Assembly (NCBI GenBank): GCA_003151595.1
Contig: PLXW01000046.1
Location: forward strand, 1-64,000
Length of the DNA stretch: 64,000 nt
Direction: 5' to 3'
Source: Myxococcales bacterium
GTDB taxonomy: Bacteria; Myxococcota; Polyangia; Polyangiales; Polyangiaceae
Shown here: positions 1 through 64,000 of the stretch, in pieces
Numbering within the stretch: position 1 is the first letter of the stretch
Layout: every line of letters begins with the position of its first letter
Notes under the pieces: generated by a model
Told to the model about the DNA's origin: nothing
What the model saw: only the letters and a program-made list of their open reading frames with translations
Database searches by the model: none
Position numbers and translations under genes: made by a program

Positions 1-173
1 TTACACGGAATTTCGGACACCTCCGCCGCGCTCCGCTTTGGCGAAGTTCCGACCTCCCGAGCACTGAGGCCGGCGTCGGGCGATCGCGCCGGAGTCTCTT
101 CTCCTCGACCTTCGCTCGCGCCTCGCGCCGCGCCCACCCGCCCGAGCGACGCGTAGTTACTCCGTCTCCCCGC

Positions 174-549
174 GCCAGACCGCGACACCGGCGCTCCGGT
201 AGCGCGGTCCGCAGCGTCCCTTCGCGCAGTCTCCGCGTCAGACCGCGCGACCGACGCTCCCCTGGCGCGATCCACCGCGTCCCTTCGCGCAACCTCCATG
301 TCAGACCGCGCGACCGACGCCGCCCTAGCGCGGTCCGCCGCGTCCCCTCGCGTGACCACCACGTCAGACCTCGAGTCTGACCCGTGAGACCGCGCAAGCA
401 CCGCGTCAGACCGCGTGACCGACGCTGCCCTGGCGCGGTCCACCGCGTCCTCTCGCGCAACCACCGCGTCAGACCGCGGGTCCGCCCCGTCAGACCGCGC
501 AACGGACGCTGCCCTAGCGCGATCCCTCCCGTCCACCGCCCGGTCTCCC
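174..549. repeat. 21-bp / 63-bp degenerate tandem repeat array
   Basis: The phrase GTCAGACCGCG recurs with starts near 235, 298, 361, 403, 466 and 487. The spacings are 63, 63, 42, 63 and 21 bp, all multiples of 21, so the base unit is 21 bp and the usual higher-order unit is 63 bp. Because 21 is divisible by 3, frames stay open across it. On the minus strand one frame is open from about position 650 to the left edge and would encode an Ala/Arg/Asp-rich 21-residue repeat (for example ARRDAVDRARGASVARSD), with an ATG at 299. That frame could be the end of a repeat protein running off the window, but no ribosome site or recognisable domain supports it. Nothing else is visible in 1-754. Confidence 0.7.
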
Positions 550-754
550 CCGTTCCCACGCGCAACCCGCGCCTCGCTTGCCGCACGCCCCGCAACCCCA
601 CGAAATCCCGCGCGTCCCAACTTTCGTCGGAAATCGTCATCGCGTTTTCGTCAGTTCGGCTTCCTGAACACAAACCCAAATATGGGGGTTGCAGTTCGGA
701 CCCCTGGCCGAAGTCAACGGCGCGCGAATGCAGATGAGGAGAGGAGGTGAAAAC

Positions 755-1285
755 ATGTCCATCAATCAAAACAACGCAAAGATCGTCTCCACTTGCGGCC
801 AGCGGCTCGAAGCGCTGACCAAGTTCGTGAAGGCGAAGACGGCGATAAAGGTCAGCGGCAAGCCGATGAAGCTCGCCGAGCTGACCGCCATCTACCAGGC
901 CGCAATCGACACCCGCACCGCGCTCGTTCCGCAACGTGCGGCGTTCGATAAGGCACTCGACGCTCGTGACAGCGCAGAAGAACTGCGCCAAGCGACCGAC
1001 AAGTTGCTGAAGGCCTGGGTCGTCAACGAGTTCGGCGCCGACAGTCAGGAGGCGCAGGAATTCGGGTTTCTCCCGCCCAAGATCCGGGCAAAGTCTGCCG
1101 CTACGAAGGCCACGGCTGTCGAGAAGGTTCTCGCCACGCGCAAGGCACGGCACACGATGGGGAAGCGTCAGAAGGCCGACATCAAGGGGACCATCGTGGC
1201 CCCCACAGCGCCGGCTGATCCGGCGATCACGACGTCCGTGGCGACTCCCGCCACGACCGTCACGAACGGAGTCGCGGGGCACTAG
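755..1285 (+). CDS. Hypothetical basic protein, 176 aa
   Basis: I do not recognise a named family. The ATG at 755 is chosen because a strong AGGAGGTG lies at 742-749, 5 bases upstream; an earlier ATG at 689 has no such site. Residues about 1-100 are predicted helical, with evenly spaced Ala, Lys, Glu and Leu. Residues about 105-150 are very rich in Lys/Arg/Ala (KSAATKATAVEKVLATRKAR), as in nucleic-acid-binding proteins, and the C-terminal 25 residues are a Thr/Ala/Pro tail. There is no signal peptide or membrane segment. It stands alone between the repeat array and a lipoprotein gene. Its stop codon sits in the loop of a GC-rich hairpin. A nucleoid-associated role is only a guess. Confidence 0.7.
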   Translation: MSINQNNAKIVSTCGQRLEALTKFVKAKTAIKVSGKPMKLAELTAIYQAAIDTRTALVPQRAAFDKALDARDSAEELRQATDKLLKAWVVNEFGADSQEAQEFGFLPPKIRAKSAATKATAVEKVLATRKARHTMGKRQKADIKGTIVAPTAPADPAITTSVATPATTVTNGVAGH

Positions 1286-1292
1286 CCCCGCG
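1273..1292 (+). terminator. GC-rich stem-loop over the stop codon, terminator-like
   Basis: CGCGGGGC (1273-1280) and GCCCCGCG (1285-1292) form a perfect 8-bp stem with loop ACTA. The TAG stop of the 176-aa gene spans the loop and the first stem base. No T-run follows, so this is not a canonical intrinsic terminator. It may protect the mRNA 3' end or mark a Rho-dependent end. Confidence 0.4.
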
Positions 1293-1351
1293 CTCCTCAC
1301 AACAAGTCGCGCTGCCCTAGACCACTCGAGTCGACGCGCAGCACGGCGGAT

Positions 1352-1392
1352 GGACCGACTGGGTGTGCGGGGTTCGATTCCTCGCCGGTCCT
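1352..1392 (+). other. tRNA acceptor/T-arm minihelix relic
   Basis: A T-arm with the canonical TTCGATT loop (1373-1379) is closed by a 5-bp stem (1368-1372 with 1380-1384). Bases 1386-1391 (CGGTCC) pair with GGACCG at 1352-1357, giving an acceptor-like helix. D-arm and anticodon arm are absent, only about nine bases lie between the helices, and there is no CCA. No cloverleaf can be drawn through the flanks, so this is not a functional tRNA. It may be the remnant of a tRNA broken by integration, or a chance hairpin. It lies just upstream of the lipoprotein start at 1461. Confidence 0.35.
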
Positions 1393-1460
1393 CGAAAGAA
1401 TCCGAGCGTCATCCACTCGGGCGACAAGCGGCGCGAAAGGCGTGTGCTACGCCTCGCCCC

Positions 1461-3725
1461 ATGCGAACCGCCCATGTCGTCGCTTGCGCTTCAGCTCTCT
1501 TGCTCGCGACCGGCGCGCTCGCCGCCGGGTGCATCTCGAGCAACGGCAGTGCGCCCGACGCCGGGAGCGATGACTCCGGAGCGTTCGACGCCTTCGTGCC
1601 GAACGGCGACGCCGCATCGGGCGACGCAGGTCCGGGAGACGCGGGCTCGTTCGACGCTGGATCGTTCGACGCCGCAGTGTTCAACACGCCAATCGATTTC
1701 GGCCTCGTGAACTGCGGAACCGGGACGGCGAGCAAGACGTTCTCGTTCACGAACCCGGGCGCAGTTCCCCTTTCCTACTCCGCAAGCGTCGGCGGCTCTG
1801 CAGTCTTCAGCATCGACGGGCCGAGCTCCGGCACGATCGCGCCCGGAGCGACGGCATCGATCACGATCGTCGCCTCTACGATTCCGACAACGTCGATCGC
1901 GGGAACCCCCATCACCGGAACGTTGGGACTCCAGCTCCAGATCCCCAATGGGGGCAGTACTCCATTGATCCCGCTCACCGTGACGCCGCAAGGCGGGTCG
2001 CTCACCGTGAGCCCCACGCTCGCCGGCTTCGGACAGGTGCAGCTCGCGACCAGCGGCGCGCCGATCCCGCTCACGATCGCCAACGTCGGCAACGCGCCGG
2101 TCTCGATCACGTTCGGCGGCGCGACCAACGACGCCGGCGCCGCGGACACGGAGTTCGGCGTCACGTATCCGAGCGCGCCCGCGGCTCTCACCATCGCGGC
2201 CGGTGCATCGATCGACGGAGACGCGGGCGCTGCCGCGACGTTCGCGCCGACCACGGCGGGTCTCAAGGCCGTGATGGCGTCCATTCAGACGACCGACCCG
2301 CTGTGCGCGTCGGCGACGTCGGTCGCGATGAGCGGCACCGGCACCGCCGCGCAGGTCACCGTCGGCCCCGATCCCCTCCCCTTCGGCACCACACTGTGCG
2401 GCCAGACCGGAGCGCAGCTGCAAGTGACGATCAAGAACTCGTCGCCGGCATCCGTGAGCTTCACCGACGCGCTCACCCTCGGCGGGAGCTCGCCGTTCAC
2501 GATCAGCACGAGCGGCAGCACCGTCCCCGGCGGCACGCTTCAGAACCCTGGCCTGGCGACGATCACCGTCACGCCGAAGAAGATCAGCGCGCCCGCCAGC
2601 GTCGTCCCCGGCGCGTTCAACGACACGCTCACCGTGACGCCGACGGCGCCCGGCGTGAGCCCCACGACGATCTCGCTGCAGCAGTCGGCCGCCGGCGCGA
2701 TCCTCGCGGTGTCGATGGCCAACAAGGCGTTCGGCACGGTGCAGAACCAGTCGTCGTCGCTCCCCTTCATCGTGACCAACAGCGGCAACCGCGACGCTCC
2801 GCTCACGCTCACGCCGAGCGGCGTCGGCTACAGCGCGTCGTTCACCACGAGCGCGACCGCGGTCGCCGACGGTGGCACGGCCTCGGGCAACGTCACGTTC
2901 GTCCCGTCGTCGAACGGCGCCGACAACGGCGCGCTCACCGTGACGACGACGCAAGCGCTCTGCGCGATCACGCCGCCCGCGGTCAACGTCACGGCGACGG
3001 GCGCGGTGCCCGTCGCGCAGTACGCGGCGACTCCGATCCCTGTCGGCTCGACGTGCGGCGGAGGCGCGGGGACGAGCGGCGGGCTCACCATCAAGAACAA
3101 CGGCAACTCGCCGCTCACGATCTCGAACGTCACCAGCCAGAGCGGCCACTTCACCTTCACGACGCCCGGCTCGATCGCCGCCGGAGGAAGCGCGTCGATC
3201 ACTGTGACCGCCTCGGCGATCGCGGTCGGCTCCGGCCCGCTCGGTGGCGCGACGCTCCCCGACGTCCTGGGCTTCCAGACGAACGAAGTCGGAAGCCCGA
3301 CCCACACGGTCCCCGTCACCGTCGCCGTGAGCGGCGCGAACCTCGCATTCTCGGGAGGCGGCACGGCGACGCTGACCACCTGTGGATCGGTCGGCTATGC
3401 GGTCACAAACACCGGCAACATGGACGGCTACATCACGGCCGGAGGCACGTACCCGAACGACGGCGACTCCGCGAACGACTCGAACATCTTCAGCTTCCAG
3501 GGGGCGTTCGCGTCGTCCACCCTCATCTCCGCCGGCGGAGCGCCGGTCGCCGATATCTTGAGCCACGCGGTCGGGATCTGCTTGCTCAGCGGCGTCTGCG
3601 CGCTCAGTGGCACCCAAACCTTCACGTCCACCAACGCCGTCGGAAGCCAGGTCGGGATCTGCGTCCCGCTCCCCGCGCTGAACATGTCGATCGCGTTCGG
3701 TTTCAACTGCACGCAGTGCTGCTGA
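1461..3725 (+). CDS. Choice-of-anchor D-like repeat lipoprotein, 754 aa
   Basis: The ATG at 1461 is chosen over the in-frame ATG at 1350 because it opens a clear lipoprotein signal peptide: two basic-polar residues, a hydrophobic stretch and a lipobox ending AAGC near residue 24. An Asp/Gly/Ser-rich linker (residues about 25-75) follows. The rest is about six immunoglobulin-like beta-sandwich repeats of about 100 residues, each with the pattern FG.V..G....K.F...N.G..P, typical of choice-of-anchor D/ASH-like domains of myxobacterial surface proteins. The C-terminus is Cys-rich (CTQCC). It is probably anchored on the outer membrane and exposed at the surface; binding partner unknown. It is transcribed toward the MFS gene, with only 9 bases between stop codons. 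Confidence 0.8.
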   Translation: MRTAHVVACASALLLATGALAAGCISSNGSAPDAGSDDSGAFDAFVPNGDAASGDAGPGDAGSFDAGSFDAAVFNTPIDFGLVNCGTGTASKTFSFTNPGAVPLSYSASVGGSAVFSIDGPSSGTIAPGATASITIVASTIPTTSIAGTPITGTLGLQLQIPNGGSTPLIPLTVTPQGGSLTVSPTLAGFGQVQLATSGAPIPLTIANVGNAPVSITFGGATNDAGAADTEFGVTYPSAPAALTIAAGASIDGDAGAAATFAPTTAGLKAVMASIQTTDPLCASATSVAMSGTGTAAQVTVGPDPLPFGTTLCGQTGAQLQVTIKNSSPASVSFTDALTLGGSSPFTISTSGSTVPGGTLQNPGLATITVTPKKISAPASVVPGAFNDTLTVTPTAPGVSPTTISLQQSAAGAILAVSMANKAFGTVQNQSSSLPFIVTNSGNRDAPLTLTPSGVGYSASFTTSATAVADGGTASGNVTFVPSSNGADNGALTVTTTQALCAITPPAVNVTATGAVPVAQYAATPIPVGSTCGGGAGTSGGLTIKNNGNSPLTISNVTSQSGHFTFTTPGSIAAGGSASITVTASAIAVGSGPLGGATLPDVLGFQTNEVGSPTHTVPVTVAVSGANLAFSGGGTATLTTCGSVGYAVTNTGNMDGYITAGGTYPNDGDSANDSNIFSFQGAFASSTLISAGGAPVADILSHAVGICLLSGVCALSGTQTFTSTNAVGSQVGICVPLPALNMSIAFGFNCTQCC

Positions 3726-3734
3726 GCGCGCGCG

Positions 3735-4976
3735 TCAGTCCGCAGTGACCGGCGAGGGTGTCGCCGCCGGCATGCGCGCGAGCACTCGAAGTGCGAGCAC
3801 GAAACCGATCGCGTTGAACCCGGCGGCTGCGAAGAACGCGACGCCGGGGATGTGCGGAGTCGCGTGCTCGGTGGCGAATCGCGAGAACAGCGCGGTGCCG
3901 AGCAGCGGGCCGAGGATCGCCGCGATGCCTCCGATGCTGTTGATCGATCCCTGAAGCTCGCCTTGCTCCGACGGGCCCACCTCGCGCGTGATCATCGCTT
4001 GCACAGCGGGGCCGCCGAGTCCCGCGAGCGCCAGCGGGAACGTGAACGCGAGCATCAACCAGCCGCGATCGGCCAACCCGAGCGCCGCCTGTCCGAGCAC
4101 GCCCATCGTCAACCCGATGATGAGCGCGCGCCGCTCACCGATCCGCGGCACGACCACGCGAACGAGCGCGCCCTGCACCACCGCCGTCGCGATTCCCGAC
4201 ACGACGAGCGAGAGCCCGACCATCCGGATCCCCCAACCGAAGCGCGCCTGCGTGTGCAGCGCCCAGATGCTCTGCAGGATCCACTGCGCCATGTACCCGC
4301 AGAAGATCGTCCCGGTCAGCCCGATCACGATGGGGTGACGCGCGAGCGCGCGCAGCGACCCGAGCGGATTGGCGCGCGCGAACGAGAACGGGCGCCGCTT
4401 CTCGCGCGGAAGCGACTCGGGGAGCACGAAGATCCCGTAGAGCATGTTCAAGAAGTTGAGCCCCGCGGCGACGAAGTACGGCACGCGAAGCCCGTAGTCG
4501 CCGAGCAGCCCGCCGAGCGCGGGACCCAAGATGAACCCGAGGCCGAAGACCGCGCCGATCATCCCGAAGCTCTGCGCGCGCTTCTCGGGGGGAGTGACGT
4601 CGGCCACGTAAGCGCCGGCGGCAGAGAAGCTCGCTCCGGTGATCCCGGCGATGGTGCGCCCGACGAAGAGCCACGACAGCGCGGGGGCGAAGCCGCTGAG
4701 CAGGTACGCGACGGCCGCGCCGAAGAGCGACAGGAGGATGACGGGGCGACGCCCGAATTGATCGCTGAGACCGCCGATGACGGGCGCGAACAGGAACTGC
4801 ATCGCCGCATACAGCGACACGATGACCCCGAAGTAGTGCGATGCGACGGCGAGATCGTCATGCACGAAGCTCGCGACGAGGCGCGGCGCGACGGGGATGA
4901 TCAGCCCGAGTCCGAGCGTGTCGAGAAGGACGGTGACGAGGACGAAGGCCGTACCGGCGCGGCGCGACTCGGACAT
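3735..4976 (-). CDS. MFS transporter, TetA/DHA1-like, 413 aa
   Basis: The length and about 12 hydrophobic segments fit the drug:H+ antiporter (DHA1) branch of the major facilitator superfamily. Between TM2 and TM3 it has the loop motif [11 protein letters not shown] (motif A), and near TM5 it has [10 protein letters not shown] (motif C of 12-TM antiporters). The overall pattern resembles TetA-type tetracycline exporters (opening [12 protein letters not shown]), but the real substrate cannot be read from sequence. The start codon overlaps the glnS stop in an ATGA, so the gene is translationally coupled to glnS and probably cotranscribed. No regulator gene of the TetR type is adjacent, which argues against a dedicated inducible resistance unit. 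Confidence 0.88.
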
Positions 4977-7363
4977 CAGCCGCCGAGCGCCTCGAGGAGG
5001 GCTTTGCGTACCGTCGCTGCGTCGGCCGATCCTTGCGTCTCGCGCATCGCCGCGCCGAGGAGAACGCCGAGGAGCTTGGTCTCGCCGCCGCGATAGCGCT
5101 TCACTTCGGCGTCGTGAGCCGCGACGACGCGCGCGATGGCGCTCGTCACCGCCGCGCGATCCTCGGTGCGCTCCAGCTTGAGCTCCTTCATGCGCGCTTC
5201 GGGATCGCCGCCGCGCTCGACGAGACTGGCCAGCAACGTCTTGGCTGCCGACGCGGTTACGCGAGCACCATCGACCAGCGCGACGAACCGCCCGAACGCC
5301 GCGCCATCGATCGGGAGCGTCGCGAGGTCGGCGTCTTTCGCGAGGCCGAGCAGATCGTTGAGCAACCAGCGAGCGATGAGGACCGCGTTGCCGTGCGCCG
5401 CGCGCGCCGCGTCGAAGTAGCGGGCGAGGGTGAGATCGCCGGTGAGCACGTCGGCGTCGTCTTTCGAGAGCTTCGCTTCGCGCTGGTAGAGATCGAAGCG
5501 CTCGACGAGCTCGGGGATCGCGGCGCGATTCTCGGCGCGAAGCTCGACGCGGGATTTCCTGTGACCCTCACCCCCCGGCCCCCTCTCCCGCAAGGGGAGA
5601 GGGGGAGTCAGCTCGGCGTCTCGTCTCCCCTCTCCCCTTGCGGGAGAGGGGCCGGGGGTGAGGGCTCGCGTCCACGTGTCCTTGAGCGCGATGATCCGAT
5701 TGAACACCGGCGCACCAGGGCGCGACTCGATCGGATCGACGAAGAAATACGCCTCGCGCAGGAACTGGTACCGCTCGCCCGCCACCGCGTTCTTCAGCGC
5801 CGGCTCGACTCGCGCGCCTTCGGCGACCGTGAGCGACGCCGGGTTGAGCACCTTCAGGAAATCTTCTTCTGCGTCCGGCTGCTCGACCGTGAACAAGCGA
5901 TCGTAGAGCCGCGCTTGCACCGGCAGCGATCGCGTCGCATGCACCCAGTGCAGCGTCCCCGACACCTTGCGCCCATCCGCCGGCGCGCCGCCTTGCGACG
6001 TCGCGTCGTACGTACAGCGAAGCTCCTCGATCGCGCCGGACGCACCGCGCACGACCTCGTTGCACTTCACCACGTACGCGCCGATGAGACGCACCTCGCG
6101 GCCGGGCGCGAGTCGCTTCCAGTCCTTCGGCGGAGCCTCGGAGAAGTCCCCTTGCTCGATGAGCACCTCGCGCCCGAACGGCACCGCGCGACTGCCGCCG
6201 CGATCCGGCTCGCCGGGCCACCACGGGAGCGTGATCTCTTCGTCGGGCTGCTCCTGCGGCCAGTTCGTGATCACGATCTTCAACGGGCGGAGCACGCCCA
6301 TCGCGCGAGGAGCACGCTCTTCCAGGTCCGCGCGGATCGCGAACTCGAGCTTGCCGATGTCGACCACGCTGTTGTTCTTAGCGACGCCGATCATCTCGGC
6401 GAAGTCTTGCAACGCCTCGGGCGTCACACCGCGCCGTCGCATTCCGGCGAGCGTCGGCATCCGCGGATCGTCCCACCCCGACACGCGCTTCTCGTTCACC
6501 AGCTGCAGCAACTTGCGCTTCGACATCACGGTGTAGCCGAGCGCCAGCCGCGCGAACTCGTACTGATGCGGCCGCGTCTCCCACGGCCCCAGGTTGTCGA
6601 GCACCCAGTCGTAGAGCTCGCGGTTGCTCTCGAACTCGAGCGTGCAGATCGAGTGCGTCACCCCTTCGAAGGCGTCCTCGAGCGGATGCGCGAAGTCGTA
6701 CATCGGGTAGATGCGCCACGCGTCGCCCGTGCGGTGGTGGTGCGCGTGACGGATCCGATAGAGCAGCGGATCGCGCATGAGCACGTTGGGATGCGCCATG
6801 TCGATCTTCGCCCGCAAGACGCACGCGCCGTCGGGGATCTCGCCGGCGCGCATCTGGCGAAAGAGCGCGAGGCTCTCCTCCACGGGCCGATCGCGGAAAG
6901 GGCCGTTCGTCCCGGGGCGATCGAATCCCCCACGCTGCTCGCGGATCGCGTCGACGCTCTGGCTGTCGACGTACGCCTTCCCTTCGCGCACGAGCCGCTC
7001 CGCGCACTCGTACATGCGCTCGAAGTAGTCCGACGCGAAGTAGAGGTTCTTCCCCCAGTCACCGCCGAGCCAACGCACGTCGTCTTGAATCGACTCGACG
7101 TAGCGCGTGTCTTCCGTCGTCGGGTTCGTGTCGTCGAAGCGCAGGTGCGCGCGCCCCTGATAGCGGCGGGCGAGCCCGAAGTTCAGGAGGATCGATTTCG
7201 CGTGCCCGATGTGAAGGAACCCGTTGGGCTCGGGAGGGAATCGCGTGACGACGCGCCCGCCGTTCTTCGCGGCGGCGAGGTCGGCGTCGACGATGTCCGT
7301 GAGAAAATTGGAAGGAGGATTGGCCGCAGGCGAAGTGCGAGACGCGCGTGACGATTCGGACAT
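4976..7363 (-). CDS. glnS: Glutaminyl-tRNA synthetase with C-terminal YqeY-like domain
   Basis: Class I aminoacyl-tRNA synthetase charging tRNA-Gln with glutamine in the cytoplasm. The ATP-binding HIGH motif is at residues 51-54, after PPEPNGFL, and the KMSKS equivalent is MSKRK near residue 280. The beta-barrel anticodon-binding domains run to about residue 565. The C-terminal 190 residues resemble the tRNA-binding GatB/YqeY domain that some GlnRS (for example in Deinococcus) carry, which makes the protein 795 aa instead of about 555. Between the two parts, residues about 567-600 are encoded by a paired palindromic element that keeps the frame open. The MFS start overlaps the stop. The acylase gene is divergent, about 100 bases upstream. 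Confidence 0.96.
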   Translation of the reverse strand: MSESSRASRTSPAANPPSNFLTDIVDADLAAAKNGGRVVTRFPPEPNGFLHIGHAKSILLNFGLARRYQGRAHLRFDDTNPTTEDTRYVESIQDDVRWLGGDWGKNLYFASDYFERMYECAERLVREGKAYVDSQSVDAIREQRGGFDRPGTNGPFRDRPVEESLALFRQMRAGEIPDGACVLRAKIDMAHPNVLMRDPLLYRIRHAHHHRTGDAWRIYPMYDFAHPLEDAFEGVTHSICTLEFESNRELYDWVLDNLGPWETRPHQYEFARLALGYTVMSKRKLLQLVNEKRVSGWDDPRMPTLAGMRRRGVTPEALQDFAEMIGVAKNNSVVDIGKLEFAIRADLEERAPRAMGVLRPLKIVITNWPQEQPDEEITLPWWPGEPDRGGSRAVPFGREVLIEQGDFSEAPPKDWKRLAPGREVRLIGAYVVKCNEVVRGASGAIEELRCTYDATSQGGAPADGRKVSGTLHWVHATRSLPVQARLYDRLFTVEQPDAEEDFLKVLNPASLTVAEGARVEPALKNAVAGERYQFLREAYFFVDPIESRPGAPVFNRIIALKDTWTRALTPGPSPARGEGRRDAELTPPLPLRERGPGGEGHRKSRVELRAENRAAIPELVERFDLYQREAKLSKDDADVLTGDLTLARYFDAARAAHGNAVLIARWLLNDLLGLAKDADLATLPIDGAAFGRFVALVDGARVTASAAKTLLASLVERGGDPEARMKELKLERTEDRAAVTSAIARVVAAHDAEVKRYRGGETKLLGVLLGAAMRETQGSADAATVRKALLEALGG
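5565..5664. repeat. REP-like twin palindrome inserted in frame in glnS
   Basis: Two arms of about 40 bp, 5565-5606 and 5626-5664, are near-perfect inverted repeats of each other, separated by about 20 bp. Each arm also folds on itself around CTCTCCCGCAAGGGGAGAG. The element is read by glnS as LTPGPSPARGEG followed by a mirrored PLPLRERGPGGEG. Peptides of this kind are familiar from dispersed palindromic elements (REP/BIME-like) that land in many unrelated bacterial genes. The insertion adds about 33 residues to a linker without a stop or frameshift. Confidence 0.85.
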
Positions 7364-7464
7364 GGGGAGCTCCGCGAAGCCCTTGCTAACACGGGGCGGG
7401 AGCTTCTCGAAACGGCGCGTTGGCGCGTGGACTTCCAGGTGCGCGTGCGGTCTCCTCGGCGTGA

Positions 7465-9606
7465 ATGAGACGGCGCAGACTCCGCATCGCGATCGGCGTC
7501 GCGCTGGTCGTGGCCCTGTGGCCCTTCGTGCGTGCGCGTTTCTTTCTCCCGCGTCCGCCGCGCCCCGACGACGCCACGTTCGCGCAGGCCGCGCACGTTC
7601 GCATTCTGCGCGACACGTTCGGAGTCGCGCACGTGTTCGGCGAGTCCGACGCCGACGCGGCGTTCGGAATGGCCTACGCCCACGCCGAAGACGACTTCGC
7701 CACCATTCAAGACGTCCTCGCCGCCGAGCGCGGCCGTCTCGCGCTCCTTCACCTCTCGAAGCTGGCCGTCGAGAACGACTACTACACGCGCCTCGTCGGC
7801 GTCCGCGAGCAGCTTGACGCCCAGTACGACGCGCTCTCCGGCGACGTGCGCGCGGTGCTCGAAGCGTACGCGCGCGGCTTCGATCTCTACGCCTACCTTC
7901 ACCCGTCGGAAGCCGACGGCCGCCTGTTTCCGGTGACGGGTCGCGACGTCGCCGGCGGCTTCATCCACAAGCTCCCGCTCATGGTCGGCATCGCCAAGGC
8001 GCTCGGCGCCGTCGGTGGCGACAAGCCCCTCCACGTGGGCGACGACGTGCTCGCCGAGAACGACCGCGCGAGCGACTCCTTCCCCGGCTCGAACGCGCAC
8101 GCCGTCGCCGCCGCGCGATCGACCGACGGCGTCGCGCGCCTCAACGTGAACTCGCACCAACCGTGGGAAGGCCCCGTCGCCTGGTACGAAATCCAGGTTC
8201 ACTCCGACGAAGGATGGAACATGACCGGCGGCACCTTCCCCGGCGCCCCGTTCCTCCTGCACGGTCACAACGAGCACCTGGGCTGGGCGCACACCGTCAA
8301 CGCGCCCGACTTGGTCGATGTCTACGAGCTCGTTCGCGATCCTTCACGGCCGCGCGCGTACCGCTACGACGGCGTCACGCGCGATCTCGTCGTGCGCGAC
8401 GCCGCGATCGAGATCGACGTCGGATGGTTCACGCTCACGATCCACAAAGACGTCCTCGCGTCGGAGCAAGGCCCCGTGCTCGAGACGAAGAACGGCCTCT
8501 ACGCCGTCCGCTACGCCGGCATCGGCCGCGCCATCCGATCCCTGGAGCAATGGTTTCGCATGAACAAGGCGCGCTCGTTCGACGAGTGGAAGAGCGCGAT
8601 GGCGATCCAGGGCATCCCGATGTTCAACACCGCGTACGCCGATCGCGAGAACATCTTCTACGTCTACAACGCGCTCCTCCCGAAGCGCGCGCCTGGCTTC
8701 GACTACCGCACCGTGCTCCCCGGCGATCGGAGCGACGTCGTCTTTCACGACTACCTCTCGTTCGCGGAGCTCCCGCACGTCGAGAACCCGCCATCGGGGT
8801 TCGTCCAGACGTGCAACGCGACGCCATTCCAGACGACGACCGGCGAAGGCAACCCCCGCGAGGACGCTTACCCATCGGAGATGGGGATCGAGCGCACGCT
8901 CACGAACCGCGCGCTCCGCTCGCTCGCGCTCCTCGGCAACACGGGACCGATTTCGTCCCGCGATTTCACGCGGATGAAGTTCGATCGCACGTACGACGCC
9001 CGCTCCTCGATGTTCACGCGCGTCGTGACGCCGCTGCTCGCGACGTTCACTCCGGCGAACGCGAACGAAGCGCGCGCGCTCGACCTCCTGCGCGGATGGA
9101 GCGGCGAAGCAGACGGCGCCTCAACGGCCGCCACGATCGCGATCCTCACGTTCAAGGACGTCGACCCCGAGATGCACGGCGACGGCGACCCAGTGCTCCC
9201 GAACGCCGAAGACGCGCTCCGCGACACCGTTCGCTGGCTCGTCGCCGGCTACGGTCGCGTCGATGTGAGGCTCGACGAGGTTCAACGGCTCCGACGCGGC
9301 GGCGTAGACCTCCCGCTCGGCGGCGGCCCCGACGTCCTCAACGCGGCGTACACGCGTCGCGACGGCCATCATCTCATCGGCACGCAAGGCGACTCCTACG
9401 TCCTGCTCGTCGACTTCACCGACGCCGGACCACGCTCGCGATCGATCATCAACTACGGCGCATCCTCGAAGCGCGCTTCGCCGCACTTCGCCGATCAAGC
9501 GCCGCTCTTCGTGAAGCGCGAGACGAAGCCCTCATGGCGGACGATCGACGAGGTGCGCGCTCACTTGGAGCGGGAGTATCGGCCAGGAGAACGAGAAGGG
9601 GAATGA
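7465..9606 (+). CDS. Penicillin acylase-family Ntn hydrolase, exported, 713 aa
   Basis: The family hydrolyses amide bonds of acylated amines such as penicillins or N-acyl-homoserine lactones. It is made as a precursor that cleaves itself. An N-terminal basic and hydrophobic segment (residues 1-25) suggests export or anchoring. The autocatalytic site is PGSN, with the new N-terminal nucleophile Ser209 after Gly208, and is followed downstream by GWAHTVNAPDLVDVY, the conserved region with the oxyanion-hole Asn. The alpha subunit would be about residues 26-190 and the beta subunit 209-713. The pattern is closer to AHL/aculeacin-type acylases than to penicillin G acylase, but substrate cannot be assigned. 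No strong ribosome site precedes the ATG. Confidence 0.87.
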   Translation: MRRRRLRIAIGVALVVALWPFVRARFFLPRPPRPDDATFAQAAHVRILRDTFGVAHVFGESDADAAFGMAYAHAEDDFATIQDVLAAERGRLALLHLSKLAVENDYYTRLVGVREQLDAQYDALSGDVRAVLEAYARGFDLYAYLHPSEADGRLFPVTGRDVAGGFIHKLPLMVGIAKALGAVGGDKPLHVGDDVLAENDRASDSFPGSNAHAVAAARSTDGVARLNVNSHQPWEGPVAWYEIQVHSDEGWNMTGGTFPGAPFLLHGHNEHLGWAHTVNAPDLVDVYELVRDPSRPRAYRYDGVTRDLVVRDAAIEIDVGWFTLTIHKDVLASEQGPVLETKNGLYAVRYAGIGRAIRSLEQWFRMNKARSFDEWKSAMAIQGIPMFNTAYADRENIFYVYNALLPKRAPGFDYRTVLPGDRSDVVFHDYLSFAELPHVENPPSGFVQTCNATPFQTTTGEGNPREDAYPSEMGIERTLTNRALRSLALLGNTGPISSRDFTRMKFDRTYDARSSMFTRVVTPLLATFTPANANEARALDLLRGWSGEADGASTAATIAILTFKDVDPEMHGDGDPVLPNAEDALRDTVRWLVAGYGRVDVRLDEVQRLRRGGVDLPLGGGPDVLNAAYTRRDGHHLIGTQGDSYVLLVDFTDAGPRSRSIINYGASSKRASPHFADQAPLFVKRETKPSWRTIDEVRAHLEREYRPGEREGE

Positions 9607-9683
9607 GTCGGCGGCGACGCCTGTCGACTGCGCGTGCACGTCGATCATGCCGCGGTAGACTGACGAATGAAGGAGAGGGGGCG

Positions 9684-10280
9684 ATGAACGCGCGGGTCGC
9701 ACCGATCGCAGGCATCTTCGTCGTGCTCTTGGCACGCGGGGCGCTCGCGCAGGAGCCGACGGTCCTCTTCACCTCGCCGTGGCCGCTTGCGCCGAACCCG
9801 CAGCTCGCGACCCCTTCACCGCTCCTCGCGCTCGGTGAGCCGTCGGTGCCCGGCGCGCTCTCGCCCTGGATGGCGTCGGTGCCGCTCCGCTTGTCGCTGC
9901 AAGGCCCGTTGTTCCCGATGGCCGGCGGGTTCCCCAACTGCGGCTCGCGCGAGGACGCGAGCGGCAACTCGTTCCAGGGATGGCCGGTCCAGCGTTACGC
10001 GCTCCTGGCGCTCACGCCGAACCTCGTCCTCCATGGCTTCACGAGCGCCGGCTGTCCGATCGACTCCGCCGTCGGCGCCGCGGTGACGTACGCGGTGCCG
10101 CTGCAATCCTCTTGGTGGCTGGTCATCGGCGGCGGCGTCTACGCGGCCCCCGCGCACGATCCCATGCCCGCTCGCCGCAGCGCCGACCTGCGCGTCGACC
10201 TGATGAAGAAGATCGACGACGCCAGAAGCGTAAGCGTCGGAGTCGGACGCCGAGGGATCAGCTTGGGCGGCAGCTGGTAG
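9684..10280 (+). CDS. Hypothetical exported protein, 198 aa
   Basis: The ATG at 9684 has AGGAGAGG about 5 bases upstream (9671-9678). A cleavable signal peptide ends at ARGALA-QE near residue 23. The remainder has alternating hydrophobic residues, many Gly/Ser, two Cys (in FPNCGS and SAGCPI), and ends GRRGISLGGSW. This resembles a small outer-membrane beta-barrel or a periplasmic beta protein, but I do not recognise a family. It begins 77 bases after the acylase stop and may be in the same transcript. Confidence 0.72.
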   Translation: MNARVAPIAGIFVVLLARGALAQEPTVLFTSPWPLAPNPQLATPSPLLALGEPSVPGALSPWMASVPLRLSLQGPLFPMAGGFPNCGSREDASGNSFQGWPVQRYALLALTPNLVLHGFTSAGCPIDSAVGAAVTYAVPLQSSWWLVIGGGVYAAPAHDPMPARRSADLRVDLMKKIDDARSVSVGVGRRGISLGGSW

Positions 10281-10373
10281 CGCGCTCTCCTGGATCCTCT
10301 CCTTGGACCCTCTCCTGGACTAGCTAGACGAATCCGGTCACGTGTGGCATCTAGCGTCAAGGTGAGGACAGGC

Positions 10374-11315
10374 ATGGCCACCAACCCCGCTCGTGGCGAA
10401 AGCGCGTCCTCGACTGGGCTGGGGCGTGAAGCGCGCGGAGAGATCGCTGGCAACGGCCGCCTGGCCGACATCGATCCCAGCTTCCGCGTCGATCGATCGA
10501 TCGAGTTCCGTCACCAGCTCGCGTCACACCCGCTCCTGCAAATGCCTGCGCTCATCGCGCTCGCCGGCCGGCTTCCACCCGACGCCGTCCGCTTCCACGC
10601 CGCCGCGATGAGCGCCGACACGGATTTCAGCGACGAGCCGGCCATTCCTCGAGCGAAAGCGACGCTCGAGGACGCGCTCGCCGGCATCGAGCAAGCGGGC
10701 GCGTGGGTCCAATTCAAGCACATCGAACAGGACCCACTTTACAGAGCCCTCATCGATCGCTTTCTCGACGAAGCGCGCCCGCTGATGGGCGGCGACGCAA
10801 CGAGCATGGGTCAGCGCGAGGGATATATCTTCATCGCGTCGCCGGGCTCGGTGACCCCGTACCACTGTGATCACGAGCTGAACTTCATCTGTCAGATCCG
10901 CGGCCCGAAAGAGTTCCATGTCTGGGATCCGGCCGACCGCTCCGTGCTCTCACAGGAGCAGCTCGAGTCGTTCCACGCCGAATACTCGCTGAAGAACATT
11001 CGGTACGACGAGAAGCTCGAAGCCAGGGCGCGCGTGCATTCGCTCGGGTCGGGGCAAGGCATCTACATGCCGCTCGCCGCGCCGCACCTCGTCAGGACCG
11101 GCGCGGCCGCCGCGATCACTTTGAGCGTGGTCTTCATCACCGATTCGGCCCGACGCGAAGCGGCCGTCCACTCGGCGAACTATCTCCTCCGTCGGCTCGG
11201 CGTGGAGCCCCGCGAGCCTGGCATCTCGCCTGTCGTCGACAGCGCGAAACGGCGTGGGCTCGGCGTGATTACGCGTGTGCGCAGCCTCCTCGGCGGCGCG
11301 CGCAAGCGCGGCTGA
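10374..11315 (+). CDS. Cupin/JmjC-like Fe(II)/2-oxoglutarate oxygenase, 313 aa
   Basis: The ATG at 10374 has AGGTGAGG at 10360-10367; an in-frame GTG at 10344 is less likely. The core carries an Fe(II)-binding triad on a double-stranded beta-helix: H164-x-D166 in TPYHCDH and a distal H238 in PLAAPHLVRTG. This is the cupin_8/JmjC layout of protein or small-molecule hydroxylases. The 160 N-terminal residues are helical and shared with the second oxygenase of this cassette. The methyltransferase gene starts 19 bases downstream, in the same direction. The substrate is unknown; a hydroxylation in a small biosynthetic or modification pathway is an inference from the context. Confidence 0.78.
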   Translation: MATNPARGESASSTGLGREARGEIAGNGRLADIDPSFRVDRSIEFRHQLASHPLLQMPALIALAGRLPPDAVRFHAAAMSADTDFSDEPAIPRAKATLEDALAGIEQAGAWVQFKHIEQDPLYRALIDRFLDEARPLMGGDATSMGQREGYIFIASPGSVTPYHCDHELNFICQIRGPKEFHVWDPADRSVLSQEQLESFHAEYSLKNIRYDEKLEARARVHSLGSGQGIYMPLAAPHLVRTGAAAAITLSVVFITDSARREAAVHSANYLLRRLGVEPREPGISPVVDSAKRRGLGVITRVRSLLGGARKRG

Positions 11316-11334
11316 AGGAAGGCGCGACGGATCG

Positions 11335-12150
11335 ATGGACGCGTTTCGAATGGTGACATCTCTCGGGCGCGCGGTGAAGGCCGTCCCGTTCGTTCGTTCC
11401 TGGCAAGAGCAGTCGTACGAGCGCATGTTCGCGACGTCGGATTGCTACGGCGGGTTCCGAGGCGTGTTCCGCACGTTCGCGGAGGCGACCCGATCGGCGC
11501 CACCCACGACGAAGATCGGCTTCGACCACCCTGCGGTCGCCAACGAGTTCTCCTCCCGGCACGATCGCGTCTTCTCCTACGACTACCCCGTCCTCTTCTG
11601 GCTGAAGTCGATCGTGAAACCGGGCACCAAGATCTTCGACTACGGCGGGCACGTCGGGGTGCAGTTCTATGGTTACGAAAAATACCTCACCTACCCCACT
11701 GGTTTTCAGTGGCGCGTGTGCGATGTCCCCGCAGTGACTGCGGCAGGGCGCGAGCTGGCCGCCTCGCGTGGCCGGAAGGAGCTCTCCTTCACGAACTCGC
11801 CGGCCGACGCCGACGGCTTCGACGTGCTCATTGCGGCAGGTGCTCTCCAGTACGTGGAGTCGCCATTGCTCGCCGAATCGATCTCTCGGCTCCGCGACAA
11901 GCCGGCGCATCTGCTCCTCAACAAGCTCCCGCTCACGGACGGCGAGCCGTTCGTGACCTTGCAGAACGCGGGTCCGTCGTTCGTTCCTCAGTATGTGTTC
12001 AGCCGAAGCGCTTTCATTCGCAGCCTGACCGACGTTGGATACGAGCTCGTGGACTCGTGGGAGGACTGCGTGCACTCGTGTCGCATCCCTTTTCACTCCG
12101 ACCGAGACGTCCCGCGATACAGCGGCCTCTATCTTCGTCGCCGCGCCTGA
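11335..12150 (+). CDS. TIGR04325-type putative methyltransferase, 271 aa
   Basis: The sequence matches the family called methyltransferase TIGR04325, often found in polysaccharide and secondary-metabolite loci. The SAM-binding motif I equivalent is FDYGGHVG at residues 101-108, and an acidic motif II equivalent is WRVCDVPAV. The family end is a catalytic-domain tail with HSCRIPFHSDRD. The ATG at 11335 is preceded by GAAGGAAGG near 11314. It sits between two related oxygenases, with gaps of 19 and 28 bases, so the three are likely one transcript. The acceptor is not known. Confidence 0.82.
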   Translation: MDAFRMVTSLGRAVKAVPFVRSWQEQSYERMFATSDCYGGFRGVFRTFAEATRSAPPTTKIGFDHPAVANEFSSRHDRVFSYDYPVLFWLKSIVKPGTKIFDYGGHVGVQFYGYEKYLTYPTGFQWRVCDVPAVTAAGRELAASRGRKELSFTNSPADADGFDVLIAAGALQYVESPLLAESISRLRDKPAHLLLNKLPLTDGEPFVTLQNAGPSFVPQYVFSRSAFIRSLTDVGYELVDSWEDCVHSCRIPFHSDRDVPRYSGLYLRRRA

Positions 12151-12178
12151 GCGCGACTCACAACTCGAGGTGCCGACA

Positions 12179-13135
12179 ATGACCGAGACGGCAGCCACGC
12201 CGATCATCGAGACGAAATCGCGCGACTTCAACGAGTGCTTCAACAGGTCGCCGTTCCTGTTTCGTCACACCCTCGGCAGCCACCCCCTATTTTCGCTGGC
12301 GAGGCTCGCGAAGGCCGCGGAGACGATGCTCGCTGGGTCCAATCCGGATCACTTCGTTCATCGCGCGGGCGACGGCGCGCCGGGCGGCGGCCTCGACCGA
12401 GCGGCGCGGGAGCGCGTGGCCGAAGCGGTGGCGCACGTCGATCGTCCCGGCTCGTGGATCAAGCTCACGAAGATCCAAGACGCCGACCCCGAGTACAAGG
12501 AGCTGCTCGATCAGATTCTTCGCGAGCTCGAGGAGCGGAGCGGCGTCCCGCTTCGAAGCGAGATCACCTGGGTCAGCGCGACGGTCTTCATCGGCTCGCC
12601 CCACTCGGTGACGCCGTATCACATCGACCACGAGACCAATTTCCTGTTCCAGATCGGTGGCGAGAAAGAGGTCAACCTCTTCGACCCGTTCGATCGAAGC
12701 GTGCTCACGGAAGAAGAGATCGAGCGCTTCTACATAGGCGAGCTGAACGCCGTGAACTACGTGAAGGCCAATCAGCCCAAGGCGCACGTCTACCGGATGA
12801 AGGCGGGTGACGCCGTGCACCATCCGACCCTCGCGCCGCACTGGGTCAAGAACGGCTCGTCGCCGACGATCGCGCTCAGCGTCGGCTTCTGCATGCAGTC
12901 GCTCGACCCGCGCGCCCGCGTGTACCAGGTGAATCACTACCTGCGAAAGCTCGGCCTCCGCCCGACGCCAATCGACCAAGTCGCCTGGAAAGACGCCGCC
13001 AAGATCGGCGCGCTCGGTCTGTTTTCGACCCGTTACCCGAAGACGGACCGCGAAGCGATCGACTCGGGCATCACCCGCATCAAGGCCCCGGCACGAGTTG
13101 TGAAGGGGTGGTTGAAGCGGCTGCGAGAGCCCTAA
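12179..13135 (+). CDS. Second cupin/JmjC-like Fe(II)/2-oxoglutarate oxygenase, 318 aa
   Basis: Paralogue of the oxygenase at 10374: both share the helical N-terminal half, the SVTPYH core and the distal APH. The Fe(II) triad is H148-x-D150 (YHIDHETNF) and H221 (LAPHWVKNG). It is followed by a helical tail with basic residues, which the first copy also has. A short GAGG precedes the ATG at 12179. Two intact copies suggest two successive or two alternative hydroxylations on related substrates. No exporter, NRPS or precursor-peptide gene is seen directly beside the cassette. Confidence 0.78.
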   Translation: MTETAATPIIETKSRDFNECFNRSPFLFRHTLGSHPLFSLARLAKAAETMLAGSNPDHFVHRAGDGAPGGGLDRAARERVAEAVAHVDRPGSWIKLTKIQDADPEYKELLDQILRELEERSGVPLRSEITWVSATVFIGSPHSVTPYHIDHETNFLFQIGGEKEVNLFDPFDRSVLTEEEIERFYIGELNAVNYVKANQPKAHVYRMKAGDAVHHPTLAPHWVKNGSSPTIALSVGFCMQSLDPRARVYQVNHYLRKLGLRPTPIDQVAWKDAAKIGALGLFSTRYPKTDREAIDSGITRIKAPARVVKGWLKRLREP

Positions 13136-13277
13136 ACGCGGCGTCGATTAGCGATTATTTGCGCTCTTCGCATTGTCCCGCAGGGTCGATTCGCGACTCG
13201 CAGAAACCATTCGTGATTCGCGCCACTCCGGCCCGTGTGCATCATGTGGGGGAGTGTCAATAGTCGTGGAGAGAGCC

Positions 13278-13305
13278 TTGACCCGCGCCTACCTGCACGT
13301 ATACC
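13278..13305 (+). promoter_or_regulatory. Predicted sigma-70-type promoter of the PIG-L lipoprotein gene
   Basis: TTGACC at 13278-13283 and TATACC at 13300-13305 are separated by 16 bases. The predicted start of transcription is about 13312, giving a leader of about 24 bases to the ATG at 13336 with its GGAGGAG ribosome site. The rest of 13136-13335 shows no gene that I accept. Confidence 0.45.
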
Positions 13306-13335
13306 TGGACGGTTTACACGCGGGAGGAGATTTCG

Positions 13336-16300
13336 ATGGCGCGGAGTCGAGGGGTTCAGTGGTTGCTCGTCATCATTGGGTACGCACTCCTGGCATTGGG
13401 GTGCGGGGGAAGCCCTGACGGATCAGAGAGCCTCGGACAGACATCCGCCGCCGTCGTAACCTCTGGTGGTGCTTCGGTTTTTGTACTGGGTGGGTTGCCC
13501 GCGACCATCACTTCGGGCGTCACCGGCACTTTCACCGTTCGCGCCGTCGATGCCTCGGGAAATACCGCTCCGGGGTACACCGGCACGGTCCACTTGAGCG
13601 CCAACTACCCGGCCACGACGTTCTCGCCGAATTACACGTTCACGGCGGCGGATCAGGGCGTTCACACGTTCTCGTACACGCCGTTCGAAGCGGGCACGCA
13701 AATCCTCTACGCGACCGACACTGCCAGCTCGTCGATCACAGGGAGCGCCACGGTCGTCTGCATCGCAGCGGCGGCGGCTCAATACGAGATCCTGAGCATC
13801 ACGCCGAGCTCGCCGAGCGCAGGGCAGCAAGCGACCTTCGCCGTGACGGCGTACGACGCGAATTGGAACGTCGCCACGACGTACTCCGGCAGCGGCGTCG
13901 TCACGAGCAGCGACTCGACGGCCATCCTTCCCCCGAACGCGGTGTTCAGCGCAGGCCAAGCGGCGGCGGTCCCGATCACGTTCAACAAGTCGGGCGGCCA
14001 GAGCTACACGATCACCGACTCGCTCAACCCGTCGATCACCGCGACGGCCTGGGTCACGATCAGCGCGGCGCCGAGCGCGACGATCACTGCGCCCGCGAGC
14101 GTCAGCGTTGGCGCGACGGGTCTCGCCGCCTCCGTGACCACGACGTCGGGGGCCACGTATGCGTGGACGATCACCAACGGCACGATCACCAGCAGCACCA
14201 CGACGAGCGCGATCACGTTCACCGCGGGCACGGCGGGGACGCTGTCGCTCAAGTGCGTCGTCACGAAGGGCGCGTCGAGCGCCACGGGAACGAAGAACGT
14301 GACGGTCGTCGGATTGCCAGTCACGCCGACGATCACCGCGGCCAGCCCCGTTTCGACCGGGAAGACCGGCTACACGGCTTCCGTCGTCGCCAACCCGGGG
14401 ATGACGTACGCCTGGACGATCGCAGGCGGCACCATCACCAACACCGGCGGCGCCGCGGGCGTCACGGCGAGCGGCGTGAACAAGATCACGTACACCGCGG
14501 GCGCCGTCGGAACGATCACGATCACCTGCGCCGAGGTCAATCCGGCGCTGGTGAAGAGCGCGCCGGCCACGGCCACGGTTCAATCGGTCGGAGTGCCGGT
14601 CGCGCCAGTCATCACCGCGCCGACCTCGGTCACGACCGGAGACACGGGCCTCGTCGCCTCGGTGCCGCTGACGGCGGGCATGTCGTACGTGTGGACGATC
14701 ACCGGCGGCACGATCACCAGCACCGGTGGGACGAGCGGCGTCACCGGCACGACGAACAACGCGATCACCTTCACCGCCGGCGCGGCGGGAACGCTCAAGC
14801 TCACGTGCGCCGAGAACAACGGCGTCACCACCGGGACCGCGGCCAAGGCGAGCGTCACGGTCCTCGCCGCTCCGACGACTCCCGTGATCACGGCGACCTC
14901 GCCGGTGAGCACGGGAGCGACCGGTCTGACCGCGACGGTCGTCGCGCACACCGGGATGCACTACCTCTGGACGATCAGCGGCGGCACGATCACCAGCGCG
15001 GGCGGCACCGCGGGCGTGACCTCGGGCACCACGAACAAGATCACGTACACCGCGGGCGCGGTCGGCACGATCGCGCTCACGGCGACGGAGCTCAACGCCG
15101 CGAACGCGCAGAGCGCAACCGCGTCGGCGTCGGTCATCGTGGTCGTGGGCGCGCCGGTCACTCCGACGATCACCAGCGCGAGCCCCGTCACCACGGGCGT
15201 CGCCGGGCTCACGGCGTCGGTCACTGCACGTAGCGGCATGACGTACGTGTGGACGATCGCCGGCGGCGCGATCACCAGCGCTGGAGGAACGTCCGGCGTC
15301 ACCAACGGCACGACCAACACGCTCACGTTCACTGCGGGCGCTGCGGGGACGATCACGCTCACCTGCGCCGAGAGCAACGGCGCGCAGACGAGCGCCGCCG
15401 CAACCAAGTCGGTCACGGTCGACGCGGCACCGGCGACTCCGGTCATCAACGTGGCCGCGCAGGTCACGAGCACCACGACGGGCCTCACGGCGACCGTCAC
15501 CGCGAACCCGGGCATGACCTACGCCTGGACGATCTCCGGCGGCACGATCACCAGCGCCACGGCGGGCGTGATCAGCGGCGGAGTCGACACGGTCACGTTC
15601 ACGTCGGGTAGCCCCGGTACCCTCACGCTCGGCGTGACGGAGAAGAACGGCGCGAACGCCACGAGCGCCCCCGGCTCGGCGACCGTCACGGTCATTCAAT
15701 CGACGACGCCTCCGGTCACACCGACGATCACCGCCGCGAGCCCGATCACGTCGGGTCTCTCCGGCACCGCGCAGGTCACCGCCCGAAGCGGCATGACGTA
15801 CACCTGGACGATCGCCGGCGGCGCGATCACCAGCGCCGGCGGCCCTGCGGGCGTCACCAGCGGGACGACCAACACGATCGCGTACACCGCGGGCGCGGCC
15901 GGCACGCTCTCGCTCACGTGCACCGAGAGCAACGGCACGACGTCGAGCACTCCGGGCACCGCGTCGGTCACGGTGCTCGCAGCGCCGCAGACTCCGACGA
16001 TCACCACCGTGTCCACGGCGAACGCGGCGCAAGCGGGCATCACCGCCTCGGTCGGTACGCACGCGGGCATGACGTACGCCTGGACGATCAGCGGCGGCAC
16101 CATCACGAGCAGCGGCGGCGCGGCCGGCGTGACCAGCGGGTCGACCAACACGATCACGTTCACGGCCGGTTCGTCGGGAACGATCTCGCTCTCGTGCATC
16201 GAAGTGAACGGCGCGGGCGCGACGAGCGGCTCGGGCTCGGCGTCGATCGCGATCACCGGCACCGGCCCCACGCCGACCGGTCACCTCTACGTCGTCGCTC

Positions 16301-18474
16301 ACCAGGACGACGACCTGCTCTTCCAGAACCCGGACATCATGCGGAGCATTCAGTCGGGTCACCCCACGCGCGTGGTGTTCGTCACCGCCGCAGGGTCGCC
16401 CGACCTCGCTTCGTGGCAGGCGCGCGAGCACGGCGTCTACACGCCGTACCTCACGATGGCGAACGTCGCTTTCGATCCGTACGCGGACTCGATCACCTAC
16501 TACACGTGCGGTCCGAAGACGTTCAACGGCTTCCCCGTCCAGATGTGCACGATGAACGCGAACCCGCTCGTCACCGTGGTGTTCATGCGCCTCGGCGACG
16601 GCGACCTCTCGTCGCTCTGGGACACGGACGGCAACGCGCCCTTCTACGTCACGCCCTCCGCCACGTTGAAGAGCGCCGACGGCGTGAACACGTACTCGAA
16701 GACCACGCTCATCGCGACCATCGCGGCGATCATGCGTGACTTCAACCCGTCGCGCCTCGGCACGATGGACAGCACGTTCGCCTACGGCGACGACCACCAG
16801 GATCACGTCACGTCGGCGCTCCTCGCGATCGAGGCTGCGCACCTGTATGGCGTGCCGATGGATCACCGGATCTATCGCGGCTACAGCATGGATGGCGCGC
16901 CGGACTACTACACCGTCCCGGGAGCCGAGGCGGTCAACCTGTCGCCGGCCGAGTACGCGCAGAAGCACGCCATCATGGTCGCGTACGGCGGCGACTTCCC
17001 GAACGGCGGCACCTACGACAACTGGTGCCACCGCCGGTACGTGATCGAGCGCCTCGCGCCGACCACGGCGACGATCGGCGCGATCGTCGAGCCGGGCGGC
17101 AAGTGCCTCGACTCGAAGAACGGCGCGACCGCCGATGGTACCGCCTTGACGCTCAACGCCTGCACCGGCGCCGCCGCGCAGCGCTGGACGATCACGCCCG
17201 ACTACCAGCTCGTCGGACCGGGCGGGAAATGCGCCACGATCGCCGCGAGTAGCGCGGTGCAGATCTCGACCTGCGCCGGGACGGCGGCTCAGAAGTGGAC
17301 CGCGTTCGCCAACGGACAGATTCGCGGACAGAACGCGAAGTGCCTCAGCAACAACGAAGACGGCACGATCCTCTCGGACTTCTGCGACGCCGACACGTCG
17401 GCCAACCTGTGGCAGCCCGACCCCGATCAGCGCTTCACGCAGCAAGCGTCGCCCACGTTCGCGTGGTCTTCGGGGACGAACTTCTCCGACGCCGACGTCG
17501 GCGCGAACTCGTCGTCGTACCGCTCGCTCCGACTTCTCAACGTCGACGCCGACGGCTGGGCCGACGCCTGCATTCGGCTGAGCGGCGGCCTGTTCTGCGG
17601 CATCAACAACCACTCGTCGCTCGGCGCGTACACGAGCTTCTCGAGCGACTTCAGCGACGAGAACAGCTGGCTCGGCGACGGCTACGGCTCGACCGTGCAG
17701 CTCGCGGACGTGAACGGCGACGGCATCAACGACGCCTGCGGACGCAGCGCCGCCGGCATCGTGTGCGGCCTGGGCAACGGCTCAAACTTCGCCAGCGCCA
17801 CGACGTGGACGGCGGGCTTCTCGGACGCCGCAGGCTTCTCGGGCGCTGCGTACTACCGCTCCGTTCACTTCGGTGACGTGAACGGCGACGGCTACGCCGA
17901 CGTCTGCGGACGAAGCGCCGGCGGCATCGTCTGCGCGCTCAACACGAAGAGCGGCGCGTTCGCGGCATCGACCTCGTGGCTCTCCACCGACTTCACCGAC
18001 GCGCTCGGGTGGAGCGCCGACGCTTACGCGAGCACCGTGCAGCTGGCCGACGTCGACGGCGACAAGCGCGCCGACGTCTGCGGACGCGGTCCTTCGGGCC
18101 TCGTTTGCGCGATGAGCGACGGCGCCTCGACGTTCGTGAACGATCACCTCTGGTCGTTCCGCACCAACTTCGCCGACAGCGCGGGGTGGAGCTCGGCCGC
18201 GGGTTACTACGGCTCCATCCACTTCGGCGACGTGAACGGCGACGGCTTCGCCGACGTCTGCGGGCGCACGACCACGGGCGTCGTCTGCAGCTACTCTGAC
18301 GGCACCGGGTTCGAATCGGCCCTCGCGATTCAACCGAACGACTACACGGACGCGCTCGGGTGGAAGCCCGACATGTACGGGACGTCGATTCAGATCGCCG
18401 ACATCAACCACGACGGACACGCCGACGTGTGCGGCCGTTCGACGACGGGCCTCCTCTGCACGTCCGCGCCCTGA
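13336..18474 (+). CDS. Mosaic lipoprotein: Ig-like repeats, PIG-L deacetylase, ricin B lectin, FG-GAP
   Basis: A 1712-residue outer-surface protein. The ATG is fixed by GGAGGAG, 9 bases upstream. A signal peptide ends with the lipobox LALGC near residue 23. Two invasin-like sandwich domains are followed by eight tandem Ig-like repeats of about 92 residues (about 240-975), each with a Y.WTI.GGTIT core. Residues about 981-1235 are a PIG-L/LmbE deacetylase: zinc-site AHQDDD (canonical AHPDDE) and later DDHQDH. Residues about 1245-1360 form a ricin-type beta-trefoil with repeated QRWT/QKWT. The end (about 1370-1712) has five FG-GAP/VCBS-like repeats with ADVNGDG-type calcium loops. Expected function: binding to and deacetylation of amino-sugar glycans outside the cell. 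The partner glycan is unknown. Confidence 0.88.
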   Translation: MARSRGVQWLLVIIGYALLALGCGGSPDGSESLGQTSAAVVTSGGASVFVLGGLPATITSGVTGTFTVRAVDASGNTAPGYTGTVHLSANYPATTFSPNYTFTAADQGVHTFSYTPFEAGTQILYATDTASSSITGSATVVCIAAAAAQYEILSITPSSPSAGQQATFAVTAYDANWNVATTYSGSGVVTSSDSTAILPPNAVFSAGQAAAVPITFNKSGGQSYTITDSLNPSITATAWVTISAAPSATITAPASVSVGATGLAASVTTTSGATYAWTITNGTITSSTTTSAITFTAGTAGTLSLKCVVTKGASSATGTKNVTVVGLPVTPTITAASPVSTGKTGYTASVVANPGMTYAWTIAGGTITNTGGAAGVTASGVNKITYTAGAVGTITITCAEVNPALVKSAPATATVQSVGVPVAPVITAPTSVTTGDTGLVASVPLTAGMSYVWTITGGTITSTGGTSGVTGTTNNAITFTAGAAGTLKLTCAENNGVTTGTAAKASVTVLAAPTTPVITATSPVSTGATGLTATVVAHTGMHYLWTISGGTITSAGGTAGVTSGTTNKITYTAGAVGTIALTATELNAANAQSATASASVIVVVGAPVTPTITSASPVTTGVAGLTASVTARSGMTYVWTIAGGAITSAGGTSGVTNGTTNTLTFTAGAAGTITLTCAESNGAQTSAAATKSVTVDAAPATPVINVAAQVTSTTTGLTATVTANPGMTYAWTISGGTITSATAGVISGGVDTVTFTSGSPGTLTLGVTEKNGANATSAPGSATVTVIQSTTPPVTPTITAASPITSGLSGTAQVTARSGMTYTWTIAGGAITSAGGPAGVTSGTTNTIAYTAGAAGTLSLTCTESNGTTSSTPGTASVTVLAAPQTPTITTVSTANAAQAGITASVGTHAGMTYAWTISGGTITSSGGAAGVTSGSTNTITFTAGSSGTISLSCIEVNGAGATSGSGSASIAITGTGPTPTGHLYVVAHQDDDLLFQNPDIMRSIQSGHPTRVVFVTAAGSPDLASWQAREHGVYTPYLTMANVAFDPYADSITYYTCGPKTFNGFPVQMCTMNANPLVTVVFMRLGDGDLSSLWDTDGNAPFYVTPSATLKSADGVNTYSKTTLIATIAAIMRDFNPSRLGTMDSTFAYGDDHQDHVTSALLAIEAAHLYGVPMDHRIYRGYSMDGAPDYYTVPGAEAVNLSPAEYAQKHAIMVAYGGDFPNGGTYDNWCHRRYVIERLAPTTATIGAIVEPGGKCLDSKNGATADGTALTLNACTGAAAQRWTITPDYQLVGPGGKCATIAASSAVQISTCAGTAAQKWTAFANGQIRGQNAKCLSNNEDGTILSDFCDADTSANLWQPDPDQRFTQQASPTFAWSSGTNFSDADVGANSSSYRSLRLLNVDADGWADACIRLSGGLFCGINNHSSLGAYTSFSSDFSDENSWLGDGYGSTVQLADVNGDGINDACGRSAAGIVCGLGNGSNFASATTWTAGFSDAAGFSGAAYYRSVHFGDVNGDGYADVCGRSAGGIVCALNTKSGAFAASTSWLSTDFTDALGWSADAYASTVQLADVDGDKRADVCGRGPSGLVCAMSDGASTFVNDHLWSFRTNFADSAGWSSAAGYYGSIHFGDVNGDGFADVCGRTTTGVVCSYSDGTGFESALAIQPNDYTDALGWKPDMYGTSIQIADINHDGHADVCGRSTTGLLCTSAP
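14050..16250 (+). repeat. Eight in-frame tandem repeats of about 277 bp
   Basis: The aromatic core Y.WTI recurs near 14152, 14400, 14680, 14956, 15238, 15514, 15791 and 16069, a spacing of about 277 bp (92 residues). The copies are very similar at the protein level, so this part of the gene can gain or lose units by recombination. It acts as a long stalk holding the deacetylase away from the cell. Confidence 0.8.
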
Positions 18475-18496
18475 CACGACGGAGGCGAACCGAGCA

Positions 18497-18530
18497 CTCG
18501 CGCGCGCGTCAGCCGTGACGCGCGCGTGAG
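18497..18530. terminator. Bidirectional terminator-like hairpin
   Basis: Fifteen bases at 18497-18511 pair with 18516-18530 with one mismatch around the loop GCCG. The hairpin lies between two convergent genes and covers the last codons of the minus-strand gene. No T-run is present on either side. Confidence 0.45.
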
Positions 18531-20491
18531 ACGAGGTCGAGGTAGTAGCTCACGAGATCCTTCTCGCGATGGCCGAGCGTGAGGAAGCGGTACACGCGAC
18601 CGAAGGGCCACGTGCGCGTGCGTGGCGGGACGAACATCGCCCAGTAGCCGATCTCGCTCGGGCTCACGTCGACCCACTCGGCGCCGAGCGTGCGCGCGAG
18701 AATCTCGGACAGCAGCGCGCCGTGCCGACGCACGTCCCACATCGCTTCGGGCCCGTTGAGTCCCGTCTCGCCCCAGCGCATCACGAGGTGACGCTGCATC
18801 CACTCGACCGCTTGCGCGTCGGTGCGGAGGTGCACGTCGTACTTCTCGCGGTACTCGCGCCCCAGCAGGCGCGAGAAGCGCGTGGAGACGATCCGGACCT
18901 CGTTGCCGTTGCGCGCCGCGACCCCTTCGGCCAGCTGCCGATCGCTCAGCCCCGCCGGGAGCGACAACGACTCGACGTCCTCGGGCACGTAGCGAACGGG
19001 CGGCTGCGCCGGCACGACGATCGGCGGCGGCTGCCGCGACGACATCGCCGGCGGACGCTCGGTCTGATGACCGCGATCGATCGGGATGCGCGGCTCGCGC
19101 GGCAGCGGCTCGGCGAACACCGGCGGCGCGATGTGCGTGTCCTCGCGATCCGTCTCGTAGTGATGAGCCCACTCCGACGGCGCCGGGATGATCTCGGTGT
19201 CCTCCGCTTCAAGGCGCGCCGGCCTATCGGAGCTCCGCGGCGATCGGTCGGAACTCGGGCGGGGCTCGGAGATCGGATCTTCGAACTCGATGGGCAGACT
19301 GAGCGATGACGGCGCCGGCTCGATCGTGTTGCCGGTGAGCACGTAGATTGGCGTCGCCGTGATGCTCCCCCGTTTCGAGGACGGATCGTCCGGCGGCCTC
19401 ACCGCGGGCATCGACGGGCCGGTCTCCACGCCGCGCGACTTGGCGGCTTCGATGATCTCGTAGGCCGCTAGCGAGACCGAGTCGGGCACGTTGGGGTCGT
19501 TCACCAGCCCGCGCGCGAAGTGACGCGCGTACGTCCATCCACCGGCGGCCATCCACGCGCGCGCCTTGAGTAGCTCGAGCTCGTGGAATGGCGGACCCGA
19601 GCGCCCCTCGTCGAGCAAGTCCTCGGCGAGGCGCCGCACGGGCTCGACCCCCTCTACGAGCGAGAGGTGCGCGCGCAGATAGCGCGTCGCCGACGTCTCG
19701 CCGCCATGCGACCGCACGTAGCTCTGGATTCGCTCCAAAGCGCCCCGAAGATCCTTGGCGGCGAGCTGGCGCTCGATCGTCCACACCGCCGTGTTCGCGA
19801 GGGGGCCCCCCGCCGGCCTGTCGACCTCGGCGAGCGCCTGCTCCAGCGCGAGATGACGCCCACGCGCCTGCGACGTGGCGCCCGTCATCGATCGATCGCG
19901 GAGCAACCGCGCGAGCTGCGCGCGAACGGCATCTTCTTCGTCCCACCGCGCGCGCGAGGTGCGCGGCCCCAGCTGAGCGAGCGCGCTGATCACCGATCGC
20001 GGCTTGAGGAACGCCATCCGCGCCCCCTCTCCGCCCCCGCCGTTCTCGAGGACGATCTCCGTATCCGGCGCGAGCTCATCGAGCATCGCGACGAGGTAGA
20101 GCCCTTGAAGCACGAGCCCCGCGCTCCGCACGCGCAGGTCTCCTGCCAGGCTACGGAGATCGATCCACGGCCCCTCGTACGTCTGCGCCGTGCGATCGTA
20201 CGTGCGCCCGGCGAACACCTCGCACGGCCCCAGCTTCGAAAGGAGCGCCCGCACGCAATCGGCTCGTACGTACGACGCGAGCGCTTCTCGATCGATGGCC
20301 TCGACCGCCTGCACCGCCAGCGCGGTCGTGAGGCCCGACCGCGAGAGGCGCGCCCGCGCCGAGCCCGCGGTGGTCGTCGCGCGCGCACCCGCGCTGGCGC
20401 CAAAGAGCGTAGCCTCGACTTCGAGCGAACCGGCTTCGCAGCGGACTAGGGTTTGATCGGCTATGCGAAGAGTCGAAGGCGACACGCCCAT
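18509..20491 (-). CDS. Hypothetical myxobacterial-type protein, 660 aa
   Basis: I do not recognise a family. The N-terminal 350 residues look like a globular alpha/beta then helical region, with repeated helices of the kind seen in TPR-like folds. Residues about 360-500 form a long Pro/Ser/Asp/Arg-rich linker, probably disordered. The C-terminal 160 residues are a second folded domain, ending RVYRFLTLGHREKDLVSYY. There is no signal peptide and no membrane segment, so it is probably cytoplasmic. Converging on the PIG-L gene and divergent from the PilZ gene, it is not obviously part of either unit. The function is unknown. Confidence 0.7.
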   Translation of the reverse strand: MGVSPSTLRIADQTLVRCEAGSLEVEATLFGASAGARATTTAGSARARLSRSGLTTALAVQAVEAIDREALASYVRADCVRALLSKLGPCEVFAGRTYDRTAQTYEGPWIDLRSLAGDLRVRSAGLVLQGLYLVAMLDELAPDTEIVLENGGGGEGARMAFLKPRSVISALAQLGPRTSRARWDEEDAVRAQLARLLRDRSMTGATSQARGRHLALEQALAEVDRPAGGPLANTAVWTIERQLAAKDLRGALERIQSYVRSHGGETSATRYLRAHLSLVEGVEPVRRLAEDLLDEGRSGPPFHELELLKARAWMAAGGWTYARHFARGLVNDPNVPDSVSLAAYEIIEAAKSRGVETGPSMPAVRPPDDPSSKRGSITATPIYVLTGNTIEPAPSSLSLPIEFEDPISEPRPSSDRSPRSSDRPARLEAEDTEIIPAPSEWAHHYETDREDTHIAPPVFAEPLPREPRIPIDRGHQTERPPAMSSRQPPPIVVPAQPPVRYVPEDVESLSLPAGLSDRQLAEGVAARNGNEVRIVSTRFSRLLGREYREKYDVHLRTDAQAVEWMQRHLVMRWGETGLNGPEAMWDVRRHGALLSEILARTLGAEWVDVSPSEIGYWAMFVPPRTRTWPFGRVYRFLTLGHREKDLVSYYLDLVSRARHG

Positions 20492-20588
20492 GCGGCTTGG
20501 TTCTCGGAGAAGACCCGGAATGTAGGACGGCTAGCCCTGCGCGTCACTTTTACGCCTCGCCCCTTCGCAAACACGCCCCGAATTGCTT

Positions 20589-20616
20589 CGGCCCCGAGTT
20601 TTCGGCCCCGAGTTTT
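20589..20616. repeat. Two tandem 14-bp direct repeats in a divergent promoter region
   Basis: CGGCCCCGAGTTTT occurs twice without a gap (20589-20602 and 20603-20616). The copies lie in the 197-base region between the divergent 660-aa and PilZ genes. They could be binding sites for a regulator, or a slippage product. Confidence 0.5.
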
Positions 20617-20688
20617 CGGATCGCTCGAGCGTCTCCCCGTCCCACCGTTCCTTGCATTCGGCCGGCTCGCAGCTAGGAAGAATGGATC

Positions 20689-21111
20689 GTGACTGCACAC
20701 AATGTACGGGAAACGGTGCAAAACGTGAGCGACGACCAGAACCAGAGCAACCGGCGTGATGGTAGCGATGCGGGGGAGGACCGGCGGCGGTACCGGCGCA
20801 TCCAGGCGCCCGTCTATTGTCGGCCGGCGGGGGTGAAAATCCTCGCAGGATGGCACCCGGTCGACCTGAGCGTCGGTGGAGTCAGAATTTTCAGCGACCA
20901 GCCGTTCACGCGCGGCGAAACGCTGAAGATCGAGTTCTTCCTGGCCGACACGGAGCCCGTGACCTTCACCGCCGAAGTCGTGTGGGTGAAGCCCCTTCCC
21001 GGCGGAAAACCTGCGCAGTTCGACGTTGGCCTCAAGTTCACCCATCTCACTCCCACGGCCCATTCGTTGCTTATGAAGGTCCTGGGGCCGGTGGAGAGCG
21101 AGGATTCGTGA
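20689..21111 (+). CDS. PilZ-domain protein (c-di-GMP binding), 140 aa
   Basis: PilZ domains bind cyclic di-GMP. Both binding motifs are visible: the RRYRR cluster (RxxxR type) after residue 30 and DLSVGG near residue 60, separated by the usual short spacing. The protein is a single PilZ domain with an acidic, Gln/Asn-rich N-terminal tail. The GTG start at 20689 has AGGAAGA upstream; the later GTG at residue 13 is an alternative. In myxobacteria such proteins affect motility and exopolysaccharide synthesis. The next gene on the same strand, about 370 bases on, is the initiating transferase of the exopolysaccharide locus, so a regulatory link is plausible but inferred. Confidence 0.85.
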   Translation: MTAHNVRETVQNVSDDQNQSNRRDGSDAGEDRRRYRRIQAPVYCRPAGVKILAGWHPVDLSVGGVRIFSDQPFTRGETLKIEFFLADTEPVTFTAEVVWVKPLPGGKPAQFDVGLKFTHLTPTAHSLLMKVLGPVESEDS

Positions 21112-21484
21112 GCGCTCCTGAGAATTTCGTTCGGCCACCCGCTACGTGAAGAGCAAAGACCAACTCTTCGAAAACGCGCGAAAAATCTCCCCCTGGATCA
21201 ACGTGCACACACCTCAGCCTGAGAACTGCCACTGGACTCTATGCGGCCACATGGTACGTGGAGAGTTTCCGAAACTCGTCTTACCCCACCCCGCAGCCTC
21301 GAAGGCTTAACGAGGGAGGGAACTTGAGCTTGAACCGCTGTCTCGCTTCCGGCGCCTCGCCTTCTTCAGCAGAGCTCGGAAAATTGCCCTCCTGCCGTTC
21401 GGCTATATAGCCGTTGCCGCCCCCGTCTATCCTTCGCGATCCCCTATTCACCCTCCCCCCCGACCAAGAGGACCCATCAACCCC
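21112..21484. other. Non-coding leader of the exopolysaccharide locus
   Basis: I see no gene in this 373-base stretch. Its GC content is lower than the surroundings. It holds the palindrome described at 21400-21413 and no riboswitch that I can recognise. Confidence 0.5.
21384..21413 (+). promoter_or_regulatory. Palindrome CGGCTATATAGCCG and possible promoter upstream of the transferase gene
   Basis: CGGCTATATAGCCG at 21400-21413 is a perfect 14-bp palindrome about 71 bases before the ATG at 21485. The AT-rich centre could be a -10 element, with TTGCCC at 21384-21389 as a poor -35 (spacing only 14). It could equally be an operator for a dimeric regulator. Confidence 0.35.
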
Positions 21485-22879
21485 ATGCTCTCAAGGTTCG
21501 CCACGATGCCGCAGGAGAGGGCCCAGAGGGCCAACCTAATCGGGGACTGCCTGATTCTCGCCTTCGCCTCGATTGCCGCGACCACGATGCCGGGTTTCAA
21601 GGGGATTCATTGGCTCATCGCGATCGGGATGACGACCGGCGCCACGCTCGTTTGGATGCTCGGGAGCCGCCTCCTCCGGCACTACGACGTGTTCAACGGC
21701 CGAGGCGTGGCCAGCGACGTTGCGCTCACCGCCCTTCAGCTCATGGTCCTCGTGGCCACGTTCTACGCGCTCCGCTTCGCCGTGCCGCGCTACGCGGTCG
21801 GGAGCGAGTTTGGCCGCTTCGTCGTGGTCGCGGTGCCGGCCATCACCTGGCTTCGGCTCGCGACAAGCTGGGCGCGCCGCCGCGAAGTTCCGATCCAGAA
21901 CATCCTGGTCGTGGGCATCGGGCCGCTCGGTCGCCACACGGGCCTCAGCATTCGTGACGGCGCGGCGCGCGGGCTTCGCGTCTACGGGTACCTCAAGTTC
22001 GGCGACGAGCCGGCGCACGACCGCCTCCCTGCCGCCATCATGGGCGACGCCGCGAACCTCGAAGAGATCCTGAAGAAGCACGTCATCAGCGAGGTCTACA
22101 TCGCGGGCAACGGCGACTCGCACCGCGACGAGATGAAGCAGGCGATTCGCGTGCTCGAGCGTTTCGGCATTCCGTTCGCGCTTCCCGCGTGCGGGTTCCG
22201 CTTCGCGCGCGCCCAGCCGGCCCATGAGAAGGCCGTCGCTGACGGGTACATCCACTACCTGAGCGTTCGTCACAAGCCGATCCAGCGCGCCATCAAGCGC
22301 GCGTTCGACGTCGTCGCGTCGGGCGCGGCGCTGGTCGTGCTCTCACCGCTCATGATCGGCGTCGCCATCGCCATCAAGCTCACCTCGCGCGGGCCGGTGC
22401 TCTTCAAGCAGGAGCGCGTCGGCTACCACGGCAGCCCGTTCCACATGCTCAAGTTCCGCTCGATGGTCGTGAACGCCGAGGAGCTCAAGAAGAAACTCCT
22501 CGCGCAGAACGAGCAGACGGGCCCCGTCTTCAAGATGCAGCGCGACCCGCGCATCACGAACATCGGGAAGTGGATTCGCAAGTTCAGCGTGGACGAGCTC
22601 CCGCAGCTCATTAACGTCCTCCGCGGCGAGATGACGATCGTGGGCCCCCGCCCGCCGGTCCCCTCGGAAGTGGCGCAGTACGAAGCGTGGCAGCGCCGCC
22701 GCTTCTCCGTTCGCCCCGGCCTCACCTGCGTTTGGCAAGTGAGCGGGCGCAATGAAATCTCATTCGAAGAGTGGATGTACCTGGATATGCAGTACATTGA
22801 CCACTGGAGTCTCGCGCAAGACTTTGCGCTGATCATCAAGACCGTCCCCGTCGTCGTCACAGGTCGTGGGGCGAGCTGA
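21485..22879 (+). CDS. Polyprenyl-phosphate sugar-1-phosphate transferase (EpsZ/WcaJ-like)
   Basis: The enzyme begins repeat-unit synthesis by moving a sugar-1-phosphate from a nucleotide sugar to undecaprenyl phosphate in the inner membrane. Four hydrophobic segments occupy about residues 15-125, a CoA-binding-like Rossmann domain about 135-250, and another membrane segment about 275-300. The C-terminal catalytic domain has FKQERVG, KFRSM, DELPQL, GPRPP and PGLTCVWQVSGR, the signature of polyprenyl glycosylphosphotransferases. The length (464 aa) is normal. It is the counterpart of M. xanthus EpsZ. The response regulator gene follows after 24 bases. The specific sugar cannot be told. Confidence 0.93.
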   Translation: MLSRFATMPQERAQRANLIGDCLILAFASIAATTMPGFKGIHWLIAIGMTTGATLVWMLGSRLLRHYDVFNGRGVASDVALTALQLMVLVATFYALRFAVPRYAVGSEFGRFVVVAVPAITWLRLATSWARRREVPIQNILVVGIGPLGRHTGLSIRDGAARGLRVYGYLKFGDEPAHDRLPAAIMGDAANLEEILKKHVISEVYIAGNGDSHRDEMKQAIRVLERFGIPFALPACGFRFARAQPAHEKAVADGYIHYLSVRHKPIQRAIKRAFDVVASGAALVVLSPLMIGVAIAIKLTSRGPVLFKQERVGYHGSPFHMLKFRSMVVNAEELKKKLLAQNEQTGPVFKMQRDPRITNIGKWIRKFSVDELPQLINVLRGEMTIVGPRPPVPSEVAQYEAWQRRRFSVRPGLTCVWQVSGRNEISFEEWMYLDMQYIDHWSLAQDFALIIKTVPVVVTGRGAS

Positions 22880-22903
22880 GGCAACGGTTTTTCGAGGCCG
22901 TGA

Positions 22904-23341
22904 ATGAACCTGAGTGCGCGCAGAACGATCCTTCTCGTCAACGACAATCCCAAAGAGCGTGAGACGATCAATCGCCACCTGACGGGAGAAGGGTTCGTCG
23001 TCGAGCAAGCGACTGACTATCAGTCGGCCGTGAAGTTCCTCGACGACCGTGTCCCGAGCGTCGTGTGCCTCGATCTGACTTTGCCGCGCGAGTCGGGCTA
23101 TGACTTGTGTGAGTACATCCGGAAGCAGCGGCGCCTTCAGTGGGTGCCCATTCTCGTGATGAGCGAGCGCAACTCGCCCGAGGAGATGGCGCACGCCGAA
23201 GAGGTCGGCGCGAACGCTTACCTCAAGAAGCCGTTCACGCCGGAGCGCTTGATTCGATATCTGGGCGCGCTGCTCGACGGACCGCAGGCGAGCCGCCCTA
23301 GCGTGCGTCGTTTGCGGCGAAGCGACCCGCCGCCGAGCTGA
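22904..23341 (+). CDS. Single-domain response regulator (EpsW-like), 145 aa
   Basis: A stand-alone receiver domain. The phosphoacceptor is D57 in VCLDLTLP, the switch Ser is S87 (VMSERN), and the invariant Lys is K109 before P110 in LKKPF. Only one acidic residue (D14) stands in the first acidic pocket instead of two. There is no output domain, so it acts by protein interaction. In the M. xanthus eps locus a single-domain regulator, EpsW, sits near the initiating transferase, which matches this position. The cognate kinase is not in the window. The gene converges on the GT26 gene with a gap of 4 bases. Confidence 0.88.
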   Translation: MNLSARRTILLVNDNPKERETINRHLTGEGFVVEQATDYQSAVKFLDDRVPSVVCLDLTLPRESGYDLCEYIRKQRRLQWVPILVMSERNSPEEMAHAEEVGANAYLKKPFTPERLIRYLGALLDGPQASRPSVRRLRRSDPPPS

Positions 23342-23345
23342 TCGT

Positions 23346-24113
23346 TCAGCGCGGGCGCCGGAGCTCGCGGAGCAGGATGAGCAGGAACTTCGGATCGCGC
23401 ACGAGGTACCGGCGCCACATGCGGCGCGGCTCCTGGGCCAGCCGATAGAGCCATTCCAGGCCGCTCGCCGACATCCACGGGGGTGCGCGCCGAACCTTGC
23501 CGGCGATGAAGTCGAGCGTGCCCCCGACGCCGACGAGCACCGCGGGGCGCATGCGCTCGGCGATGGCGTGGCTGAAGAGCTCCTGCTTCGGCGCGCCCAA
23601 GGCCACGAGCACCAGATCGGGTCGCGCCTCGCGAAGGACGGTGACGACCGCGTCGTGCGATGACGTCGCGCCGTCGACGTTGATCATCGGCGAGTCGATA
23701 CCCACGATCTGAAGCCCCGGAATGCGCGCCACGAGCAGGTCGCGCGCCTCCTCCGCCGCTCCAGGGAGGCCGCCCAGGAAGAACACGCGCCATCCGCGCT
23801 TCGCCGCGCGCTCTAGCAGCGGCACGACGAGATCCGAGCCCGACACCTTTTCCGGAAGCGGGCTTCCCATCAACCGCGACGCCCACAAGACGGGCATCCC
23901 ATCGACCAGTGAGAGCGCCGCCGCAGCATAGGCATCCCGGAAGCGCTCGTTCTCTTCGGCCTGCACGACGTGATCGACGTTCGGGGTGAAGACGGTTCCC
24001 CCCTGCCCGCTCGCCACGAGCGCGTCGATGGCGTCGATCGCTTCGGCGAAGGTGACCGAGTCGATCGGGACTCGGCCGATGCGCATGCGCCGCGGGGCGC
24101 CTTCGACGTCCAT
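23346..24113 (-). CDS. WecG/TagA/CpsF-family glycosyltransferase (GT26), 255 aa
   Basis: GT26 enzymes transfer a sugar to a lipid-linked acceptor during repeat-unit assembly. Visible family features are TPNVDHVVQ near residue 43, DGMPVLWASRL near residue 70, SGSDLV near residue 90, FLGG near 114 and LVALGAPKQE near residue 175. GGAGAG lies 6 bases before the ATG at 24113. It starts 2 bases after the end of the GH44 gene, which implies coupled translation. By order in the locus it is the likely counterpart of M. xanthus EpsA. Confidence 0.92.
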   Translation of the reverse strand: MDVEGAPRRMRIGRVPIDSVTFAEAIDAIDALVASGQGGTVFTPNVDHVVQAEENERFRDAYAAAALSLVDGMPVLWASRLMGSPLPEKVSGSDLVVPLLERAAKRGWRVFFLGGLPGAAEEARDLLVARIPGLQIVGIDSPMINVDGATSSHDAVVTVLREARPDLVLVALGAPKQELFSHAIAERMRPAVLVGVGGTLDFIAGKVRRAPPWMSASGLEWLYRLAQEPRRMWRRYLVRDPKFLLILLRELRRPR

Positions 24114-24115
24114 GC

Positions 24116-26290
24116 CTATCTCTCCAACGCGCCCGGCGCGGGCGTCTGCAAGTGAAGGTCGATGACCGTGATCGAATACGGCGCGAGCAACTCCTCGACC
24201 GGAGCGCCGGGCGGGGCCGCTTCTTTCATCGGAGTGAGGCCGGACGCGCCGCCGGCATACGTGAACGCCGTGCGCGACTGCACCGCGCCGCAGCCGTCGA
24301 GGACCACCGACGCGCGCTCGGCGGAATCGGGCGCGAGGTTCAAGACGACGAGCACCACGTGCGTGCCCGCCTCGTCGCGCGAAGCGAAGATCGACGTGGG
24401 GTCTCCGTTCGCGGCGCGCGCGGCGAGCGCGAAGTCGAGGAAGCGTCCCCCTTTGCCGTCGAAATTTCGGTATGCGCGAAATGCGCTCGTCACGGGCGAA
24501 TCGGCCTTCGGGTACGTCCAGTAGAAGGCGGACGACACGCCCTGCTCGCCGAAGCGCCCGAGCGCCTCGGCCTCCGCCAAGGCGCCGCTCATGTGCTTCT
24601 CGCCGCCGAAGTTGTACTCGCCGATCGAAATCGCGCGGCCCGGGTAGTTCTCGGCGATCCACTTCTTCAAGCGCGGCACGAGCATGATCGTCTCGTTGAT
24701 CCACGACTCGTCCTTGTACGTCGGGTCCCACAGCGCACGCGTCGAGCGGATGCGGAGCGCGGAGGTCTTCGGATCGATCTGGTCGTCGCCGAAGACGTGC
24801 GGGCCCTGCGGATAGAAGTGCACGTCGACGACATCGACGATGCGCGTGCCGGTCTTCTGTTCGTGCTCGCGAAGCTTCTGGAGCCACCACGCGAGGAGCG
24901 GAACGTCGCCGTGCGCGCGGCGATCGGGCTTCAGCGTGAAGCTGACGGCGGAGTCCTTCGCGGAGAACGAGTACTCGGGCCAGCCCCATGACGCCGGGCC
25001 GGCAATCACCGCGTCGGGATCCGCGGCGCGGATCGCCGAGCCGTAGGCGATCGTCTTGTCGAGGAGCTCGTCGTACGTGACCGGATCGGGGTGCACGTCG
25101 CGATGCGTGGAGTTCCAGAGGCCGGTCTCGTTGTCGAGGATGTACTGGTCGACGCTGCGCGTGCCGGTCTGCGCGTCGGCCTTGCGAATCGCCTCGACCC
25201 AGCGGCGAATCATCTCGGGCGGCGCGGGGACGCTGGTGAGCGTCGGGGGCTTCGGCGTGAGCGGCTTGCCGTCCGGACCGACGCCGTTGCCCGCGCCGGC
25301 TCTGTACTGATCGGTCGCTTGCTCGGCGCCGAAGAGGGTCGTCGGGAAACCAGACGACGTCGTGTCCTTCGAGACCCAGCCGATCGTCGGGATCGTGAGC
25401 GCGCTCTTCACGTGGTGCGCGGCGTCGGCCTTCAAGAAGTCGACGTACGACGGGATGCTGACATTCTCGAAGAAGTAGTCGCTCGCCGTGTTCCAGGCGT
25501 TGCCGAGCTCCCAATTGTAACGCGACGTCGGGTTGCCGCCCCATCGGCGCATCGCCGGCTCGAGCGCCCACGCGGCCGCGTCGTCGACCCCTCGCTGTGC
25601 GTCGTAGGCGATGCCGTAAACGCGCGGGTCGATACGCCTGGCGATCGCGCGGCAGTCGACGGTGAGCGCGACGGCCCGCGCGCTCGCGGGATCGATCGGC
25701 GCGCCGGGATGCGCGGCGGCGCCGGTTCCGACGAGGAGCGCGATCTTGTCGAGCTGCACCCAGCCGGGTGGCACGTCTCTGAAGGCGCGGAGCACGACGC
25801 GATCGAACGGCAAGCCTTCGGGGTTGAGCGTGATCATCGGAACGACGACCTCGCTCCATCCGTCGCCCACGTCGCGCCGCTGGTCAGGCGAGAGCTTGAT
25901 GCGCGGGAACGTCGACGAGTCGGTCATCTCGATGCGCAGCTCGAGGAATTCCCCTTCCCCGGGCGGCATCTTCACGCGGAAGGTCAGCCCGCCGAAGGTC
26001 GTGCCTTCGTCAGGGAGGCCGGGCTTGGCGATGATCCAGCCGCCGTACTTCGAGAAGTCGACGCGCGCCGGACCGGGCCCGCTCACTTCGCGCTTCGCCC
26101 ATCCGTAGTCTTCCCACTTGTTCTGGAGCTTGCCGTCGTAGATCGGCTGCGCGATCGCGATGGGCGCGCCCGGGGCGGGAGGCGAAGGCGAGCTGGTGCT
26201 GGCCGCGGCTCCGGTGCCGCCGCTGGAGAGCGACTTGGGGCAACCGGGGAGCGACGCGAGGACCGCGGCGACGAGAAGAACGCGCCTCAC
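24116..26290 (-). CDS. GH44-family endoglucanase-like lipoprotein (EpsB-like), 724 aa
   Basis: Glycoside hydrolase family 44 cleaves beta-1,4-glucans and xyloglucan with retention. A signal peptide ends in the lipobox LPGC (about residue 17), so it is likely anchored in an envelope membrane. Residues about 50-190 form a carbohydrate-binding-like beta domain, and about 200-720 form the catalytic barrel plus a beta domain. RRWGGNPTSRYNW lies near residue 247. The acid/base Glu is in DNETGLW (about 390), and the nucleophile Glu in SIGEYNFGG (about 554). The GTG start overlaps the stop of the upstream gene. A hydrolase in the synthesis locus probably trims or releases the polymer, as proposed for EpsB in M. 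xanthus. Confidence 0.88.
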   Translation of the reverse strand: MRRVLLVAAVLASLPGCPKSLSSGGTGAAASTSSPSPPAPGAPIAIAQPIYDGKLQNKWEDYGWAKREVSGPGPARVDFSKYGGWIIAKPGLPDEGTTFGGLTFRVKMPPGEGEFLELRIEMTDSSTFPRIKLSPDQRRDVGDGWSEVVVPMITLNPEGLPFDRVVLRAFRDVPPGWVQLDKIALLVGTGAAAHPGAPIDPASARAVALTVDCRAIARRIDPRVYGIAYDAQRGVDDAAAWALEPAMRRWGGNPTSRYNWELGNAWNTASDYFFENVSIPSYVDFLKADAAHHVKSALTIPTIGWVSKDTTSSGFPTTLFGAEQATDQYRAGAGNGVGPDGKPLTPKPPTLTSVPAPPEMIRRWVEAIRKADAQTGTRSVDQYILDNETGLWNSTHRDVHPDPVTYDELLDKTIAYGSAIRAADPDAVIAGPASWGWPEYSFSAKDSAVSFTLKPDRRAHGDVPLLAWWLQKLREHEQKTGTRIVDVVDVHFYPQGPHVFGDDQIDPKTSALRIRSTRALWDPTYKDESWINETIMLVPRLKKWIAENYPGRAISIGEYNFGGEKHMSGALAEAEALGRFGEQGVSSAFYWTYPKADSPVTSAFRAYRNFDGKGGRFLDFALAARAANGDPTSIFASRDEAGTHVVLVVLNLAPDSAERASVVLDGCGAVQSRTAFTYAGGASGLTPMKEAAPPGAPVEELLAPYSITVIDLHLQTPAPGALER

Positions 26291-27945
26291 CCTGTGCCTC
26301 GACCGACGCGCGGAAGGTTGCCTGCAGCAGGCGCTCGCTGCGATCGCGCCTGGACGCGCGTGCCGACGATCGGATCGGGCGACGAGACGAGCGAATCGGG
26401 CGGCACCGACTCGCGCACGAACGCGCCGGCCATGATCTTCGATCGCGCGCCGATGGTGATGGGACCGACGATCGTCGCGCCCGGTCCGACGTGAACGTCT
26501 TCTTCGATGGTGGGCGCGCCGCTCTTTCCGCTGGCGTCTGCGCTGGTGCCGAGAGTCACGTGCTGAAAGAGAATGACTCCGCTCTTCACGCGCGCTTCGT
26601 CGCTGATGGCGAGCCCCATCCCGTGCACGAGCACCACACCGGGCGCGAACTCGGCGTCCCAGTGGATGTCGGAGCCGTACAGGTGTCGGATCATGCGCGA
26701 GACGATCTGCGGCGCGAGCGGCACGTGCGCCTCTTTGAAGAAGCGCATCGCGCGGTAGGCGCCCATCATCTGGAAACCGATCTTCTGAATCGCGTCGCGC
26801 GGCAGGTCGGCGTCGCGCGGCTCCACGTCACGGTACTTCGCGCGGTAGTGCCAGAGCGTCCGGTGATCGAGACGGACGCCGTCGACGAAGTGTCGAAGCG
26901 CGATGGCCGCGTTCTCGCGCGCGCTCTTCGCGCCGCGCTTCTCGGCGAACTCGAGGTATGCACCGGCCGCGCCGATCGCGCCGCCGGCTTCATCGCGGAG
27001 ACCGCGCGCGTACTCCATGCCGTACACCAGCGTGCTCCCGGCGATCGCGAGGCGCTCGAGCCCGAGGGCGTCGACCGCGAGCGCGATCTGCATCGCGCCG
27101 CGTGCGACGACGTTGGCCGCGCGCGGAGCCACGATCGCCGCCGTCAGGAACGGGCGCGACAGCGGGCTCACGATCGCGAAGTAGCGCCACGGGTTCGCGT
27201 CGGGCACGTCGGCGTGCTTCCTCCCGATGCGACTATCGAAGACGCCGTACTTGTACGCGCGCTTCATCCACCCTTCGAGGCTGGTGTGATCGGACGAGTG
27301 CACGCTGTACGCCTCGTCGCTCACGTGGAAGCGCGCGCCGTCCTTCTCCAGGCGCACGCCGAGCTCGGCGTCTTCCGAGTGACCGAGCGAGAAATCGAAG
27401 CCGCCGACGTGGAAGTACTGCGCGCGGCGCATCGACAGATTGCCGGTCCACACGTTGATGCCGCGGAAGACGAGCGTGCCGTCGCGCACGCCGTCGGCGA
27501 AGCGCTCGAGCACGCGAACGTGGAAGCGCTCGAAGAGCGTCATCTTCATCGACGCGTCTTGCCGGATGCGACCGAGCACGACCGCCTTCGGATCGCGATC
27601 GTGAATGCGCAGGTGCTCGGCGAGGAGCGCCGGCGGCGCGAACATGTCGTCGTCGATGTAGAGGATCACATCCCCTTGCGCCGCGGTCGCGCCGTGGTGG
27701 CGCGCGGCCGCAGCGCCTTTGTTTTCCTGGCGCAGGACGCGCAACGAGAAGGGCCACGCGCGTGATCGCGTGTGCGGCTCGGCAGGGTCCTTCGAGCCGT
27801 CGTCGACCACGACCACTTCGAACTCGTTCGCAGGGAGCGTCTGCTCGGCGAGCTGCCCCAGAAGACGCACGAGGAGATCCGCGCGGTTGTACGTCGCGAT
27901 GACGACGCTGAGTCGCGGACTGGAGCGAACGAGAGAGGGGCTCAC
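26287..27945 (-). CDS. Fusion of GT2 glycosyltransferase and hexapeptide acetyltransferase, 552 aa
   Basis: Residues about 10-235 are a GT2 glycosyltransferase: SVVIATYNRADLL at the start, a nucleotide-binding VVVDDGS, DDD near residue 98, and a GNLSMRR/HSEDAELG region. A helical linker (about 250-425) follows. Residues about 428-540 are a left-handed beta-helix of the serine acetyltransferase type, with repeated V.SGVILFQHVTLGT, TIEEDVHVGPGA and PITIGARSKI. In M. xanthus the eps locus has a separate GT2 (EpsD) and a serine-acetyltransferase-like protein (EpsC), so this looks like a fusion of the two. The GTG start at 27945 overlaps the stop of the upstream gene in GTGA. Its own stop overlaps the GH44 start. 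Confidence 0.88.
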   Translation of the reverse strand: MSPSLVRSSPRLSVVIATYNRADLLVRLLGQLAEQTLPANEFEVVVVDDGSKDPAEPHTRSRAWPFSLRVLRQENKGAAAARHHGATAAQGDVILYIDDDMFAPPALLAEHLRIHDRDPKAVVLGRIRQDASMKMTLFERFHVRVLERFADGVRDGTLVFRGINVWTGNLSMRRAQYFHVGGFDFSLGHSEDAELGVRLEKDGARFHVSDEAYSVHSSDHTSLEGWMKRAYKYGVFDSRIGRKHADVPDANPWRYFAIVSPLSRPFLTAAIVAPRAANVVARGAMQIALAVDALGLERLAIAGSTLVYGMEYARGLRDEAGGAIGAAGAYLEFAEKRGAKSARENAAIALRHFVDGVRLDHRTLWHYRAKYRDVEPRDADLPRDAIQKIGFQMMGAYRAMRFFKEAHVPLAPQIVSRMIRHLYGSDIHWDAEFAPGVVLVHGMGLAISDEARVKSGVILFQHVTLGTSADASGKSGAPTIEEDVHVGPGATIVGPITIGARSKIMAGAFVRESVPPDSLVSSPDPIVGTRVQARSQRAPAAGNLPRVGRGTG

Positions 27946-28436
27946 GCGGCCTTTTCCGGTTTCACGAGGATGCTGCCCAGGAACTTCTCGCGACCAATTT
28001 CGCTGAGCGTCGTCGCCGCCGCGCGCATGTCCGACTTGCCGAGGCACATGCAGAGCACGGCGGCATCGGTCATGGTGGCGACGGCGATCGTCGTCGGATT
28101 CTCGGCGACCGACCGGAGCGCGATGATCACGCGCTCGTGCGCTAGCTGATCTTGAAGCTCGCGGATCTGGTGCTCCACCATGCGGAGCGTGAGATCGCGG
28201 AAGTCGAGCACCGCCGTCGGATGACCGCGGTACGACCAGGCGATCTTCGCCAGCAGGTTGGCGACGGCCAGCGTGTTGACCTCGGCGCCGGTCGACACGA
28301 CGGCGAGCGATCGCCAATCGCGCCGTTGCGTGGCGAGCCACAGCTTCTGAAGCGCGACGTCGTCGAGCGGGCCGGGAGCCCCAGGAAGGCCCGGCCTGGT
28401 GACGAGCGCGTTGATCGGAGGCGGCGCCGATTTCAT
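27942..28436 (-). CDS. Degenerate CpsD/BY-kinase-like protein, 164 aa
   Basis: The fold pattern resembles the ATPase domain of capsule tyrosine kinases: SLAVVSTGAEVNTLAVANLLAK, then a strand TAVLDFR, a helix-rich middle, and strands ALRSVAENPTTI and TDAAVLCMC. The normal Walker A lysine motif is missing (it reads STGAEVNTLAVA), and no tyrosine cluster is at the end. It is probably not a kinase, but it could bind the PCP protein encoded two genes away. It lies between the GT2 fusion and the membrane GT2, with overlapping start and stop codons on both sides. I know no specific name for this family. Confidence 0.65.
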   Translation of the reverse strand: MKSAPPPINALVTRPGLPGAPGPLDDVALQKLWLATQRRDWRSLAVVSTGAEVNTLAVANLLAKIAWSYRGHPTAVLDFRDLTLRMVEHQIRELQDQLAHERVIIALRSVAENPTTIAVATMTDAAVLCMCLGKSDMRAAATTLSEIGREKFLGSILVKPEKAA

Positions 28437-29635
28437 GGCGTTTTCTCTCGCGTCGTACGAACCCAGACGTCCTTCTTCTGACCGCGCTGCCGAAGCGTGA
28501 GGACGATCTTCCACGCCATGTAGACGGGCGCCCAGAACAGATCGCGCACGCCGGCCATGCCCACGCGCGCGAGGACGACACCGCGAGCCACGTAGCTCAT
28601 GACGAAGAAGAGCGAGAGCGCCCACGGAATCCAGGCGAACGACGGCGCGTGCCCCGTGCGAAGGCTCCACAGCGCCCACGCACCCGAGGCCGCACAGCCG
28701 ATGAGGATCGAGAGCACGAGCCAGGTGAGCGGCGGCACGAGCACATCCATCGCGAGATCGGCGAGGACGGGATCGCGTCGGCGGAAGGCCTCCTTGAGGA
28801 GCGTCGGCGCGTGCGTGCGCGCGATCGCGAAGCGGCCGGCCTCCCAGCGCGTGCGCTGCGACCGCGACGCGCTCTCCGACGAGACCATTTCGCCGAGCAC
28901 GCGCGCCTCCTGCACGTAGTGAACGCGATGCCCGGCGAGACCGAGCCGAATGCCGTACTCGAGATCTTCGACGACCGAGAACGCGTCGTGCGGCACTTCG
29001 CGGAGCAGCGGCACACCGAAGCCCATACCGTTGCCGCGGAGCCCGGCCGACACGCGGAGCCGTTCGCGCCCGAGCGATCGGAGCACGTGGAAGAGGGCGA
29101 GCGCGATCACCATGAGACGCGTGCGCCAGGAAGCGAACGGGTTGCGAACGCCGTACTCGGCTTGCACTGCGGATGCGCCGACGGAGAAGCGCGCGTCGAA
29201 GGCGCGAAGCAGGTTCGGCGTGACGGTCGTGTCGGCGTCGACCACCACGATCGCTCCTGCGAACCCGTCTTCGAGCGAGCGTTCGAAGGCGTACGCGAGG
29301 GCGTAGCCCTTGCCGCGAAGGTTCGCGTCGACGCGAACGAGGACGCGCGCCCCTGCCGCTTCGGCCCGCGCGGCGGTGGCGTCGGAGCAGTTGTCGGCGA
29401 CCACGATCACGCGGCGCATCTCGGCGGGATAGTCGACGCCGAGGAGGCTCGTCACAGTCGCGGCGATCCCCTCTTCTTCGTCGTGCGCGGGGATCACGAC
29501 GTCGAAGCGCGTCTTCGGCGCGCCGTACGCGGGCGCGGCCCTTCGACCCGAGGCCAGCGTGAGCAGCATCGTGTAGCCGGCGCACGCCAGCATCGGCGCC
29601 GACAACGCGATCAGCGTGACGTCCGGGACCGACAT
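28433..29635 (-). CDS. Membrane GT2 glycosyltransferase, NodC/chitin-synthase-like (EpsE-like), 400 aa
   Basis: A processive-type GT2 with an N-terminal membrane segment (residues about 5-30), a catalytic domain and three to four membrane segments at the end (about 305-380). Motifs are VVIPAHDEEE (substrate entry), VVDADT (DxD), VVEDLEYGIR (acidic catalytic region) and SQRTRWEAGRF (QxxRW). It probably adds a sugar to the lipid-linked repeat unit on the cytoplasmic face. The start overlaps the PCP stop, and its stop overlaps the next ATG, so it is coupled to both. It is the likely EpsE counterpart. Confidence 0.9.
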   Translation of the reverse strand: MSVPDVTLIALSAPMLACAGYTMLLTLASGRRAAPAYGAPKTRFDVVIPAHDEEEGIAATVTSLLGVDYPAEMRRVIVVADNCSDATAARAEAAGARVLVRVDANLRGKGYALAYAFERSLEDGFAGAIVVVDADTTVTPNLLRAFDARFSVGASAVQAEYGVRNPFASWRTRLMVIALALFHVLRSLGRERLRVSAGLRGNGMGFGVPLLREVPHDAFSVVEDLEYGIRLGLAGHRVHYVQEARVLGEMVSSESASRSQRTRWEAGRFAIARTHAPTLLKEAFRRRDPVLADLAMDVLVPPLTWLVLSILIGCAASGAWALWSLRTGHAPSFAWIPWALSLFFVMSYVARGVVLARVGMAGVRDLFWAPVYMAWKIVLTLRQRGQKKDVWVRTTREKTP

Positions 29636-31152
29636 CACGGCGGATCGACCTCGCCGAGGAGCGGCAACTTCAGCTGACGACGCACCTGCCACGGCTCGAT
29701 GAGCTTGCCGCCGACGAGATCGGCGATAGCCGCGGCGAAGATCGAGAGGAACACGCTCACCAGGATCCCGCCGATGACCAGCAGCGGAACGTTCGGCTTC
29801 TTCGGCGCGTGCGGTACCTCGGCCGGATGGAGCACGCTGAAGCGGTACTTGAAGGCGGCACGCGCGACGTCGAGCTCGATCCGCGCCGACTCGATCCGCG
29901 CGTCGAGCTCGGTGAACTTCTGCGTCGCGCTGTCGAGCTTGTAGCGCGCCACCCCGATCGACGGGTCTTCGTTCGCCGGCCCCGTGGGAATCGGGCGCAC
30001 GGTCGGGGCAGCCCCAGAGGCGGCGGCGTTCCCTCCGTTTTGCGAATCGGACGCGGGCTTGTCGGACTGCGGCGCGGGCGCAGGGGCAGCGCTCGCCGCG
30101 ATCTGAGCGACGATCGCGCGCTCGTCGTTCCGGAGCGTCGAGAGCTCGGGGGGATCCTTGCTTGCTTCTTCGAGCCGCGACTTCAGAGCGAGCACTTGCG
30201 GGTGCGCTGGCGTGAGCGTTCCCAGCGCGTCGGCGAGCTGCCGATTCAGATCGGCCACGCGCTGATCGCGCGCATCTTCGATCTTCTTGATCTGCCCGCG
30301 CCGATCCTCGAGGAGCGGTGCCAGCTCCGACACGCGCTCGGTCGGCGCGGGAGCCGCGGCCTTCTTCGCGCCCTGCGGACTCGGGGCGGCGCCGGGCGGT
30401 GCAGTGGGCGCGTCGGGGTTGGAGGGAGGCTTCGCGGCCGCCTGCGCCGAACGCAGCTCCACGAGCGCGGTGCCGATGTTGTTGTTCTCCACCGCGAGGT
30501 GCTTCTGCAAGATCGCGATGGCGTCGTTGATCATGCCGACGTCGGCGTCGTACTTCGCGTCGAGGAAGTTCTTCTGAACCGTCGACGCCAGCTCGTACGC
30601 CATCTCCGGATCGGTCCAGTCCACGGCGATCGTCACCGACGCTTCCTCGGCCGTGACCGTGAGCTTCTTCTCCACGACGCCGATGATCGCCCGCATCTTG
30701 TCGTCTTCGGTCGACGGCCCGGAGATCATCGCCATCAGCGAATCCTTGGCGCGCAGCATCGGCGGGCGATCGACCGCCCAACGATCGACAAGATCGACCT
30801 GCTTCACGAGCGCGATGAGGTTCTCGCGCTGCGTGACGACCGCGGCCACGTTCTTCGTGGGGTCGTCGGCGTCCCGCGGCACGGAACGATTCGGATTGCC
30901 GAGCGCCGGGAGCACGAAGTTCCGCTGCGCGAGGAGCTTCACTTCCGTCGAGTACGTGCGCGGAATGAGCACCACGCTCGCCGCCGTGACCGCGAGCCCG
31001 GAGAGCAGGAGCCCGATCGCGAGGCGCGGATGCCTGCGAGGCGCGCGCTTTGCGAACCCCACGAGCTCCCTTACTCGGTCGAGATCGAGCTCCGAGTCCT
31101 CGTCATCTTCTGACGCGCCGTCGAAGCCGGATTCGAAATCCTTCGCCACCAT
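29635..31152 (-). CDS. Polysaccharide co-polymerase, Wzz-type chain-length protein (EpsV-like), 505 aa
   Basis: The protein spans the inner membrane and sets chain length and links polymerisation to export. An acidic N-terminal tail is followed by TM1 (about residues 43-63), a long periplasmic region with coiled-coil helices and a Pro/Ala-rich insert (about 225-275), and TM2 (about 457-479). The ending EPWQVRRQLKLPLLGEVD is typical. It has no fused kinase domain, unlike Wzc, and the degenerate ATPase-like protein downstream may take its place. The ATG overlaps nothing upstream. The next gene upstream is divergent, at 31337. Confidence 0.88.
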   Translation of the reverse strand: MVAKDFESGFDGASEDDEDSELDLDRVRELVGFAKRAPRRHPRLAIGLLLSGLAVTAASVVLIPRTYSTEVKLLAQRNFVLPALGNPNRSVPRDADDPTKNVAAVVTQRENLIALVKQVDLVDRWAVDRPPMLRAKDSLMAMISGPSTEDDKMRAIIGVVEKKLTVTAEEASVTIAVDWTDPEMAYELASTVQKNFLDAKYDADVGMINDAIAILQKHLAVENNNIGTALVELRSAQAAAKPPSNPDAPTAPPGAAPSPQGAKKAAAPAPTERVSELAPLLEDRRGQIKKIEDARDQRVADLNRQLADALGTLTPAHPQVLALKSRLEEASKDPPELSTLRNDERAIVAQIAASAAPAPAPQSDKPASDSQNGGNAAASGAAPTVRPIPTGPANEDPSIGVARYKLDSATQKFTELDARIESARIELDVARAAFKYRFSVLHPAEVPHAPKKPNVPLLVIGGILVSVFLSIFAAAIADLVGGKLIEPWQVRRQLKLPLLGEVDPP

Positions 31153-31212
31153 CGAATCGCATCCTATAGCACGCTGAACGGATTGCGCACCTGCACCTAC
31201 CCGTTCGGGTTT

Positions 31213-31228
31213 CGCATGCGCGCATGCG
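31213..31228. promoter_or_regulatory. Perfect 16-bp palindrome between divergent export genes
   Basis: CGCATGCGCGCATGCG is a perfect inverted repeat and also two tandem copies of CGCATGCG. It lies in the 184-base region between the PCP gene (minus) and the outer-membrane barrel gene (plus), about 60 bases from one start and 110 from the other. It is a candidate operator serving both directions. Confidence 0.4.
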
Positions 31229-31336
31229 CGTGCACGCCAGGCCGCGAGAGGGCTACGAGGAGGCTATCTGGTTATGGCGGCGGTGAGGTCGATCCCGCAA
31301 GGCTCAGCCAAGAAAGACGCGGATTCGTGACTCCGA

Positions 31337-32653
31337 ATGCGCACGAGCGTGTACGTTCAGTGCCCAAGCGCCGTGCTCGCCGCCGCACTGACCGCCGCCC
31401 TCGTCAGCGGCATTCACGCCGACCTCGCCGGCACCCTGACCGTTACGGACCGGACCGAGGTTCGCCTGCGGGTTTACCAGGGCGAGACCGTGCCCGGGGT
31501 CGACGCCGTGAACGCGCCGGGGCTCCGCCTCGACGTCGTCACCGGCGAGCGGGTGAGCTATTCGCTCGGGTATTTCCCGATGTTCACGCTGGAGGACATG
31601 GAAGAGGGGCTGCAACCGCTCATTTTTCAGACCGTATCGACCGGCATGTCGTGGCGTGTCACGCCGCGCTTCCGGTTGTCGCTGGGTGAAGATGGCTCCT
31701 ACGGCTCGCAGAATTACTCGTTCCTCACGCCGACCGCGGCGCCCACCGCCGTGCCCGGTGCGCCACCGGCGTCGACCCCCACGTTGCAGCTCCTCCCCGG
31801 CGCCGAGACGCTGCTCTACGGGTCGTCGCGATCGTCGGTCTCGATGCAGTACCAGGCCGCGCGGCACCTTCAGATCACGTTGACGCCCACGTACTTCGTC
31901 GGCGGGGGGCTCGACGCGGCGTCGCGCGAGGCGATCCCGAGGCAGAACGCGCCGCGCGTCGAGCTGGGAATCGCGGCGCTCGTCGATCGTCGCGACTCGC
32001 TGACCACGTCGATGGACGCGACCGATACGTCGTTCACTGCCCGGCAATGCGATCCGACGACGGGCGGCGATCCGACGGCCATCTCGCTGGCGCTCACGCC
32101 CTACGCCACGTGCAAGCCGCACAACGATCTGGCCAATGTGTCCGAGATCTGGCGCCGCCAGCTCGGGCGCACCGATAATCTCGCGATCGGCGCGGGCGTC
32201 ACCGGCGCGCACGTGAAGCTCGACCCGGGCGGCGAGCGCAACGTGCTCTTCCCCACCGCAGCGGTGACGTTGATTCATCGCTTCCACGCCGATGACGGCA
32301 CGCACGGCGAGCTCACCGCGGACGTTCGCGTCGCGCCGATCATCGATGTTCGCTTCGGCACGATCGATCAGCGCGCGCAGGCCGTGCTGGGGTGCAAGTG
32401 GAAGGGGGTGAGGGCCACGTACACGCTGGGCGTAGGGGCGACGCAATCGCTTCCTCCGAGCGAGGCCGGCGCGGTCACGTTCATCGGCGTCAGCGGCGAG
32501 GCGCTCTATGCGATCGGGACCGACAAGCGCTTCGACTTCGGCGGCGGCTATCGCGGCGCGTGGCAGACGCAGCAACCGGAGAGCCCGTTCTTCAGCAACG
32601 TGTTCTATGCGGTGTTCGTCTACCACGAGCCCGCGATGCGCCTTTGGCCCTAA
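31337..32653 (+). CDS. Outer-membrane beta-barrel of exopolysaccharide export (EpsX-like), 438 aa
   Basis: A signal peptide ends near ALVSGIHA-D (residue about 29). The rest alternates hydrophobic and polar residues in strands, with acidic and Gly-rich turns, as in an outer-membrane barrel of about 16-18 strands. I see no enzyme motif. It is followed after 15 bases by the Wzy polymerase gene and stands beside the short OPX lipoprotein locus. In M. xanthus, short OPX proteins without an outer-membrane helix work with a separate barrel partner (EpsX in the eps locus), which fits here. Confidence 0.78.
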   Translation: MRTSVYVQCPSAVLAAALTAALVSGIHADLAGTLTVTDRTEVRLRVYQGETVPGVDAVNAPGLRLDVVTGERVSYSLGYFPMFTLEDMEEGLQPLIFQTVSTGMSWRVTPRFRLSLGEDGSYGSQNYSFLTPTAAPTAVPGAPPASTPTLQLLPGAETLLYGSSRSSVSMQYQAARHLQITLTPTYFVGGGLDAASREAIPRQNAPRVELGIAALVDRRDSLTTSMDATDTSFTARQCDPTTGGDPTAISLALTPYATCKPHNDLANVSEIWRRQLGRTDNLAIGAGVTGAHVKLDPGGERNVLFPTAAVTLIHRFHADDGTHGELTADVRVAPIIDVRFGTIDQRAQAVLGCKWKGVRATYTLGVGATQSLPPSEAGAVTFIGVSGEALYAIGTDKRFDFGGGYRGAWQTQQPESPFFSNVFYAVFVYHEPAMRLWP

Positions 32654-32668
32654 GCTACTGACGAGCTC

Positions 32669-34000
32669 GTGCTTCGCAAGATCCTCTACACCCTCGTCTT
32701 CCTGGCCCTGACGGCCGAGATCGAGGGCGACACGTTCGAAGGGTACAAATGGGGAACGTTCCTCATGCCCATCGGCACGGCGATCTTCACGCCGTCGGCC
32801 ATCAAGTTCACGATCTACGACCTGATGCTCCTCGCGGTGCTCGCGGCAGGGCTCGCGTCGCAAGGACCGGCACGATTGCGCGCGAAGCCCGTGATGCGCG
32901 CGCTGTCGGTCGGGCTCGCAGCGATCGCCGCGCTCTGGGTTTGGGGCGTGGTGCGCGGCGGTGACGTGAAGCAGACCATCTGGCAGCTTCACCACTTCGT
33001 CCTCTTGTTCGTCGCGGCGTACGCGATGATCGCGATCTGCAAGAGGCCGAAGCACCTCCTCGAGCTCGGGCGAACGATTCTGTATGCGGGCATCGTTCGA
33101 GCGGGCGTGCTGCTGCTCTTCTACGTGATGGTCGTACGGGCCACGATGACCGCGAGGCCGGCGACGATGACCACGCACAGCGACACCGTGCTCTTCGTGG
33201 CGTGCATCGTGATGACGCTGAGCTACGCGCTCGAGCGACGCACGATGAAGGTCTCGCTCGCCGCGGCTTTCTGCACGGCGCTCTTCACCGTCTGCCTCCA
33301 GTTGAACAACCGGCGGTTGGCGTGGGTGAGCCTCATCGGAGCTGTCCTCGTGCTCTACGCGATGCTGCCGAACCAGCGCTTGAAGAAGCGAATCAAGAGC
33401 AGCTTGCTGGTGGTCGGGCCCGTGCTGCTCCTGTACATCAGCGTCGGGTGGGGGAAGACGTCAGGGATATTCAAGCCCGTCGGCGCCCTCTCGACGATGA
33501 TGGGCGCGCACGAGGACGCGTCGAGCGAGACGCGCAACATCGAGAACTTCAACCTGCTTCAGACGTTGAAGAGCGGCCCCTTGCTCGGCACGGGATGGGG
33601 GCACGAGTACATCGAGGTGTCGCGCGCCTACGACATCTCCGAGTACTTCAAACAGTACCGATTCATCCCGCACAACAGCGTGCTCGGGCTCCTGGCGTTC
33701 ACCGGGCTCGTCGGGTTCGTGGCCACGTGGATGGTGATCCCGGTATCGGCGTTCTTCAACGCGCGCGCGTATCGGTTCGCTGGGACGCCGGGTGAGCGCA
33801 CGGCGGCGGCGACGAGCGTCGCGGTGGTCGTCATCTATGCGAACCAGCTCTATGGCGACATGGGGATGGGGTCGCTCACGGCGAGCGTGATCATGGCGGC
33901 GGCGATCGCAGTGGGCGCGCGCTTGTCGGTGAGCAGCGGTGCCTGGCCGGGAGCGAAGGTCGCCGGCGCCGAAGGTGAGCCGATTCAGAGCCGCGGATAG
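32669..34000 (+). CDS. Wzy-type polysaccharide polymerase / O-antigen ligase family, 443 aa
   Basis: The polymerase joins repeat units on the periplasmic face of the inner membrane. The protein has about 10-11 hydrophobic segments and a large periplasmic loop. The loop has the TGWGHEYIE stretch and then FIPHNSVLGLLAFTGLVG, which is the conserved Wzy_C/O-antigen ligase pattern with the catalytic-type His. The start is GTG at 32669, 15 bases after the barrel stop. The end overlaps the end of the small membrane protein gene by 16 bases, tail to tail. Confidence 0.85.
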   Translation: MLRKILYTLVFLALTAEIEGDTFEGYKWGTFLMPIGTAIFTPSAIKFTIYDLMLLAVLAAGLASQGPARLRAKPVMRALSVGLAAIAALWVWGVVRGGDVKQTIWQLHHFVLLFVAAYAMIAICKRPKHLLELGRTILYAGIVRAGVLLLFYVMVVRATMTARPATMTTHSDTVLFVACIVMTLSYALERRTMKVSLAAAFCTALFTVCLQLNNRRLAWVSLIGAVLVLYAMLPNQRLKKRIKSSLLVVGPVLLLYISVGWGKTSGIFKPVGALSTMMGAHEDASSETRNIENFNLLQTLKSGPLLGTGWGHEYIEVSRAYDISEYFKQYRFIPHNSVLGLLAFTGLVGFVATWMVIPVSAFFNARAYRFAGTPGERTAAATSVAVVVIYANQLYGDMGMGSLTASVIMAAAIAVGARLSVSSGAWPGAKVAGAEGEPIQSRG

Positions 34001-34152
34001 ATGACGAGACAGGCGATCACGTAGAAGGTCGTGAAGACGGCGAACCAGACGACAGTTCGCTTCAGGCCTCGCGGCGCTTTCGGATCGCGCGCCATGATCA
34101 GCGGGATCACCACCGTCGCGATCACGAGCGACAGGAGGAGGAGCTTCGCCAC
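33985..34152 (-). CDS. Small membrane protein, 55 aa, exopolysaccharide locus
   Basis: Two hydrophobic helices (about residues 2-20 and 34-52) are joined by a short basic/polar loop RDPKAPRGLKR. The GTG start at 34152 comes one base after the stop of the GT4-like gene, and the 3' end overlaps the end of wzy by 16 bases. Codon use and the tight junction support a real gene. No family is known to me. It may assist a membrane glycosyltransferase or the polymerase. Confidence 0.6.
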   Translation of the reverse strand: MAKLLLLSLVIATVVIPLIMARDPKAPRGLKRTVVWFAVFTTFYVIACLVIYPRL

Positions 34153-34153
34153 G

Positions 34154-35290
34154 TCAGCTCCGGGCCTTCGAGGCCGCGGTGTACAGCTCGACGTAGCGCG
34201 CGGCCGAGACGGCGAGCGACAAGCGGTCTTCCACGAATTGCCGCGGCTCGAACGCGGTCGCGCGCCCGAACATCGCGTCGACCGCGGTCTCGATGCCCGA
34301 GGCGTCGCGAAAGCTGATGCCACAGCGATCGTCGAAGTGCGGGATCGACGACGCGGGGAGCCGAACGGTGTCGCCGTGGAAGCGCTGGCGATCGAGCCAC
34401 CAGCCATTGTCCCACGCCAGGATGGGGACGTTGCACGCCATCGCCTCCTGGTACGCGATGCCCTGCGTCTCGGTCTCGGAGAGAAACGCCATCACCCGCG
34501 AGCGCGCGAGGAGCGCAAGGAACTCTGCGTGGACGTAATGGCGGTAGCGAATCCGGTGGTACTTCTTCTTGCGCGCGTCGAGAGCACGCAGGAGAGGCGC
34601 GACGATCGACGCTTCGTAGCTCGGGTCTTTCCACACGATCTTGTCGTAGACGAGCACGTCGATGTCTTTGGGCTCGGCGCGCATGTCGGGCCACGCGGAC
34701 GTGTCGATCCCCGCGGTCCACACCGCGCAGCGCTCGCCGTACGAACGCGCGAAGATGGCGCGCATCCACTCCCCGGGCACGATGTACGAGCGAAAGCGCG
34801 CGTCGTTCATCAAGTCGGGAGCGAGCGACGGATGGTCGAGCAGGCCCGGACCGAGCACCGCGGGGTTTGGGAGCTTCCAGTGCTCGAGGATCTGCGGATA
34901 GCCGGCGATGCCGATGGGATAGGTCGGGTTGCGGCGCGCGAGCGCGTAGTCGTTCACGATCACTTTGTAGCCGGCGCGATCGAGCGCGAGCGCGAGCGAT
35001 CGGAACGCGACCTCGAAGCCGCTCGCGACCTGCCCCTTACTGGCCGCGTGGTACATGCGTCGCAACGCGCGCGCCACCTGGCGGTCGTTCGGCAGCAGGC
35101 GATCGCGCTCGAAGTCTTCGTAGAAGAGGAGCACGGCGCGATCGCGATCGAAGTCGAGCGGGCGCGCGTAGAGGCCGCGACCGAGCGCGCGATCGCTCGT
35201 GCGCTTGGCCAAGACGGACGACGTTTCACCCAGGAGACGCGCAATGGCCTTCGTGGCCTCGACCGGGTTCCGAAGCTCGCGGCGGCTCAC
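34154..35290 (-). CDS. GT4/GT-B-like glycosyltransferase (EpsU-like), 378 aa
   Basis: GT-B fold glycosyltransferase. Visible elements are an N-terminal domain with Arg-rich helices, a donor-binding C-terminal domain with ETETQGIAYQEAMACNVP (ending in the Glu residue typical of GT4 EX7E motifs) and AWDNGWWLD. The GTG start overlaps the OPX stop in GTGA. The small membrane protein begins one base after its stop. It is likely one of the repeat-unit transferases, with donor and linkage unknown. Confidence 0.82.
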   Translation of the reverse strand: MSRRELRNPVEATKAIARLLGETSSVLAKRTSDRALGRGLYARPLDFDRDRAVLLFYEDFERDRLLPNDRQVARALRRMYHAASKGQVASGFEVAFRSLALALDRAGYKVIVNDYALARRNPTYPIGIAGYPQILEHWKLPNPAVLGPGLLDHPSLAPDLMNDARFRSYIVPGEWMRAIFARSYGERCAVWTAGIDTSAWPDMRAEPKDIDVLVYDKIVWKDPSYEASIVAPLLRALDARKKKYHRIRYRHYVHAEFLALLARSRVMAFLSETETQGIAYQEAMACNVPILAWDNGWWLDRQRFHGDTVRLPASSIPHFDDRCGISFRDASGIETAVDAMFGRATAFEPRQFVEDRLSLAVSAARYVELYTAASKARS

Positions 35291-35886
35291 TCGACGACCA
35301 CGATGTCTCCGGCGCGCAGAACGAATGCGGTCGCCGGCGCGTCGCCGTGCGTGAGCGCGTCGTAGGTGAAGCGAACGCGAAGCGGATGCGGGCCGCTGCG
35401 CAGGACGAAGATGCGATCGCGATCTGCGAACTCGGTCACGCCGCCCGCTCCGGCCAGCGCTTGCGCGACCCCGGCGCCCGACTCGATGGGGTACGTCCCG
35501 GGGCGCGACACTTCGCCGAGCACGCTGACCTGCGTCGCGTGCGATTCGTCGACGTTGATCGAGACGCTCGGCTCCTTCACGTAGTCCTTGAGCCGCGCCT
35601 CGATCTCGCTGCGAAGCGCCGACGGACGCGTGCCGCGCGCGTTGACCTCGCCCAGGATCGGCATCGCGATGCGCCCGTCTTCGCGGACGCGCACCTTGAA
35701 GTTCGAGAGGTCGTCGTGGCCCAGCACGCGAACGGCGAGGACGTCGCCCGAGGCGATCACGTACTCGGCCGAGCCGGCCGCAGGTTGCGGCGGGAGGTCG
35801 TTGACCCAGACGTAGTTGCCTGCGCCCGAACATCCGGCGAGCGCGAACGACATGGCGGCAAGTGCGGCGAGCTTACGCGGCGGCAT
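35287..35886 (-). CDS. Short OPX polysaccharide export lipoprotein (EpsY/Wza-like), 199 aa
   Basis: The ATG at 35886 is chosen because GAGGAAG lies before it and it opens a lipoprotein signal peptide ending LAGC at residue 19. An in-frame ATG at 35928 is an alternative. Residues about 37-115 are the poly-export domain (YVIASGDVLAVRVLGHDDLS), and about 118-199 contain an SLBB-like domain (VLGEVSRPGTYP). At 199 residues it is about half the length of E. coli Wza and lacks the C-terminal outer-membrane helix, so an outer-membrane barrel partner is required. It overlaps the Wzx stop by 14 bases. Confidence 0.88.
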   Translation of the reverse strand: MPPRKLAALAAMSFALAGCSGAGNYVWVNDLPPQPAAGSAEYVIASGDVLAVRVLGHDDLSNFKVRVREDGRIAMPILGEVNARGTRPSALRSEIEARLKDYVKEPSVSINVDESHATQVSVLGEVSRPGTYPIESGAGVAQALAGAGGVTEFADRDRIFVLRSGPHPLRVRFTYDALTHGDAPATAFVLRAGDIVVVE

Positions 35887-37408
35887 GGCTTCCTCGGGAG
35901 GCAGATCGGAGGACAGTATACAGCTCACGGACGTTCACCGCCCCGGTGGCGACGATGAGCACGAGATATAGCGCCAGGTCGAGCGCGAGGCGCGCCGGGC
36001 CCAGCGGACGCATTGCGACGTGAGCACCACAGACGACGACGCACGCGGCGAGTGACTTCCCGCAGCAAAGGACGCTCCGGCGATCCCAGGCGCTGCGTCC
36101 GATCATCGCCAAGAGCGCGGCGGCCACGACCATCTCGCTGGCCACGCTGATCGCGGCAGCGCCGATCCCGGCGCCCCCTTCGCCGAACGCGCGGTACGAG
36201 GGGCGAATGAAGATCACGTTGAGCAGCGCGTTGAGCGCGAGCGACCCTATCGTGAGGAGCGTGACGCGCCACGAGTGATCGATCAGGTTCAGGTACGTGG
36301 ATGCGAGCATCGCCAGGTAGACCGCGACGAAGATAGGCGCCAGGACGCGCAAGCTGGCGACCGCGGGCAGGAACTTCGCGCCGAACAGGTGGAGCACGAT
36401 CACGTCGGCTCCGAGCATCAGCATCATCGAGATCGGGACGGCCAGCGCGAGCACCCATTCGATCGAGCGGCGGAACATTGCATTGAGCTCATCGCGCGAG
36501 CGCGTAGCCGCGCGCGAGAGCTGAGGCATGAGCACCCACCCCATGAGCGGTGCCATGAGCATGGCAACGCTGGAGACGTTGGCGGCGGAGCTGTAGAAGC
36601 CGACCTCTTTGTCGGGCATCAGCACGCCCATGATGTTCACATCGATCTTCGCGTACAGCGTGGCCGCGACTGTGGCCATGTAGAACGGTGCGCTCGCGAT
36701 GAGAACCTTCCAGGTCGAGGCGAAGTCGACGCGGAGCTGGAGCGTGTTCCCCACGATCCGAAAGATGACGACGAGGCGCACGGCTTCGGAGACCAAGAAC
36801 GCCACCGCGAACCACTCGATGCTGGCGTGCTCGAAGAGCGCCACGCCGACGCCGCCCGCCCACAAAAGCTTCGACACGACGTTGAGCACGGCGAGGCGCC
36901 CCACCGTTTGCGAAACATAGAGGAGCGTGGCTAGCGTCGCGGCGACGATGGAGATCAGCTGCGCCAGCCCGAACACGAACACCGTGCGGACGAGCGCGGT
37001 CGGGCGGCCACTCGCCGCCAGGAGCACGGCCAGCGTTCCAAAAAGGACGACGCTGATGAGGAGGCGCAGGGCGAGCATACCGCCGACGAACTCGGACGTG
37101 TGGTTCGGACGAGCGGGGATCTCCTTCTGGATGTACGTGTCGAGACCGAGGTTGATGAAGACGAACGCGTTGGCCGCGAGCGCGTCGGCGAAGTTGAACT
37201 CGCCGAAGAGCGCGGGCCCCAAGCTTCGCGGCAACAAGAGGCGCACCACGAGCGCGACCGTCCACGTGGCCACGAGCGAGGCGCCGAGCATGAATGCGTT
37301 GCGCACCGCGCGCACGGCCTCGCCGGGAGGGGCGCCCGTCGACGACGGCGCAGCACTTTCAGGTTTCACTGCGGGTACGTCGCCGCTTGCAGTCATTCGA
37401 GCCACCAT
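35873..37408 (-). CDS. Wzx-type repeat-unit flippase, 511 aa
   Basis: The flippase moves the undecaprenyl-linked repeat unit across the inner membrane. About 14 hydrophobic segments are present, with the repeat SLGPALFGEFNFAD and YLAMLASTYLNLIDHSWR patterns of the MATE/polysaccharide-transport superfamily. The ATG at 37408 is used; the ATG at 37396 is also possible and would have GGTGG upstream. It is the first minus-strand gene of the operon running to 34152, and it is divergent from the hexapeptide acetyltransferase. Confidence 0.85.
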   Translation of the reverse strand: MVARMTASGDVPAVKPESAAPSSTGAPPGEAVRAVRNAFMLGASLVATWTVALVVRLLLPRSLGPALFGEFNFADALAANAFVFINLGLDTYIQKEIPARPNHTSEFVGGMLALRLLISVVLFGTLAVLLAASGRPTALVRTVFVFGLAQLISIVAATLATLLYVSQTVGRLAVLNVVSKLLWAGGVGVALFEHASIEWFAVAFLVSEAVRLVVIFRIVGNTLQLRVDFASTWKVLIASAPFYMATVAATLYAKIDVNIMGVLMPDKEVGFYSSAANVSSVAMLMAPLMGWVLMPQLSRAATRSRDELNAMFRRSIEWVLALAVPISMMLMLGADVIVLHLFGAKFLPAVASLRVLAPIFVAVYLAMLASTYLNLIDHSWRVTLLTIGSLALNALLNVIFIRPSYRAFGEGGAGIGAAAISVASEMVVAAALLAMIGRSAWDRRSVLCCGKSLAACVVVCGAHVAMRPLGPARLALDLALYLVLIVATGAVNVRELYTVLRSASRGSHAAA

Positions 37409-37495
37409 GGATAGCGTGCGCCGGTGGCGACGCAACTCGTAGTCGGCGCGATCGTTCGCCGGGCGCCTCGCGTGTTACCTTCAGCCTACATCCAC

Positions 37496-38113
37496 GTGCG
37501 ATCCGCGATTGAAAACGCCCTCCGCAAGCTGAAAAGAGACAAGGACTTGCCTTTGGCGGCGCTTGCCCGCAAAGGAGCGGCGCACGTGGTGGGGCTCATG
37601 AGCGCCCCTTTGTGGCTCATGGGTGTCGATGAGCTGGGCGCGGGGGTTCGCACGCTCGGGCGGCCGCGCATCGACAACGCCGGGTTCATGCAGATCGGCG
37701 ATCGCGTGACGCTTCGCTCCGTCCCCGTCCCCCTGGAACTCACCACCACCGCCAACGCGCGGCTCGTGATCGGAAACGACACGTTCATCAATTCCGGCGC
37801 CAGCCTCGGCGCGACGGGATCGATCTCGCTCGGCGCGCGGGTGAACGTCGGCCCTTACGTGATGATCATCGACACGCAGTTCCACGATCTCTACGACCGC
37901 TCGATCGTCCCTCCGCCACAGCCCGTGGTGATCGAGGACGACGTGTTCCTCGGCGCGAAGTGCTCGGTGCTCCCGGGCGTACGCATCGGTCGCGGCGCGG
38001 TTGTCGGTACGGGGGCCGTCGTCACCAAGGACGTCGAGGCGTTCACGATCGTCGCCGGCGTGCCCGCGCGGGAAGTCAGCCGGCTCGACCCGTCGCGGTT
38101 CGTCGTGCGCTGA
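37496..38113 (+). CDS. Left-handed beta-helix acetyltransferase, 205 aa
   Basis: Hexapeptide-repeat O- or N-acetyltransferase of the LbetaH/XAT family. The coil runs from about residue 55 to 175: GRPRIDNAGFMQIGDRV, then NARLVIGNDTFINSGAS, SISLGARVNVGP, IEDDVFLGAKCSVLPGV and RIGRGAVVGTGAVVTK. The end VPAREVSRLDP is usual for the family. The start is uncertain: GTG at 37424 is in frame and would give 229 aa but leaves only 16 bases to the divergent Wzx start, whereas GTG at 37496 leaves room for a promoter. It likely acetylates a sugar of the polymer. Confidence 0.8.
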   Translation: MRSAIENALRKLKRDKDLPLAALARKGAAHVVGLMSAPLWLMGVDELGAGVRTLGRPRIDNAGFMQIGDRVTLRSVPVPLELTTTANARLVIGNDTFINSGASLGATGSISLGARVNVGPYVMIIDTQFHDLYDRSIVPPPQPVVIEDDVFLGAKCSVLPGVRIGRGAVVGTGAVVTKDVEAFTIVAGVPAREVSRLDPSRFVVR

Positions 38114-38124
38114 GCGCGCGAGCG

Positions 38125-39000
38125 TCAGACGTTCACGAAGCGCTGCCGCACCCACGCGCGAATGCGCGCGATCACCCGCTCGCGATGCGCGACGCGGAAG
38201 AACGTGTGATCGACGTCGGGGTAGTACTCGACGTCGACCTTGCCCGACGCGCGGATCGATCGCGTGCCCAGCATCTCGTCGAACTGGCCGATGTGGTTGA
38301 AGCTGCTGTCGCCGCCGGTGAAGACGCAGAGCATCCGCATGCCGCGGGCTACCATCGCTTCGTAGTCGGCGCGTAGCTGCCTCGGCTCGGGGTACTCGCG
38401 CACGTAGATCGACTCGCGGAGCGCGGCCTTCTCGTGCTCGACGCCGCCGATGGCGCCTCGTGCCCCCTCCCCCGCTTCGCGCAGGATCCCCGGCAGGCGT
38501 TCGGCGGCGAAGCGACGCCATCGCTCGCGACTGAGGAGCCGCATCGGGTAGCGGGCGTAGAAGCCGCGCGTGCGGTACGCGTACCCTTCGAGAAAGCACG
38601 CACCGACGACGCGCGGATCCTTGAGCGCGAAGGCGTGCGCCGAGTCGATGCTCGAGCAGAAGCCGACCGGAAGCAGCGCGCGGATCCCGGTGCGCTTCTC
38701 AAGGAGCGCGGCGGCCTCCGTGAGATCGTCGAAGGCGCGCTTGGCCTCGGGGACTGCGTCGCGCCGCACGCTGCTGTCGCCCAGGCCCGAGAGGTCGAAG
38801 CGGAGCGAGGTGATGCCGTCGGCCGCGAGCCCGCGCGCGAGATCGACGTACGAACGATGCGGCCCGACGTGATGATTCACTCCGACGTTCCACAGAAGGA
38901 CCGCGGGCGCGCCTTTCGCTTTCGCGACGGTCGCATCGGGTTCGGTGAGAACGCCAACGAGGCGACCGTCGCTCCCGAAGGTGAGCGCGCGCTCCGTCAT
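38125..39000 (-). CDS. Alpha/beta hydrolase with Cys nucleophile elbow, 291 aa
   Basis: Alpha/beta hydrolase fold: GV..NHHVGPHRSYVDLARGL after strand 3, LRFDLSGLGDS, and a nucleophile elbow reading VGFCSSI, with Cys115 where Ser is usual. The His near the end is in DVDHTFF. The pattern resembles the exosortase-system-associated hydrolase 1 family. The ATG overlaps the stop of the next hydrolase gene in ATGA (38997-39000), so both are made together. The first stop lies 12 bases from the convergent acetyltransferase stop. The substrate is unknown; a thioesterase or acyl-transfer role is possible. Confidence 0.78.
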   Translation of the reverse strand: MTERALTFGSDGRLVGVLTEPDATVAKAKGAPAVLLWNVGVNHHVGPHRSYVDLARGLAADGITSLRFDLSGLGDSSVRRDAVPEAKRAFDDLTEAAALLEKRTGIRALLPVGFCSSIDSAHAFALKDPRVVGACFLEGYAYRTRGFYARYPMRLLSRERWRRFAAERLPGILREAGEGARGAIGGVEHEKAALRESIYVREYPEPRQLRADYEAMVARGMRMLCVFTGGDSSFNHIGQFDEMLGTRSIRASGKVDVEYYPDVDHTFFRVAHRERVIARIRAWVRQRFVNV

Positions 39001-39794
39001 CCAGACGTTCCGTTCGCCAGCTCGGTCGCCATCGCGCCGAGGATCTTGTTCGAGAGGAGCGCCGCCTCGCGCTCGCCCGCGTTGGTGACGGCGGCGTCTT
39101 CGCTGACGACTTGAAGCGCGGTCTCTGTGCCTGCGGCGCGGAAGGCTTCGCGCAGCGCGACGAACAGAGGCTTCGCTTCGGAGGCGAAGATCGCGGCGCG
39201 GCTCGCGTGAAGCTTGCCGAGCTTTCGAAGGTCGACGCGCGCGATCCCTTCGCGCTGCGCGCGCGTGAAACGATGGCCCGCGAGCTCGTCATCCGCGCGA
39301 TCGTTTGCCGGGTGCAAGAGGCGGCGTTGCTCGCGCCGATCGAGCGACTCGAGCTCCTCGAGATAGCGCACGCCGCTCACGACCGGCTCCCACAAGACCA
39401 GGTCGCGGACGGCGAGCCCGTCGGCGCACGCGCGCGCCGCGAGGGCAGCACCGAGGCGCATGGCGACGATCGATACGCGCTCGACACCGGACTGATCGCG
39501 CAGCTCCTCGTGCGCCGTTCGAACGTCGGCGACCCACGTCTCGAAGTCGCCGTCGTCCATCGTGCCCGACGAGTCGCCCGTGCCGGTGTAATCGAAGCGC
39601 AGCACGGGGACGCCGTCGCGCGCGAGCGACGCGCTGAGCTTCCGGAAAGCCCAGTGGGTCATGTTGTACTCCTGCGGCCCCGGGTAACAGAGGAGCACAG
39701 CGGATCGATCACGCGCGTGCGGAGCACCAGGCCTCGGCGGATGAAAGACGCCGAAGAGCGGACGACCCGAGCTGCCGAAATAGAGGGGCGTCAT
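38997..39794 (-). CDS. Alpha/beta hydrolase homologue lacking a catalytic nucleophile, 265 aa
   Basis: The fold is the same as that of its partner: VLLCYPGPQEY, LRFDYTGTGDSSG, and an elbow that reads AMRLGA, so Arg113 stands at the nucleophile position. No Ser or Cys is at that site, and no His lies in the C-terminal 40 residues. Some exosortase-associated hydrolase 2 proteins also have this kind of elbow. It is probably a non-catalytic partner or has an altered chemistry. It overlaps the next gene by four bases and is divergent from the 301-aa hydrolase. Confidence 0.72.
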   Translation of the reverse strand: MTPLYFGSSGRPLFGVFHPPRPGAPHARDRSAVLLCYPGPQEYNMTHWAFRKLSASLARDGVPVLRFDYTGTGDSSGTMDDGDFETWVADVRTAHEELRDQSGVERVSIVAMRLGAALAARACADGLAVRDLVLWEPVVSGVRYLEELESLDRREQRRLLHPANDRADDELAGHRFTRAQREGIARVDLRKLGKLHASRAAIFASEAKPLFVALREAFRAAGTETALQVVSEDAAVTNAGEREAALLSNKILGAMATELANGTSG

Positions 39795-39865
39795 TCGTCG
39801 GTCGCCGTGATTTTACAGGATGCAGGGTCTAGCTCCGTTACTCAAACTGAATAGAGTGCCGCGCG

Positions 39866-40771
39866 ATGTCGATCGTACGAACGGCCCTGCTCGTCGTCGC
39901 CGCGCTGGGCCTGTCGGCCCTCGTCGCGGAGAGCGTGAACGCCGTACGAATCATGCGAGAGACGGCCGCGGAGCTCCGTCCGCCGCGCGTTCACGTGACC
40001 CCAGAAGAGGAGGCCGAGGCCGGCCGTGCGCTGCTGGGTAAAATCGACACGATCTTCCGTGCGAGCGACGGCACCACGCTACGCGGTTGGTACGCGCCGT
40101 CGAGGACGGGAGCAGCAGTCGTACTGACGCACGGGCTCGGCGCGAACCGCGTGGCGGTGCTCCCCGAGGCCGAGGAGCTCGCGGCGCGTGGCTACGGCGT
40201 GCTGCTGTTCGACTCGCGCGCGCACGGCGACAGCGACGGCGATCACTGCACGTGGGGCGATCACGAGCGGCGCGATCTCACCGCGGCGCTCGATTGGATC
40301 ACGGCGCGCCCCGAGGTGGACCGCGATCGCGTCGGCGTGCTCGGCTTTTCGATCGGCGGGATCACTGCCGCGCTCCTCGCGCCGACCGACGCGCGCGAGC
40401 ACGCGCTGGTCCTCGAAGCGACGGGGACCGCGCTCGGCGAGCAGATCCGCAACGAGAGCAAATGGGGAGCGGCGTCGCGCGAGCCGGAGCTCTGGCAGCT
40501 TCGACGCGACGGGATCGACGTCGATGCGATCGATCCGGTCCACGCGCTCGCCGTCGCAGCCCCACGGCCGGTCCTTTTCGTCGCCGGGCAAAACGATCCT
40601 TTCGTACCGGAGTCGACCACGAACACGGTCTTCGCGGCAGCGCCCGAGCCGAAGCAGCTCTACGTCGTCCCCGGCGCGACTCACGGTCACTACACGAGCG
40701 CCGTGGGCCCGGCGTACGCGAAGCGCGTCGCCGATTTCTTCGACGACGCGCTGCGAGCGAAGACGCGCTAG
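39866..40771 (+). CDS. Alpha/beta hydrolase, membrane-anchored, 301 aa
   Basis: A membrane segment at residues about 5-27 is followed by a periplasmic or cytoplasmic hydrolase domain of the S9/prolyl-oligopeptidase-like type. The catalytic triad is intact: S162 in GFSIGG, D244 in GQNDPF and H273 in ATHGHY. The oxyanion region is THGLG. The substrate is unknown. The stop codon overlaps that of the megasynthase gene, sharing CTAG at 40768-40771, and the gene is divergent from the hydrolase pair. Confidence 0.85.
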   Translation: MSIVRTALLVVAALGLSALVAESVNAVRIMRETAAELRPPRVHVTPEEEAEAGRALLGKIDTIFRASDGTTLRGWYAPSRTGAAVVLTHGLGANRVAVLPEAEELAARGYGVLLFDSRAHGDSDGDHCTWGDHERRDLTAALDWITARPEVDRDRVGVLGFSIGGITAALLAPTDAREHALVLEATGTALGEQIRNESKWGAASREPELWQLRRDGIDVDAIDPVHALAVAAPRPVLFVAGQNDPFVPESTTNTVFAAAPEPKQLYVVPGATHGHYTSAVGPAYAKRVADFFDDALRAKTR

Positions 40772-43700
40772 CGGAAGAAACCGCGCTTCACCTTGTCGAG
40801 CATGCGTTGCGCGATCGACCGCGACGCATCTTCGGGAGGAGGCGTCACCGCCCCCTTCGCTCGAGCGACAGGCGCCTGCGCGGGGAGCTGCAGCGCAAGC
40901 TGCCCCAGCGTGTCGATGACGAACGACCGCGGGCCGAGCCGCTTGCCGGTGCGCTTCTCTATCGCGGCGATCGCGCGGAGCACGAGGAGGGAGTGACCAC
41001 CGAGGTTGAAGAAGTTGTCGTGCGCGCTCACCTGCGGAACGCCGAGCACTTCGCTCCACACCTCGGCGACGAGCTTCTCGGCTTCGGTGGAGGGGGGGAC
41101 GTACTCGTTGGCCGCAGCGGCGACGCCGAACGGCGACGGGAGCGCCTTGCGATCGATCTTGCCGTTGGGCGTCTTCGGCAGCGCGTCGACCTCGATGAAG
41201 TGCTGCGGCACCATGTACTCGGGGAGCAGCCCGCGGAGGTGCTTCCGAAGCTCGGTCTGCGTGAGTGACTCGCCAGGGAGCGGCACGTAGTAGGCGACGA
41301 GACGCGCGTCGCCCGCGGTCTCTTCGCGCACGGCCACGCAGGCCTCGCGGAGGCCGCCGCGTTCGAGCAAGCGCGCTTCGATCTCGCCGAGCTCGATGCG
41401 ATGGCCGCGTACCTTCACCTGGCCGTCGTCGCGGCCGAAGAACTCGAGGTCGCCCGTCGCCGTCCAGCGCGCGTGATCGCCCGTGCGGTACATGCGCGCG
41501 TTGGGCTTGTGCGCGAACGGATCGCGGACGAAGCGCTCGGCGGTGAGCTCGGGTCGACCGAGGTATCCGAGCGCGACGCCGTCGCCGCCGATGTACAGCT
41601 CGCCGCGCACGCCGATGGGGACCGGCTCGAGGTTCGCGCCGAGCACGTGGCACTGCGTGTTGCCTATCGGCTTTCCGATCGGCACGCGCTCGAGCGCCCC
41701 TTCGATGCGGAAGCACGTCGACCAGACCGTGGTCTCGGTCGGGCCGTACATGTTCCAGACCTCGCGCGCGCGTGTGTGGAGCGCCGCCGCGAGATCGAGC
41801 GGGAGCGCTTCGCCGCCGCAGAGCGCCTTCAGCTTCGGATCGCCGTTCCATCCCGCGTCGATGAGCACCCGCCAGGTCGAAGGCGTCGCCTGGAGCATCG
41901 TGACGCCGTTCGCGCGCATCGCTTCGAGGAGCGACGCGCCGTCGATAGTCGTCTCGCGGCTGGCGATGACGACGCGCGCGCCGACCGTCAGAGGCAGGTA
42001 GAGCTCGAGGACGGCGATGTCGAACGACAACGTCGTGACCGCGAGCACCACGTCCGAAGCCGTGATCCCGGGGCGCTCGGCCATCGTCGTGAGGAAGTTC
42101 ACGACCGCGCGATGCGGGAGCACGACCCCCTTCGGTCTCCCGGTGGAGCCCGAGGTGTAGATCACGTACGCCGGATCCTCGGGGGTCGCCGCCCCGTCGG
42201 CGCCGAACGGCGGCGCATCTTCGTCCGGCGCGTCGATGAGGAGCGTGGGCGCTGTGGAGTGCGGGAAGGTCTCGGAGACGTGCTTCGTCGTGACGAGCAC
42301 GGTGAGCTCGGCGTCTTCGCACATGAACGCGAGGCGATCCGACGGGAACGCGGGATCGAGCGGGACGTATGCGCCGCCCGCCTTGAGCACGCCGAAGATC
42401 CCGACGAGCATCTCGATCGATCGCTCGACCGCCAGCCCCGCGCGCGCCCCGCGGCGAATGCCTTTGGCTCGCAGCCTCCGCGCCAGCACGTCGGCGCGCG
42501 CGTCGAGCTCCCGGTACGTGATGCGCTGGTCTTCGAACACGGCAGCGACGGCGTCGGGCGTGCGGCGCGCTTGCGCCTCGAAGAGATCGTGCGCTCGCGC
42601 GGCGCGTAGGAACGGCATCTCGGTCGCGTTCCACTGCGCGATGAGCTTGGTCTCGGCCTCGGGCACGATCGGAATCGTGGCGATGCTGCGATCGTCGTCG
42701 TCGGCCACGCTGGCCAGGAGCGCCTTCATCTGACGCTGCACGCGCGCGATCGTCGCCGGCTCGAACAGGTCGCGGTTGTACGTGAAGCCCCCCTCGACGC
42801 CGTCGGCGCGGACCGTGACCCACAGCGTGAGATCGGTGTGCGCGGCGTCCGGCATGGCGTGGACTTGCGTGAACGGAAGATCGCCGATGCGGTTGTCGCG
42901 CTGCCCGGCGTCCTGGAACGAGAAGAGCGCCTGGAAGATCGGCGTGCGGCTCAGATCGCGCGCGACGTCGAGGTCCTTCACGAGCGACTCGAACGGCATG
43001 TCGGGGTTGGCGAACGCTTCGAGGCACGCCGTACGAACGCGCCCGAGGAGCTCCCTGAACGTCGCCTCGACGCCCGTCTCCGCGTCGGCGCTGGCGTCGA
43101 GACGGAGCACCAGCGTGTTCACGAAGTAGCCGAGGAGATCTTCGGTCTCGGGCTGCGCGCGCCCTCGCACGGGCGTACCGATGAGAAGATCGCGCTGGTT
43201 CGTGTGGCGGTACAGGAGCGTCACGAACGCCGTGAGAAACAGCATGTACAGCGTCGCGCCCTCGCGCTTCGCGACCTCGGTGAGCGCGTCGACGTCGGCG
43301 CGCGCGAGGGTGAGCGGCTCGAATCCTCCGGCCCCGCTCATCGCCGCCGGGCGGGGGTGGTCGGTCGGGAGCTCCAGCGGAGGGAGCGAGCCGCCGAGCT
43401 TCTTCATCCAGTACTTCGATTGCTTCTCGAGCTCTTCGCCTTCGAGCCACGCGTGGTGCCACTCGGCGAAGTCGACGTACTGGATCGTCGGAGTCGGCAG
43501 CGAAGGCTTCGCACCGCGCGAGAACGCGGCGTACGCGACGTCGAGCTCGTGCAGGAAGGCATCGAACGACCAGCCGTCCCAGATCGCGTGGTGCGGCATG
43601 AAGAAGAGGACGTGCTCCCCTTCGTCGATCTTGTAGAGGCGAACGCGGAAGAGCGGCGCGCGCGTGATGTCGAGCGACGTGTTCGATTCGTCGCGGATGC

Positions 43701-46700
43701 GCACGTTGAGGGCGCGCTCGCGATCGACCGCAGGGAGCGTGGAGAGATCGACCACGTCGATCTTCACGTCGAGCGTCGGGAGAACGATCTGAACGGCGTG
43801 ATCGTCTTCCCACGCCAGCGCCGTACGCATCGCCTCGTGGCGCTGTGCGATGAACGTGAAGCTCGCTTCGAGCGCCTTCACGTCGAGCGGGCCGCTCAAG
43901 CGATACGCCTCGGGGAGGTTGTAGGTGGTCTTCCCCGGCTCGAGCTGCTCGAGGAACCAGAGCCGCTGCTGCATGAGCGACTGCCGCGCGTGACCGGTGC
44001 CGCTCCGCTTGGGAATCCGTACGGCCGGGGCGTCGTGTGCCTTGCCGTCGACGAGCGCGGCGAGCTTGGCCACGGTCGACGCTTCGAACACGCGACGGAG
44101 CGAGAGGACGACGCCGTGATCGCGCGCCAGACGCGAGAGCATCTGCGCCGCGAGGAGCGAGTGCCCACCGAGCGCGAAGAAGTCGTCGTTGGCGCCGACC
44201 CGACCGACGCCGAGCACGTCTTGCCAGAGCGTCGCCAGGAGCCGCTCGGTCCCCGTCTTCGGCTCGACGTAGCCGCCCCCCTTCTCGTCCTTCGCGCCCA
44301 GCGCCGGGAGCGCCTTGCGATCGACCTTGCCGTTCGGCGTGAGCGGCATCGCCTCGAGCGTCACGAACGATTGCGGGATCATGTACTCGGGGAGCGACGC
44401 GCGAAGATGGGCGCGTAGCTCGTCGTCGGCGACCGCCGCGCCCTGCGCGACGACGTAGGCGATGAGACGTGCATCGCCCGCGCGCACTTCGCGCACGATG
44501 GCCACGGCCTGCGCCACGCCGCCGTGCTTCGCGAGAGCCGCTTCGATCTCGCCGAGCTCGATGCGGTAGCCGCGCAGCTTCACCTGGTGATCGTTGCGCC
44601 CGAAGTACTCGAGGTTGCCGTCGGCCAGCATCCGCGCGACGTCGCCGGTCTTGTAGAGGCGCGCGCCGGGGGTGAACGGATCGGACACGAAGCGTTCGCG
44701 CGTGAGCTCGGGGCGACCGAGATATCCGCGCGCCAGGCCGTCGCCGCCGATGTACAGCTCGCCGAGGACGCCGATGGGGAGCGGGCGCATTTGCGCGTCG
44801 AGTACGTGCACCTGCGTGTTCACCAGCGGCCGACCGATCAGGATCCGCGTCGGAGTCTCGGGCACGCGCCAGGCGGTCGACCAAACCGTGGTCTCGGTGG
44901 GCCCGTACATGTTCCACACGGAGTCCGAGCGCTCCGTGAGCTCGCGCGCGAGATCGATCGGAAGGGCTTCGCCTCCGCAAAGAACCTTGATGCGATCGCG
45001 TGGCGACCACCCCGCCGCCAACAAGAGTCGCCACGTCGACGGCGTGGCCTGCATCACGGTGACGCCGCGCGTGTGGATCAGCGCCAGCAACGCCTCGCCC
45101 GAACCCGCTTCGTCGCGCGACGCGATGACGACCGATCCGCCGACCGTCAGCGGCAAATAGAGCTCGAGCACGGCGATGTCGAACGACAGCGTCGTCACCG
45201 CCAGCATCACGTCCCGCGCGGTGAACCCCGGCTCGTCAGCCACACTCGACAGGAAGTTCACCACCGCGCGATGCGGGAGCTCGACCCCCTTCGGCGTGCC
45301 CGTCGAGCCCGAGGTGTAGATCACGTAGGCGCGACTCATCGGAGTGGCGAGCGGCGGCGGACGCGCGTCGTCCTGCGACATCACGCCGTCGACCAGGACG
45401 ACCTTCGCCCCGGGCGCCGAGAGCTTCCCCACGAGCGAGCGCTGCGTTACGAGAACACCGACCTTCGAGTCGGTGAGCATGAACGCGATGCGATCACGCG
45501 GGAACGACGGGTCGATCGGGACGTACGCGCCGCCCGCCTTGAGTATGCCGAGGAGGCCGACGACCATGTCGATCGATCGCTCGACTCCGAGCCCGACCAG
45601 CGTGTCGTGACCGACCCCCTCCGCGCGAAGCTGATGCGCGAGCCTGTTCGCGCGCCGATCGAGGTCGGCGTACGTGATCGTGGCGTCGCCGAAGCGGACG
45701 GCGACGGCGTTCGGGGTCCTGTCGACCTGGTGCTCGATCAGCGTGTGCGCGCACGCCTCGCGCGCGTAGTCGTGCGTCGTGTCGTTCCAGTGCGCGATGA
45801 GGCGCGTCTCGGCCTCGGGCACGATCGGGATCGTGCCCACGCTGCGATCCGGGTCCTCGGCCACGCCGGCGAGGAGCATCTTCATCTGGCGCTGCACGCG
45901 CTGGATCGTCGCCGGCTCGAAGAGGTCGGTATTGTACGAGAAGCCGCCGACCATTCCGTCGCCGCGCTCCATGACCCACAGCGTGAGATCGGTCTGCGCA
46001 GCGTCGGGCATCACGTGGAGCTGCGTGAACGGGACGTCGCCGATGTGATCTTCGCGCGCCTTGGCGTCCTGGAACGAGAAGAACGCTTGAAAAATCGGCG
46101 TGCGGCTGAGATCGCGCGCGACGTCGAGCTCCTTCACGAGCGACTCGAACGGCATGTCGGGGTGCGCGAACGCTTCGATGCACGCGGCGCGAACGCGCGC
46201 GAGGAGCTCCCGGAACGTCGGCTCGACGCTCGTCTCGTGGTCGGCGCTGACGTCGAGGCGCAGGACCAGCGTGTTCACGAAGAAGCCGAGGAGGTCCTCG
46301 GTCTCCGGCTGCGCACGTCCGCGCACGGGCGTGCCGACGAGCAGATCGCGCTGGTTCGTGTAGCGATGGAGCAGCGTGACGAACGCGGTCAGCAGCACCA
46401 TGTACAGCGTCGCGCCGTCGCGCTTGCCGACCGCCGTGAGCGCGTCGATCTCGGCGCGCGAGAGGCGAAACGGCTCGAAGCCGCCGGCGCCGGTCATGGT
46501 GGCAGGGCGCGGGTGATCGGTCGGCAACTCGAGCGGCGGCAGCGCGCCCGACAGCTTCTTCTTCCAGTACGTCGACTGCTTCTCGAGCTCCTCGCCGTCG
46601 AGCCAGTCGTGGTGCCACTCGGCGAAGTCCGAGTACTGGATGGGGGGAGCGGGGAGGTTCGGCTTCGCGCCGCGCGCGAACGCCGCGTACGACGCATCGA

Positions 46701-49700
46701 GCTCGCGCAGGAATGCATCGAACGACCAGCCGTCCCAGATCGCGTGGTGCGGCATGAAGAAGAGGACGTGATCGGCGTCGTCCATCTTGTAGAGCTTCAC
46801 GCGGAAGAGCGGCGCGCGCCTGAGATCGAACGGCGTATTGGTCTCGCGGCGGATGCGATCCATCAGGATGCGCTCGCGATCGGCGGGGACGATCGACGTC
46901 AGGTCGACGACGTGGATCTTCACGTCCAGCGCCGGGAGCACGACCTGAACGGCGCGATCCTCTTCCCACGCCAACGCCGTGCGCATGGCTTCGTGACGCT
47001 CGGCGATCAGGGTGAAGCTCGCGTCGAGCGCCTTCACGTCGAGCGCGCCGCGCAAGCGATACGCCGCTGGCAAGTTGTACGTCGTCGTCCCGGGCTCGAT
47101 CTGATCCAGGAGCCACAGGCGCTGCTGCATCAACGACTGACGCGCGCGACCGACGCCGGTGCGCTTCGGGATCTTCACAGCCGTGGCGTCGTGCTTCTCG
47201 CCGTCGATCAGCGCGGCGAGCTTCGCCACGGTCGACGCTTCGAACACGCGGCGCAGCGAGAGGACGACGCCGTGATCGCGCGCGAGGCGCGAGAGCATCT
47301 GCGCGGCGAGGAGGGAGTGACCGCCGAGGAGAAAGAAGTCGTCGTTGGCGCCGACGCGACCGACGCCGAGCACGTCTTGCCACAGTTTCGCCAGGCGCCG
47401 CTCGGTCTCCGACTTCGGTTCGACGTAGCCCCCGTGATCGTCTTTGGTGACGAGCGCCGGGAGCGCCTTGCGATCGACCTTGCCGTTCGGCGTGAGCGGG
47501 AGCGCGGCTAGCGTGACGAACGCTTGCGGCACCATGTACTCGGGGAGCGACGCGCGAAGATGCACGCGCAGCTCGTCGTCCGGAACGGCGGCACCGCGCG
47601 CGACGACATACGCGATCAGTCGCGCGTCGCCCGCGCGCACTTCGCGCACGATCGCCACGGCCTGCGCCACACCGCCATGCTTCGCCAGCGCCGCTTCGAT
47701 CTCGCCGAGCTCGATGCGGTACCCACGCAGCTTCACCTGGTGATCGTTGCGTCCGAAGTACTCGAGGTTGCCGTCGGCCAGCACCCGCGCGACGTCGCCC
47801 GTCTTGTAGAGGCGCGCGCCGCTCACGAATGGATCGGACACGAAGCGTTCGCGCGTGAGCTCCGGGCGATCGAGGTAGCCGCGCGCCAGACCGTCGCCAC
47901 CGATGAACAGCTCGCCCATCACGCCGATGGGGAGCGGTCGCATCCGCGCGTCGAGGACGTGCACCTGTGTATTCGACAGCGGCTTGCCGATCAGGATGCG
48001 CGTGGGGTTCTGCGGCACGCGCCACGACGTCGACCACACCGTGGTCTCGGTCGGGCCGTACATGTTCCACACCGATTCGGAGCGCGCGGTCAGCTCGCGC
48101 GCGAGATCGAGGGGCAGCGCTTCACCGCCGCACAGCACCTTGAGCGGCTCGCTCGCCGACCAACCCGCTGCCAGTAACAGGCGCCACGTCGACGGCGTCG
48201 CCTGCATCGTGGTCACGCCGCGCGCACGGATCGTCGATAGGAGCGCGTCGCCCGACCCGGCCTGATCGCGCGAGGCCACGACGACCGATCCGCCGACCGT
48301 CAGCGGCAGATAGAGCTCGAGCACCGCGATGTCGAACGAGAGCGTCGTCACCGCGAGCATCACGTCCGACGCGCCGAGCCCCGGCTCGCGCGCCACGCTC
48401 GACAAGAAGTTCACCACCGCGCGATGCGGCAGCTCGACCCCCTTCGGCACGCCTGTGGAGCCGGACGTGTAGATGACGTACGCGCGGCTGTCGGGCGTCG
48501 CCAGCGGCGACGGGCGCGAGTCGTCTTGCGACGTGACGTCGTCGATCAAGATCGCCTTCGCGCGCGGCGTCGCGAGCTGACTCACGAGCGAACGCTGCGT
48601 GACCAGCACCTCGAGCTTCGAGTCTTCGAGCATGAACGCGACGCGATCGCGCGGGAACGACGGATCGATCGGGACGTACGCGCCGCCGGCTTTCAAGATC
48701 CCGAAGAGCCCGACGACCATGTCGATCGATCGCTCGACCCCCAGGCCGACCAGCGTGTCGTGCCCGACCCCTTCGGCGCGAAGGCGATGCGCCAGGCGAT
48801 TGGCGCGTCGATCGAGCTCGGCGTACGTGATGGCGTCGTCGCCGCAGCGCACGGCGACGGCGTTCGGCGTGCGATCGATCTGCCGCTCGATGAGCGTGTG
48901 CGCGCAGGCGTCGCGCGCGTACTCGTGCGCCGTCTCGTTCACGCGCGCGAGCGCGGCGCGATCCGTGTCGTCGAGGATCGGGAGCGCGCCGATCGGCGTC
49001 TCGGGGCGCGCGACGATCGCCTTCAGGATCGACTCGTAGCTCCGCATCCAACGGCGGAGCGTCTCGGCGTCGAGCAGATCCGTGTTGAGCTGACACAAGA
49101 GGACGAGCCCCTCGGGGCTCTCGGTCGCGCTCACGAAGAGATCGAACGTCTCGTAGTGGCGGGGGTTGACGGTGAACTCGATCTCGAGCCCGTCCCACGC
49201 CAGCGCCGACGCGTGCAGCGGCTGGTCGACGTTGAAGAGGACGGAGACGAGCGGCGGGCGGCTGGGATCGCGCGCGATGGGGAGCTTCTGAAGCAAGCTT
49301 CCGAGCGTGAGCGCCTGGTGATCGAAGGCGTCGAGCACGAGCTTGCGCTGCGACTTGAGCAGATCGGAGAACGTCGCCGCGGAGTCGACCCGCGCGCGGA
49401 TCGGCACCGTGTTGACGGCGTGACCCACCAGCTCTCCATGCTCACCGCTCGATTGCCCTGCGGCCGGGATCCCCACGACGAAATCGTCCTGGCCCGACAG
49501 GCGATGAAGGAGCGCCTCGAACGCGGCCAGCAACGTCACGAAGAGGCTGCTACCGTGCTTGGCGCCCGTCTTCTTCACGGCGTCGATGAGCGGCGCCGGG
49601 ATCGTGATGTCCTCGCGCGCCGATGCGTACGAGCGCATGGGGCGACGCGCGCGATCGAACGGGAGCTCGAGGACCGGCAGAGCGCCCGACATCTGCGCCA

Positions 49701-50358
49701 GCCAGAACGCCTCGTCGGCGGCGTGCTCGGGCGAGGTCGCGTAGGCGATCTGTTCGCGCGCGTAGGCGCTGAAGGGCTCGGCCGGAGGGAGCGCGGCGCG
49801 AACGCCTTTGTGACGCGCGCCGTACAGCGCGCCGAGATCGCGCACGAGGATCGCGGTCGACCATCCGTCGCAGACGATGTGGTGCGCCGTCATCACGAGC
49901 ACGTGCTCGCGCTCGGCCATCTTCACCAGGCGGACGCGGAAGAGCGGCCCGCGCTCGAGCACGAACGGCTCTTCCACCTCGGCGTCGGTCATCACGCGCA
50001 GCGCGCAATCGCGTTCGACCTCGGGTCGATCCGAGAGATCGACCAGCGGCACGTCGAGCGTTTGATCGGCCGCGACGCAGAGGGTCGTGCCGTCGCCGCT
50101 GAACGTCGTGCGGAGCGACTCGTGCCTCTTCACGAGATCGCCGAGCGCGAGACGCAACGCCTCGACGTCGAGCGCGCCGCGAAGGCGAAGCGAGTTCGAC
50201 TCGTTGAACGCGAGCGACGCGTCCTCGCCCAGGCGACACGCCGTCCACACCTCGCGCTGCGGTTGGGTCGACGGCGCGACCCCCGTGAGCTCGGGGCTCG
50301 CGAACGGATCGAAATCGACCGCCGCGAGGGTCGGATCTGCGCTCGGGTTCCTGCTCAT
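40768..50358 (-). CDS. Nonribosomal peptide synthetase, C-A-PCP x3, no thioesterase, 3196 aa
   Basis: Three complete modules. C1 (HHIVCDGWS, about residue 158), A1 (YTSGSTG about 629), PCP1 (LGGHSLL about 1011), C2 (HHAIWDGWS about 1206), A2 (about 1679), PCP2 (about 2062), C3 (about 2256), A3 (about 2732), PCP3 (about 3119). No epimerase, methyltransferase or thioesterase is present; the protein ends about 75 residues after PCP3. Specificity residues of all three A domains read DILQLGMVWK, close to codes I remember for Gly. The C domains are of the LCL type. The ATG overlaps the stop of the upstream A-PKS-AMT gene in ATGA. A1 and A2 are nearly identical, and A3 diverges mainly in its first half. 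Confidence 0.95.
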   Translation of the reverse strand: MSRNPSADPTLAAVDFDPFASPELTGVAPSTQPQREVWTACRLGEDASLAFNESNSLRLRGALDVEALRLALGDLVKRHESLRTTFSGDGTTLCVAADQTLDVPLVDLSDRPEVERDCALRVMTDAEVEEPFVLERGPLFRVRLVKMAEREHVLVMTAHHIVCDGWSTAILVRDLGALYGARHKGVRAALPPAEPFSAYAREQIAYATSPEHAADEAFWLAQMSGALPVLELPFDRARRPMRSYASAREDITIPAPLIDAVKKTGAKHGSSLFVTLLAAFEALLHRLSGQDDFVVGIPAAGQSSGEHGELVGHAVNTVPIRARVDSAATFSDLLKSQRKLVLDAFDHQALTLGSLLQKLPIARDPSRPPLVSVLFNVDQPLHASALAWDGLEIEFTVNPRHYETFDLFVSATESPEGLVLLCQLNTDLLDAETLRRWMRSYESILKAIVARPETPIGALPILDDTDRAALARVNETAHEYARDACAHTLIERQIDRTPNAVAVRCGDDAITYAELDRRANRLAHRLRAEGVGHDTLVGLGVERSIDMVVGLFGILKAGGAYVPIDPSFPRDRVAFMLEDSKLEVLVTQRSLVSQLATPRAKAILIDDVTSQDDSRPSPLATPDSRAYVIYTSGSTGVPKGVELPHRAVVNFLSSVAREPGLGASDVMLAVTTLSFDIAVLELYLPLTVGGSVVVASRDQAGSGDALLSTIRARGVTTMQATPSTWRLLLAAGWSASEPLKVLCGGEALPLDLARELTARSESVWNMYGPTETTVWSTSWRVPQNPTRILIGKPLSNTQVHVLDARMRPLPIGVMGELFIGGDGLARGYLDRPELTRERFVSDPFVSGARLYKTGDVARVLADGNLEYFGRNDHQVKLRGYRIELGEIEAALAKHGGVAQAVAIVREVRAGDARLIAYVVARGAAVPDDELRVHLRASLPEYMVPQAFVTLAALPLTPNGKVDRKALPALVTKDDHGGYVEPKSETERRLAKLWQDVLGVGRVGANDDFFLLGGHSLLAAQMLSRLARDHGVVLSLRRVFEASTVAKLAALIDGEKHDATAVKIPKRTGVGRARQSLMQQRLWLLDQIEPGTTTYNLPAAYRLRGALDVKALDASFTLIAERHEAMRTALAWEEDRAVQVVLPALDVKIHVVDLTSIVPADRERILMDRIRRETNTPFDLRRAPLFRVKLYKMDDADHVLFFMPHHAIWDGWSFDAFLRELDASYAAFARGAKPNLPAPPIQYSDFAEWHHDWLDGEELEKQSTYWKKKLSGALPPLELPTDHPRPATMTGAGGFEPFRLSRAEIDALTAVGKRDGATLYMVLLTAFVTLLHRYTNQRDLLVGTPVRGRAQPETEDLLGFFVNTLVLRLDVSADHETSVEPTFRELLARVRAACIEAFAHPDMPFESLVKELDVARDLSRTPIFQAFFSFQDAKAREDHIGDVPFTQLHVMPDAAQTDLTLWVMERGDGMVGGFSYNTDLFEPATIQRVQRQMKMLLAGVAEDPDRSVGTIPIVPEAETRLIAHWNDTTHDYAREACAHTLIEHQVDRTPNAVAVRFGDATITYADLDRRANRLAHQLRAEGVGHDTLVGLGVERSIDMVVGLLGILKAGGAYVPIDPSFPRDRIAFMLTDSKVGVLVTQRSLVGKLSAPGAKVVLVDGVMSQDDARPPPLATPMSRAYVIYTSGSTGTPKGVELPHRAVVNFLSSVADEPGFTARDVMLAVTTLSFDIAVLELYLPLTVGGSVVIASRDEAGSGEALLALIHTRGVTVMQATPSTWRLLLAAGWSPRDRIKVLCGGEALPIDLARELTERSDSVWNMYGPTETTVWSTAWRVPETPTRILIGRPLVNTQVHVLDAQMRPLPIGVLGELYIGGDGLARGYLGRPELTRERFVSDPFTPGARLYKTGDVARMLADGNLEYFGRNDHQVKLRGYRIELGEIEAALAKHGGVAQAVAIVREVRAGDARLIAYVVAQGAAVADDELRAHLRASLPEYMIPQSFVTLEAMPLTPNGKVDRKALPALGAKDEKGGGYVEPKTGTERLLATLWQDVLGVGRVGANDDFFALGGHSLLAAQMLSRLARDHGVVLSLRRVFEASTVAKLAALVDGKAHDAPAVRIPKRSGTGHARQSLMQQRLWFLEQLEPGKTTYNLPEAYRLSGPLDVKALEASFTFIAQRHEAMRTALAWEDDHAVQIVLPTLDVKIDVVDLSTLPAVDRERALNVRIRDESNTSLDITRAPLFRVRLYKIDEGEHVLFFMPHHAIWDGWSFDAFLHELDVAYAAFSRGAKPSLPTPTIQYVDFAEWHHAWLEGEELEKQSKYWMKKLGGSLPPLELPTDHPRPAAMSGAGGFEPLTLARADVDALTEVAKREGATLYMLFLTAFVTLLYRHTNQRDLLIGTPVRGRAQPETEDLLGYFVNTLVLRLDASADAETGVEATFRELLGRVRTACLEAFANPDMPFESLVKDLDVARDLSRTPIFQALFSFQDAGQRDNRIGDLPFTQVHAMPDAAHTDLTLWVTVRADGVEGGFTYNRDLFEPATIARVQRQMKALLASVADDDDRSIATIPIVPEAETKLIAQWNATEMPFLRAARAHDLFEAQARRTPDAVAAVFEDQRITYRELDARADVLARRLRAKGIRRGARAGLAVERSIEMLVGIFGVLKAGGAYVPLDPAFPSDRLAFMCEDAELTVLVTTKHVSETFPHSTAPTLLIDAPDEDAPPFGADGAATPEDPAYVIYTSGSTGRPKGVVLPHRAVVNFLTTMAERPGITASDVVLAVTTLSFDIAVLELYLPLTVGARVVIASRETTIDGASLLEAMRANGVTMLQATPSTWRVLIDAGWNGDPKLKALCGGEALPLDLAAALHTRAREVWNMYGPTETTVWSTCFRIEGALERVPIGKPIGNTQCHVLGANLEPVPIGVRGELYIGGDGVALGYLGRPELTAERFVRDPFAHKPNARMYRTGDHARWTATGDLEFFGRDDGQVKVRGHRIELGEIEARLLERGGLREACVAVREETAGDARLVAYYVPLPGESLTQTELRKHLRGLLPEYMVPQHFIEVDALPKTPNGKIDRKALPSPFGVAAAANEYVPPSTEAEKLVAEVWSEVLGVPQVSAHDNFFNLGGHSLLVLRAIAAIEKRTGKRLGPRSFVIDTLGQLALQLPAQAPVARAKGAVTPPPEDASRSIAQRMLDKVKRGFFR

Positions 50359-53300
50359 GAGGGGCGCGTAACCTTCATGAACTTTCCAGGCATCGTGGGG
50401 TTGGGGACGAACCACGCCGGGTTCCCTTCCGGATCGCGTCCGAGGCGCGCGCCGGGCACGGGAGGCTGCGCGGCGTCGAACGTCTCGCTCGCCGCGTGCT
50501 CGCGCGACGGCGCCGCCGGAAGGAAGCCCGCGTCCTGCATCTCGGCCACGGCTTCCTTGAACGCCTTGATGACGAAGTCGACCTCGGCGTCGCCGTGCGA
50601 CGTCGTGAAGAAGCAGGGGAAGCCGTCGTAGATGTGAACGCCGCGATCGCGGAGCATGTAGAAGAAGACGTCGCCGAAGGCGTGCTCCTCTTTCCAGAAC
50701 GGCTTCCACAACGAGCTGAAGTGCTTGATCACGAGCGGCGCGTGCACCTGCTCGAAATGCGCGTTCAGCTCCGCGGCGAGTCGCTCGGCGTTCCCCGTCA
50801 CGCGCTTCTGGAGCGCGGGCCCTTGCTCCTTCAAGTGGAGGAGCACGGCACGCGCGGCGGCGAGCGCCAGCGGGTGACGCACGAACGTTCCGGCGAAGTA
50901 CGTGACGCCCACGGTGGGAACGGAGTCGTCGCCGAACTGCCAGAAGCCGCCGTCGAGCGCGTCCATGTACTCGCGCTTGCCGGCGATGACGCCGATCGGA
51001 TACCCGCCGCCGACGACCTTGCCGTACGACGCGAGGTCGGCCTTCACGTCGAAGAACGCCTGCGCGCCACCGACGCCGGTGCGAAAGCCCGTGATGACCT
51101 CGTCGAAGATGAGGAGCGAGCCGCTTTCGGTGGTGAGCTTGCGGAGGTCGTGCAGGAACTCGCGCGGCTGGAAGTCGGGGCGGCGGCTCTGCACCGGCTC
51201 GACCATGATCGCGGCGAGCTCGCTCGCTTGCTCCTTCAGGATGGCGAGCGTCTCGGGGGTGCCGTAGTCGAGAACGAGCACGTTCTCGGCGGTCGACGGC
51301 ATGATGCCGGGCGCGGCGGGGATGGCGCGGAGCTTCTTCGTCCCGCGCACGATCACCTCGTCGAAGATGCCGTGGTACGAGCCGGTGAAGATGGCGATCT
51401 TCGATCGCCCGGTGACGGTGCGCGCGATCCGCATGCATCCCATGACGGCTTCGGAGCCGGTGTTGCAGAAGCCGGCGCGATCGTTCCCGGTGATCTCGCA
51501 GAAGAGCTTCGCGGTCTCGCCGGCGAGAGGCGGCGTGGGGCCGATCTCGTGGCCGATGCGGAGCTGCTTCTCGACGGCCACGTTCACGAACTCGGGCTGC
51601 CAGCCGAACAGGTTGCAGCCGAAGCCGTTGAGCACGTCGATGTACTCGTTCCCGTCGATGTCCCAGAGCCGCGGCCCCGCCGAGCGCTCGACGACGATCG
51701 GATAGACGAGCTCCTTCACCGCGGGGCGGAAGCCGGTGACGACGCGTGGATCGGCGAGGTACTTGCGGTTGTCTTGCGCGTACGCCTTCGAGCCTTTGGT
51801 GCGCGCGTTGTAGCGGCGCGTGAAGGCTTCGAGGCGCGCCTTCTGTTTCGGCGTGAGCGGGTCGTTCTTGTGCGTGTGGATGCGGGCGATCGCGCCGAAG
51901 GCTTTCTTGACGTCGTATTTGGTGTGGGCTTCGGCGAGGGGGTCGGGGGTCGAGGCGGGGCCGCGCGTGGAGGCGGGGCCGTTCACGTTGGCGTTCCCGT
52001 TCACGTTCGCATTCCCGTTCACTCTCGCGTTCGCGGTCGGGGTCGGGGTCGCGGTCGCGGTCGGCGCGAAGCCGCGTAGCGCAGCAAGTTGCTGCTCCAT
52101 GATCCGCAGCTGCTGATCGATCACGTACTGAAGCGTCCCTGCGGCCGCCGTCGACATCGGCAACGGCGCCGCCCCCATCGCGACCGGCGCGTGCACGGCC
52201 TGCATCGGCTGCGCGACCGGCGCGGCCATCACGGGCGCGGCCTCCGGCGGGAGCTGCGCGTCCACGTGACTCGCGAGGCGCTCCAGCGTCGAAAAATCTT
52301 CGAGCAGCTGCCGGAACGTCAGCTTCACGCCGTATGCCTTCGACACCTTCAGCGCGACCTGCGTGAGGAACAACGAATCGAGCCCCAGCTCGACGAACGA
52401 CGTCGCGTCGTCCCCTTCCCCGATCTCCACGCCCGACGTGTCTTCGAGAAGCTGACGAAGCTCGGCGCCGAGGCGCGCGGTGCGTGAGCCTGACGGCTGC
52501 TGCGGCGATTCCATGGTCTCCTCGGTCGGTGGGCTTGCCAGAGTTGGCTGAAGACGTGCCGCGCTCTCGGGCGCAGCCTGAATCGTCGGACTGAACGCAG
52601 GCGCAGACACGGGCGCGGCCACGCTTGCACGGTCGATCCAGAAGCGTTGTCGCTCAAATGGGTACGTTGGCAACGGCACCCGTCTTGGTGTACCGGCGTG
52701 GAGGCGCTTGGCGTCGAGCGCGACGCCGTTCGTCCACAGCTGCCCCGCGGCCTTGAGCAGCGACGTCCACTCCGCCTCGGGATCGTCGGCGAGCGACGAG
52801 ATCGCGATCTGCGTCGCGCGATCGGTCACCTGTTGCCGCGCGAGCGTGGCCAGCGTCGTGCGCGGGCCGACCTCGAGCAACAGCACGTCCTTCTCCGCCC
52901 AGAGCGTGCGCACGCCGTCGGCGTAACGAACGGTCTCGCGCAAGTGCCGCGCCCAGTACATCGGGTCCTTCGCCTGCGCGGGGGTGATCCACGTGCCGGT
53001 CACGCTGGAGACGAACGGGATGCGCGGCGCCGAGAGCGGCACGGCGCGAATGACCGCAGCGAACGGCTCGACCACCGGGTCCATCATCGGCGAGTGGAAG
53101 GCGTGCGACGTGTGGAGCGCCTTGGCCACGACCCCTTCGGCTTCGAGCCGCCTCGCGAGATCGTCGATCTTCGCCGTGGGGCCGGCCACCACGCATAGCG
53201 TCGGCCCGTTCTCCGACGCGATCGCCAGCTCCGGATCGGTGAGCCGCGCGCGAACTTTCTCCGCCGGCTCGCGGACCGAGAGCATCGACCCCTCGGGGAG

Positions 53301-56300
53301 CGACTGCATCAAGCGACCGCGCGCCGCGACGATCTTCAGCGCGTTTTCGAGCGTGAGCACGCCGGCGACGACCGCGCAGACGAACTCGCCGATGCTGTGA
53401 CCGATCATCGCCGTCGGCCGCACGCCCCAGCTGTCCCAGAGCTTCGCCAGCGCGTACTCGATCGTGAAGAGCGCGGGTTGCGTGAAGCGAGTCTCGCGAA
53501 GCGCGGCGGCGGCGGCGACAGCGTCCCCTTCGGCCGGATGCATCACGCTGCGGAGATCGAGCCCCAGGTGCGGGAGAAGGATCTCGGCGCAGCGGTCGAG
53601 CGCATCGCGAAAGACCGGCTCGTCAGCGTAGAGCGCGCGCCCCATGCCGACGTACTGCGCGCCCTGGCCGGGGAACAAGAACACGACCGACGGCGGCGTG
53701 GTGGGAGCCGCGCGCGTGGCCTGCTTGCCGGCCGCCGCGCGGAGCTGCGTGACCGCGTCGACCGACGACTCGCACGCGAACGCGCGGCGATGACGGAACG
53801 CGCGACGCCCCCGGTGCAAGGTGAACGCGACGTCGGCGAGGCTCTGCGCGCCGTCGTGGCGCTCGAGGTGATCGGCCAGCGCACGCGTCGCCGTGTCGAG
53901 CGCGTTCGCGCTGCGTGCCGAGACGACGAGGAGCTGCCGCGCGCGGGATGGCGAGGACGGCGCGCGCCGCGGAGCTTCCTCCATCACCACGTGCGCGTTC
54001 GTGCCGCCGACGCCGAACGAGCTGACCCCCGCGCGTCGCGGCGCCTCTCCACGCGGCCACGCCGTGAGCGCGTTCACCACGCGGAACGGGCTGGTCGCGA
54101 AATCGATCTTCGGGTTGGGCGCGCGATAGAAGAGCGTCGCCGGGATCGCCTCGTGCGTGAGCGCGAGCGCGGTCTTGATGACGCCGGCGACCCCGGCCGC
54201 GATGACGGCGTGCCCGAAGTTGCTCTTGATCGACCCCAGCACGCAGAACCCCATGTCGCTCGTGCGCGATCGGAAGGCGCGCGTGAGCGCTTCGACCTCG
54301 ATCGGATCGCCGAGCGGCGTCGCCGTGCCGTGCGCTTCGACGTAGCTGATCGTCCGCGGATCGATCCCGGCGTCGGCGTGCGCGCGCGCGATCACCGTCG
54401 CCTGCCCTTCGACGCTCGGCGCCGTGAAGCTCGCCTTCGCGCCGCCGTCGTTGTTGATGGCGGCGCCGCGAATGACCCCCCAGATCGTGTCGCCGTCGCG
54501 CACGGCGTCTTCGAGCCTTCGCAGGACCACGAGCCCCGCGCCGTCGCTGAAGACGGTCCCCTTCGCGTCGGCGTCGAAGGCGCGCGTGCACCCGTCGTCG
54601 GAGAGCATCGCCCCCTCTTGATAGAGGTAGCCGCTCTTCACCGGCACGGTGATAGAGACGCCGCCGGCGAGCGCGAGATCGCAGTCGCCGTTCTGCAAGC
54701 TGCGGACGGCCGACGCGATCGTGACGAGCGACGTCGAGCACGCGGTATGGATGCTGATGGCGGGGCCGGTGAGATCGAGCCGGTGCGCGACGCGCGTAGC
54801 GATGTAGTCCTTCTCGTTGGCGACCATCGACTGGAACGCGCCGAGCGCGTCGACCAGGTCGGGGCGCGTGACGACGTTCTCGCTCCAGTACGAGTCGTTG
54901 TACTTGCCGGCGAACACACCGATCGCGCCGTCGAACGACTCGGGCACGTGCCCCGCGCTCTCGAGCGCGGACCACGCCAGCTCGAGCATGATGCGCTGCT
55001 GCGGGTCCATGATCTCGGCTTCCTTGGGCGTGATGCCGAAGAAGCCGGCGTCGAACTTGTCGACGTCGTCGAGGATGCCGCGCGCCTTCACGTAGTTCGC
55101 GTCGTCGCGGAGCGAGGCGGGGACCGCGGGATCGATCTCGGCGTCCGTGAAGCGCGACGTCGTCTCGCGCCCTTCGCGGAGCACGGTCCACAGCGCGTCG
55201 ATGTCGCGCGCGCCGGGGTAGCGCCCGACCATTCCGACGATGGCGATCGGCTCGTGGCCGCTCTTCGTTTCGCGCGCGGCGAACCGCGCGAGCTTCGCTT
55301 CGAGCGCGGCGCCGGCGTCGGTCGAACGCACGGCGAGCACGAGATCACGGATCGTGGGGTGCTGGAAGAGCTGGAGCACCGGCGCGTCGATCCTGCGCTC
55401 GTTTCGGAGGCGCGCCATCATGCGCACCGCGAGGAGCGACGTGCCGCCAAGATCGAAGAAGTTGTCGGTCGCTCCCACCGGCGTGATGCCGAGCAGATCG
55501 CGCCACAAGGCCGCGAACGCGATCTCGTCTTCTCCCTTAGGAGCCACGAAGTCGTTCGCCAGCTCGGGGCGATCGCTCGACGGCGCCGGGAGCGCGCGCG
55601 TGTCGAGCTTGCCGTTCGTCGTGACCGGGATCGCATCGAGCGTCACGAACGCCGAGGGCACCATGTACTCGGGGAGCGTGACCGCGAGCTCGGCGCGAAC
55701 GCGCGTCGGCGAGAGCTTCGTGCCGTCCTTGGGGACGACGTACGCCACGAGTCGCTTCACGCCCGGCACGTCTTCGCGCGCGATGACCACGGCGCGCTGC
55801 ACGTCGGCGCGCGCCGCCAGCGCCGCTTCGATCTCGCCGAGCTCGATGCGGTAGCCGCTGATCTTCACCTGCGAGTCGGCGCGACCGACGTAGTCGAGCA
55901 GCCCGTCGTCGCGCTCGACGACGAGGTCGCCCGTTTTGTAGAGGCGCGCGCCGGCGTCGAACGGGCTCGGCACGAACCGCTCGCGGGTGAGCTCCGGCTG
56001 GGCGAGGTAGCCGCGCGCCAGGCCGGCGCCGCCGATGTAGAGCTCGCCCACCTCGCCGCGCGTGACGGCGCGCATCTGCGCGTCGAGCAGGTGCGTCTGC
56101 GTCTCGCGAATCGCGCGACCGATGGGCACCGATCGCGCGGCGCCGTCGAGATCGCGCGGGATGCGGTAGCAGCAGGCGAACGTCGTCGTCTCGGTGGGGC
56201 CGTACCCGTTGATGATCGTCGTCCCCGGCAGCGCGTCGAGCGCGCGACGCACGTGCGTGACCGAGAGCGCTTCACCGCCCGTGAGCACTTCGCGCGCGCC

Positions 56301-57074
56301 GGTGAGCGCGGTCGCGTCTTCGTCGATGACGGTGTTGAAGAGCGCCGCGGTGAGCCACATCGTGGTGACGCCGTGCCGCGCGATCACGTCGCGCAGCCCG
56401 CGGGCCGTCGGGACCGCATCGGGGTACACGACGACGCGACCGCCGTTCGCCAGCGCCCCCCAGATCTCGAACGTCGACGCATCGAACGCCAGCGGGGCCG
56501 CGTGAAGGATCGCCACCTCGGGCGAGAGCGTCGCGTACCCCGCGTCGATCACGAGCCGTTCGATCGCGCGATGCACGACCTCGACCCCTTTGGGCTTCCC
56601 GGTCGACCCTGACGTGTACATCACGTACGCGACGTCGTCGGGGCTCACCTTCGCGCGCGGGACCTCGGTCGCCTTGGCGATGCGCGCGGCGTCGACGTCG
56701 ATGAGCACATCGACGCGACCATCCGCCGGCGGCGGCAACCGATCTCGAACGCTCGCCTGCGTGACCAGGAGACGCGCCCCCGCGTCGCGCAGGATGAACG
56801 CGAGCCGCTCACGCGGATACGTCGGTTCCAACGGCACGTAGGCGCATCCCGCTTCCAGAATCGCCAGGAGCGTGACGACCGTCTCGACGGACCGCTCCAC
56901 CGCCATCGCGATGCGATCGCCAGGTCGCGCGCCGAGGCTCACCAGGTGCCCCGCGAGCCGCCCTGCCCGCGCGGCGACCTCGCCATAGGAAAACGAGTCG
57001 CGGCCGTGCGTGACGGCGATCGCGCTCGGCGCTCGGGCAGCCCACGCGGCGAAGGAATCGTGGACGGGCTTCAT
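50355..57074 (-). CDS. Hybrid NRPS-PKS: A-PCP-KS-AT-ACP-aminotransferase, 2239 aa
   Basis: Loading and extension module, no N-terminal C domain. A (YTSGSTG about 151), PCP (LGGTSL about 541), KS (TACSTS with active Cys about 779, HGTATPLGDP and NFGHA following), AT (GHSIGE about 1224, then HAFHS, the malonyl type), ACP (GLDSL about 1563), and a class-III PLP aminotransferase (about 1725-2180, Lys in SYGKVVGGG about 2016). No KR or DH lies between AT and ACP, so the beta-keto group should meet the aminotransferase. The A-domain code reads DAFWLGGTFK, Val-like. The order is that of mycosubtilin-type synthases, but with an amino acid starter. ATG 57074 is used; ATG 57173 is in frame. Confidence 0.92.
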   Translation of the reverse strand: MKPVHDSFAAWAARAPSAIAVTHGRDSFSYGEVAARAGRLAGHLVSLGARPGDRIAMAVERSVETVVTLLAILEAGCAYVPLEPTYPRERLAFILRDAGARLLVTQASVRDRLPPPADGRVDVLIDVDAARIAKATEVPRAKVSPDDVAYVMYTSGSTGKPKGVEVVHRAIERLVIDAGYATLSPEVAILHAAPLAFDASTFEIWGALANGGRVVVYPDAVPTARGLRDVIARHGVTTMWLTAALFNTVIDEDATALTGAREVLTGGEALSVTHVRRALDALPGTTIINGYGPTETTTFACCYRIPRDLDGAARSVPIGRAIRETQTHLLDAQMRAVTRGEVGELYIGGAGLARGYLAQPELTRERFVPSPFDAGARLYKTGDLVVERDDGLLDYVGRADSQVKISGYRIELGEIEAALAARADVQRAVVIAREDVPGVKRLVAYVVPKDGTKLSPTRVRAELAVTLPEYMVPSAFVTLDAIPVTTNGKLDTRALPAPSSDRPELANDFVAPKGEDEIAFAALWRDLLGITPVGATDNFFDLGGTSLLAVRMMARLRNERRIDAPVLQLFQHPTIRDLVLAVRSTDAGAALEAKLARFAARETKSGHEPIAIVGMVGRYPGARDIDALWTVLREGRETTSRFTDAEIDPAVPASLRDDANYVKARGILDDVDKFDAGFFGITPKEAEIMDPQQRIMLELAWSALESAGHVPESFDGAIGVFAGKYNDSYWSENVVTRPDLVDALGAFQSMVANEKDYIATRVAHRLDLTGPAISIHTACSTSLVTIASAVRSLQNGDCDLALAGGVSITVPVKSGYLYQEGAMLSDDGCTRAFDADAKGTVFSDGAGLVVLRRLEDAVRDGDTIWGVIRGAAINNDGGAKASFTAPSVEGQATVIARAHADAGIDPRTISYVEAHGTATPLGDPIEVEALTRAFRSRTSDMGFCVLGSIKSNFGHAVIAAGVAGVIKTALALTHEAIPATLFYRAPNPKIDFATSPFRVVNALTAWPRGEAPRRAGVSSFGVGGTNAHVVMEEAPRRAPSSPSRARQLLVVSARSANALDTATRALADHLERHDGAQSLADVAFTLHRGRRAFRHRRAFACESSVDAVTQLRAAAGKQATRAAPTTPPSVVFLFPGQGAQYVGMGRALYADEPVFRDALDRCAEILLPHLGLDLRSVMHPAEGDAVAAAAALRETRFTQPALFTIEYALAKLWDSWGVRPTAMIGHSIGEFVCAVVAGVLTLENALKIVAARGRLMQSLPEGSMLSVREPAEKVRARLTDPELAIASENGPTLCVVAGPTAKIDDLARRLEAEGVVAKALHTSHAFHSPMMDPVVEPFAAVIRAVPLSAPRIPFVSSVTGTWITPAQAKDPMYWARHLRETVRYADGVRTLWAEKDVLLLEVGPRTTLATLARQQVTDRATQIAISSLADDPEAEWTSLLKAAGQLWTNGVALDAKRLHAGTPRRVPLPTYPFERQRFWIDRASVAAPVSAPAFSPTIQAAPESAARLQPTLASPPTEETMESPQQPSGSRTARLGAELRQLLEDTSGVEIGEGDDATSFVELGLDSLFLTQVALKVSKAYGVKLTFRQLLEDFSTLERLASHVDAQLPPEAAPVMAAPVAQPMQAVHAPVAMGAAPLPMSTAAAGTLQYVIDQQLRIMEQQLAALRGFAPTATATPTPTANARVNGNANVNGNANVNGPASTRGPASTPDPLAEAHTKYDVKKAFGAIARIHTHKNDPLTPKQKARLEAFTRRYNARTKGSKAYAQDNRKYLADPRVVTGFRPAVKELVYPIVVERSAGPRLWDIDGNEYIDVLNGFGCNLFGWQPEFVNVAVEKQLRIGHEIGPTPPLAGETAKLFCEITGNDRAGFCNTGSEAVMGCMRIARTVTGRSKIAIFTGSYHGIFDEVIVRGTKKLRAIPAAPGIMPSTAENVLVLDYGTPETLAILKEQASELAAIMVEPVQSRRPDFQPREFLHDLRKLTTESGSLLIFDEVITGFRTGVGGAQAFFDVKADLASYGKVVGGGYPIGVIAGKREYMDALDGGFWQFGDDSVPTVGVTYFAGTFVRHPLALAAARAVLLHLKEQGPALQKRVTGNAERLAAELNAHFEQVHAPLVIKHFSSLWKPFWKEEHAFGDVFFYMLRDRGVHIYDGFPCFFTTSHGDAEVDFVIKAFKEAVAEMQDAGFLPAAPSREHAASETFDAAQPPVPGARLGRDPEGNPAWFVPNPTMPGKFMKVTRPS

Positions 57075-57143
57075 GCTGTGGACGCACGGTTCATGGAACG
57101 GATGTGGTTCGCGGTGCGCGAGGTTCCTTGCGGCCGCTACGAC

Positions 57144-57155
57144 ACCTTTAAAGGT
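57144..57155. promoter_or_regulatory. Perfect 12-bp AT-rich palindrome upstream of the megasynthase operon
   Basis: ACCTTTAAAGGT is a perfect inverted repeat, unusual in this GC-rich DNA. It lies 70-81 bases upstream of ATG 57074 and 141-152 bases before the divergent GTG 57296. It is a candidate operator or -10 region controlling the synthase genes. Confidence 0.4.
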
Positions 57156-57295
57156 AAACGACTTCGCGAGCATGGTGCGACCGGAATCGGTGCCCTGGTA
57201 GCGCCCGCGCAGCTCGCCCGATCGAGCGGCATCGAGCGGCGAGGAAGAATCCTGGGATCGCCTCCGTAGACTCTCCCCACGGAATCCCCCATCCA

Positions 57296-58981
57296 GTGCG
57301 CCCCCTTCGCAACTCTTCCACTTCTCTTCTGTTCCTCCTTCTTTGTGGCGCTGCCGTTCGCTGCAGCGGCCCCTCGTCGAAAGGCGCAGCCGGCTCGACC
57401 TTCGACGGCGGGAGCGACGGCGGAGGCCCAGTCTTGCCGCCGGGCGACGACGGCGGGAACCCGATCAACCTCCTCGGCGACGCATCGCTCCCCGATTCGT
57501 CCGTGGTCGTCGACCGCTGCCACGTGCCGCCGGACAACGCGACGGGCAATGCGCCGACGTGCGGCCAGGCCCCCGCGCCGCCGAACTCGTTCACGCCCGT
57601 GACCAAGTGGGCGTGGACGGTGCCGGCCGATGGAGGCCTCAGCTACTCGGGGAGCATGGTCATCCCGCTCGTGGCCGAGATGGTCGACACGAACAACGAC
57701 GGCCAGGTGAACCTCTGCGACACGCCGAGCGTCATCGTGACCGTGAACGGCGGCGGAGTGCACGCCGCCGGCCCGATCTACATGCTCTCCGGCGACAAGG
57801 GCGAAGTGCAGCTCGTGTTCGACGGGCTGGTCGACGCCAGCGTGACGCCGGCTCTTGGTGACATCGACGGCGACGGCATCCCGGAGGTAATCGCCAACGA
57901 TCCGAGCGGACACCTCGTTGCCTACGACAACCACGGCAAGATCAAATGGGTCACGAGCACCGTCGGCACCTACTACGCCGACGAGTACCAGTACTGCGGC
58001 GCCATCGCGATCTACGACCTCGACGGCGACGGCAAGCCCGAGATCATCGACGGCTTCGAGGTGCTCGACAACAAAGGCAATCACCTCTTCAGCCACGACG
58101 TCACGGCGTGGGCCGGGATGTATTACTGCCCGGCGATGATCGCGGCCGATCTCGACAGCGACGGCCTCCTCGAGGTGATCTTCGGCAACGCCGCCTATCA
58201 CCACGACGGGACTCTCTACTGGAGCATCAACGAGCCGCCGGGGCAGCCGCAGATCGCCGACTTCGACGGCAACGGGATCCCGGAGATCTTCATCGCCCGC
58301 CAGGACGGCCTGAGCGTCTACTCCAACTCCGGCAAGCAGCTCGTCGCGCCGACGCAGTCGTTCGACCCAACCGAAGGGTTCACGTGCTGGTCCAAGGCCG
58401 GCGCGATCGGGGACTTCGACGGGACGGGACACCCGAGCATCATGGACGGGAGCTGCTCGCACTTCGGCGTGTGGCACGTCGCGAACAACGCGAGCCTCAG
58501 TCTGGCGTGGAGCCAACCGATCTCGGATCCGAGCGGAATCGCCGCCAGCACGGCGTTCGATTTCCTGGGTCGCGGAGTGGCCGACGCAGTCTATGGCGAC
58601 GAGTCGAGCCTGTGGGTCTATGACGGGGCGAGCGGGGTGCTCGAATTGAAAGGGACGCGATCGAGCGGAACGCTCATCGAGTATCCGGTCGTGGCCGACG
58701 TGGACAACGACGGCTCGGCAGACATCGTGGTCGTCTCGAACTCGGGCGGAGGCGGCGGCACGTACAAGAACACCGTCGAAGTGTTTCAGGACGCGCAGAA
58801 GCGGTGGGCGCCGACGCGCCGGATCTGGAACCAGCACGCTTACAGCGTCACGAACGTGCGCGAAGACGGGACGATCCCCGCGCACATGGCGCCGAGCTGG
58901 AAGTTCTTGAACACGTTCCGCATGAACGCGCAGATACAGCCGGGCGGAGACTGCGTCGCGCCGCCGGCGAATCCGAAATAG
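57296..58981 (+). CDS. FG-GAP/VCBS repeat lipoprotein, 561 aa
   Basis: Signal peptide with the lipobox AAVRC near residue 23, a Gly/Asp/Ser-rich spacer, then a seven-bladed propeller-like region. Calcium-binding loops of the D-x-D-x-D-G type repeat: DTNNDGQ, DIDGDGIPE, DLDGDGKPE, DLDSDGLLE, DFDGNGIPE, DFDGTG and DVDNDGSAD. The end has a conserved Trp/Arg/His block (RRIWNQHAYSVTNVREDG). It is probably an adhesion or structural protein of the cell surface. The start is GTG at 57296, divergent from the megasynthase operon. Confidence 0.85.
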   Translation: MRPLRNSSTSLLFLLLCGAAVRCSGPSSKGAAGSTFDGGSDGGGPVLPPGDDGGNPINLLGDASLPDSSVVVDRCHVPPDNATGNAPTCGQAPAPPNSFTPVTKWAWTVPADGGLSYSGSMVIPLVAEMVDTNNDGQVNLCDTPSVIVTVNGGGVHAAGPIYMLSGDKGEVQLVFDGLVDASVTPALGDIDGDGIPEVIANDPSGHLVAYDNHGKIKWVTSTVGTYYADEYQYCGAIAIYDLDGDGKPEIIDGFEVLDNKGNHLFSHDVTAWAGMYYCPAMIAADLDSDGLLEVIFGNAAYHHDGTLYWSINEPPGQPQIADFDGNGIPEIFIARQDGLSVYSNSGKQLVAPTQSFDPTEGFTCWSKAGAIGDFDGTGHPSIMDGSCSHFGVWHVANNASLSLAWSQPISDPSGIAASTAFDFLGRGVADAVYGDESSLWVYDGASGVLELKGTRSSGTLIEYPVVADVDNDGSADIVVVSNSGGGGGTYKNTVEVFQDAQKRWAPTRRIWNQHAYSVTNVREDGTIPAHMAPSWKFLNTFRMNAQIQPGGDCVAPPANPK

Positions 58982-58984
58982 GAC

Positions 58985-59239
58985 TCAGGCGCCCGAGCTT
59001 CGCTTCTTCTTTTCTTCGACGCGCGTGGCGGGAACGGTCTTCGCGATTCCAGGACGCGCGACCGGGGCGGGCACGTCGTCAGGCAGCGCGACGGCGTTGA
59101 CCAGATAGCCACGCCCTTCGCACCGCGGGCACTCGTACGTTTCGATGTCCCAGCCCGAGTTGGCGCGTCCGAAGGGGCCGCCTCCGGCGCCTCCGCATGC
59201 GGGGCATTCTTCGCGCGTCGCGGAGCTCATGACGGACAT
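58985..59239 (-). CDS. Small zinc-ribbon protein, 84 aa
   Basis: Two CxxC pairs (CPACGGAGG and CPRCEGRG) resemble half of the DnaJ-type zinc-binding repeat, and a disordered Pro/Ala/Arg tail follows. A second in-frame ATG at 59230 could be the start. The gene is minus-strand and converges on the FG-GAP gene with only 3 bases between stops. No function can be assigned. Confidence 0.68.
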   Translation of the reverse strand: MSVMSSATREECPACGGAGGGPFGRANSGWDIETYECPRCEGRGYLVNAVALPDDVPAPVARPGIAKTVPATRVEEKKKRSSGA

Positions 59240-59281
59240 CGTAGCGGGCGGCCCGCGTAGGGGCCAATTCAGCGAGCGAGC

Positions 59282-59806
59282 TCAGAAAGAATAGAACTCA
59301 TCCGGCGTGCGCGGCGCGGTCGGGATGCGATGGGCCGACGGGCCGAGCGGGGCGACGCGCACGACACACGCCGCGTGAAGACCGAAGCGCTCGAAGCGTG
59401 GCCGCGGAGGGTTGCTCGATCGCGAGCCGTCCGGCCATCGCCATCGCCGCAGCCCGCCTCGCAACGTGTAGTCGCCGCTGAAGCGACTCACGTTCCCTCC
59501 CAGGATCACTCCATCACACCCCTCCTCGGCCCCGAGGTCACGCAGGAGAACCGCGACCCCTCGCCTCCCGCCGGGCACGCTGTCGCGCGACGCTTCCTGG
59601 AAGTCGCCTGCGAGGACATAGTCCCAATCGGGACCGTCTTGCGGATACACCTCGACGTCCTCGGGATCGGTCGGCGCGCGGATGTGAGACGGATCGACCG
59701 GTGTGTAATCGACGCGCACCGCCGCGCATGCGGGCGAACCGAGGGAAGCGACGAGTCCGAACGCGGCGACGAGTGAAAGTCGCATCTCGTCGAGAGACGA
59801 CTTCAT
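59282..59806 (-). CDS. Hypothetical exported protein, 174 aa
   Basis: A signal peptide (after MRLSLVAAFGLVASLG) ends near SPACA. The mature part has conserved-looking LRDLGAEEGCDGVILGG, as in small envelope proteins of the DUF4156 type, but I cannot confirm the family. The C-terminal third is Arg/Pro-rich. The start may be at 59806 or at the second ATG, 59785. Confidence 0.65.
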   Translation of the reverse strand: MKSSLDEMRLSLVAAFGLVASLGSPACAAVRVDYTPVDPSHIRAPTDPEDVEVYPQDGPDWDYVLAGDFQEASRDSVPGGRRGVAVLLRDLGAEEGCDGVILGGNVSRFSGDYTLRGGLRRWRWPDGSRSSNPPRPRFERFGLHAACVVRVAPLGPSAHRIPTAPRTPDEFYSF

Positions 59807-59914
59807 CCGCCGTGCCAGCGCGATCGCGCGGGTTCTCGTGCGGTGAGCCCGCGGACGGGGGAGCTTTGCCGCGCGTCTTCGCCGTGACCGGGGCGTGAAG
59901 CGCGGTGGCGTGGC

Positions 59915-60685
59915 TCACACCTTGGGCGGTGGCGGCGGCGTGAACTGCCCGAGCCCCAGGCCAAACGCCAGCTCGATCGTCGCGATCCGATCGACAGCGT
60001 CGTCGAAGCCGTCCTTGCCGAACGTCTGGTGCTCGATGTCTTCGAACCGATCGCCGATCTCGTCGAGCTCTTTGGCCGACATGGTCTTCTTCCATGCCGG
60101 GAATACGATGGTGTCCTCGAGCGCCGCGTGCTCCTCGTACATGCGCGCGAACCCTTCGAGCGCGCGCGCGAGCACCTCGCTGCTCGCCACTCCCGCCGCC
60201 GTGACGGCCATGACGTACTCGGTGATCTCGCGGCCGCGATCGTGCTGCGCGATCAGCGTATCGACGAGGCCCGCCGCCGGGCCGCCGCCCCTCTTCACGG
60301 CCGGAAACAGGTAGGCCTCTTCGAGCTTTTTCTCATGGTAGTCCTCCGCGAAGCTGCGCAGGAGCTTCGCGGTATTCTGGAGTGCATCGAGCGGCACGCC
60401 CGCCGGCTTCGCGCGAAGGCGCTGCGCGCTCTCTCGGTAGACGACGAGGGCGCGGCGGATGACGCCGTGCTCGCGCATCAGGTCTTCGGTCGCCGTGACC
60501 TGCGGCTTTTTGTCGGCGCCGGCGACGGACTTCATCTCAGCGCTCGTGGTCCGCACGGGGCGGGTCGGATCCGGCATCGTCGTGTCGGATGGTCTGCACC
60601 CGACGAGCAGAGCGGCGCCGCTCACGCCCGACGTGACGAGGAACGCACGACGGCTCTTCGAGCTCACGCTTCTCGAGCTCAACAT
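59915..60685 (-). CDS. Exported hemerythrin-domain lipoprotein, 256 aa
   Basis: Hemerythrins bind a di-iron centre and often O2 or NO. The HHE-type His/Glu residues are in MREHGVIRR, DYHEKKLEE, AQHDRGRE and YEEHAALEDTIVFP. An N-terminal SRRAFLV twin-arginine-like motif and the lipobox LLVGC (C30) show it is exported and lipid-anchored, which is unusual for this mostly cytoplasmic family. GGAGGCTAGCC lies directly before the ATG. The next gene on the minus strand upstream is a small membrane protein. Confidence 0.88.
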   Translation of the reverse strand: MLSSRSVSSKSRRAFLVTSGVSGAALLVGCRPSDTTMPDPTRPVRTTSAEMKSVAGADKKPQVTATEDLMREHGVIRRALVVYRESAQRLRAKPAGVPLDALQNTAKLLRSFAEDYHEKKLEEAYLFPAVKRGGGPAAGLVDTLIAQHDRGREITEYVMAVTAAGVASSEVLARALEGFARMYEEHAALEDTIVFPAWKKTMSAKELDEIGDRFEDIEHQTFGKDGFDDAVDRIATIELAFGLGLGQFTPPPPPKV

Positions 60686-60751
60686 GGCTAGCCTCCGCGT
60701 ATTGAGTTGTGAGTCAGCGGGCCGCAGCTTGCCGCGGCCACACTCGAACTG

Positions 60752-61030
60752 TCAGGCGTGCGCGGGCGCGTGATGATGATGCCGCGGGCGCGACAGAAGG
60801 ATCTCCACTTCCTCGTCGAACGTCTCGATCCAGTGCTGCGGCTTGATCACCAGCACCGTCGCAAGGACGAGCGGCAGCGCGGGGACGATCGCGAAGATGA
60901 AAACCATCCCGGCGACCGGCAAGAGCGCGAGTGTGCTCACGATGCCGATGAGAATGCGCACTCCTCGGCGCTCGAAGAGCGTGACGCCTCGATCGTCGGA
61001 CCTCGCGGCGACGGTCTCTTGATCTTCCAT
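60752..61030 (-). CDS. Small membrane protein, 92 aa
   Basis: The ATG at 61030 has AGGAGG about 8 bases upstream; a longer frame to 61165 is not supported. Two hydrophobic segments (about residues 27-45 and 47-65) are followed by an acidic stretch and a His-rich end (RHHHHAPAHA) that could bind metal. It is probably an inner-membrane protein. No family is recognised. Confidence 0.7.
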   Translation of the reverse strand: MEDQETVAARSDDRGVTLFERRGVRILIGIVSTLALLPVAGMVFIFAIVPALPLVLATVLVIKPQHWIETFDEEVEILLSRPRHHHHAPAHA

Positions 61031-61185
61031 GGCGAGCCTCCTGGCAAACGCACACTCAAACCACGCCAAAGTCTGGGTCCGCTTGCGCGCGCTCGCAAGC
61101 GAGGTGTGCAGCTCCGTCGCCGCTCGACGGGATCGGGCGCGAGTACTGCATGATGGATCGCTCATGCGTTGAGAAGGAGGCGGTC

Positions 61186-61929
61186 ATGATCCTCATCACT
61201 CGTCGCACGCTCGAGATCGTGGTGGTCGCACTGGGTGGCTGGGGCGCCTGGGACTGCGGAGCTCCACAACAGAACAGCTCGCCGCAGACCCCCGGCACGA
61301 CCACGACGACCTCGGCGACCTCGCCGACGCCGATGGACGTGAGCTCGGTCGACCAGGAAATGACCTCAGCCTTGCCGCCGCCCGACGTTCCGCGGAGCGG
61401 TGCTCTCCCATTCACGCCTCCGGCAATGCGAGCAGACGCTCGGCGAACCTACGCCGTCGCGCTGAGCGACGCGGAGGTCGCGGCCGCTCTCGACGCCATC
61501 AACGAAGGCCAGATTGAGCTGGCGCGCGTGATCTTGAAGACGACGACGAGCCCCTCGGTGAAAGAACTCGCCGAGAGAGTGCTCTTGGACCATGACCACG
61601 CGGAGTCGACGCTCCGGGAGGTCGACGCCAGGGGCGGAATCTCTCCGGAAGAAGCCCCCGTGAGCGATCAGCTCAAGGCGCACACCGAGCACGCGCTCCT
61701 GAGCCTGCGCTCGGCGATCGGGGACGACGGCGACCGCGTGTATCTCGACGCCGAGATCGAACAGGATGAGGACGCGCTCGACCTGGTCGACCGATTTCTG
61801 CCTCAAGTGAGGAGCGCCGCCTTGAGGAGTCATCTGAGCGAGTACCGCCAGAAGGCTGCGGATCATCTCCGCGACACGCGGACGGTGAAGACATTTCTGG
61901 GTAACCAGTCGAAGCCCGCGTGGAGGTGA
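61186..61929 (+). CDS. DUF4142-domain exported protein, 247 aa
   Basis: AGGAGG at 61174-61179 and the ATG at 61186 set the start. A signal sequence ends near GAWDC. The DUF4142 domain (about residues 90-235) is a ferritin-like four-helix bundle with paired acidic and His residues (ALDAINEGQIELARV, LLDHDHAESTLRE, LDAEIEQDEDALDLVD, LSEYRQKAADHLRD). Its role is unclear; related proteins respond to stress. The BON lipoprotein gene follows after 3 bases. Confidence 0.85.
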   Translation: MILITRRTLEIVVVALGGWGAWDCGAPQQNSSPQTPGTTTTTSATSPTPMDVSSVDQEMTSALPPPDVPRSGALPFTPPAMRADARRTYAVALSDAEVAAALDAINEGQIELARVILKTTTSPSVKELAERVLLDHDHAESTLREVDARGGISPEEAPVSDQLKAHTEHALLSLRSAIGDDGDRVYLDAEIEQDEDALDLVDRFLPQVRSAALRSHLSEYRQKAADHLRDTRTVKTFLGNQSKPAWR

Positions 61930-61932
61930 CCC

Positions 61933-62223
61933 ATGAAGCGCAGCGTGCTTCTCTTCGTGTCGGTCCTCCCGCTCCTCGCGTGCGACTCGGACGATGCTGT
62001 CGTGACGGCGCGCGCGCAGGGGCGCATGAACCTCGTGATGAGCCGCGACGCGAACGTCAGAGTCGTCGTTCGCGACGGGCGGGCGACGCTCAGCGGGCTC
62101 GTGACCGACGACCTCATGCACGTGCGCGCGGTGGAGGCCGCGCGGTCGGTCGACGGGGTGCGCGTCGTCGACGATCGACTCGTCGCGCCGACCTCGCTGA
62201 CAGGAGCGACCGTTCCGCGTTGA
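61933..62223 (+). CDS. BON-domain lipoprotein, 96 aa
   Basis: Signal peptide with lipobox LLAC at about residue 17. The remainder is one BON domain (bacterial OsmY and nodulation): NLVMSRDANVRVVVRDGRATLSG, then VRAVEAARSVDGVRVVDDRL. Such domains bind phospholipid surfaces and help protect the envelope. It is coupled to the DUF4142 gene. Confidence 0.9.
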   Translation: MKRSVLLFVSVLPLLACDSDDAVVTARAQGRMNLVMSRDANVRVVVRDGRATLSGLVTDDLMHVRAVEAARSVDGVRVVDDRLVAPTSLTGATVPR

Positions 62224-62232
62224 GCTGGGCGC

Positions 62233-62253
62233 ACACGCACAAAGAGTGCGTGT
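62233..62253. terminator. Hairpin between convergent genes
   Basis: ACACGCAC (62233-62240) and GTGCGTGT (62246-62253) pair perfectly around loop AAAGA, ten bases after the BON stop. It has no T-run. It could serve as a transcription end for the plus-strand genes. Confidence 0.45.
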
Positions 62254-62309
62254 CCGGAAGGAGCGAGTGTGGCGTGAATGGCGCGGGATGACCCGGCGCA
62301 GTCGCCCCC

Positions 62310-62852
62310 TCAATCGTTCGTGGCACCCGACGCGATCCACGCCTTGATGCGCGCGAGGTCGTTCGGGCAGAAGGCGAACGCCGAGTTCCGCGGCATCGGG
62401 CCGCTGCCCGGCGTCGGCGGTGCCTTTCGAAGCACCTTGTAGAGCGTCGTGCTCTCGGGCGCCGACGAGCCGCCATCGGGGACGATGACCGCAGTCATGC
62501 TCGCCCAGCAGGTGTCTTGATCCGGCGAGCAGACATAGCCTCCGCTCGTCTGCATGCCAGTGCCCCCTGGCACGTGACAGATCGATTTCGCGCTGCAGCT
62601 CGCGAGACCGGTCGGGCCGAAGAAGTCGCGGTACAGATCCGTGAACGTGCTCCCGTCGCCGCGGTCACCCGCGTCGGCGCACGGGTCGGGCGCTACGGCC
62701 GCGTCGCCCGCGTCGACGACGACGGGGACGTCGAGGATGGGCGAGCCGTTCTCGGGCACCCCCGCCTCACCGCCGGTGCACGCGACGAGCGCGAGCACCG
62801 ACGTGAGGATGAGAGACCGCGCAGCGCGATCAGTTGGGGTGGCAGGCACCAC
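62310..62852 (-). CDS. Lipoprotein with cytochrome-c-like end, 180 aa
   Basis: Signal peptide with lipobox LVAC near residue 25, an Asp/Ala/Pro-rich spacer and a folded C-terminal part. The latter has SCSAKSICH and ends GPMPRNSAFAFCPNDLARIKAWIASGA, the layout of planctomycete/myxobacterial c-type cytochrome domains (Cys..CH, then a distal Met-Pro and an IxxWIxxGA helix). The heme motif is C-x5-CH instead of CxxCH, so heme attachment is uncertain. The GTG start overlaps the end of the upstream gene by 23 bases. Confidence 0.7.
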   Translation of the reverse strand: MVPATPTDRAARSLILTSVLALVACTGGEAGVPENGSPILDVPVVVDAGDAAVAPDPCADAGDRGDGSTFTDLYRDFFGPTGLASCSAKSICHVPGGTGMQTSGGYVCSPDQDTCWASMTAVIVPDGGSSAPESTTLYKVLRKAPPTPGSGPMPRNSAFAFCPNDLARIKAWIASGATND

Positions 62853-63582
62853 GATTGAGTCCGCCGTCGACGCTCAGATCGTCGCAGTGACCCCCGTCGA
62901 TCCCCTGTCCGTCGATGTCGCCGAATGACTCGCGGAGGTGGTAGTCGAGGCAGTTGAGCGTCGAGGTCAGAGTCGGGTCGTAGTCGCTCGCGTCGGCCTC
63001 GTACGGATAGGCTGTGCACGCCGACATGCAGTCGGCATTCGTGAGGTACGGCGGGTCCGCCGCCGTGGCGCAGTGAGCCATGGCGAGCGAGCAGTAATCG
63101 TCGCAACGGGCTCCGCACAACCCGCCGCCGCCCGCACCGGCGTGCGGACAGTGAACCGCCGGGCCGGTCGTCGCGAGGTCGGCGTGGTACTGCCGGCATC
63201 CGAGCGAGTTCGCCGATTCGCCGTAGGTGCCCGGCGCGAAGAGCGCGCACGTGCTCATGCAATTGGCCGTGTCGTAGTACTGAGCGTTGCCGCCCACGCC
63301 GCCGTCGGCCGAGCCGCACGCCGCGAGGATCGTCGTGCAGTACGTCGTGCACGACAGGGTCGGGCCCGCATCACCCGCAGGCGCGGAGTCCGTAGTCGGG
63401 GCGCTGTCGTTGCCGCCGCCGGCGCTGTCTTGAACGGGGACGAACTGGTCCGCCGCTCCACCGCCGTCGTCGCCCGTCGAAGGAGAGCCCGGGGTGTTGT
63501 CCGTGCTCGAGCACCCCACCCAAACTCCACCGACCATCAAACCGAGCGTGCCCGCGAGCACCGAGGCGTAAGCGATTCTCAT
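62830..63582 (-). CDS. Cys-rich hypothetical lipoprotein, 250 aa
   Basis: GGGAGGATTTCAG precedes the ATG. The signal peptide ends VGC near residue 24. An Asp/Gly/Ser/Pro linker to about residue 75 is followed by about 14 Cys in several C-x3-C and C-x6-C patterns (SCTTYCTTI, NCMSTCALF, RCDDYCSLAMAHC), which suggests disulfide-linked surface domains. Such proteins are frequent in Polyangiales-type genomes; the function is unknown. Its end overlaps the start of the downstream gene by 23 bases. Confidence 0.72.
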   Translation of the reverse strand: MRIAYASVLAGTLGLMVGGVWVGCSSTDNTPGSPSTGDDGGGAADQFVPVQDSAGGGNDSAPTTDSAPAGDAGPTLSCTTYCTTILAACGSADGGVGGNAQYYDTANCMSTCALFAPGTYGESANSLGCRQYHADLATTGPAVHCPHAGAGGGGLCGARCDDYCSLAMAHCATAADPPYLTNADCMSACTAYPYEADASDYDPTLTSTLNCLDYHLRESFGDIDGQGIDGGHCDDLSVDGGLNRGACHPN

Positions 63583-63769
63583 CTGAAATCCTCCCTAGTT
63601 TTGCCACGAGAGACCTCTCATCGCGGCAGTTGCGACGCAGGTTTACACCATTTGCGAGGGCCAGCCCTCTTTCCCGCAGGGCAACGAGGGTTGCCCGCCT
63701 GGGCGCGCGCTGAGGTAGATACGGACTCGACGCCATCGTGCGCGTCGCCCCCCCGCGGAGAGAATCACC
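63583..63769. promoter_or_regulatory. Divergent intergenic region with hairpin
   Basis: A perfect 7-bp stem (GGGCAAC at 63679-63685 and GTTGCCC at 63690-63696, loop GAGG) lies between the start of the Cys-rich lipoprotein gene and the partial gene. No promoter is clear. Confidence 0.35.
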
Positions 63770-64000
63770 ATGAGTCTGAAGACGGACATCGAAGCCCTGG
63801 CCAATCAATTCGCTGACGGGGTGCTCCATGCGCTTCGTCAGGCCTCGCTGGAAGACCTGCTCGAGGGGCGTGTGTCCTCGGCTCCCAAGAGCGCACCATC
63901 GCTGGCGACGGCGAACCCGAGCGCGCGACCGGCGAAGAAGTCCAAAGCGGGTCGCGGTCGTCGCTCGGCGGCGGACATCGCGCAGGTCGAAGGGCTCGTC
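63770..64000 (+). CDS. DNA-binding-like protein (partial, runs off the right edge)
   Basis: The first 77 codons are present and the frame is open at the edge. GGAGAG precedes the ATG at 63770. Residues 1-35 are helical, followed by a Ser/Ala/Pro linker and a basic cluster KKSKAGRGRR near 55-65, then SAADIAQVEGLV, which in myxobacterial relatives opens a winged-helix-like domain. It is probably a small nucleic-acid-binding protein. Confidence 0.7.
   Translation, partial: MSLKTDIEALANQFADGVLHALRQASLEDLLEGRVSSAPKSAPSLATANPSARPAKKSKAGRGRRSAADIAQVEGLV

Follow-up and report, generated by a model that had tools for sequence, protein, structure and literature searches.

We report that a window of DNA (the whole stretch analysed, 64,000 nucleotides of contig PLXW01000046.1 from the Myxococcales bacterium assembly GCA_003151595.1) holds, as judged from its gene content, a Wzx/Wzy exopolysaccharide (EPS) locus with a two-gene PKS-NRPS that carries no thioesterase (TE) of its own (Table 1). 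The peptidyl product would be off-loaded in trans by two α/β-hydrolases (hydr1 and hydr2), most likely onto the EPS repeat unit, a proposal to which we give about an even chance. Because the same enzyme design is present in many unrelated bacteria, it may represent a widespread, undescribed way of decorating bacterial slime.

Table 1. Features of the PKS-NRPS, the hydrolases and the EPS locus (window coordinates)
Feature	Position	Strand	Evidence or remark
P0002 (gene 1), A-PCP-KS-AT-ACP-AMT	50355..57173	-	start 57173 or 57074
Starter adenylation domain, DAFWLGGTFK, Val-type	55590..57053	-	Pfam, alignment; same code in available part of PMC9113097
Ketosynthase, active-site motifs intact	53970..55247	-	Pfam, motif scan
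Acyltransferase, HAFH motif	52626..53699	-	Pfam, motif scan
Class-III aminotransferase, MycA-AMT type, Lys in SYGK	50517..51815	-	Pfam, structure-relative comparison, motif
P0001 (gene 2), three C-A-PCP modules without TE	40768..50358	-	Pfam, motifs
Module 1 A domain, DILQLGMVWK, Gly-type	47467..48891	-	alignment, motif
Module 2 A domain, DILQLGMVWK, Gly-type	44314..45738	-	alignment, motif
Module 3 A domain, DILQLGMVWK, Gly-type	41146..42579	-	alignment, motif
Basic amphipathic C-terminal tail of P0001, past last carrier	40771..40836	-	similar tails in TE-less relatives
abh3, third α/β-hydrolase	39866..40771	+	
hydr2, α/β-hydrolase fold, Arg at nucleophile place (AMRLG)	38997..39794	-	TIGR03101-like, below cut-off
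hydr1, α/β-hydrolase, Cys at nucleophile place (GFCSS)	38125..39000	-	TIGR03100-like, below cut-off; 4-base overlap with hydr2
Hexapeptide-repeat acyltransferase-like, candidate EPS acyl transfer enzyme	37424..38113	+	
Wzx flippase	35873..37435	-	Wzx_EPS 382 bits, cut-off 800
Outer-membrane polysaccharide export (Wza/OPX)	35287..35928	-	local profile only
Glycosyltransferase group 1	34154..35290	-	start approximate; ORF overlaps OPX gene
Wzy polymerase	32669..34000	+	Wzy_EPS 304 bits, cut-off 670
EpsX-like protein	31337..32653	+	weak, 46 bits
EpsV-like polysaccharide co-polymerase	29635..31152	-	289 bits, cut-off 800
Glycosyltransferase family 2 + hexapeptide repeat	26287..28581	-	ORF start approximate
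WecG/TagA/CpsF glycosyltransferase	23346..24116	-	start approximate
Single-domain response regulator adjoining EpsZ	22904..23341	+	EpsW-like by position
EpsZ-like phosphoglycosyl transferase	21485..22879	+	579 bits, cut-off 800
Cupin_8 / TIGR04325-type / Cupin_8 trio, possible tailoring	10344..13135	+	TIGR04325-type by local profile

The domain order that the initial annotation had assigned to P0002 agrees with the Pfam matches along the protein (AMP-binding, two stretches of PP-binding, KS N- and C-terminal, acyl transferase and class-III aminotransferase) and with its active-site motifs, namely TACSTS, EAHGT and KSNFGH in the KS, GHSIG and HAFH in the AT, GGTSL and LGLDSL in the carriers and the PLP lysine within SYGK in the aminotransferase (AMT). 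The HAFH motif is one that we take to be of malonyl type. The methionine at 57074, from which the gene had initially been read, is Met35 of the longest ORF, and either start is possible because most matches begin at query residues 20-41. The description of the module as KR-free holds as well: no Pfam match to the KR, DH or TE families was obtained in P0002 or P0001 at E ≤ 0.001 and P0002 contains no GGxGxxG motif, which rules out an overlooked KR or DH between AT and ACP, and the end of the AT and the ACP motif lie ~80 residues apart, which likewise argues against one. The AMT, proposed to be of mycosubtilin type, indeed has the MycA AMT as its nearest solved relative (6kfm/6kfu, 435-436 bits; the next other protein scores 176). 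Of the features that define mycosubtilin-type β-amino PKS-NRPSs, the line thus has KS-AT-ACP-AMT without a reductive domain and a MycA-like AMT with its PLP lysine, and lacks both the terminal TE and fatty-acyl priming through an acyl-AMP ligase and ACP.

Pfam matches in P0001 (three Condensation, three AMP-binding and three stretches of PP-binding) and the gene coordinates agree with the three C-A-PCP modules described initially, joined to P0002 through an ATGA overlap at 50355-50358. The mechanical ORF listing starts P0001 at 51438, and the overlap start at 50358 gives a protein of 3196 aa. One catalytic HHxxxDG is present per C domain, a fourth match to the pattern (residue 1249) lying off the active-site place, and the carriers show three GGHSL motifs. 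A TE at the end of P0001 was ruled out. The C-terminal tails of TE-less lines are net positive in 19/20 cases, and their hydrophobic moment exceeds that of shuffled sequences when combined (p=2e-5), individually reaching p<0.05 in 7/20 only. Because so few are individually significant and a tail of this kind is missing from the free ACPs of exosortase loci, a role of the tail as docking element or membrane anchor stays a lead.

Re-derivation of the adenylation codes by alignment gave DAFWLGGTFK once and DILQLGMVWK three times, identical to those previously read by eye as Val-like and Gly-like; the final K of each was assumed in the alignment script, and NGK motifs were found by a separate motif scan. 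A carrier of the starter code, MlcM, presumably belongs to malacidin. In the available part of PMC9113097 this code is assigned Val in MlcM, and in that of PMC12283262 DILQLGMIWK, one residue away from the code in the window, is assigned Gly. Because of the domain order, the absence of KR and DH, the Val- and Gly-type codes and the MycA-type AMT, the product is best predicted as a 3,4-diamino-5-methylhexanoyl unit with Gly after it, giving a putative carrier-bound 3,4-diamino-5-methylhexanoyl-(Gly)3.

From the domain order, motifs and codes, the EPS locus and the conserved hydrolase pair, we infer the following course for substrate, product, off-loading and polysaccharide attachment. Val would be loaded on PCP1 and condensed by the KS with malonyl-ACP; because no reductase acts, the β-ketone would be transaminated by the AMT to 3,4-diamino-5-methylhexanoyl-ACP, and three glycines would be added. 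The cysteine enzyme hydr1, together with the nucleophile-less hydr2, would then act in trans on the peptidyl thioester of the final carrier and off-load it. Transfer to the EPS repeat unit, through one of its amines or hydroxyls, would be the most likely route and hydrolysis a less likely one. Among the papers listed, narrow searches of the open-licence PMC literature found no characterised cluster with an A-PCP-KS-AT-ACP-AMT plus C-A-PCP order and no match to a known product for the line; our reading predicts a 3,4-diamino acid for which a search by name there found no paper.

As in Myxococcus-type eps loci, a phosphoglycosyl transferase, Wzx, Wzy, a polysaccharide co-polymerase and OPX occur in one locus, OPX being recognised by a local profile only and the matches to the EpsZ, Wzx_EPS, Wzy_EPS and EpsV equivalogs all lying below their curated cut-offs. 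These genes are located on the hydrolase side of the NRPS, and such surroundings disfavour a plain secondary-metabolite cluster. The markers used detected no PPTase in the window. Homologues of the Cupin_8/TIGR04325-type/Cupin_8 trio also adjoin NRPS genes in other loci, and abh3 homologues adjoin all six Corallococcus NRPS loci.

Among 85 loci picked by similarity to P0002, the A-PCP-KS-AT-ACP-AMT core recurs in one ORF in 65, and the domain order is therefore not due to chance; the core family is large and taxonomically broad, spanning several phyla. In 30 genomes, chosen for spread out of 80 genome loci, an EPS marker lies within 50 kb of 18/33 AMT loci and 2/38 other NRPS loci (p=3.5e-6), or 18/32 and 2/24 without the fragmented genome G004 (p=2e-4). 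The control loci all belong to 13 of these 30 genomes; in that subset the contrast is weaker (7/16 vs 2/38, p=0.0016; without G004, 7/15 vs 2/24, p=0.015). A chance link to EPS was tested in this way against other NRPS loci, and the AMT loci are enriched. On the contigs of the remaining 15/33 AMT loci, the 50 kb to either side contain no EPS marker; some contigs are short, which does not explain the three Nostoc matches, all on one 8.35-Mb contig. With a limited marker set, no EPS-type gene was found in the flanks of 38/85 loci, including all six of Corallococcus. Co-location does not equal attachment, and the loci counted share descent. One Rhodanobacter MAG has hydr2-hydr1 and genes for XrtA EPS export ~20 kb away from the NRPS.

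The hydrolase genes distinguish the two kinds of line: they flank 14/20 TE-less and 0/49 TE-bearing loci (p=2.5e-10, uncorrected for descent). Six TE-less loci have no flanking pair. In each of the five genomes searched for these, hydr1 has a match outside the flanks, a weak one in one case; a search at 1e-10 of 19 genomes that carry a TE-bearing line gave a hydr1 match in one and none in the other 18. The TE/hydrolase swap may have arisen once: in the KS+AMT tree, the TE-less tips fall outside a single clade (L051, L022/L047 and L083 stand apart, and TE-bearing L008 falls inside), but deep support is weak. At the nucleophile place, Cys is found in 14/14 hydr1 and Arg or Gly in 15/15 hydr2 proteins, and exosortase-A hydrolases have Cys in 9/9 and Arg in 10/10 of the copies read, a free ACP lying immediately upstream of hydr2 in 9/10 exosortase-A loci. 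The window carries the tandem arrangement defined here from the copies read, a Cys hydr1 with a hydr2 that has lost its nucleophile, and scores under the curated cut-offs of TIGR03100 and TIGR03101 (77 of 168 and 84 of 203 bits). These families are labelled hypothetical equivalogs in NCBIfam, and none of six hydrolase-related terms occurs in Haft et al. 2006 (PMC1569441). Foldseek searches with the hydr1 and hydr2 models gave generic α/β-hydrolases among the best 50 of each.

The same chemistry could instead yield a free small peptide (a secreted metabolite, signal or metal chelator), with hydr1 acting as a hydrolase and EPS proximity reflecting co-regulation. Vicinal diamines bind metals, and both the AMT loci without a nearby EPS marker and the standard-looking terminal TE of TE-bearing relatives would fit such a product; however, the EPS enrichment over other NRPS loci, the exosortase-A EPS hydrolases as nearest named families of the pair, and a Pfam scan of 32 window ORFs, in which no gene for immunity or a siderophore came up, make it somewhat unlikely. 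That no vicinal diamine forms, either because the AMT acts elsewhere or because ring closure of the 4-amino-3-oxo-acyl thioester gives a tetramate or γ-lactam before C1, appears rather improbable: such thioesters can cyclise, and the open-licence PMC papers found hold no biochemistry of an amino-acid-primed AMT module, but the AMT follows the ACP and is nearest to the MycA AMT, which aminates β-keto-ACP, the downstream modules keep their motifs, and C-A-T modules come next in relatives.

The initial annotation had viewed the two genes as a stand-alone cluster for a secondary metabolite, a new vicinal diamine, unrelated to polysaccharide. Its diamino unit followed by Gly stands as the best prediction, the architecture and codes are as it read them, and the free acid was not found by name in the open-licence PMC literature; the lone small-peptide cluster, in contrast, is quite improbable given a large family of the same order in several phyla, the EPS genes by the hydrolase side and a hydrolase pair in place of a TE. 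Alternatively, hydr1 and hydr2 may be EPS-processing or quality-control hydrolases that leave the carrier protein alone, as suggested for the TIGR03100 protein Bcam1334 of Burkholderia cenocepacia in the available part of PMC3584217. A name search for the role of the exosortase-A pair gave this one paper, which, in that part, offers a guess only. We regard this alternative as unlikely, since the pair accompanies TE-less and not TE-bearing lines, has a free ACP as its neighbour in exosortase-A loci and carries Cys at the nucleophile place.

Extending off-loading onto EPS beyond the window, we tentatively propose, as a possibility short of probable, that a widespread, undescribed class of lines makes and installs vicinal-diamino or pyrrolidinyl-β-amino acyl-glycyl groups on EPS, that the Cys-hydrolase/pseudo-hydrolase pair of its TE-less branch carries the acyl group from carrier to precursor, and that in exosortase-A EPS systems this pair does the same with groups bound to a free ACP. 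Should this hold, nonribosomal peptide chemistry would be a general means to decorate bacterial EPS, amine-rich groups would alter the charge, adhesion and metal binding of the biofilm matrix of bacteria living in soil and water, and the exosortase-A EPS hydrolase pair would gain a testable function in carrier-protein off-loading or acyl transfer.

Compared to known systems, the line shares with mycosubtilin/iturin-type synthases (MycA) a KR-free KS-AT-ACP followed by a class-III AMT (436 bits to the MycA AMT), and differs in its A-PCP amino-acid priming, lack of a terminal TE and EPS setting; the MycA synthase presumably uses fatty acyl ligase priming and a terminal TE. With the Myxococcus xanthus eps locus (EpsZ-EpsW; available parts of PMC7484181 and PMC12802240), the window shares genes resembling EpsZ, EpsV, Wzx and Wzy, the first of them with a response regulator as neighbour, although its proteins fall under the curated cut-offs; the terms 'polyketide' and 'nonribosomal' are absent from the available text of PMC7484181. 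Common to the exosortase A (XrtA) hydrolases 1/2 (TIGR03100, TIGR03101) and the window pair are the tandem arrangement, the Cys hydr1, the Arg/Gly hydr2 and an adjacent carrier protein, whereas the nearest carrier in the window is the last PCP of the NRPS, not a free ACP, and the scores are below cut-off. Stieleriacines we take to be N-acylated tyrosines, with no megasynthase of the window's order. Their N-acyl amino acid synthases by PEP-CTERM/exosortase loci likewise place a gene for a small amino-acid metabolite by EPS/sorting genes (available part of PMC7293339).

Translation and domain scanning of the two megasynthase proteins bore out the domain order and the ATGA overlap at the gene 1/gene 2 junction that the initial annotation had given, with Met at 57074 being an alternative possible start of gene 1. 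All sought catalytic motifs were found in both proteins by motif search, and an overlooked ketoreductase (KR) or dehydratase (DH) was also checked for: motif search detected no KR motif in the gene 1 protein, and the domain scan no KR, DH or thioesterase (TE) family in either protein. Re-derivation of the specificity codes returned the same Val-like starter and Gly-like downstream readings; the gene 1 starter code is the one given as Val for MlcM in the available part of PMC9113097, and the three downstream codes lie one residue off a Gly-domain code in the available part of PMC12283262. The closest solved structure to the class-III aminotransferase (AMT) of the window is the mycosubtilin AMT 6kfm, at 436 bits against 176 for the next other protein. 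The AT motif is HAFH, which we take to be a malonyl mark. Following established NRPS/PKS logic, we predict that the line builds 3,4-diamino-5-methylhexanoyl-Gly-Gly-Gly on its carrier, and the chemistry originally put forward for the megasynthase appears plausible.

Features of the window discussed in the text
Feature	Position	Strand	Remarks
Penicillin-amidase family protein	7465-9606		
Two Cupin_8 (JmjC-like) genes	10344-13135		Around TIGR04325-type gene
1712-aa ORF	13336-18474		PIG-L deacetylase, ricin-type lectin, FG-GAP repeats
Single-domain response regulator	22904-23341		Adjoins EpsZ-like transferase
Glycoside hydrolase family 44	24116-26290		Inside exopolysaccharide (EPS) locus
hydr1	38125-39000	minus	TIGR03100-like, below cut-off
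hydr2	38997-39794	minus	TIGR03101-like, below cut-off
Gene 2	40768-50358	minus	Three C-A-PCP modules
Gene 1	50355-57173	minus	A-PCP-KS-AT-ACP-AMT

Relatives are numerous. Matches by tblastn turned up in 3561 plasmid records, 46 of which have 80% or more of the protein at a single place; a genome scan gave at least 593 relatives, 80 of which were kept; and a protein search gave 7974 proteins at E<=1e-50 (7996 scored), the best 120 of which have A, PP-binding, KS, AT and class-III aminotransferase domains. From record titles, their phyla presumably include Bacteroidota, Pseudomonadota, Myxococcota, Cyanobacteria, Planctomycetota, Verrucomicrobiota and Acidobacteriota. Among 85 loci (the window and 84 others that were fetched) picked by similarity to the gene 1 protein, 65 carry a complete A-T-KS-AT-T-AMT in a single ORF, 13 have it divided or truncated, and the remaining 7 could not be resolved. 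Starter codes from 81 loci, including the window, were Pro-type in 45 and one near variant, Val-type in 19, Thr-type in 5 and others in 11, the classes being named by likeness to codes in the available parts of PMC9113097 and PMC12283262. In loci other than the window, the code of 34 out of 82 downstream A domains begins with DILQ (31 of 69 loci), a count confined to codes with an initial D. The last protein of L001, L003, L006, L009, L012, L014, L024, L053, L079 and L084 ends in C-A-T-C-T, its last C-T lacking a detected A domain (some may have escaped detection); the last carrier is perhaps loaded in trans.

A TE closes the TE-bearing relatives; the window and other lines stop after the last carrier. 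By C-terminus, the 85 loci divide into 20 without a TE, 49 with one and 16 that could not be read. Homologues of the alpha/beta-hydrolase pair hydr1/hydr2 flank 14 of the 20 TE-less versus none of the 49 TE-bearing loci (Fisher p=2.5e-10, with no correction for shared descent). The pair is absent from the flanks of TE-less L003, L006, L016, L054, L079 and L083; whole-genome searches covering the last five returned a hydr1 match in each, weak in L079, with L003, a plasmid record, outside this search. Of 19 genomes that carry a TE-bearing line, one matched hydr1 at 1e-10. In the 14 TE-less loci with the homologues in their flank, the last NRPS gene is followed on the same strand by hydr2 and then hydr1, sometimes with a gene between; L012 has hydr2 alone before the contig end, and the window has a hydrolase gene on the opposite strand between the NRPS gene and hydr2. 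In L076, whose C-terminus is unreadable, the pair is divergent and on the other side. One TE-bearing line free of hydr1 and hydr2, L008, branches among TE-less lines on the tree; the title of this MAG, Bordetella parapertussis, may be a mislabel.

At the nucleophile elbow, all 14 hydr1 proteins carry Cys, and all 15 hydr2 proteins Arg or Gly. Structure models of both match alpha/beta-hydrolases; that of window hydr1 (pLDDT 83.9, confident) places Cys115 at the strand-helix turn, and the invariant His265 is present. True exosortase-A copies were drawn from Burkholderiales, in which 10 of 60 genomes scored above cut-off. They have Cys in 9 of 9 hydr1, a count that does not include the hydr1 of L092, and Arg in all 10 TIGR03101-like hydr2 read. 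Directly upstream of hydr2, nine of these ten loci have a free ACP on the same strand; in L100 it is on the opposite strand. Moreover, one Rhodanobacter MAG unites the NRPS, hydr2-hydr1 and two exosortase-A (XrtA) EPS genes above cut-offs on a single contig. Together, the free ACP and this contig indicate, at the level of gene content, that the pair goes with the carrier proteins found in EPS loci. Some TEs that form amide or lactone bonds have Cys where others have Ser, which fits transfer better than hydrolysis. We propose that release would proceed through a trans-acting Cys-hydrolase pair.

The initial annotation treated the megasynthase as a lone small-peptide cluster, a setting which the EPS genes of the window revise to an EPS locus. 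At least one EPS-type flank gene, from a limited marker set, was present in 47 of the 85 loci, window included. For a control, we located the EPS markers Bac_transf, Poly_export and Polysacc_synt_3, together with AMT and Condensation domains, in 30 genomes (Condensation among the matches listed), 11 of which had a single C domain at E<=1e-40 among the matches listed. Here, with AMT loci identified from AMT alone and the comparison limited by contig breaks and common descent, an EPS marker lay within 50 kb of 18 of 33 AMT loci (17 of 30 genomes) versus 2 of 38 other NRPS loci among the matches listed, and of 18 of 32 versus 2 of 24 once the fragmented genome G004 was left out. Within the 13 control-supplying genomes, the counts among the matches listed were 7 of 16 versus 2 of 38 (p=0.0016), and 7 of 15 versus 2 of 24 without G004 (p=0.015). 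Co-location thus extends to only about half of the loci. In a Nostoc genome, two of three AMT loci are distant (49-51% identity) and may be other systems.

Cupin_8 and TIGR04325-type families occur near the NRPS in 21 and 18 of the 85 loci, window included, and since both recur beside NRPSs elsewhere, these genes may tailor the same product. By predicted gene functions, the window carries a Wzx/Wzy EPS locus, comprising an EpsZ-like PGT, EpsV-, Wzx_EPS- and Wzy_EPS-like proteins, glycosyltransferases, the GH44 hydrolase and an export protein. The available text of PMC7484181, on the Myxococcus xanthus locus, contains neither 'polyketide' nor 'nonribosomal'. As far as the available parts of PMC7484181 and PMC12802240 describe it, the window locus is alike to this Wzx/Wzy locus, and its response regulator and EpsZ-like transferase are arranged likewise to the EpsW-EpsZ pair in the latter.
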